The notes under the pieces: generated by a model | The model's input: only the letters and a program-made list of their open reading frames with translations | Told to the model about the DNA's origin: nothing | Databases searched by the model: none | Program-made: the position numbers and the translations under genes | From: a virus | IMG/VR virus record: IMGVR_UViG_3300045003_000017 | Coordinates: 1-25,993 of that record | Length of the DNA: 25,993 bases | Strand: one strand, 5' to 3' | Part shown: piece by piece, positions 1 to 25,993 of the stretch | Layout: each line of letters begins with the position of its first letter | Numbering within the stretch: position 1 is the first letter of the stretch

Positions 1-1
1 C

Positions 2-1162
2 GTTTGCGTTCCGTTTCTTGACATTCTGCGCAAGCAATACAAAGCGGCGTATTCCGCTGCACGCGCAGAGGGTAACGCCCAGGCAGAGCAGCACCGGGCG
101 CCATTCCTTCCGTGCCCGATCTGTAATGGTGTTGAGGGATGCGACCACACAGTGCCGGAACGCAGGCGGCCCGCGCTGAGCAATATCCCGCAGCCAGTGG
201 ACGGGCATTTGAGCGGCGCGAGTGTCATATTGGATTTCGAATCCGACGCAGCCGCCGAGAGGTTTCACAATCTCGCCGCATCAAACACTTTTATTGCACA
301 AAGTATCGCCGCCCACGCCCAGGCAGAGCAGCACCGGGCGTTGAGCGACGAGCAACGTCAAGCGCTTGGCGAAGCGCTGTCGGACTATTTCGACAAACTG
401 GATTCACACCAGCCCAAGAATCGCCGCATCCTGCATATCTGGGATCACTGCGACGCGCGCAATATCGATGACCTGATTGATACGGCAATCGCGCCGGTTC
501 TCGCCAGTTCTCCCGAGTGCGGGGAGGCTGGATGGGAAGCGCTTCGTGACGTGATCCGTTGCTTGCGCGAGACCGGCGCATATCAGGACGAAGAAGGCGA
601 ATCGACGTATGCGCTGGAAGACCTTCTTATCGGTCACATGGGAATGCTCGATTGGGCCGTGTCGCGTTGGAAGGCCGAAGTCGCTAACCGACCCCTCGTA
701 AATGTTCATCGCAGGACACTCGACGAGACGTGGCGTCAAGTCATTCGTCATTGCGGCGGGGACGATGAGGCGCTTCTAGGCCCGCGCCACTCTGACCTCG
801 TTGCGAGCGCCACCCCGCCCGCGCAGCCAGCGCAGGACATCCACAAGCTGATTCTGGATTATGGCCGCGCCTGTCACGAATCGACGAGCTGGCAAGCGAT
901 GAATGCTGCATGCGAAAAGCTCAAAGCGGCTATCGAAGCCCGCGCGTCAGCCTCGCCAGCGCCGAGCGGGGATGCGCGGGAGGTGCTGCCGACGCTTAAG
1001 CGCGTTGCACTGATTCGTGAGGCACTCGCCCATGTGAAGCAGGTCTATTCGCCGGAATGCAACGAAATGGCGACGCGACGTGAGTATGTCGAGGATGCCG
1101 TCGCGCAATTGATCGACGCCGGGTATCGCATCGACAGAGAGAGCGACCATGCTGACGACTAA
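2..1162 (+). CDS. Phage accessory protein, 5'-partial, with zinc-knuckle-like motif
   Basis: The reading frame is open from the window edge (codons start at base 2) to the TAA ending at 1162, so the true start lies upstream; a GTG at 152 is only an internal candidate. Near the visible N-terminus there is a C-x2-C-x5-C-x-H cluster (CPICNGVEGCDH, about bases 113-148), which resembles a small zinc-binding knuckle. The rest is mostly helical, charged and Ala-rich, with no catalytic motif I recognise. A 26-base exact repeat (75-100 and 315-340) makes AQAEQHRA occur twice, 80 codons apart in the same frame. It is the first visible gene of a rightward operon and overlaps the next gene by 14 bases. 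Function unknown; similar mosaic hypothetical proteins are common in Burkholderia phages (recalled, not searched). Confidence 0.75.
   Translation, partial: VCVPFLDILRKQYKAAYSAARAEGNAQAEQHRAPFLPCPICNGVEGCDHTVPERRRPALSNIPQPVDGHLSGASVILDFESDAAAERFHNLAASNTFIAQSIAAHAQAEQHRALSDEQRQALGEALSDYFDKLDSHQPKNRRILHIWDHCDARNIDDLIDTAIAPVLASSPECGEAGWEALRDVIRCLRETGAYQDEEGESTYALEDLLIGHMGMLDWAVSRWKAEVANRPLVNVHRRTLDETWRQVIRHCGGDDEALLGPRHSDLVASATPPAQPAQDIHKLILDYGRACHESTSWQAMNAACEKLKAAIEARASASPAPSGDAREVLPTLKRVALIREALAHVKQVYSPECNEMATRREYVEDAVAQLIDAGYRIDRESDHADD
75..340 (+). repeat. 26-bp direct repeat pair inside one gene
   Basis: Bases 75-100 and 315-340 are identical over 26 bases (starting ACGCCCAGGCAGAGCAGCAC). 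The spacing is 240 bases, exactly 80 codons, so both copies are read in the same frame and encode AQAEQHRA. Sequence between and around the copies does not otherwise match, which points to module shuffling or a small recombination event rather than a whole-domain tandem duplication. Confidence 0.9.
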
Positions 1163-1409
1163 ACAGATTCTGGAGATCGTCGGCGAATGTTTCGGCGCGG
1201 ACAAATATCACTTCGGCGCAGCGCAATACGAACGCTTCGCCCGCGCCATCGAACGCGCTGCGCGTGAGGCGGCGATTGAGGAGGCTCGCCAAGCAGCCGT
1301 CATCCATTCGCAATATCCGATCACGACGGACTTTGATCGAGGCTACGACGCAGGCAGCAAGGACGCTGGCGCTCGCATCCGCGCCCTGAAGCAACGGGAG
1401 GGATTGTGA
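1149..1409 (+). CDS. Small hypothetical phage protein (86 aa)
   Basis: ATG start at 1149 preceded by a purine-rich GAGAGAG stretch at a suitable distance; it overlaps the end of the previous gene by 14 bases and ends in a TGA that overlaps the next start (GTGA). The product is soluble and helical, with an Ala/Glu/Arg-rich middle (about residues 30-50) and a C-terminal Asp-Arg-Gly-Tyr-Asp segment. No domain recognised. The tight coupling to both neighbours supports translation as part of an accessory operon. Confidence 0.7.
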   Translation: MLTTKQILEIVGECFGADKYHFGAAQYERFARAIERAAREAAIEEARQAAVIHSQYPITTDFDRGYDAGSKDAGARIRALKQREGL

Positions 1410-1681
1410 AAGACCAAATAGCCATGTTCGGGCCCGCCCCGATTCCGATTGTGCCTCGTAGCGATTTTTCGAAATCACGCTTGACTACCGAGCAATGCCG
1501 CGACCTGTGGCGAATCGTCGGGCCGTCGGCTGCTATGAATCTCGACCGAGCGCCGCTCTGGAAAGTGATTGTCATGGCCTATTTTGAAGGCCTGATGCAT
1601 GGCGCGGGCATCGAAGCGGAGCGACACACGATTCAACGACTGAAGGCAGAGGAAACGAGTGATGAGCGGTTCACCGTCTAA
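1406..1681 (+). CDS. Small hypothetical phage protein (91 aa)
   Basis: GTG start at 1406 is chosen because a GGGAGG Shine-Dalgarno lies just upstream and the start overlaps the previous stop by four bases. The protein has a Pro-rich N-terminus (residues 9-16), then a stretch rich in Trp, Met and aromatic residues (about 30-65), and a charged helical end. No transmembrane segment and no known motif. It overlaps the following gene by about 20 bases. Function unknown. Confidence 0.65.
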   Translation: MKDQIAMFGPAPIPIVPRSDFSKSRLTTEQCRDLWRIVGPSAAMNLDRAPLWKVIVMAYFEGLMHGAGIEAERHTIQRLKAEETSDERFTV

Positions 1682-2228
1682 CCCCACCCCCACCGATATT
1701 TGCGAGAGGCTGCGCAACGCAATCGAGGCCGATGGCCCGAACCGCTCGTTCCTCGAAGAACTTAAGGCGCATGTGGAGGTCAAGGAAAAGCGCATCGTCG
1801 CTCTCGAAGCCAAATGCGCCCTGCTGACGGCTTCTCTGTCCCAAGAGGAAAAGCGAAGCGCCGAACTCGAAGCGCAGATCACCTCGGCAAATGACGCATG
1901 GATGGAACTTTATGGTGCCCTTACAAAGCGCTATGAAGAGCTCGAAGCGCAGCTGAAGGCGCGGGAGGAAGCGGAACCGATTGGCTGGCAATGGCGAGAC
2001 GCCAACGGTAACTGGCTAGACGTTACGCCAACGCACTATGACTGGTTAGCGAGCCAAGGAGTAGCCGTCCGCAAGCTCTACGCCCACCCGCTAGCCGAAG
2101 CGGCGAGCGAGGATATTCGCGCCAAGGAACGCGAGAGATGTGCCAAATACCTCGAATCCGTCTCTCAGGACAGCAGCATCATTCGACATTTAGCGAAAAA
2201 AGTTCGTGATCTTGGCAAGGGTGAGTGA
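1662..2228 (+). CDS. Coiled-coil hypothetical phage protein (188 aa)
   Basis: The ATG at 1662 is preferred to the GTG at 1659; both sit behind GAGGAAACGA. Residues about 28-105 are a long Glu/Lys/Ala-rich helix with heptad-like spacing, consistent with a coiled coil. A compact segment follows (about 108-145) with Trp/Tyr residues and the pattern GWQWRDANGNW, then a Cys-containing charged helix at the C-terminus. Mixed domain composition of this kind is typical of rapidly shuffled phage accessory proteins. It overlaps its neighbours by 20 bases upstream and one base downstream. No function can be assigned. Confidence 0.7.
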   Translation: MSGSPSNPTPTDICERLRNAIEADGPNRSFLEELKAHVEVKEKRIVALEAKCALLTASLSQEEKRSAELEAQITSANDAWMELYGALTKRYEELEAQLKAREEAEPIGWQWRDANGNWLDVTPTHYDWLASQGVAVRKLYAHPLAEAASEDIRAKERERCAKYLESVSQDSSIIRHLAKKVRDLGKGE

Positions 2229-2575
2229 TGAGCGATCAGACGAAACTCATTATCAAGGAGTTGCAAGAAGCCGAGCAAAACGCATTGGACTGCGGCCTTT
2301 GGACGGACGAATCTAGGTTGTTCGGGAGAGCGTGGATGTGCGTCGAATCGCAGGCACATCTAATCGCCGAGTTGGAACGCGACGCACGGAGATATCGGTG
2401 GATAAAAGAGCACGCTAGCGTCATTTTCGACACGCAATACGCATGGGAAATCCAAGGCATCGACCATCGACTTTGGGGGAAAGGCGGCACGATCCATTCC
2501 GCATATCCGGCGCGCGCAGAGCTTGATGTAGCCGTAGACGCCGCCATCGCCGCCGATAAGGAGAGGGGGAAATGA
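2228..2575 (+). CDS. Small hypothetical phage protein with RRYRW motif (115 aa)
   Basis: ATG at 2228 shares one base with the previous TGA and has AAGGGTGAG upstream. The N-terminal half is helical (residues 5-60). A conserved-looking DARRYRWIKEHA segment follows at about 57-68; such 'RRYRWL/I' motifs recur in small temperate phage proteins of unknown function. The C-terminal helix is Ala/Asp-rich. The stop overlaps the next start (ATGA). Role unknown. Confidence 0.7.
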   Translation: MSDQTKLIIKELQEAEQNALDCGLWTDESRLFGRAWMCVESQAHLIAELERDARRYRWIKEHASVIFDTQYAWEIQGIDHRLWGKGGTIHSAYPARAELDVAVDAAIAADKERGK

Positions 2576-2889
2576 AGGCTCTCACGCTGAAGGAGGCTGC
2601 GGCGCTGCTGGGCGTTTCATATTCGACGCTCTACGCGCATCGACGCGAAATGGGATTCTTCCAGGTGGGCTCCCAGTGGCGAGTCTGGCCTGACAAGTTG
2701 AAAGCCGCGACGGAGTACAATCCCGACCGACCGGCGCGGACGGACAAGGAGATTGAAAAATGCCACTCTACAAGCGCCCAGGCTCGGATATCTGGTACCT
2801 CGACATCCGCAAGCCAGGCGGCGGCCGCATTAGACAAACGACTGGCACGACCAACCGAAAGGAGGCTCAGGAGTATCACGACAAGGTAA
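2572..2889 (+). CDS. xis: Excisionase-like winged-helix DNA-binding protein
   Basis: The N-terminal 45 residues form a MerR/excisionase-type helix-turn-helix: LTLKEAAALLGVSYSTLYAH, then an aromatic wing ending near RVWPDKL. Proteins of this class bind att-site DNA and bias integrase towards excision. The start has a strong AGGAGAGGGGG site and overlaps the preceding stop (ATGA). The gene lies directly upstream of the integrase, the usual xis position, and its last 130 bases overlap the integrase coding region in another frame. That C-terminal tail (about residues 62-105) is Ser/Thr/Ala/Arg-rich and looks unstructured. It could instead be a small transcriptional regulator; the functional name rests on fold type and position. 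Confidence 0.7.
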   Translation: MKALTLKEAAALLGVSYSTLYAHRREMGFFQVGSQWRVWPDKLKAATEYNPDRPARTDKEIEKCHSTSAQARISGTSTSASQAAAALDKRLARPTERRLRSITTR

Positions 2890-3818
2890 AGAACGACTTA
2901 TGGCGGGCTCACAGAATCGGCGAACGCCCGATCTACCTCTTTGAGCAAGCCGCCGAGCGAATGCTCGCAGAAAGCGAGCATCTCGCGGACTACTCCAACC
3001 GCGTGATTCACATTCGGCACTTCCTGGGCATCTTCGCTGGCCGTTCGCTGGCATCCATCACCCGAGACGAGATAATCGCCGCCCTCCCGAGAATCGATCA
3101 GCGCTTTAAGGAAACCGAGAAGCCGGTAGCTCGAGCGACGAAGAACAAATACCTCGCGACGATGCGCATCATGCTCAAGTTGGCCTGCGATAAATGGGAA
3201 TGGCTCGAGCGAGCACCAAAGCTAGACGAGTTACCGGTCGCGAACCGGCGCATTCGATGGATCACGAGAGCCGAGGCTCAACGCCTTATCGCCGTGATCC
3301 GATCCGATTGGATGCGCGATGTGGCGATCCTCGGGTTCGCAACCGGGCTACGCCGGGCCAACCTACTCGATCTCCAATGGTCGCAGATCGATCTCGTCAG
3401 CCGGCGCGCATGGATTCACCCGGATCAGGCGAAGGCCCGCAAGCCGATCGGGGTGCCTCTAAACGACGATGCGGTCGAAGCAATTCGGCGGTGGATCGGC
3501 AGACACGAGACGCACGTCTTCACCCGCAATGGGCATCCTATTCCGGTGGACGGCTGGAACAGCTCGCAATGGGGTCGGCAGTGCGCGCGGGCCGGCATTG
3601 AGAATTTCCGATTCCACGATGTGCGCCATACCTGGGCGAGTTGGCACGTGCAGGCGGGCACGCCCCTCAATCGACTGATGGAATTGGGCGGCTGGGCCAA
3701 ATATGAGCACGTCCTGCGATATGCTCATCTGGCTCCGGATCACCTCGCGGAGCACGCGAGGGCGGTCACAATCTGGACACAGGAGGACAGAGGAAATGCG
3801 AAAACCCTTGCGGCATAA
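2760..3818 (+). CDS. int: Tyrosine-recombinase integrase
   Basis: A 352-residue phage integrase. The N-terminal part (about 1-60) is an arm-binding-like domain, residues about 60-155 a SAM-like core-binding domain, and the remainder the catalytic domain. Catalytic residues are visible: Arg198 in TGLRRANLLDL, Lys225 or Lys228 in AKARKPIGVPL, His286 and Arg289 in FHDVRHTW, Trp312 after GG, and nucleophile Tyr321 in VLRYAHL. Length and motif order are complete, so it should be active. The ATG at 2760 is chosen for the AAGGAG seven bases or so upstream and the typical MPLYKRPGS beginning. It ends inside a long hairpin. It catalyses site-specific integration and excision with host factors and the upstream Xis-like protein. 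Confidence 0.95.
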   Translation: MPLYKRPGSDIWYLDIRKPGGGRIRQTTGTTNRKEAQEYHDKVKNDLWRAHRIGERPIYLFEQAAERMLAESEHLADYSNRVIHIRHFLGIFAGRSLASITRDEIIAALPRIDQRFKETEKPVARATKNKYLATMRIMLKLACDKWEWLERAPKLDELPVANRRIRWITRAEAQRLIAVIRSDWMRDVAILGFATGLRRANLLDLQWSQIDLVSRRAWIHPDQAKARKPIGVPLNDDAVEAIRRWIGRHETHVFTRNGHPIPVDGWNSSQWGRQCARAGIENFRFHDVRHTWASWHVQAGTPLNRLMELGGWAKYEHVLRYAHLAPDHLAEHARAVTIWTQEDRGNAKTLAA

Positions 3819-3847
3819 GGCCCCGCGAAGGCCTTGTGCCGCAAGGG
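3805..3847 (-). terminator. Long hairpin at convergent operon ends, likely leftward terminator
   Basis: Bases 3805-3822 pair with 3830-3847 over 18 bp with a single G-U type mismatch, around a seven-base loop (CCGCGAA). The integrase TAA (3816-3818) lies within the left arm. Read on the minus strand, the hairpin is followed by TTTT (complement of 3801-3804), as expected for the end of the leftward late transcript. On the plus strand no T-run follows, so it would be a weak rho-independent terminator for int. Confidence 0.7.
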
Positions 3848-4031
3848 ACACGGCAATGAAGAAGTGAGAAAGAAGCGCCAACCGATTGTTTTTTAACAGG
3901 AAAGTCTCGCGCCGGTCAGCTTAGAGGCTTTGCCCATTTGCAGGATTTTACGGATTTTGAGAGCCGCATTGTACCGATGTGGACACGAATCGGTCACATC
4001 GGTATCCTCTGCTCAAACCAAGGAGGCAAGA
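3848..4031. other. Non-coding stretch between int and lipoprotein gene; candidate attP region
   Basis: About 180 bases with no convincing gene on either strand. It is locally AT-richer than its surroundings and holds a T-run at about 3889-3894, two copies of GGATTTT nine bases apart (3943-3949 and 3952-3958) that could be integrase arm sites, and the inverted repeat at 3972-4004. In lambda-type phages attP lies just beyond the 3' end of int, which is here. No attB or tRNA-like core can be recognised, so the assignment is positional. Confidence 0.4.
3972..4004. repeat. Perfect 10-bp inverted repeat (operator or att core candidate)
   Basis: TACCGATGTG at 3972-3981 is the exact reverse complement of CACATCGGTA at 3995-4004, with a 13-base spacer that itself contains another ATCGGT. 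It lies about 28 bases before the lipoprotein ATG and about 150 bases after the int stop. It could be a recombinase core with inverted binding arms, or an operator for the downstream gene. No T-run follows, so it is not a terminator. Confidence 0.6.
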
Positions 4032-4211
4032 ATGAAAACGGGGATTCTAGGGGCCATATTATGCGTCATGCTGTCGGCCTGCGGAGGCGGAGGCAGCGAT
4101 CCGGCGCCGGTCAACACGAGGGCGACGACAGGAGCATTGACGCTCAGGCCGTGCGAGACGACCGGGCCTAGCGCGCCGCCGTGCACAGCTAGTCAGGCGG
4201 CTGGAGGGTAG
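4032..4211 (+). CDS. Small predicted outer-membrane lipoprotein (59 aa)
   Basis: ATG at 4032 has a near-ideal AAGGAGG six bases upstream. The product begins with a short basic end, a hydrophobic stretch and a lipobox, LSAC, with Cys17 as the acylated residue. Residue 18 is Gly, not Asp, which favours outer-membrane sorting. The mature peptide is about 43 residues, Gly/Pro/Thr/Ala-rich, with Cys41 and Cys51 that may form a disulfide. It is transcribed rightward, converging on the lysis genes with a seven-base gap. It may be a lysogenic-conversion (moron) gene expressed from the prophage. A spanin role is possible from size and lipidation, but its orientation is opposite to the lysis cassette. 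Confidence 0.75.
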   Translation: MKTGILGAILCVMLSACGGGGSDPAPVNTRATTGALTLRPCETTGPSAPPCTASQAAGG

Positions 4212-4218
4212 TAACGGC

Positions 4219-4599
4219 TCACGCCGCCCCCTTGATGCGCTCCGCGACGTGCAATCCGCCGAGACCCAGCATCCCGAGTGTGAGCGTCGACAGCTGCGTG
4301 ATATCGAGCGGCGGGAGGTTCAGCGGGTGGCCGGCGATCGCGGCGATCGCATTCGTGAGCGGATCGAGCACGAAGTTCCAGAGATAGCCGAGCACGCAGA
4401 CCCAGCCCAGGCCGCCGCGCCAGTGCTGAAGTGGATCGCTACTCGTCGCCTCGGCCTGATTGATCGACATCTGGCCTTGAACCATCGCCAGCACCGCAGC
4501 GAGCTGCTGCTGTTCCTGCGCGGTCTTGTCCGGCCAGATGCGCGAGACGATGCCCGAAGCGAAATCGAGCGCGGCGGTAATCGGATCACTGGCTGACAT
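4219..4599 (-). CDS. Three-TM holin-like protein (GTA-type holin family)
   Basis: A 126-residue protein. The N-terminal half is soluble and helical (about 1-55). The segment RGGLGWVCVLGYLWNF and what follows form a first membrane helix (about 62-80), then there is a hydrophobic segment around 82-92, and a C-terminal membrane helix with the typical end GMLGLGGLHVAERIKG. This arrangement matches the 'holin of 3TMs, for gene-transfer release' family as I know it. The start at 4599 has GGGAG upstream and overlaps the lysozyme gene by 14 bases. As the last gene of the leftward lysis cassette it may act as a second holin or an antiholin. Confidence 0.8.
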   Translation of the reverse strand: MSASDPITAALDFASGIVSRIWPDKTAQEQQQLAAVLAMVQGQMSINQAEATSSDPLQHWRGGLGWVCVLGYLWNFVLDPLTNAIAAIAGHPLNLPPLDITQLSTLTLGMLGLGGLHVAERIKGAA

Positions 4600-5020
4600 C
4601 GGCTGCTCCCGTGAGGATCATGTTCGCGAGCCGCGTCGCGCGCTCGCCGACTTGTTTCGCCCAGACGCTGTCGAGCATCTGGTCGTGGGCGGTCTGCCAA
4701 TCACCGCTTTGCATCGCCGTGAGAGCATTGTGGAAACCGATCAGACGCGCGCGCAGGTTGAACGCCATGTTGATGATTGCGCGCTGGCGCACGCCGTCGA
4801 GATTGCGCCACCACGGAAGGTTTTCGTCGAGAAAGGCCAGCGTTCGCGCGACGTCGTTTCGGTACATCAGATCGATCTCGTCATCGCTAAAGCCAACGTC
4901 GGTCAGATTGCGGCCCACTCCACCAGAAACCTTGCCGACGGTATCGGTATAGATGCGATTGCGCCGACCTTCGTCGCGCGAGAGTTCCGCATCGAGCGCG
5001 GCTTCGTCGTAGGTGCTCAC
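4586..5020 (-). CDS. Endolysin, GH24 (T4/P22-type) lysozyme
   Basis: A 144-residue muramidase-type endolysin. The catalytic region is RDEGRRNRIYTDTVGKVSGG: Glu17 is the general acid, Asp26 matches T4 Asp20, and Ser32 stands where T4 has Thr26. The rest fits the all-helical GH24 fold, including the WW(R)NLDGVRQRAIINMAFN region (about 70-90). There is no signal peptide or SAR-type N-terminal membrane helix, so export would depend on a holin. Translation starts at a GTG (5020) overlapping the preceding stop (GTGA), with GGTGGGG upstream. It should cleave the peptidoglycan glycan backbone at the end of the lytic cycle. Confidence 0.92.
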   Translation of the reverse strand: MSTYDEAALDAELSRDEGRRNRIYTDTVGKVSGGVGRNLTDVGFSDDEIDLMYRNDVARTLAFLDENLPWWRNLDGVRQRAIINMAFNLRARLIGFHNALTAMQSGDWQTAHDQMLDSVWAKQVGERATRLANMILTGAADVSQ

Positions 5021-5226
5021 AGTTTCCCCACCATTTTCAGGATCTGCTCGACCTTCTCCGGCGACGGAAGGCCGCTCTCGATCAACTGCACGAGTTGAGG
5101 CTCAAGCTCTTCAAGCGCCTTCGCTCGTCCGTGCAGGTCCACGAGCGATGCCAACTTCTCGGCAACGCTGCGGCCATCGTTCACGATCGCCTGGAATTCG
5201 GTTTCGATGCTGCTCAGGATGCTCAT
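5017..5226 (-). CDS. Small soluble protein in lysis cassette (69 aa)
   Basis: The start at 5226 (MSILSSIETEF) is preferred to a longer upstream frame because it overlaps the holin stop by four bases (ATGA) and has CGGAG at the right distance. The product is acidic and helical with no membrane segment, signal or Cys. It lies between holin and endolysin, where some phages carry antiholins or spanin subunits, but it has neither topology. Function unknown. Confidence 0.7.
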   Translation of the reverse strand: MSILSSIETEFQAIVNDGRSVAEKLASLVDLHGRAKALEELEPQLVQLIESGLPSPEKVEQILKMVGKL

Positions 5227-5411
5227 GACTTTCTCCGAAGGATTTTGTCCCGGAATAGGACATACAACTGAGTGGCTGTATAGGCGATTGCCAGATACGT
5301 CGCGACTTCGGTGGCGGTGATATGACCAACCGTCACCAAGACCCAAGACACCGCGAGCTTGACCGTGGCGGTGATTGCGTTTTCATCTTGCATAGAGTCC
5401 CCCGTTCTCAT
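5223..5411 (-). CDS. Small two-segment holin
   Basis: A 62-residue protein with two hydrophobic helices: about 13-31 (AITATVKLAVSWVLVTVG) and about 35-52 (VATYLAIAYTATQLYVLF), followed by the basic tail RDKILRRKS. Two helices with a charged C-terminus fit a class II holin. The ATG at 5411 overlaps the ATP-grasp stop (ATGA); an alternative ATG at 5393 has a better site (GGGGGAC) and gives 56 residues, so the two starts could form a holin/antiholin pair. It heads the lysis cassette and would permeabilise the inner membrane for the lysozyme. Confidence 0.8.
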   Translation of the reverse strand: MRTGDSMQDENAITATVKLAVSWVLVTVGHITATEVATYLAIAYTATQLYVLFRDKILRRKS

Positions 5412-6733
5412 GCTTCACCATATTCAAATGCGGTCGCGATGCCATGTTTGTGAAGCTCGGGCAGCATCTTCTCGACCTTCTCGCCGATGTCGTCGCGATA
5501 GATCATGTTGGACACCGATATCTCGTCGACCGTGGCATAGGCCCGCTTGCGAGCCTGCGCGATGGTCTTACCCATGCCGGTGACGACCGCGAGGTAGTCG
5601 CCGGCAGTGGCCCACATAGGACGCTCGACGACCTTATCGCCCTCCATGTCTGGAAGCTTCTCCATCTTCACGGCCTGCGGCTGGATGTATTTTGAGTTCT
5701 TCTTCGTTACGCCATAGATCGGCACGCCGTCGGTTTCTGCCTTTGTTGCCGTCGAATACGGGAAGTCCGGTTGCGCAAGCACGACGCCGATCGCCATTTC
5801 CGTGCTCACCTGAAGCGTGTCCTTGCCGTCAATGGCATCTTTCATCCATTGGATGGGGTCGCCCTTGTGCTGGCTGAGCATAATGTTGAACGCCGGCCAT
5901 CCGGGGCGCATGGTGAATTCGAGCGGCCATGGCTTACCTTTCTCATCGACGATGCAGTTCACCGCGCAGTCGGAGAGGTGGCCGGTTTTCACAACGTCCG
6001 CCTCGATCGGCTTCATGACGATATCGGCGAGCTTGGACGAATCCACATACGCCGCGAGAGTGCCCATCTCTCCCGTATTGCAACCGATCTCACCCGACAT
6101 CAGCTTCTTGTGCTCGAAGTGCTCGGTAGGCCTGCCGATGTAACCGTTCTTCCCGACCCAGCACGACACGCCGATTTCGATGCCCTTGATGAAAGTTTGC
6201 AGCATCACGTCGCCCTTCGGGTTCATACCCAACTTCTGCCAGCGGCGAAGCTGGGCCACCATGTCGGCCGGCGACTTCGAGCAGTAGGAGAGCGACTTAT
6301 CCTCGTTGTCACCCAGCGTTTTGAAGACGTACCGCTCTTCGGTCTTCAGGACGTACTTCTCCGCCTCCGCCATCGTCTTGAATGTCTTGTACGGTGGGCA
6401 CTCGATGCCGTGCTTCTCGAGAAACTGCATGCCCTTCGCGCGCTGGATTTCAAGGGTTGCCGATTCGACCGTCGGCGCATAGATCGGCGCGCCTTTCTTG
6501 CGGAAGAAATCCAGGCGCGGGAGATAATCGTCGTTGCTGGTCGTGAAAACGAGATCCGCCCAACTGATCGATGGAACCCAGTTGTCGACTGTCTGTATGC
6601 CAAAGCCCCGACCCATCGTCTTGTTCATGTTAGGCTTCGGTTTCCGAAACCAGCGCACAGCGTGACCGGACTGCACCGCGCGCCAGCAGAGAGCCAGTCC
6701 CACGCCGTCGGTGTCGATCACGAGCAGTTTCAT
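5408..6733 (-). CDS. PurD-like ATP-grasp ligase
   Basis: A 441-residue protein resembling phosphoribosylamine-glycine ligase (PurD, about 430 aa) over its full length. It has an N-terminal Rossmann-like start (MKLLVIDTDGVGLALCW), an ATP-grasp core with Lys138 in VFKTLGDN, CNTGEMG (218-224) where PurD has PNTGGMG, EFTMRPG (272-278) where PurD has EINVRFG, and a PurD-type C-terminal domain with TAGDYLAVVTG (376-386) and YRDDIG (412-417). PurD's GGREHA N-terminal motif is lost and the Asn metal ligand is replaced by Thr274, so the substrate is probably not phosphoribosylamine. The start at 6733 has AAGGAAAATGAA upstream; an in-frame ATG at 6775 has no such site. It lies between ejection and lysis genes in the late operon. 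It likely forms an amide or peptide-like bond using ATP; substrate unknown. Confidence 0.8.
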   Translation of the reverse strand: MKLLVIDTDGVGLALCWRAVQSGHAVRWFRKPKPNMNKTMGRGFGIQTVDNWVPSISWADLVFTTSNDDYLPRLDFFRKKGAPIYAPTVESATLEIQRAKGMQFLEKHGIECPPYKTFKTMAEAEKYVLKTEERYVFKTLGDNEDKSLSYCSKSPADMVAQLRRWQKLGMNPKGDVMLQTFIKGIEIGVSCWVGKNGYIGRPTEHFEHKKLMSGEIGCNTGEMGTLAAYVDSSKLADIVMKPIEADVVKTGHLSDCAVNCIVDEKGKPWPLEFTMRPGWPAFNIMLSQHKGDPIQWMKDAIDGKDTLQVSTEMAIGVVLAQPDFPYSTATKAETDGVPIYGVTKKNSKYIQPQAVKMEKLPDMEGDKVVERPMWATAGDYLAVVTGMGKTIAQARKRAYATVDEISVSNMIYRDDIGEKVEKMLPELHKHGIATAFEYGEA

Positions 6734-6817
6734 TTCATTTTCCTTGTGAGGTTCTACGTGAATCTCTATGAACACATGCGATTAGCCGGAACGGTAATCG
6801 GCACCCCGCTGACGATT

Positions 6818-8506
6818 TCACTGTTCCGGTTCCTTGGACGCTGGTATCAGCGCCGGCGTGGTCAGTGGTATAGCGCGGCGTACGCCCTCGGCCAAGCGCT
6901 GGGTCGACGCCGAGCGCGGCGCCGTAATGGCTTTCGTGGCTAGGCCGCTGGCCATCGAATAGACCGCGCCGGGAACGATGCCTAGCGCCGCCTTGTGTGG
7001 TGCGCCGACCATTTCTCGAAAAGCCGTTCCCGAGTCGGGCAAGGTAGGCGACAGCCTATCGCCGGCCTTTTCCGCCAAGTCCTGCATCAGCGCCTTTCCT
7101 TGCGAGAACGCGCGCTTATTCTTCGACGTATCAAGTTGGCGCGAGGCGCTGCGCAATTGAGCGGGTGTGAAGGTTCCCTCCTTCGCACCCGTACGCGCTG
7201 CGGCGGCTTGCACGCGAAGCAGGTTCGCATAGCCCTTGTTGATCTTCTGGAGTTCCGGCGCGAGTTGCGGATTCGAACGATCAAGCATGCGGCGTAGCGA
7301 CGCCTGCAATTCTTTCGTGGCATCGCCGAGTCGGCGCACGTCTGGGTTATCCGACCGCCCGAAATCGCGTGTCATGCCGCCCAGATTTTCCTCGATCTCC
7401 TTGACCGTCTCGCCGAGCGCATTGCCTTGCGGCGTGAACTTGCCGACGATGTCCTGGTCGATGATCCGGTTCAATTGATCGGCCTGAGAGGGCGGCAGGC
7501 CGCTTGCCATGCTCTTGACCGTCTGCAATTCCTGGTTGAATTGAGGATCGATCTTCCCGCGCATTTTTGGCAGCAACGCATCATAGGCCCCGGAGAGTGC
7601 GTCGGACGCGTACTCGACCGCCTCATGGCCTGATTTGATGCCGGCAGGCAACTTGCCGCCGATCGGTTCGAGCGCACGATTGATGGCGACCGTATTGAAC
7701 GACTCGATGCCCTTGCGCTGTGCGTTCTTGATCGCATCGCCAAGGAAGGGAATACTCGTTGCGCCCTCCTCAAGCCGCTTGAAGGCGCCGCCCAGCGCCT
7801 GCCCGGGGGTGAGCTTCACGCCAATGCTTGTCAGGTACTGGACGGCGGGATCGATCTTCGGTGCTATCGTGCGCGAGATGGCTTGGCCGACGGCTGGTGC
7901 GGCCGCGCCGAGACCCGCACCCTCACCAATCTGCTTGAGCTTCTCTGTCGCGAAGTTTCCGCCACCCTGTACCGGCTGAAGTGCGCCTTGCGCGGCTCCT
8001 AGGCCGGCGCCGGCTACTGCTCGTCCCGCAAGCGTGGATGCCCCCGCGCCCGGCATGACAGCAGCAAGCGGCGCGGTCGCGGCGATATTGCCGGCCACCT
8101 CGCCCGCGCCGGTCACAACAGGATGCGCCTGCTGATAGGGAGAAACCTCGCCGGCGCCGCGCGCGATTCCCTGCTCGGCATCCTTCGTCAGCCACCGGCC
8201 GGCACGGCCCACCATGTTGTCGCCAGCCATCTGCAAGCCATGCCCGGCGAGTTGCTGCGCACCAAGCGCGACGTCTTGAACGCCACGGCCAACTCCTGCC
8301 GCGAACGACTTCAGCATTCCGGGTTGCTCTTGGGCTCTCAAACCCGTCTGCGCATCGAACTGAGAGCGCGCGGCGTCGATCTGATCCTTCGGCACTCGCG
8401 GCGCCACGACCTGATCGAAGTACTGCGCGCGCGCGGCTTCCTGCTGATCCGGCGCGAGCGCCTTGAACTCGGCGCTATCGGCGACTTCTGCCCAGGGCTT
8501 GGCCAT
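6818..8506 (-). CDS. Internal virion / DNA ejection protein (562 aa)
   Basis: The third large gene after the neck genes, in the slot of P22 gp16-type ejection proteins. The N-terminus (KPWAEVADSAEFKALAP, then AQYFDQVVAPRV) resembles the short start motif of many podoviral injection proteins. Residues about 60-200 are rich in Gly/Ala with several amphipathic hydrophobic stretches (APLAAVMPGAGASTLAGRAV), suited to membrane insertion. The C-terminal half is helical and charged. No lysozyme or transglycosylase motif is visible. The start at 8506 lies two bases after the previous stop. An 83-base gap separates it from the ATP-grasp gene. Role inferred mainly from order and composition. Confidence 0.7.
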   Translation of the reverse strand: MAKPWAEVADSAEFKALAPDQQEAARAQYFDQVVAPRVPKDQIDAARSQFDAQTGLRAQEQPGMLKSFAAGVGRGVQDVALGAQQLAGHGLQMAGDNMVGRAGRWLTKDAEQGIARGAGEVSPYQQAHPVVTGAGEVAGNIAATAPLAAVMPGAGASTLAGRAVAGAGLGAAQGALQPVQGGGNFATEKLKQIGEGAGLGAAAPAVGQAISRTIAPKIDPAVQYLTSIGVKLTPGQALGGAFKRLEEGATSIPFLGDAIKNAQRKGIESFNTVAINRALEPIGGKLPAGIKSGHEAVEYASDALSGAYDALLPKMRGKIDPQFNQELQTVKSMASGLPPSQADQLNRIIDQDIVGKFTPQGNALGETVKEIEENLGGMTRDFGRSDNPDVRRLGDATKELQASLRRMLDRSNPQLAPELQKINKGYANLLRVQAAAARTGAKEGTFTPAQLRSASRQLDTSKNKRAFSQGKALMQDLAEKAGDRLSPTLPDSGTAFREMVGAPHKAALGIVPGAVYSMASGLATKAITAPRSASTQRLAEGVRRAIPLTTPALIPASKEPEQ

Positions 8507-8508
8507 AA

Positions 8509-9927
8509 TCAGTTCCAGAGGTGGGAGAAGTCGCCGCTGGCCGCTGCCGGCTTAGCGGAACCTCCGCCCTCGATGCCCTTCGCCTCGCCGGAGAGGAACC
8601 GGGTATCGAAGTCGTCTTTGCCGGTCGAGGCCTTGTATTGCTGCTTCAGGCCGTTCAGTTGTCCGCGCATGAGGCGCTTGGCTGTCGCGATGGCGCCAGA
8701 TAGCTGCTCGGGACTGGACGCCTTGTCGAAGGCGCGCGCAGCTTCCTCGCGATCAGACACACCGCCACCCGAGCCCACGATCGCTTTAACCACTTCGTCG
8801 GCGACGATCTTCTTGGCGGCATCGAAGTTCGTCGGCGCTGGGTTGCCGGTTTCCGCAGCGATGCGCTGCGCAATCGAATTGAACGCGCGCATGTCGCCGT
8901 TCTTCAGTTGCTTGCCCATGCTGTCGAGTGCATCGAGGTGGTCCGTCGCGACGTTCAGCGAGCGCACGGTCTGCCCGAGCTTGCCGGAGGTAAAGGCTTT
9001 CTCTCCGGTCAACTGAGTCTGATACGTCTTCGCGTCGTAGTTCGGATTGATTTCCTGAACGCGTTGCATCATACGGGCGGTAATCGGGTTGCGAAGCGCG
9101 GCGCCAGTGGGCGCAGGAAGTTTGCCCGAGGCGATCAACTGGGCGTTCGCCTCGATAGTCTGCGGGTCGCCTTCGAGGCGTTCTCGCTCGATACCGAGGC
9201 GCTCCGCACCCTGCCTCTCCATCACGCGCTGATGAGCGCCTTCCTGGGCGAGGCGTGCGCTCTCGATGCCGAGGCGCCGATTTCCTTGCGCCTCTTCCAC
9301 GCCCTGGTGATGACGCTGAAGGTCGGCTACCTCGTTCTGGTGCTGCTGCGTGTAGTACTGCGCGCGCGCCTTCGCGTCGGTGACGGTGGCCATAGTGCGC
9401 GCCGGATCGAATTGGTCAGGAACCTGATCGATATTCTCGGCATTAAAAAGTGGGTTTCCCTCGGGGTCGCGCAACGATTTCAGATACGCTTTGATCGACG
9501 GGATAGCCTGAGACACGACCGCGCGCGCCTGCGCGTCGGGCATGCCTTTGTGGACTAGATCGGCATAGGTCATCATGAGCGAGGTGCCCACCTCCGATAC
9601 CTTGTTCATCGCCGCGATGCCGACATCCCACTTGGCCTTTTGCGTCTGAGCTTTGTTCTTCTCGATCGTCGATTCGGCTTCTCGCTGCTTCGTGAACTGC
9701 TGTTGCAGCGTGAGCGCCTCGGTCGGGTTGACCGATCCGACCTTCTGAATGAGCGCTTGCCGTCCCTCTGGCGTCGATGTGTCGGAGTTTCGGAATGCGT
9801 CGCGCAGCGCTTGCTGTCCCTGGTAGTTCTGAATACCCTGCGCCAGTTGCAGGGTTTCGGCGTAGCTTTGCAGGGGGTCCTTCGGTTTTTGGACCTGAAG
9901 CGGAATGGAAGCGTCGATCGTAGCCAT
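8509..9927 (-). CDS. Internal virion / DNA ejection protein with coiled coil (472 aa)
   Basis: A Gln/Ala/Glu-rich, mostly helical protein in the P22 gp20-like position. The N-terminal region (about 15-120) is helical, and residues about 190-255 are a strongly heptad-like coiled coil that contains two copies of a short RLGIE-x2-RL unit. A globular helical part follows (about 290-440) and a short Gly/Ser/Ala tail ends in DFSHLWN. No transmembrane helix or enzyme motif is evident. Located between the gp7-like and gp16-like genes, it is probably packaged in the capsid and ejected with the DNA. Confidence 0.7.
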   Translation of the reverse strand: MATIDASIPLQVQKPKDPLQSYAETLQLAQGIQNYQGQQALRDAFRNSDTSTPEGRQALIQKVGSVNPTEALTLQQQFTKQREAESTIEKNKAQTQKAKWDVGIAAMNKVSEVGTSLMMTYADLVHKGMPDAQARAVVSQAIPSIKAYLKSLRDPEGNPLFNAENIDQVPDQFDPARTMATVTDAKARAQYYTQQHQNEVADLQRHHQGVEEAQGNRRLGIESARLAQEGAHQRVMERQGAERLGIERERLEGDPQTIEANAQLIASGKLPAPTGAALRNPITARMMQRVQEINPNYDAKTYQTQLTGEKAFTSGKLGQTVRSLNVATDHLDALDSMGKQLKNGDMRAFNSIAQRIAAETGNPAPTNFDAAKKIVADEVVKAIVGSGGGVSDREEAARAFDKASSPEQLSGAIATAKRLMRGQLNGLKQQYKASTGKDDFDTRFLSGEAKGIEGGGSAKPAAASGDFSHLWN

Positions 9928-9939
9928 GATGGGATCCGG

Positions 9940-11172
9940 TTAGGGCATCACAAAGCCGTAGGAGTTGGTTCCGCTGGCCGTTGATGGCGTGCCGAACCCG
10001 GCGTTGCTCCCGAAAAGCTGGTTGAGCGTGTACATCTGCCCCAGCGAGCCGATGCCGCTTCCGATGGCGTTACTTGCGCCAACCTGACCGGCCGCCGTCG
10101 CGTTGCCGGCGCCGATGATGTTCGAGCCGATCTGGTTTCCAGTGCTGGTGAGCGTCGAGCCGATTCCTTGGCCGGTCGAAATTGCATTGCCAGAGGCCGT
10201 ACCCGCGCTACTTCCGCCGAGCCCAGCCAATTGCATGAGATTGCCGACGTCGGTGTTGTAGACCGACTGTGCGTCGCCGAGCTGCTGCTGATAGGTCGTG
10301 TCGGCCATGCCCTGGGCGTAGTTATTCAGATCCTTAAGCGTCGCCCCCGAGAGCTGCATGCCGCGCGCGGCCGCGCTGTTCTCGATGCCTTGCAGACCTT
10401 GATTGAGCGTGAACTGATAGCCCGGCGTCGCGCGCAGTGCCGCAGTGGGGTCGGCGCCGTTGAATCCCATCAGATCGGAGAGGCGCTGCTTCGCCTGCGC
10501 GCCAAACGAGCTGGGGTCGGTGATTTGCCCCGTCGATCCAGCAAACCCTCCGGTCGGGCCTCCGTACACGGTGCCGGGCTGGAATTGAGACGCCGCGAGT
10601 TGCTCGGGATTTCCTCCGGCATTTCGAATCGAATCGGTCAGTTCGCGCGTGAGCATAGACATTTGCGCGGGAGAGGCGTCAGCAACCGATATGTTCGCCG
10701 TTCCACCTTGAGCCTTGTTCGCTCGGGCCACTTCATCCCATGCCGCCTTGTATTGCGGATTGCTCGCGTAGAGCTGTAGATTGGGTCCGGTGATGCCGCC
10801 GGCCGTGCTCAGGAGGGCAGAAGGTTGCTGCTGCCCGCCGGCCGCGCCCGATACCCCACCACCTCCACCTTGTGAGGTAGCTGCGGAGGCATACTGACCA
10901 CTAGCCTGGATCGGCACGCCCAATAGGTTCCCAAGCTGGGTAAGCGCGGAGGACCCCGCATTAATCCACGGTTGCTGATTGGCCTGCGCCGCCTCGCCGG
11001 CTTGCTGCTGAGCGGCGATGGACTGTTCGGCGGCCTGCAATTGAGCCTGAGAGGCGTTCTGTGCGGCCTGGGATTGGGTATCAGCGGCCGATTGCGCGCC
11101 GCTGGCAGAAATCAGACTGCCCCCCACGCTCGCAACTACACTACCGCCTGCTATCGCAGCAGCTACACACAT
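9940..11172 (-). CDS. DNA ejection protein, P22 gp7-like (410 aa)
   Basis: The N-terminus is a hydrophobic Gly/Ala/Ser stretch (MCVAAAIAGGSVVASVGGSL) followed by a Gln/Ala helix (about 28-65) ending in NQQPWINAG. The central part has GYQFTLNQGLQGIENSAAAR and then RGMQLSGATLKDLNNYAQ, a segment I associate with podoviral DNA transfer proteins. The C-terminal 100 residues are low-complexity Gly/Ser/Ala/Asn. The start at 11172 has AGAGGTGAG upstream and overlaps the GNAT gene by 10 bases. Position after the gp10-like gene and composition match P22 gp7, which leaves the virion with the DNA and helps form the ejection channel. Confidence 0.78.
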   Translation of the reverse strand: MCVAAAIAGGSVVASVGGSLISASGAQSAADTQSQAAQNASQAQLQAAEQSIAAQQQAGEAAQANQQPWINAGSSALTQLGNLLGVPIQASGQYASAATSQGGGGGVSGAAGGQQQPSALLSTAGGITGPNLQLYASNPQYKAAWDEVARANKAQGGTANISVADASPAQMSMLTRELTDSIRNAGGNPEQLAASQFQPGTVYGGPTGGFAGSTGQITDPSSFGAQAKQRLSDLMGFNGADPTAALRATPGYQFTLNQGLQGIENSAAARGMQLSGATLKDLNNYAQGMADTTYQQQLGDAQSVYNTDVGNLMQLAGLGGSSAGTASGNAISTGQGIGSTLTSTGNQIGSNIIGAGNATAAGQVGASNAIGSGIGSLGQMYTLNQLFGSNAGFGTPSTASGTNSYGFVMP

Positions 11173-11666
11173 GTCTCACCTCTCGGCAGATCTTTGAGTT
11201 TGAGTTCCATGACGACGTCATCGGCGATATAACCCCGGCGCTGGAGAATCTTGTGCAGTTTGCCGGTCCTCGTGACGGGCCATCCAATGATGCTGACGCC
11301 GAGATCGCGCAGCGTGTCCTCGATTTTCGACATGAGGCGCGGCATGGAATTCCGATGATTGGGCTGCACATAGAACGTATCGACGTTGCCGCACAACTCG
11401 GTCTTCAGGTGCAGGCTTTTGTACAGGATCAGCAGCGCGTACCCGCGCAAGATGAGGTCGTCATCACGCAACGTCATTGCGATCAAAGACCGGTGGGCGG
11501 CCAAATAAAGAAATTGGTCGATGTCTGGATCAATCGCAAGGCCTCGCTGTCCGTGATAGGCGCAAGTGTCCTTTTTGATCTCCGAGCATTCGTCCCAGCT
11601 TTGCTGTCCAAGCGGAATGATCTCTTCCGCCAGTTCTCGCGTGAAAGTTTCAATGGCGATCTTCAT
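11163..11666 (-). CDS. GNAT-fold acetyltransferase-like protein
   Basis: A 167-residue protein whose C-terminal half has the GNAT layout: strand NVDTFYVQPNHR (94-105), then a helix, then strand GVSIIGWP and the closing LHKILQRRGY. The acetyl-CoA loop usually reads Q/R-x-x-G-x-G; here it is HRNSMP, without glycines, so CoA binding may be altered or lost. The start at 11666 is set by the ATGA overlap with the preceding gene; the frame stays open further upstream, but that part overlaps the previous gene. GNAT proteins occur in the structural operons of several phages, with proposed roles in modifying DNA or virion proteins. Substrate unknown here. Confidence 0.72.
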   Translation of the reverse strand: MKIAIETFTRELAEEIIPLGQQSWDECSEIKKDTCAYHGQRGLAIDPDIDQFLYLAAHRSLIAMTLRDDDLILRGYALLILYKSLHLKTELCGNVDTFYVQPNHRNSMPRLMSKIEDTLRDLGVSIIGWPVTRTGKLHKILQRRGYIADDVVMELKLKDLPRGETCV

Positions 11667-11917
11667 ACGGACGTCCCAGCTCCATTGACCCATACCGTCG
11701 GGTTCACGCTCTTCACCTCGATTCGATAGCCGAGTGTGGTATCGAAGTAGGAGCGACCAATCCAGAGGAAGGTAGTCGGCCGTTGCGCGGTCGTGCCGCT
11801 TTGCGTCATCGCGGTCAAGAGGTTGAAGACCGCTTCGAAAAACGAGGTCCATCCTTGCGAGAACGGCTTGTGACCCGGCCCGAGATTGTTGCCAGGGACG
11901 TTATTTATTAACGCCAT
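11663..11917 (-). CDS. Small tail-region protein following gp10 homologue (84 aa)
   Basis: It starts MALINNVPGNNLG and contains FFEAVFNLLTAMTQSG, TAQRPTTFLWIGRSYFDTTL and a final VWVNGAGTSV. This compact pattern (hydrophobic helix, then a beta-rich GRSYFDTTLG segment) is one I know from small proteins between neck and ejection genes of podoviruses; the beta part resembles short fibre or head-binding motifs. The start at 11917 has GAGGGG upstream and overlaps the gp10-like gene by 17 bases; the stop overlaps the GNAT start. Probably a minor virion component. Confidence 0.72.
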   Translation of the reverse strand: MALINNVPGNNLGPGHKPFSQGWTSFFEAVFNLLTAMTQSGTTAQRPTTFLWIGRSYFDTTLGYRIEVKSVNPTVWVNGAGTSV

Positions 11918-13340
11918 TTTGATACCCCTCTCGCATGATCGCGTAGCCGTTGGTCACGACGAATTTGACCGGGTCCGTCATCGAAAGACGCAGGACGATA
12001 TCGCGCGCCGATCCCATACGGCGCTTGGTGACGCGCGGCCCCTTGTATTGACCCACCGCGCCGAGCGAAATGAAGGCCTGATTGCCGTAAGTTCGCCCGC
12101 CGTCCTTGCTCACCTCGAACATGAGTTGAGGATTCGATCCTTGCCCCGATTGCAGCCCAACGCCGGTTTCCATGTCGAAGAAAATCTCATCGATGCCGAT
12201 CACGTTCATGTCGTCAACGATGTGGCGCGTCACGAGCTGGCGCAGGATCGTCATGCCGTTGTCGGTGTAGGCCGAGGCGTCGTACTTGTAGATGTTTCCG
12301 CTCGTCCCATCTATCACGTAATCGATCTGGTTGAAGTTCACCGACATGCGCGCCAGATGGATCGCACTGAGCGCCGTACCGGTCTGCACTTCCGACCAGA
12401 AGTTCGAAAGCGTGTCATAGAGGAAACTGCGCTTGGCCGTCGGAAAGTTGATCTGATACATCGGATGACCGTCAACCATGTAGGCGAGCGCCACCGCGTC
12501 CGACACGACCGAGAACCCGTTGATGATGTTCGTGATGTCGGGCGAGCCCACATCGACAGGCGCGAAACCCTGCCCCTGCATCACCTGCACTTGGCCTTGA
12601 GGATTGCGCGCTAGGAACATCATCGTATTGTTGATCTTCGCGCGCGAGAACCGCGCGGCCAGGCCGTACTCCTGCGCCACTGATCGAAGCGGCGCATAGG
12701 GGAAGTTGGCCGCGCCATTGTTCTGCCAGAACTCGATGGAATTCGTGCCCCACAGGATCAAGTAACCGTGATCGTCATCCACCGCAAGCAGGTTGCCCGG
12801 GCTCGCCGCCATACTCGCAAAGTCCGATGCGCTCCACGTCGTGCCATCGTAGCTGGCCGACTTGTAGAACTGGTTCGTCGTGGCCTTGTCGACGATGAAA
12901 AACCCGTTATCGAAACAGACTGTCGTCGCGCCGTTCGGGAACCCCGCCGAGGTGATCTTGCCGACCCACGTCGTCGTGGCCTGGTTATAGATGTAGCCGT
13001 TGGTCCCATCGACGATGATCAGCTGCGTACCGTTGTCCGCCATCGAAACGAGGCCGGCGCTCGTGTTGAGCGTGCCGATCTGCGTGCGCACAAAGTTCGA
13101 GTCGAACTGAAACAGCGTATTGCCCGACACGACGTACAGGTATGAGCCCATCACGTACATGCCGCGATTCACGTTCGAGAGAGACGAGTCAACGAGCGCC
13201 AGGCCCGGCGTGCCGAAGATCGCGATGTTCGTCTTATCGCCATCAACGCGCACCTCGTAATAGCAGTTCAGACGACGCTGGGCCGTGACCGTCAGGCTCT
13301 TTCCTGCGGTACCGGAGCCGAAGAGGGGGACCTTTTTCAT
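11901..13340 (-). CDS. Packaged-DNA stabilisation protein, P22 gp10-like
   Basis: A 479-residue protein with repeated beta-strand/turn elements, consistent with the beta-propeller-like neck protein of P22. The start (KKVPLFGSGTAGKSLTVTAQ, then RRLNCYYEV) and the segment LFGTNSIEFW-type motif (here ILWGTNSIEFWQNNG, about 193-207) fit the phage stabilisation family. The C-terminal part contains DGGRTYG and RRMGSARDIVLRLSMTDP, also characteristic. It follows the gp4-like gene with a four-base overlap, as in P22 order. It should close the portal vertex after packaging and connect to the tail hub. Confidence 0.88.
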   Translation of the reverse strand: MKKVPLFGSGTAGKSLTVTAQRRLNCYYEVRVDGDKTNIAIFGTPGLALVDSSLSNVNRGMYVMGSYLYVVSGNTLFQFDSNFVRTQIGTLNTSAGLVSMADNGTQLIIVDGTNGYIYNQATTTWVGKITSAGFPNGATTVCFDNGFFIVDKATTNQFYKSASYDGTTWSASDFASMAASPGNLLAVDDDHGYLILWGTNSIEFWQNNGAANFPYAPLRSVAQEYGLAARFSRAKINNTMMFLARNPQGQVQVMQGQGFAPVDVGSPDITNIINGFSVVSDAVALAYMVDGHPMYQINFPTAKRSFLYDTLSNFWSEVQTGTALSAIHLARMSVNFNQIDYVIDGTSGNIYKYDASAYTDNGMTILRQLVTRHIVDDMNVIGIDEIFFDMETGVGLQSGQGSNPQLMFEVSKDGGRTYGNQAFISLGAVGQYKGPRVTKRRMGSARDIVLRLSMTDPVKFVVTNGYAIMREGYQNGVNK

Positions 13341-14314
13341 CTGCTGCTATTGCTCCAGGCGATGTAGTCGTTGCCCGGCTCGAAATACATCGAGGTCGTT
13401 TCGGCGTAAAGCTCGCGCGCGGTCTTCAATGCGTCCAAGTAGTTGTCCTTCATGTCATTGGTGAAGGGCGCATTGAACATCGGCGAGATTTCCTTCGTCA
13501 GCCCCCAGCAAAGCGCGCGATACCACGTCTCCGGGTAATACGGCGTGTCGGTCGGATTCTGGAAGATTTGCATCGGCTCCATGTACGTCATATGGAGGTG
13601 CTGCGTGACGTCCGAAGATCCCGCCACATCGATGAAAAGCATCCCGTTCCCGAGCGACTGCTCGTAGTAGATCGCTTGAGGAAGCGAGACATAGGTCGGC
13701 GACGCTTTGGACGGCAGGAAATCGTAGTCCTGCAACGTCATCATGTTGACCGGCGTGTCGTTTCCATTGACGTCGCGCAGCACGCACGTCTCGATGAATT
13801 CGGGGCGCTGAGCCTTCGAGGTGAAATTGAACACCCAATTATTCGCAGAAGCCTGAGACGGGAGCGCGCCGCACGGCACGGAGTTACCTGAGATCGTTCC
13901 CGCCGTCGTCGAGAAGATATCGCCCGAATCGAGCTGGATGACGAGAAAGTCGCCGGAATTGAGGTTGGTCGTGTTGGGCACGGTAAGCGCCGTCGCGCCA
14001 GCCGATGCGGTGGCGGTCAGTTGTCGCTGATAGCTCCCGTTCGACCAGTTGTCGCCGGTGGGCCCGAGGTTGTATTGAAACTTCGTGCTCGACAGATACA
14101 GATCGCCATGCTTGCGCGTCCACATCTTCAATCCGGGTGCGAAGTCGGCCTTGCCCATCCATTGCTTGCACAGCATGTTCAGCTTACGGGCGCAATCCGT
14201 CGTCTCGGTCGCGCTCGGCGACTCATTGTCACCCAACTTGCCGAGATTGAGCATCGCCTCGCGGATGATGTCGTCTCGCGAGACGGTTAGGGTGTAGACG
14301 CCCGATGTGGTCAT
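13337..14314 (-). CDS. Tail accessory / head completion protein, P22 gp4-like
   Basis: A 325-residue protein. The first 60 residues are helical (SRDDIIREAMLNLGKLGDNE, then ARKLNMLCKQW), matching the adaptor domain of gp4-type proteins. The middle (about 90-170) is a beta-rich insertion with TASAGATALTVPNTTNLNSG. The C-terminal half (PMQIFQNPTDTPYYPETWYR, then ALCWGLTKEISP) returns to the adaptor fold. The ATG at 14314 overlaps the upstream stop (ATGA) and the end overlaps the gp10-like start. It probably binds the portal ring as the first neck layer. Confidence 0.82.
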   Translation of the reverse strand: MTTSGVYTLTVSRDDIIREAMLNLGKLGDNESPSATETTDCARKLNMLCKQWMGKADFAPGLKMWTRKHGDLYLSSTKFQYNLGPTGDNWSNGSYQRQLTATASAGATALTVPNTTNLNSGDFLVIQLDSGDIFSTTAGTISGNSVPCGALPSQASANNWVFNFTSKAQRPEFIETCVLRDVNGNDTPVNMMTLQDYDFLPSKASPTYVSLPQAIYYEQSLGNGMLFIDVAGSSDVTQHLHMTYMEPMQIFQNPTDTPYYPETWYRALCWGLTKEISPMFNAPFTNDMKDNYLDALKTARELYAETTSMYFEPGNDYIAWSNSSR

Positions 14315-15855
14315 GCTGCGCTCTTAAGTTTGGCGTCGATGACGTCTTTCGCCGCATACCAGACGTCATCAACCGTGATATCGGCCTGGCACTTGGCCGT
14401 GCCGGTTTCCTCGTCCTTATGGCAGTGCGTCCACCCGTAGTGAAGCTGATGACACGGGAAACACGGCGTATTGCGCGGCTCGAGCGACACGGTATTGACC
14501 CAATCGCGCGTGAGGTTCTCGACGCTGCTGTGCGACAGGAAGACGATTTTCGGAACCGACATGCAGGCAGCCGCATTAAGCACGCCGGTCTCGGGACCGA
14601 TCACGAGATCGCACTGATCGAGGAACGCGAGCGATTCTCGAATCGACCATTTGCCACAGGTCTTGTGCACACGCGGCTCGTTCTCCCAGCCCGCCTCCAG
14701 CATCGCGCACTCGGGGCCGCCAACGAGCACAACATGCGCGCTGGGATAGGAAAGCAGGACGCGCGCGATGAACTGGTCGAGCGAGGCATTCGTCTTGTGC
14801 ACCGCCGATCCGGCGAGAGACCACATAACGACGAAATCGCCCATCTTCAAGCGCTGCTTGCGCGCCCACTCTCTTTCTTCCGCGTTGGCGTAAAACCGAA
14901 CGCGAGGCTCATGCGGCACACCAGCGAGCTCGTGCTGAAACTGAAGATAGTTGTGGTTCAGCATCTTGTGCCGCAGGTTGTGCGGCCAACGATGCGCCGT
15001 GCGGCCCGGCATCGCGAGCCACGTCCCCTCGACCGATTCGGACAGATTCACGAAATGGTCGTACTTCTTGGCGAGATAATCCCAAAACTCGATCAGGTCG
15101 CCATTGGGAACCTGATCCTTATCCTGGAGGATGATCTCGTCGACGTTCGGGTCGTACTCGACGACATCCGACCCTGGGCGCGTGCTGTAGAGCGTCACGT
15201 GATACCCCTGCTTCTTCAGACCTGCGAAGACGGACGACGCCTGCATGAGGTCGCCGAACGCCCCGTAGCGGATCACCGCGGCGGTTTTTGCGGGGCGCTC
15301 GCGATTCCATGATTCAACGCACTTCTCGCCCCCGGTTCGACGAAACACGAGAAACATGGAGTACTCATCACCCTCGTTGCGATCCTGCTTCTCGACTAGA
15401 TCCCACCCTTTCGCGACCTCGCGCATCGCCGCGATGATGTCATCCGGCATGAAGTCGTGAACGTGCGTGGGATTGGCTCCGTGCTCGCCGATGTTTGGGT
15501 AGAACTGCTTGTGCGGGAGATAGAGGCAAAGGTGTCCGTGGGGCTTGACGACTCGCCACCACTCTCTGAGAGCGGCCTTGTAATCAACGATGTGTTCCAG
15601 CAGATGTGAGCTAAAGACAGCATCCATAGACTGAGATGCAAAAACATCAAGCCGCTCGCACGTCTCCACATAGACATCGGGTCGGATGTTCCAGCCGAAT
15701 TGCTCATGGTTTCCATTATCGACCCCGATGAAATGTGGGAACGCCTTGTACTTGCCACAGCCAAGATCAAGCACCCGGCCGCGCGTGTAGCGCACCAGTT
15801 CCCACCTGATCTTTCCGGCTTCGTTTCCGTTGCTGGTTTCCGCTGTCCACACCAT
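14311..15855 (-). CDS. Fused SAM methyltransferase and GT9 (heptosyltransferase-like) glycosyltransferase
   Basis: A 514-residue two-domain enzyme. Residues about 15-175 are a class I methyltransferase: VLDLGCG (28-34) binds SAM, FIGVDNG is the second strand, FSSHLLEH (81-88) the motif after strand 4, and LREWWRVVKPHGHLCLYLPH the following helix and strand. Residues about 190-510 resemble GT9 family ADP-heptose:LPS heptosyltransferases: RYGAFGDLMQA (196-206), LVGGPECAML (377-386) and PETGVLNAAACM (421-432), where GT9 enzymes usually have DTG. A Cys cluster (465, 468, 478, 489) is near the end. The start at 15855 has GGAGCAAAGCA upstream. It lies in the late operon next to neck genes. It may decorate LPS, a virion protein or another glycan; substrate unknown. 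Confidence 0.85.
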   Translation of the reverse strand: MVWTAETSNGNEAGKIRWELVRYTRGRVLDLGCGKYKAFPHFIGVDNGNHEQFGWNIRPDVYVETCERLDVFASQSMDAVFSSHLLEHIVDYKAALREWWRVVKPHGHLCLYLPHKQFYPNIGEHGANPTHVHDFMPDDIIAAMREVAKGWDLVEKQDRNEGDEYSMFLVFRRTGGEKCVESWNRERPAKTAAVIRYGAFGDLMQASSVFAGLKKQGYHVTLYSTRPGSDVVEYDPNVDEIILQDKDQVPNGDLIEFWDYLAKKYDHFVNLSESVEGTWLAMPGRTAHRWPHNLRHKMLNHNYLQFQHELAGVPHEPRVRFYANAEEREWARKQRLKMGDFVVMWSLAGSAVHKTNASLDQFIARVLLSYPSAHVVLVGGPECAMLEAGWENEPRVHKTCGKWSIRESLAFLDQCDLVIGPETGVLNAAACMSVPKIVFLSHSSVENLTRDWVNTVSLEPRNTPCFPCHQLHYGWTHCHKDEETGTAKCQADITVDDVWYAAKDVIDAKLKSAA

Positions 15856-15967
15856 TGCTTTGCTCCATCAGAGGGTGACCGTCATGGGTATAGAGAGTGC
15901 CGTTCTGTTCGTATCGGGCTCGGTCGTGACCGGTGATGATGCCGAACGGCTTGTTCTTATCGAGCAT
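15767..15967 (-). CDS. Possible small protein overlapping methyltransferase start (66 aa)
   Basis: An ATG at 15967 lies two bases after the stop of the preceding gene and fills the otherwise empty gap before the methyltransferase gene. The first 35 residues (KPFGIITGHDRARYEQNGTL and on to PLMEQ) look like a real folded small protein. The remaining 30 residues are read in the overlap (89 bases) with the methyltransferase and are Arg/Gln-rich. There is no strong Shine-Dalgarno, so expression would rely on translational coupling. Function unknown. Confidence 0.55.
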   Translation of the reverse strand: MLDKNKPFGIITGHDRARYEQNGTLYTHDGHPLMEQSNGVDSGNQQRKRSRKDQVGTGALHARPGA

Positions 15968-15969
15968 GG

Positions 15970-16797
15970 CTAGTTGAGATATTCGACCTTGATGTGCACC
16001 GAATACTTCATGGCGCCCGCCGTGCCGGAGGCGTAATTGCTCGTCTGATAGGTGATGTTCGATCCACCTTTGGCGTATACGATCTGCTGCCCTTGCGAGA
16101 ACGCACCTGCGGCGTTCGCTGTGTTCGTCGATGTCACCGTGCCCGCGAGAAGCGCCACGCTGGAATCGGAATCGGTCCAGCCGACGCCGATGTTCGGAAG
16201 TGTCGAGGAGGCACCATCGGCCGTCGTCACGACCGCGTAGCAGGACACTCGGTAGAAGCCACCTTGCGCGGAAGGAACCGCGTAGGCGGTCGTCGATGAG
16301 ATATTGGCGTTCTGATTGACGAGATTGACCTGCGCGTACTCGGCTGGAACGCCATTCCCGACGGTTGCGACACCGTTGTAGCTCGATATACCGCCTGCGA
16401 GCGTCGACGCCCCCGTAACAGTCATCGTTCCGGTAACGGATTCGTTGCCGCCCAAGGTCGCGTTTCCGGTCGCCGACAGCGTCGTGAACGCTCCGGTACT
16501 CGGCGTTGTCGCGCCAATCGGTGTTCCATTGACGGCACCACCGGTCACATTGATATTGCTGAACGTATTTTGGCCTGTCCAGTTATTGGTGCCACTGGAC
16601 GTATTGGTGGACGGAGGATTGCAACTCGGCAAGGATGAGCCCACCGAGTTGTTGTTCTGATCGTAGAACGTTCCTCCCTGGAGCTTGTATTGTCCACCGC
16701 AGGCATTGGCAACTGTCGCGTAAGGCTGCGTCGGATCGAACGCGGCCCATGCGGAAGCCGATACGAGTAGGAGCGCAAGCGCGAGTAGTTTCTTCAT
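15970..16797 (-). CDS. Secreted fibre-like protein with Sec signal peptide (275 aa)
   Basis: Start at 16797 (MKKLLALALLLVSASAWA) has AGGAT upstream; a longer frame would hide the signal. The N-terminus has two Lys, a Leu-rich core and an A-W-A site, so signal peptidase I cleavage after Ala18 is predicted. The mature start has Cys33 and Cys59, a possible disulfide. Residues about 85-150 carry fibre-like motifs (GTPIGATTPSTGAFTTLSAT) also seen in the tail fibre gene at 24376-25815. The C-terminal 120 residues are beta-rich, suggesting a jelly-roll-like or fibre-tip domain. A cleavable Sec signal is unusual for a virion gene; it could be a periplasmic or surface protein made late in infection or an exported receptor-like factor. 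Confidence 0.8.
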   Translation of the reverse strand: MKKLLALALLLVSASAWAAFDPTQPYATVANACGGQYKLQGGTFYDQNNNSVGSSLPSCNPPSTNTSSGTNNWTGQNTFSNINVTGGAVNGTPIGATTPSTGAFTTLSATGNATLGGNESVTGTMTVTGASTLAGGISSYNGVATVGNGVPAEYAQVNLVNQNANISSTTAYAVPSAQGGFYRVSCYAVVTTADGASSTLPNIGVGWTDSDSSVALLAGTVTSTNTANAAGAFSQGQQIVYAKGGSNITYQTSNYASGTAGAMKYSVHIKVEYLN

Positions 16798-16798
16798 G

Positions 16799-17140
16799 CT
16801 AGATCCTGTCCAGGACGTTGCCGCGCTCAACGAAGCCGCCCGCGTCTCCGTAGAAGTCATACTCGTGCTCGTTCGAGTACATCTCGTCGGTCATGCCCAT
16901 CGGGCGCTTCGTGAAGCCCTTGCGCATGTTCGGCACATTCACGTCGTCCGTCACATCCGTGGACCCCGCAAAGCCGCCATCGCGGAAGGAATCGGCCGGC
17001 GATTCAGCGTCATAGCCAACCGGCATCTCGTTTCGCGCGGCGGCGTGCCGCACCACGCGTTGCGATTCGGGCGTCGCCCATTCTTTCGACGGCTCAGCTC
17101 GAGGCGGCGCTTGATACTGAAATTTTTCCTGGATCGGCAT
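16799..17140 (-). CDS. Hypothetical protein between head and tail genes (113 aa)
   Basis: The ATG at 17140 has AGGAG directly after the T-run of an upstream terminator. The product is hydrophilic, with Asp/Glu-rich and Arg-containing stretches and many Gly, Asn and Tyr residues towards the end (NEHEYDFYGDAGG). No membrane segment or known domain. The stop lies one base before the start of the secreted protein, so the two are coupled. Function unknown. Confidence 0.68.
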   Translation of the reverse strand: MPIQEKFQYQAPPRAEPSKEWATPESQRVVRHAAARNEMPVGYDAESPADSFRDGGFAGSTDVTDDVNVPNMRKGFTKRPMGMTDEMYSNEHEYDFYGDAGGFVERGNVLDRI

Positions 17141-17151
17141 GGCCGGCTCCT

Positions 17152-17176
17152 AAAAAAGAGGGGGCGCGAAGCCCCC
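17152..17176 (-). terminator. Intrinsic terminator within the late operon
   Basis: On the minus strand GGGGGC-TTCGC-GCCCCC (17176 to 17160) forms a six-bp GC stem with a five-base loop, followed directly by TCTTTTTT. It is a textbook rho-independent terminator placed between the 80-residue gene and the 113-residue gene, whose ribosome site begins right after the T-run. It would lower expression of genes to its left unless antitermination operates. Confidence 0.85.
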
Positions 17177-17207
17177 GAAAACCTTCACCCTCTGAAAAAA
17201 CACCGTG

Positions 17208-17450
17208 TCACTTCCAGCCGTCTCCGGGGTAGCCTTGCGGCGTGATCTGTTCGTACGGGAGGTTGCGAATATCGGCGCATTCCTGGTTGTCGATGTCGTG
17301 GCCGGGCGGCAGGTAGTTGAATCGGGCGTTCTCGCCCGACGGCGTACCCTTCTTGACGATGTAGCCGTCCGTCTCGAAGCCGGCCTTGTCGAGGTTGCCC
17401 TTGACCGAGTTCGGGATGCCGGGAACCGTGGTCTTCGTTCCGCTTTTCAT
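17208..17450 (-). CDS. Hypothetical protein downstream of capsid genes (80 aa)
   Basis: The ATG at 17450 follows AAGGAGATCGAC, one of the best ribosome sites in the window, suggesting high expression. The product is hydrophilic with many Gly, Pro, Asn and Lys residues and no long helix; it ends in QGYPGDGWK. Eleven bases separate it from the preceding gene, and a terminator follows. It may be a minor capsid or decoration protein, but nothing in the sequence proves it. Confidence 0.7.
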   Translation of the reverse strand: MKSGTKTTVPGIPNSVKGNLDKAGFETDGYIVKKGTPSGENARFNYLPPGHDIDNQECADIRNLPYEQITPQGYPGDGWK

Positions 17451-17461
17451 GTCGATCTCCT

Positions 17462-17869
17462 TTATGCCGTCACATTGGCGAGCGGCTGAACGAGAAGCTC
17501 GTACGAGACGGCCGCCTTGCCGGCGGCGTCTGCCCCCGTCACCACATCGAGAATGTCGCCCTGAGCGAGCGAAACACCGCCCGCCGCCGTCGACAGCGCG
17601 ACGTTGGTCGTCGTGCCTGCGGCGGCCGTGCCGAGCGTCGTCGTCGCAAGCGTCGTCGTCGCGGTGCCGCTGATCTGCAACACCGACAACAAGTGACCCG
17701 CCGCAGTGCCGGCCGTCGTCACCGTCACCTGCGCGCTCATCGCTTGCATTTTCGTGAAGGCGGCGAACTTGCCGTATTGCGTCGTCGCCGCGCCGCCAGC
17801 CTCGCCACCCGACACCGCCAATCGAGCGGTGTAAGCCGGGTGGTCATAGGCCATGTTCTTCGTTGCCAT
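17462..17869 (-). CDS. Probable head-associated (decoration-like) protein (135 aa)
   Basis: The ATG at 17869 has TTAAGGAGC upstream. The protein is Ala/Thr/Val/Gly-rich, about half of it short beta-strand-like segments (SAQVTVTTAGTAAGHLLSVL; TTTLATTTLGTAAAGTTTNV), without Cys or membrane helix. Its place two genes after the coat protein and its composition suit a trimeric capsid decoration or head-fibre protein. This is an inference; a tail component is also possible. Confidence 0.65.
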   Translation of the reverse strand: MATKNMAYDHPAYTARLAVSGGEAGGAATTQYGKFAAFTKMQAMSAQVTVTTAGTAAGHLLSVLQISGTATTTLATTTLGTAAAGTTTNVALSTAAGGVSLAQGDILDVVTGADAAGKAAVSYELLVQPLANVTA

Positions 17870-17878
17870 GATTGCTCC

Positions 17879-18067
17879 TTAATCCGGTTTCGTGACCTTG
17901 ATCCGCACCGCAGGCTTCGCGCTCAGTCTCGACTGCTCGGGCGTGTGGGACGTCGGCGTGACGCCGGCGCCCTGGTAATACCCGGCATCGAAGACCGCAC
18001 GCAAAGCGGCGGTATGCGAGATATCCAAATTCTCGACGTAGAGAGATTCGAGTTCGGCGTTGGTCAT
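17879..18067 (-). CDS. Small hypothetical protein after the coat gene (62 aa)
   Basis: The start at 18067 (MTNAELESLYVENLDISHTA) is chosen because it lies two bases after the coat stop and gives a compact protein; a longer frame exists only as read-through inside the coat gene. The first 35 residues are helical and acidic, the rest is Pro/Ser/Lys-rich. There is little Shine-Dalgarno signal, so translation is probably coupled to coat. Function unknown. Confidence 0.65.
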   Translation of the reverse strand: MTNAELESLYVENLDISHTAALRAVFDAGYYQGAGVTPTSHTPEQSRLSAKPAVRIKVTKPD

Positions 18068-18069
18068 GA

Positions 18070-19041
18070 TTACGCCGCCGAATCCCACTTCACGATGCGC
18101 ACGTTTGCTGCCAGCGTGTGCACGATCCCGAAGCCGCCGAGGTAGTACCAGGCGACGCCCTTCGAGCGACCATAGTCGGTCGGAATCTTGCCGCGCATCT
18201 CCTCGGGCACCGCGATCGCCTCGGCCACGGTGTCGTTGCCGAAGAAGAAGATCCAATCTGATTTCCCGTTGGTCCACGTCGTCTGCGTGATGCCATCGGT
18301 GCCGGTACCCTTGGCGATGTTCGTTTGCTCGACGTAGCGCACGTTCTCGTAGCGGCCGATCTCGCCGTTCATGATCAACTTGAAGCCGGTCTCCGTGTAC
18401 TGATGGATCGTCTCCAGGTTGTTCTTGAAGTTGCGCAGCGTCGTCGGCCACGCGAGCGCGTAATAGTCGTCGCCGATGTAGGCCGGGATGTTGCGCTCCT
18501 TCATCGTGTCGACGATCGACTTCGCGTGCCCGTTGTTATAGGCAACGTTATTCGTGCCCGTCACCGTGCCGTTGGTGTAGAGCGTGATCGCTGCGGTATC
18601 GGTGCCGCCGACCGGGATGGCGCGCAAAAGCGTCTGATTGAATTGCGTCCAGGCGAGGCGGTCGAACGTTTTCACCGCGTCGTTCTTGAGCACCTTCTGG
18701 ATCAGTTCCATCACCGGGAACTTCGACAGGTTGTCGAGCTTGCCCGAATACGGAACCGAGTTGCCGGCTTCGGTGATCGTCAGCGTGCCCTGGACGATCG
18801 TGAAGTTGGTTTCCGGCATCGTGTTGGTTTCGGTCAACACTCCACCCGCGTTCGCGACGTCCGAGAACACGTCCCACGTGAAGATGTCGCCTTTTTTCTT
18901 GCCTTGCTGAGAGGCGTCGCGCACATCGCAGAACTGGCGGAACTTGACCATCGGCTGCACCGCCATGCGCAGCACGTTCGAAAGCTGGCGGCTATACATG
19001 AAGCCACCAAGCGAGTTGACTGCCCAGACCTGACCGGCCAT
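18070..19041 (-). CDS. Major capsid protein
   Basis: A 323-residue protein with start at 19041 (MAGQVWAVNSLGGFMYSRQL) after AAGGAGAAAGTC; a longer in-frame reading to 19293 lies inside the scaffold gene and is rejected. The N-arm SNVLRMAVQPMVKFRQFCDV, the GDIFTWDVFSDVANAGGVLTE segment and ETNFTIVQGTLTITEAGNSV fit HK97-fold coat proteins of the N4-gp56-like family as I know it. It follows the scaffold-like gene and the portal, as expected. It forms the icosahedral shell. Confidence 0.88.
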   Translation of the reverse strand: MAGQVWAVNSLGGFMYSRQLSNVLRMAVQPMVKFRQFCDVRDASQQGKKKGDIFTWDVFSDVANAGGVLTETNTMPETNFTIVQGTLTITEAGNSVPYSGKLDNLSKFPVMELIQKVLKNDAVKTFDRLAWTQFNQTLLRAIPVGGTDTAAITLYTNGTVTGTNNVAYNNGHAKSIVDTMKERNIPAYIGDDYYALAWPTTLRNFKNNLETIHQYTETGFKLIMNGEIGRYENVRYVEQTNIAKGTGTDGITQTTWTNGKSDWIFFFGNDTVAEAIAVPEEMRGKIPTDYGRSKGVAWYYLGGFGIVHTLAANVRIVKWDSAA

Positions 19042-19051
19042 GACTTTCTCC

Positions 19052-19975
19052 TTATCTGACCTGCCCCCGCTGCCGCGCCATGTTGGCGATGACATCGGAG
19101 ACTGACTCATCGGGTTCTTCCTGCGTCTGACTCGACACGCGGCTCGCAGCCGACGGTATCGCCGTGACAGACGCTTTTCTTTCCCGCTTGTCAGTTGCAG
19201 ACGGAGTACCTTTGAACGTCTTGACCCAGTCGCGCACCTCGTTGCCGATGGATTCGTATCGCTCCCAGTACGGGCGAGCGTCGCCTTGGGCAACCAGTTC
19301 GGCGTCCTTGTTCAGGACCACCTGACGCAGCATGGGGTCGTCGAAAACGTCCTTGAACTCGGTCTGAAACCGGCTCACGGCTTGCTGGAAGGACATCCGT
19401 TCGTCGATCAGCTTCGGCAGGTCTATGGTGGGACTGCGGAGCTGGCGAAGGGCTTGTACTGCTTCCTCTTCACTGCCCATTTGTATCGCGCGGACAAGCG
19501 CTAGGTCATCTTCGACCGGGGGTGTGGGGTCGGCTGGTTTTGCCGTACCCTGCGCGGACTGGAGGGCATCGAGTCGTATTCTCTTGGCCTGATCCAGATA
19601 ATCATGCGCCGACTCGACCATCTGAGCGCGCGCAATGACCTCTTCAAGCGGCAATTCTATTACTTTGCCGTTGACTTTCAAGGGAATCTTTTCCGCTTCA
19701 GAAGCAGCCGATGGATCGCCATCGTTCGTCGGATCGACTTGCTGAAATCGGGTATGCGCATCCTCCGGGATTTCCTCGAACTCGGCCGCGCGGGCTTCGT
19801 CGTTGGAGTCGGCGATCTGATCGTACATTGCAAGGCGCGCATTGTTGCGCTCGGCGATCGCTTCGGCGATCTGCTCATCGGTCTGGCGCTCACCATTACC
19901 ACCGGCGGTATCGCCGTCGTCAGCGTGCAGGATGAAAGCCAGGAACAGGCGGCGCAAGAGTCGGGAGAGTCTCAT
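19052..19975 (-). CDS. Scaffolding protein
   Basis: A 307-residue, strongly charged, helical protein between portal and coat. The body (about 25-260) is rich in Glu, Asp, Ala and Arg with several amphipathic helices, and the C-terminal 45 residues are basic and then Ser/Gln/Glu-rich, ending in a helical tail (DVIANMARQRGQVR) that could bind coat subunits. Size, composition and order match P22 gp8-like scaffolds. The N-terminus contains a short Leu/Arg stretch (MRLSRLLRRLFLAFIL) that is unusual for the class. The start overlaps the preceding gene (ATGA). Confidence 0.8.
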   Translation of the reverse strand: MRLSRLLRRLFLAFILHADDGDTAGGNGERQTDEQIAEAIAERNNARLAMYDQIADSNDEARAAEFEEIPEDAHTRFQQVDPTNDGDPSAASEAEKIPLKVNGKVIELPLEEVIARAQMVESAHDYLDQAKRIRLDALQSAQGTAKPADPTPPVEDDLALVRAIQMGSEEEAVQALRQLRSPTIDLPKLIDERMSFQQAVSRFQTEFKDVFDDPMLRQVVLNKDAELVAQGDARPYWERYESIGNEVRDWVKTFKGTPSATDKRERKASVTAIPSAASRVSSQTQEEPDESVSDVIANMARQRGQVR

Positions 19976-20244
19976 TCTTCACCTTCGAGGAGTCGGGTTG
20001 CTTGTTGACCGTCTGCGATCGCATCGGCCAGCCATATTTGGAATTGCTGCGCGCGCCAGATCTGGTTTTGTAGTTGCTGGATGCGACGTCGGCGCCACGG
20101 CGCAACCTTTGTGAGCTGATGCACGGCTTCCTGCTCTTCGGATTTCGCCTTCTCGAGCAGATAGGTGCCAATCTCCGAGCCGAGGAAGTTCTCGACGACC
20201 TTGCCGAATACGGCGGACTCGAAGAGCGCGTCGGTCTCAAACAT
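19972..20244 (-). CDS. Small helical protein between portal and scaffold (90 aa)
   Basis: The ATG at 20244 lies inside the last codons of the portal gene, and the stop overlaps the scaffold start, so it is tightly coupled on both sides. The product is a single helical domain with a basic middle (WRRRRIQQLQNQIWRAQQFQ) and acidic ends. A small coiled-coil protein here may assist portal or scaffold assembly. No specific family recognised. Confidence 0.7.
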   Translation of the reverse strand: MFETDALFESAVFGKVVENFLGSEIGTYLLEKAKSEEQEAVHQLTKVAPWRRRRIQQLQNQIWRAQQFQIWLADAIADGQQATRLLEGEE

Positions 20245-22315
20245 TCACGTTCCCCTGCGGGAGTGGTTGAGGAACGATCTGACCGGTGTGCGGAGAAACC
20301 TGACCCGGCTGCGCGGGTTGAGTCATCGGCTGCTGAATCGCCATGAAGTGATCGGCGAGCGTGCGCCGATTCTGGTGATGCTCCTTCATGCTCTCGACTA
20401 CTATCTTCGTTCGGTTGTTTTGCTCGGCGATCTTCAGCTTGTTCTCGCCCGAGCGCTCCGCCATCTTCATCATCTGCATCTTCATCATCTGAAGCTGCTG
20501 CATGAGCTGGACCTTTTCCGGGTCCTCGACGCTGAAGAAGCGCCGGCCGTCCTGGTAGCCAAGGTGACCGAATATCTCCTTGCCGACCTCGTTGGTGTTG
20601 AGACCCGGGATGCCCATCTTCACGATGTTCGCGTAGGCCTGTGTGCCCATGATGAGCTTTTGGACCTTCGTCATCGGATCGGTTGCGCCCATGCCGACGT
20701 TGACCTTGAGCGTCAACTCCTCGTTCAGCAACTCGTCGGTCATCTGGTTGATGCCGTACTTCTGGAAGAGCTGGGCGCGCTCGGCGGCGATCGACATCAC
20801 GACCTCGTCGGTCTCGTAGTGCTGCTCGAGCTTCACCAGTTGCCGCAGCACCGGCTCGAGGAATGTCCATACGTACGTGAGCAGGCCATATTCGGTGAGC
20901 GTGCTGGCGGCGCCCTTGAGCATCGCCATGCCGCCCACCGTTTCCTGAAGCTTGGCGTTTTGCTGGATCGTCGCCGGCGAAAAGTTGCCCACCAACTCAT
21001 CAAAATCGACGTTCAGGCGGTCCTGCTCCTGATAACTCGACGCCGTGACGTCCGCCCAGTTGATTTCCTTGACGTCCGTTTCCGGGTTGTCGACCAGCGT
21101 GACAGCGCCTGGCACATTACGCACGATCGACGCGAGATCCGCATTGGTGCCTCGCTTGACGAACCAGCGCTTATTCAGCACGAATTTCACGTTATCGAGC
21201 CGCTGGTTGGCGATCTCGTTCGCCTCTTGCTGCAATCCGTCGGCCAGTTCGGGAACCGACGACGGCATGACCTTGTGCGTCTCGATAATGAAGCTGCCGA
21301 GCACATATGGACGCATGCCGTGAAAGACGTGCTCGTTGAGCGGTCTTGGCTCGGACAGCAACGCCTGCGTGCCGAGCGTATAGAACTCCCAATCCTCGCC
21401 TTCGTACCGATGGATGTGGCGAAACACCCAGGCTATCTCGTAGTCGCTCACGGCCTTCTTGTCGGCCGATTGCGGGTCTTGCCGGCCCGGCTGGCGCGAC
21501 ATGCGCGTGGAGTCGACCTTGTTCTCCGATGCCTGGAGGATGATGTCGTCGCCGTACTCGCGCCATTCCGGTTTGCCGGTCTTCTTGTCCGGCGTGGCCA
21601 TCTTCGTCTTGATGTCGCCGACGAACATCGGAATGAGGTGGATGACGTACGGACTCGACCCAATCGGGTCCATCCAGTCGGCGGCCGGGTCGAATCGAAT
21701 GTTTTCGATCGGCACGAGGTCGGCAGCGGGCTTGTCGGCGATTACCTCGCCTCGTCCGTTCTCTTGATACTTCCAATGCACGTGCGCGCACACCGACCCC
21801 TGCGTCTGTGCGTCCTGAATGCCGCCCTGCACGAACTTAAACCAGTTGATACCGCCGTCCGTTGTGAGGCGATACTGAATCAGTTCCTTCATGACCGCAG
21901 CGGACGCCTGCTGTTGCGGGTTCGACTGATTCATCGGAGAGACCGAAAGCAGATCCATATTCGAAAAAAAAGCCGCGGCAGAGGCGGCTTCGTTCTTTCG
22001 GATAATGGTCCGAGTCTTCGGTCGGTAAATCCGAGATCTCTTATCGAAGAGCGGCGAGTTGTACTTCGAATCGAGCGAATGCTGGTTGTAGAACGCCCGG
22101 ATCGAGTCCTCCCAGCGCTTGCGGTAATTCGAGTCGACGTAGGTCGTCGAGAAGAAATACGCCTCGCGCGCCTTCTTCATCCACTGATGCTCATCGAGCC
22201 CTCGCGCACCGATGTCCTGATCTGAATCGACGCCGATCTCTCCAAGCGGAACGTCGCTTTGATTCTGCTCGGGAGCGTGAATGTGCGGCTGCTCGGGGCG
22301 TTGCAGGACCGTCAT
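20237..22315 (-). CDS. Portal protein
   Basis: A 692-residue protein. The N-terminal region WMKKAREAYFFSTTYVDSNY, then RKRWEDSIRAFYNQHSLDSK, is typical of large podoviral portals. The middle carries the clip/wing-like parts with RFDPAADWMDPIGSSPYVIH, and the stem region includes LADGLQQEANEIANQRLDNV. Residues about 590-660 are a Met/Gln/Lys-rich coiled coil (QLMQQLQMMKMQMMKMAER), matching the barrel helix of P22-like portals, followed by a Pro/Gln tail. Size and context (scaffold and coat follow) agree. It forms the dodecameric ring through which DNA is packaged and ejected. A terminator-like hairpin lies inside its gene at codons 109-118. Confidence 0.9.
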   Translation of the reverse strand: MTVLQRPEQPHIHAPEQNQSDVPLGEIGVDSDQDIGARGLDEHQWMKKAREAYFFSTTYVDSNYRKRWEDSIRAFYNQHSLDSKYNSPLFDKRSRIYRPKTRTIIRKNEAASAAAFFSNMDLLSVSPMNQSNPQQQASAAVMKELIQYRLTTDGGINWFKFVQGGIQDAQTQGSVCAHVHWKYQENGRGEVIADKPAADLVPIENIRFDPAADWMDPIGSSPYVIHLIPMFVGDIKTKMATPDKKTGKPEWREYGDDIILQASENKVDSTRMSRQPGRQDPQSADKKAVSDYEIAWVFRHIHRYEGEDWEFYTLGTQALLSEPRPLNEHVFHGMRPYVLGSFIIETHKVMPSSVPELADGLQQEANEIANQRLDNVKFVLNKRWFVKRGTNADLASIVRNVPGAVTLVDNPETDVKEINWADVTASSYQEQDRLNVDFDELVGNFSPATIQQNAKLQETVGGMAMLKGAASTLTEYGLLTYVWTFLEPVLRQLVKLEQHYETDEVVMSIAAERAQLFQKYGINQMTDELLNEELTLKVNVGMGATDPMTKVQKLIMGTQAYANIVKMGIPGLNTNEVGKEIFGHLGYQDGRRFFSVEDPEKVQLMQQLQMMKMQMMKMAERSGENKLKIAEQNNRTKIVVESMKEHHQNRRTLADHFMAIQQPMTQPAQPGQVSPHTGQIVPQPLPQGNVNV
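21964..21990 (-). terminator. Terminator-like hairpin and T8 tract inside portal gene
   Basis: On the minus strand AAGCCGC-CTCTGCC-GCGGCTT is a perfect seven-bp stem with a seven-base loop, and its 3' arm runs into a tract of eight T residues in total. In frame it encodes EAASAAAFFS (about residues 109-118). It has the form of an intrinsic terminator within a coding region; active translation would normally suppress it. It could also be a transcriptional slippage site. Confidence 0.55.
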
Positions 22316-22602
22316 TTATCTTCCCCGTCGAGCCATTTTGAGATACCCATTTGCTGGCAGTAAAGATCCGGGCTCGCCATGTGATACAGGTCGCCCATTT
22401 CGTGCTTCAGCATATGGATTGCCGCGATATAAAGAGGATTTAGCGACTTCAAGCAGCTTTCTTCGTACGCTGGCGTGGCTTCGTGGGTTTCCTTGATGGA
22501 ATCCCAATCCATCGGAGGAAGACCATCATGAGCCGGGTTGTCATCAATCTCGACAAGCTCAATGACGTTGCTTTCAGGGACTCTCTTCGAAAAAAGGCTC
22601 AC
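22312..22602 (-). CDS. Small hypothetical protein upstream of portal (96 aa)
   Basis: The start is a GTG at 22602 overlapping the preceding TGA (GTGA), with AGGGGGG about seven bases upstream. The protein is acidic, with a C-terminal half of helices containing Cys, Met, His and Tyr (KSLNPLYIAAIHMLKHEMGD). It overlaps the portal start by four bases. Function unknown; possibly a small head-assembly factor. Confidence 0.68.
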   Translation of the reverse strand: MSLFSKRVPESNVIELVEIDDNPAHDGLPPMDWDSIKETHEATPAYEESCLKSLNPLYIAAIHMLKHEMGDLYHMASPDLYCQQMGISKWLDGEDK

Positions 22603-22949
22603 AGCGGATCCCCCCTGAAGAAGCGCGGATCGGCGCCCTCTAGCTGCTCTGGCAAGCTACCGTCCCACTTACCATGACGCGGCATGCCGAGACGCTCCAG
22701 GAATTCACCGCCGCCGCGCATGGCAAGTTCTCGCAGCGTTGTCGGACTCGTGATATCGCCCTGGTTGATGAAGTACGCGTACTGGCCAAACGTGGTCGAG
22801 TACAGCAGCGAGATCCACACCGAGCCGTCCTGGCAATTCACTACCCACGGATGACCGGGGTACATCTTCGAGAGCATGTCGCCGACGTCTTTGGCGCGCT
22901 CCATGTCCTGAACGCCGTCCCAGTCTGAAACGATGATTTCGTGGTCCAT
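22599..22949 (-). CDS. Hypothetical protein (116 aa)
   Basis: The start at 22949 (MDHEIIVSDWDGVQDMERAK) shares one base with the preceding stop (TAATG), so it is coupled; the longer in-frame reading to 23105 is Arg-rich shadow of the tail gene. The product looks like a small alpha/beta domain: strand EIIVSDW, helix AKDVGDMLSKMYP, strand PWVVNCQDGSVWISLLY, then TTFGQYAYFINQGDI. No catalytic motif recognised. It sits between tail fibre and portal genes. Confidence 0.7.
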   Translation of the reverse strand: MDHEIIVSDWDGVQDMERAKDVGDMLSKMYPGHPWVVNCQDGSVWISLLYSTTFGQYAYFINQGDITSPTTLRELAMRGGGEFLERLGMPRHGKWDGSLPEQLEGADPRFFRGDPL

Positions 22950-24181
22950 TAGAGGAACTCGTAAATGATGACAATGCCGCCCGCAGAAGAGGCTCCCGCC
23001 TTGGCCACCATGGCGTTGGTGCCGTTGTAGTTCACCGCCCCTCCGCCTCCCGAGCCGTATCCGGCGCCTACGTGCCCGCCGACGTTGCCGCTTCCTTGGC
23101 TCCAATAATCGGCCTGACCTCCGGCTCCGAGCGGACTACTGCCCCCCTGTCCGCCGATAGTGAACGAGGATCCGGTTATCCCGAACCCGCCAGCCTCACC
23201 CCATGACGAGGCCAGCGTGGTAAGGGTTGATGAGAACGTGGTCGGCATTGAGGCCGGAGGAACGGCCCCTAGCCCATTGGATGCCAATCCTCCAGGACCG
23301 CCGCCAAGAGTGAAATAGCTGCCAAACTGGGTGTTTCCTCCGGAGTTTCCGTTTCCACCGCTCACACCGGCCGCCGGCCCGGAAACAGTGACCGTGGTGC
23401 CGGCGTACCCCTGCAAACCAGACGGGATGAGGAACTTTCCATACACGCCCGCCGAGCCGCCGCTACCGCCCGAGGTGAAGGTATTGGCAGCCGTACACCC
23501 GCCACCCGCACCACCCGCACCGACCGCCTCGATGATCGCCTTAGTCGCGCCCGGCGTCGGCGTATAGGTGCCGCTGGACGTGAAGACCTGAACATTGAGC
23601 AGCGACAGATAAGACGGGTTCGTCGGGTTCAGGATGGAGTACGAAACCGACGTCAGACCGGAATCCAGTGACCCAGCATCCCATGCCACTGTCACGGTGG
23701 TGTTGGGGCTCGAAAACGACGAGGCCGTGATCGTTCCGTAGACCGTGCCAGCGGAGACGCTCGCCGACACCCGGCGATTCACCGAAAATGTGGTCGTCTG
23801 GTTTCCGGGAACGGTGAATTGCGTGCCGCTCACATAAGTCGGGGTCGAGCCGGAAATCACCCACTCCCCCTGCGACGCCCCGCTCGTATCGTTGATGCCG
23901 CTCACGTTATCGAACGTACCGTTCGAGAGCGTATTGCCATTGGCATCGGTGACGATGAACTTGTACTGCTGCCCTTGTTGCAGCCATATTTCCTGAGGCG
24001 CGCGACCAGCCGGGTCAAGGACGATCGGATTCGAATTCGGAACGGATAGCGATGAGGTCGTGTACGTCGCGGCGGGTGTCGTCGTACCGGCGATGTATGT
24101 GTTGATCTTGCCGCCCGCCAATACGACGCCCTGATCGGTGAACCATTGGCCCATGCCGATCGGAGAAAGAAATCCAGCCAT
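22949..24181 (-). CDS. Tail fibre / tailspike protein with Gly-rich C-terminal domain (410 aa)
   Basis: The N-terminus (residues about 10-95: DQGVVLAGGKINTYIAGTTT, VLDPAGRA, YKFIVTDANGNTL) matches the virion-anchoring domain of many podoviral tail fibres and spikes. A beta-rich middle follows (about 100-190). From FTSSGTYTPTPG (about 200-211) the protein becomes a Gly-rich domain ending SAGGIVIIYEFL, typical of fibre tips that bind host glycans. The start at 24181 has AAGGTTG upstream. The next gene shares this C-terminal domain. It is probably a receptor-binding protein. Confidence 0.85.
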   Translation of the reverse strand: MAGFLSPIGMGQWFTDQGVVLAGGKINTYIAGTTTPAATYTTSSLSVPNSNPIVLDPAGRAPQEIWLQQGQQYKFIVTDANGNTLSNGTFDNVSGINDTSGASQGEWVISGSTPTYVSGTQFTVPGNQTTTFSVNRRVSASVSAGTVYGTITASSFSSPNTTVTVAWDAGSLDSGLTSVSYSILNPTNPSYLSLLNVQVFTSSGTYTPTPGATKAIIEAVGAGGAGGGCTAANTFTSGGSGGSAGVYGKFLIPSGLQGYAGTTVTVSGPAAGVSGGNGNSGGNTQFGSYFTLGGGPGGLASNGLGAVPPASMPTTFSSTLTTLASSWGEAGGFGITGSSFTIGGQGGSSPLGAGGQADYWSQGSGNVGGHVGAGYGSGGGGAVNYNGTNAMVAKAGASSAGGIVIIYEFL

Positions 24182-24184
24182 GAA

Positions 24185-24379
24185 TCAACCTTGAATAATT
24201 GGAGGTTGCGGAGGCGCGCTAAATACTCCGTTCGAGTAGGTCGAACCTATTCCGACATACGCCCCTTCCGGAATGACCACAGCAGAACTCCCTGCAGGAG
24301 CTTGCCATTGCTCTTGCCCATCCCACAGGACTATGTTTTTAACCACGCCGTTTTCGACAATCGCGTAAATGCTCATCAT
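24185..24379 (-). CDS. Small tail-fibre-associated protein (64 aa)
   Basis: The start at 24379 (MMSIYAIVENGVVKNIVLWD) overlaps the preceding stop (ATGA). The pattern 'YAIVENGVVKNIVLWDG ... PEGAYVGIGSTYSNGVFSAP' is one I know from small proteins encoded beside phage tail fibres, including short fibre-assembly proteins. It is beta-rich and Pro-rich at the end. It lies between the two Gly-rich fibre genes. Likely a fibre chaperone or minor fibre part. Confidence 0.75.
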   Translation of the reverse strand: MMSIYAIVENGVVKNIVLWDGQEQWQAPAGSSAVVIPEGAYVGIGSTYSNGVFSAPPQPPIIQG

Positions 24380-25815
24380 GCGTACTCGAAAATGATGCAC
24401 ACTCCAGCGGCACCCGCGCCGCCCGTCAAGGCGGCTTGGCTTGCGAAGTTTCCAGTTCCGCCGCCGCCGCTACCAAACCCAACTGCCGACCCGCCTGTAG
24501 CTTGAAACGAAGAAACCCCGCCGCCGCCGAATTGAGAAGGCGCCCCATTGCCGACGTTGCCGATGTTTCCAGTGATGACCATGCCAGTCACACCAGGATT
24601 CCCGGCAGCATTAACTAATGTCGCTCCTGATCCTTGAGCACCGGCAGCACCACCTCCTGACGCACCCGATGAACTCGTGGCTATGGCTGCATTAATCGGA
24701 CCTCCGCCGCCGCCAGGCGCGGTGATGATAGCCCCGAAACTAGATTGACCTCCGTTGCCTCCAGCTGCTCCTGATGCCCCAACCCCTCCTGCGCCAATTG
24801 TTACGGTCTGGCTTGAAACGGACGTGATGCGAGAGATTGCGAAAGCACCGCTTCCGCCTCCTCCTCCGCAAGACTGCTGCGATGCGCCGGTAGAAACAGC
24901 ACCACCGCCAGCGCCACCACCGCCCATGAGATAGACGACGATGCTATTCGTACCTGATGTTGGTGTGTAAGTACCGCTCGACGTAAAGCGCTGGACGTTG
25001 ATGAGCGCGCCAGTCGGATTTCCAAAGATCGGATCCGAACTCGCACCCTGACTGATCAGCGCAAGACCGCTCGTCGCGTTCGGACCAACCGTCGCGACGT
25101 TGCCGGTTCCCTCACCGAGCATGACGCCGTGTGCCGTGATCGAGGTAAGACCCGTTCCTCCGTTTGCAGCATTCAGCGTCCCCCAGTTCGGATCGGCTGA
25201 AGCGCCACCACTCAAAAGAGGCTGTCCTGACGTGCCTGCGCTAGTTGCCGCGATACCTGATGCGCCCTCGCCAATCAGAACGCCATGCGCGGTAAGCGTC
25301 GTTTGACCAGTACCACCGCTGCCAACCGAAATCGCTGTCGTTGTATCGACTGTCGTGAAATGACCGGCGTTGCGCGTCGTCGAACCAATCGTGCCATTCA
25401 AACCGCCAGAGGTAGAGCTCAACGATGTGAACGTGCCCGCAACTGGCGTCGTGCCACCAACGACAGCATTATCGATGGTGCCGCCCGTGATCGTGGGATT
25501 GTTGCCCCATGCCGGGTCAGCGCCAGTAACGCCTAGAAGCATTTGCCCGGTAGTACCTGGCCCGACCTGATTGATTGCCGCAGTTCCTTCTCCAACGAGA
25601 ACAGCGTGGGATGTCAGCGTCGCCCGCCCCGTGCCTCCACTGGCGACATTCGCAGTACTAGCCCCGCTCGTTGCAACATACGACGTGATAGTGTTAAGAG
25701 TCGCCTTGACCGTGCTAGCGCCTTGGTCCATGACGAAGTTTTCGGTTCCTGCAAGCGTGCCGGCGGCTGGCAGATTTGATATGGTCGAATCGCCATTCGG
25801 GTTTGATGCGCCCAT
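24376..25815 (-). CDS. Tail fibre protein with triplicated repeat and Gly-rich tip (479 aa)
   Basis: Three imperfect repeats of 46-48 residues (about 59-104, 166-212, 218-265) each start S/NGGTG, contain T/SxHxVxLGEG, and end near DP-WG or DP-FG. Between repeats 1 and 2 are GGTTPVAGTFTSLSS and GSTTRNAGHFTTV, common fibre-shaft motifs. The C-terminal 200 residues repeat the layout of the neighbouring fibre: QRFTSSGTYTPTSG, a Gly/Ala/Ser-rich domain and AAGVCIIFEYA. The start at 25815 has only a weak ribosome site. It is probably a trimeric fibre with a glycine-rich host-binding tip. Confidence 0.83.
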   Translation of the reverse strand: MGASNPNGDSTISNLPAAGTLAGTENFVMDQGASTVKATLNTITSYVATSGASTANVASGGTGRATLTSHAVLVGEGTAAINQVGPGTTGQMLLGVTGADPAWGNNPTITGGTIDNAVVGGTTPVAGTFTSLSSTSGGLNGTIGSTTRNAGHFTTVDTTTAISVGSGGTGQTTLTAHGVLIGEGASGIAATSAGTSGQPLLSGGASADPNWGTLNAANGGTGLTSITAHGVMLGEGTGNVATVGPNATSGLALISQGASSDPIFGNPTGALINVQRFTSSGTYTPTSGTNSIVVYLMGGGGAGGGAVSTGASQQSCGGGGGSGAFAISRITSVSSQTVTIGAGGVGASGAAGGNGGQSSFGAIITAPGGGGGPINAAIATSSSGASGGGAAGAQGSGATLVNAAGNPGVTGMVITGNIGNVGNGAPSQFGGGGVSSFQATGGSAVGFGSGGGGTGNFASQAALTGGAGAAGVCIIFEYA

Positions 25816-25818
25816 TGG

Positions 25819-25993
25819 TTATTGTTCCAGTCGGATTTTCCCGCCCTTCTGCGAAATTAGATGCGCAGGAGCGTCGCCGTAGCGGTTTTGAAGAATGATG
25901 GAATCAAGGATCGTCGTCCCTGAGGCGTAGATGCCGGTCGTGTATCGGTCCGTGCTGTCGAACTTTCGACCGTTGCTCATCTCGTAGGCGACG
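25819..25993 (-). CDS. 3' end of a gene running off the window
   Basis: The minus-strand frame ending in TAA at 25819-25821 is open to the window edge; only the last 57 complete codons are visible. The residues include KFDSTDRYTTGIYASGTTIL, YGDAPAH and end GGKIRLEQ. Three bases separate its stop from the next ATG, so it belongs to the same transcript. The beta-rich style fits a tail protein, but no family can be named from this fragment. Confidence 0.6.
   Translation of the reverse strand, partial: VAYEMSNGRKFDSTDRYTTGIYASGTTILDSIILQNRYGDAPAHLISQKGGKIRLEQ

Follow-up and report, generated by a model that had tools for sequence, protein, structure and literature searches.

The late virion operon described here encodes two core enzymes and one accessory protein, and we put at about 0.5 the probability that the enzymes have separable roles: a methyltransferase-glycosyltransferase fusion (hereafter MTGT) that would depend on ADP-heptose and probably decorate the virion, and an ATP-grasp protein that would be a paralogue of PurD. 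The window, i.e. the whole stretch of DNA analyzed, is 25,993 nucleotides long (IMG/VR record IMGVR_UViG_3300045003_000017). A similarity search of the late operon DNA against the phage collection gave no match, and the phage therefore has no cultured close relative. It belongs to a family of short-tailed phages that is large but has been little studied.

An initial annotation of this DNA had pointed to three enzyme-like genes in the virion operon, and their reading frames were confirmed on the minus strand (Table 1). These are real genes rather than chance open frames, since pairwise dN/dS was 0.05-0.17 and homologues were recovered by the hundred. Their reported coupling to neighbouring genes is visible in the sequence: the end of MTGT and the beginning of the adaptor gene share 4 nt (14311-14314), the GNAT gene overlaps the preceding gene by 4 nt (11663-11666) and the following ejection gene by 10 nt (11163-11172), and at 5408-5411 the end of the ATP-grasp gene runs into the beginning of a holin-like ORF of 62 aa. 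Their placement between lysis and head genes had to be corrected: the ATP-grasp gene follows the ejection genes, the GNAT gene is found between the stopper and the ejection genes, and MTGT directly precedes the head-tail adaptor.

Table 1. Features of the late virion operon, in order along the window.
Feature	Coordinates	Strand	Length	Basis or remark
PurD-fold ATP-grasp ligase gene	5408..6733	-	441 aa	directly after ejection-protein genes
DNA ejection protein	6818..8506	-		phrog_26400, E=6e-21; directly upstream of ATP-grasp gene
Presumed second ejection protein	8509..9927	-		flanked by two ejection genes, synteny; no family match
DNA ejection protein	9940..11172	-		phrog_598 DNA ejection, E=1.2e-16
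GNAT-fold protein gene	11163..11666	-	167 aa	exchangeable slot
Small virion structural protein	11663..11917	-		phrog_20787, E=3.4e-7; interval between stopper and GNAT slot
Stopper / head closure Hc3	11901..13340	-		phrog_578 head closure Hc3, E=2.7e-88
Ad1, head-tail adaptor-like protein, MTGT partner gene	13337..14314	-		lies from capsid module towards stopper; phrog_12985 (function unknown), E=2.6e-17
MTGT, N-terminal SAM methyltransferase fused to C-terminal GT9-fold glycosyltransferase	14311..15855	-	514 aa	
Conserved small protein after capsid gene	17462..17869	-		synteny, composition; candidate acceptor (speculative)
Major capsid protein	18070..19158 (start approximate)	-		phrog_1357 major head protein, E=1.3e-18; candidate acceptor
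Portal / head-tail connector	20237..22315	-		phrog_332 connector, E=3.9e-18

Conservation was measured by two scans, one with the adjacent head-tail adaptor as anchor and the other with MTGT. MTGT was present in 78 of the 79 adaptor-anchored contigs, the adaptor adjoined MTGT in 60/61 MTGT-anchored loci, and the ATP-grasp gene was found in 22 of the 23 contigs of the adaptor-anchored scan that reach far enough. Both genes keep a fixed position and order, are more conserved than the connectors, and are under purifying selection (dN/dS = 0.05-0.09). Distances for each enzyme also correlated with those for the connectors (Mantel r = 0.78-0.84, with 0/2000 permutations as high). Because both are near-universal and track the connector genes in evolution, MTGT and the ATP-grasp gene are core genes, not morons. 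The initial annotation had allowed that the three might be independent morons, fallen by chance among virion genes. Three different enzyme families and an accessory-like GNAT, found in 29/72 informative loci, would fit this, but for the two core genes it is refuted by their co-occurrence in a kept order and their congruence with the connectors. For the GNAT it may still hold, but as an account of all three genes we consider it very improbable.

The two core genes also occur apart. MTGT was found without the ATP-grasp gene in contigs G019 and G039, and the ATP-grasp gene without MTGT in L040, MW202796 and L156. In one siphophage-like contig (L066), MTGT has tail genes next to it and this adaptor family is missing. 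Searches with MTGT gave no match in the phage collection and, among plasmids, only partial methyltransferase matches. The major capsid protein is ~54% identical to those of Vibrio and Xuquatrovirus phages; the cultured relatives found through the capsid (Xuquatrovirus PTXU04, Bas95 and Vibrio 219E41) have no annotated MTGT or ATP-grasp gene, and a search of their whole records for MTGT was negative. Relatives carry extra GT2 and TylF-type methyltransferase genes between the capsid and MTGT genes.

The proposed fusion of a methyltransferase with a GT9 glycosyltransferase was borne out. The N-terminal part of MTGT matched Methyltransf_11 (Pfam, E=1.1e-10), and an AlphaFold model (pLDDT 92) matched solved GT9 structures with E down to 3e-14, the Foldseek matches being 3tov (E=3.2e-14), WaaF (1psw, E=9.7e-13), and also WaaC and TibC; the overall fold is nearer WaaF and 3tov than TibC. 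The C-terminal part matched Glyco_transf_9 with E=0.0013, at 18.5 bits and hence below the Pfam gathering score of 22, and MTGT scored 14-16 bits against the NCBIfam heptosyltransferase I and II models, whose cut-offs are 135 and above. From its predicted structure, MTGT is filed as a GT9-fold enzyme, without certified family membership. Its catalytic layout is complete, with an Asp in the GD motif of the N-lobe and a Ser/Thr-x3-Lys motif in the C-lobe. D202, K354, E422, C465, C468, C478 and C489 are kept in 130/130 homologues, as is S350. The SAM motif is intact in 127/130; it is broken in the MTGT of contig G028, so that methylation would not be universal.

The best-known examples of protein heptosylation are bacterial adhesins. 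The enzymes TibC and AAH (bacterial autotransporter heptosyltransferases, BAHT) share with MTGT a GT9-type GT-B fold, a conserved catalytic Asp and a Ser/Thr-x3-Lys donor motif, and the four invariant cysteines of MTGT may correspond to their four-cysteine iron finger near the C-terminus (PMC4358343). In TibC, the catalytic-type residues are D110, T226 and K230, and Fe3+ is held by Cys339/342/358/370 (PMC4358343). The two differ in the spacing of the cysteines (C-x2-C-x15-C-x11-C in TibC, C-x2-C-x9-C-x10-C in MTGT), in the N-terminal part, a beta-barrel in TibC and a methyltransferase in MTGT, and in the partner gene, which encodes an autotransporter for BAHT, whereas the neighbour of MTGT is a phage adaptor. 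The finger was rejected as a unique BAHT marker, since two Paraburkholderia host GT9s of uncharacterized acceptor also carry a Cys4 motif, with other spacing. The LPS heptosyltransferases WaaC and WaaF (GT9) resemble MTGT in fold and catalytic layout, with ADP-heptose as the implied donor, and differ from it in that MTGT is fused to a methyltransferase and is a phage late gene. The Cys4 finger is not known from WaaC and WaaF of E. coli.

ADP-heptose as the predicted donor of MTGT is also supported by gene linkage, a point absent from the initial annotation. Just before the terminase, relatives have genes for making ADP-heptose (gmhA, hldE kinase and hldE adenylyltransferase). In 50 records, we counted the hldE kinase in 9, the hldE adenylyltransferase in 7 and gmhA in 9, most of these phage proteins scoring below NCBI's curated cut-offs; gmhA/hldE genes were linked to MTGT in 11/50, several HldE-positive contigs being close relatives, so that independent gains may number only ~4. 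Of the 28 records that extend 2.5 kb or more beyond the terminase on its upstream side, 10 had ADP-heptose genes. By comparison, 28 of 50,697 reference phage records have the kinase. In G028, the hldE kinase gene starts inside the MTGT stop codon, and the kinase scores 348 bits for a cut-off of 345. The T4-like cyanophages S-CAM1, S-CAM3 and S-T4 similarly encode a phosphoheptose isomerase with an HldE-type kinase and nucleotidyltransferase; they differ from the relatives studied here in being large T4-like cyanophages, and the phage collection has no MTGT match.

We propose that MTGT draws on the ADP-heptose pool of the Gram-negative host, which some relatives would boost with their own gmhA-hldE operon, and that late in infection it most likely attaches heptose to one of the proteins of the virion being assembled, the added heptose then probably being methylated. 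Capsid, decoration and head-tail proteins would be the first candidate acceptors. The small protein encoded after the capsid gene, for which a family search gave no match, contains 22% Ser+Thr. The parts of this proposal that are supported for MTGT are the GT9 fold, the intact catalytic residues, the linkage to the ADP-heptose pathway, core status and vertical inheritance. A virion protein, one of several targets named initially, is now favoured for MTGT. LPS is a classical GT9 acceptor, and MTGT might instead act late on host LPS, placing methylated heptose on the core, and so spare released virions adsorption to debris or exclude other phages. WaaF and WaaC are indeed among the nearest solved structures, ADP-heptose is the donor for the LPS inner core, and four lysogen or prophage host genomes have GT9 enzymes of their own. 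However, genes for surface modification tend to be variable, and prophages often express them. MTGT, in contrast, is a core gene that shares bases with a virion gene and has evolved in step with the connectors, which weakens this alternative. Nor did a membrane partner appear next to MTGT, and we hold an action on LPS to be possible but rather unlikely.

The second core gene was correctly described as a PurD-like ATP-grasp ligase: its product matched Pfam GARS_A (E=1.4e-10) and GARS_C (E=4.6e-10), has a full-length PurD fold (Foldseek 2yw2, E=6.5e-32), and its best solved structural matches are all GAR synthetases. A working PurD feeding purine synthesis for DNA replication would have the same fold, but the protein reaches 109.9 bits against NCBIfam purD, whose cut-off is 288, and its gene lies in a late position. 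The ATP-grasp residues K138, K146, E186, K209, E272 and R276, common to PurD, are kept in 22/22 phage rows, whereas the PurD motifs for the amine and glycine sites (GGREHA, of the phosphoribosylamine site, EFN and GDPE) are replaced in 22/22 phage rows and in 5/5 cellular paralogues. Moreover, 11 of the 12 cellular genomes with a member of this ATP-grasp family also encode a true PurD over the cut-off. Because the substrate motifs are lost in all members, the predicted protein is an altered PurD paralogue and not PurD, and a purine-synthesis role seems highly improbable. An EFT and a G-W/Y-P type signature are common to the phage protein and a family of PurD-like paralogues from Micrarchaeota and Elusimicrobia. 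Judged by eye, the cellular ATP-grasp paralogues had no gene neighbour in common. Fold, kept and lost residues, and core status are the supported parts here; the protein probably still joins a carboxylate and an amine using ATP, the amine being other than phosphoribosylamine. That its gene follows those for ejection proteins hints at a second late modification. A tentative extension, which we judge rather doubtful, is a built-in system in which both enzymes are needed for virion maturation. MTGT, fed from an ADP-heptose pool that the phage boosts, would add heptose or methyl-heptose to proteins of the capsid or head-tail junction, and the PurD-derived ATP-grasp enzyme would use ATP for a second modification, an amide such as one formed by adding an amino acid, whose target would be an ejection protein, the tail or a glycan.

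The third gene is of another kind. Its GNAT-fold assignment is partly retained: family matches are weak (Pfam Acetyltransf_1, E=0.068; phrog_1249 acetyltransferase, E=1.6e-5), and the acetyl-CoA loop, R/Q-x-x-G-x-G/A, is degenerate in the window (RNSMPR). Of 26 distinct slot members, 5 had a canonical loop and 9 were not scorable by pattern. The window GNAT is probably not an active acetyltransferase. Unrelated proteins occupy its place in other loci, even in close relatives, and it is an accessory protein in an exchangeable slot. By position, between tail tube or stopper and ejection genes, and by its similar small size, it would correspond to T7 gene 13, with whose product sequence similarity was not detected. 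The idea that all three genes form one pathway, hypermodifying phage DNA or a nucleotide, came from the recurrence of ATP-grasp, GNAT, methyltransferase and glycosyltransferase proteins in proposed systems of that type. DNA hypermodification finds no support in these data, and we give the idea hardly any weight: the GNAT is dispensable and replaceable, MTGT and the ATP-grasp gene are each found without the other, the genes are part of the late structural module, and what the linked biosynthetic genes produce is ADP-heptose. Mu Mom was rejected as a relative of the GNAT (hhalign probability 0.2%, HMMER below threshold). Of the proposed co-occurrence, the near-universality and kept order of MTGT and the ATP-grasp gene stood, and the inclusion of the GNAT did not; an obligatory pathway of all three genes is thus rejected.

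Phage virion glycosylation is best known from mycobacteriophages. It is described for Che8, Corndog and Myrna (Freeman et al. 2023, cited by PMC12363180), where, as proposed for MTGT, a phage-encoded glycosyltransferase decorates virion proteins; that system differs in its glycosyltransferases and hosts, and the passages covered make no mention of an ADP-heptose pathway (PMC12363180). Searches of open-licence papers for ATP-grasp proteins with glycosyltransferases in phages, for virion glycosylation by phage heptosyltransferases and for phage ADP-heptose turned up no earlier account of the present system. If our reading is true, heptosylated virions would be widespread among phages, given that public virus contigs contain hundreds of homologues, and testable questions would arise on the stability of capsids, on adsorption and on how heptose is sensed by immune systems. 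The ATP-grasp partner would be an unusual example of the fold of a purine enzyme recruited for a late, near-universal phage gene. Genomes of cultured Paraburkholderia, among them Paraburkholderia sp. C35 and P. rhynchosiae WSM 3937 (loci L154 and L155), carry prophages of this kind, which makes both MTGT and the ATP-grasp protein testable.

The window (25,993 bases of an IMG/VR virus record) derives from a short-tailed phage with an integrase, and its late genes lie on the minus strand. Along transcription, these are portal, scaffold, capsid, small proteins, a fused SAM methyltransferase-GT9 glycosyltransferase (MTGT), head-tail adaptor, head-closure stopper, small structural protein, a GNAT-fold protein, three ejection proteins, a PurD-like ATP-grasp protein and lysis genes; scaffold, adaptor and second ejection protein were assigned by position and synteny. 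The ATP-grasp, GNAT and MTGT genes singled out by the initial annotation are real and were correctly placed. The tail-fibre gene is on the portal side here, and its relatives directly follow the ATP-grasp gene in many contigs. Of 157 homologous loci, at least 39 encode, ahead of MTGT, a short protein similar by a loose pattern to the small ORF at the MTGT start.

Positions of the features discussed, in the window or in homologous loci (L)
Feature	Record	Position	Strand	Remark
ATP-grasp	window	5408-6733	-	441 aa
GNAT	window	11163-11666	-	167 aa
Stopper (Hc3)	window	11901-13340	-	
Adaptor (Ad1)	window	13337-14314	-	
MTGT	window	14311-15855	-	514 aa
Small ORF	window	15767-15967	-	66 aa, MLDKNKPFGIITGHDRARYEQNGTLYTHDG..., overlaps MTGT start, other frame
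Tail fibre	window	22949-24181		
GNAT-slot protein	L040	2476-3369		298 aa
MTGT, SAM motif destroyed	L203	4376-5884		overlaps HldE kinase gene
Protein without family match	L197	7081-8856		591 aa

To avoid the bias of enzyme queries, the adaptor served as query against the virus collection, whose records are fragments. Of the 79 contigs that extend far enough to show it, 78 carry MTGT upstream of the adaptor, mostly directly adjacent; in the exception (L135), MTGT is present elsewhere. Conversely, the adaptor adjoins MTGT in 60 of 61 loci newly found by an MTGT-anchored scan. Where a contig continues for at least 8 kb past the adaptor, the ATP-grasp gene is present in 22 of 23 cases (all except G019). 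It is within reach in 14 of 21 MTGT-anchored loci with 9 kb downstream, a lower bound since the spacing between adaptor and ATP-grasp is variable and reaches about 9 kb. The divergence of each enzyme tracks that of adaptor and stopper (Mantel r 0.78-0.84, 0/2000 permutations as high), and each enzyme is more conserved than either connector. MTGT and ATP-grasp are therefore established as two core late enzymes, vertically inherited and under purifying selection. An MTGT homologue (43%) was also seen in a contig with tape-measure-like and other tail-type genes (L066), which suggests spread to long-tailed phages.

The co-occurrence expected if ATP-grasp, GNAT and MTGT formed one pathway thus held for two of the genes, but not for GNAT, found in only 29 of 72 informative loci. 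Moreover, ATP-grasp occurs without MTGT (L040, L156 and the 44-kb circular phage record MW202796, where GNAT, ejection proteins and ATP-grasp still follow one another in this order) and MTGT without ATP-grasp (G019, G039), so the two are separable functions, and the one-pathway proposal as stated is not supported. Near the right end of a Paraburkholderia rhynchosiae prophage, L197 encodes a protein that on inspection looks like a membrane protein and may serve in surface modification.

The loci of two close relatives, L043 and L002, have MTGT or ATP-grasp 83-92% identical to those of the window, yet other proteins in the GNAT slot. Downstream of the stopper, several to many lineages (L095, L028, L005, L110, L134, L152) have proteins that by eye resemble cupins, with the pattern APGMYIREVxxPxGTxxxxKHxH. 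In L040 the C-terminus of the slot protein weakly matches the SET domain (E=4.8e-6), which hints at a protein lysine methyltransferase within a virion module. The RxxGxG acetyl-CoA loop is no longer present in the window's GNAT; T7 gene 13 occupies the same position as this slot, and no sequence similarity of GNAT to T7 gp13 or Mu Mom was detected.

The ATP-grasp model (pLDDT 93) spans the entire PurD fold. Compared with five genuine PurD proteins, all 22 phage rows keep the ATP-grasp residues but have, in place of GGREHA, EFN and GDPE, a site with the signature EFTxRxGWP (EWT in one row). A PurD-like paralogue family about 29% identical to the phage protein (L157-L193), from Micrarchaeota, Elusimicrobia and Patescibacteria, includes five cellular members sharing the Thr and a G-Y/M-P motif. 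Of 12 genomes, either from phage lysogens or carrying the paralogue, 11 have a true PurD scoring above cut-off; the twelfth, a Rhodanobacteraceae, gave weaker matches only. Because PurD motifs are replaced, ATP-grasp residues kept and true PurD encoded elsewhere, the phage protein is considered PurD-derived and is predicted to act on another substrate.

The MTGT model (pLDDT 92) shows a Rossmann methyltransferase, then a GT-B domain; among solved structures, this domain best matches the GT9 enzymes 3tov, WaaF, WaaC and TibC. All 130 distinct full homologues share the catalytic Asp, donor-site Lys, Glu422 and four cysteines, and 127 also have an intact SAM motif. TibC transfers heptose from ADP-D,D-heptose onto serines of an autotransporter, and it binds Fe3+ through four cysteines that its activity requires (PMC4358343). 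These sit in the same region as those of MTGT; the motif also occurs outside TibC-like enzymes, and genome context is the stronger clue to the donor.

Relatives of the window encode D-sedoheptulose-7-phosphate isomerase (GmhA), HldE kinase and HldE adenylyltransferase, mostly scoring below curated family cut-offs, and in L262 the three form a compact run just before terminase. By our own count, of 28 records extending at least 2.5 kb upstream of terminase, 10 have heptose genes, against kinase in 28 of 50,697 reference phage records (mostly T4-like cyanophages). Many of the 10 are closely related and do not represent separate events, and the two collections are not of the same kind. The kinase gene lies 2.3 kb upstream of MTGT in L359, and in G028, a relative with a broken SAM motif, it (348 bits, above the curated cut-off) starts within the MTGT stop codon. 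Between capsid and MTGT, L055, L059 and L057 encode further GT2 glycosyltransferases and a TylF-type methyltransferase protein. The GT9 match, invariant residues and linked heptose genes make ADP-heptose the most likely donor, and heptosylation by MTGT is proposed with moderate confidence. Since MTGT is a late gene, constantly coupled to a virion gene and vertically inherited, we infer a virion protein as acceptor. The MTGT of L203 has intact glycosyltransferase residues, suggesting that this half can be retained when the methyltransferase no longer works. Finally, at least 570 IMG/VR virus contigs encode HldE-like kinases, with an adenylyltransferase nearby in 67 of the 80 fetched (L265-L344), and heptose metabolism seems to be common among phages outside this family too.
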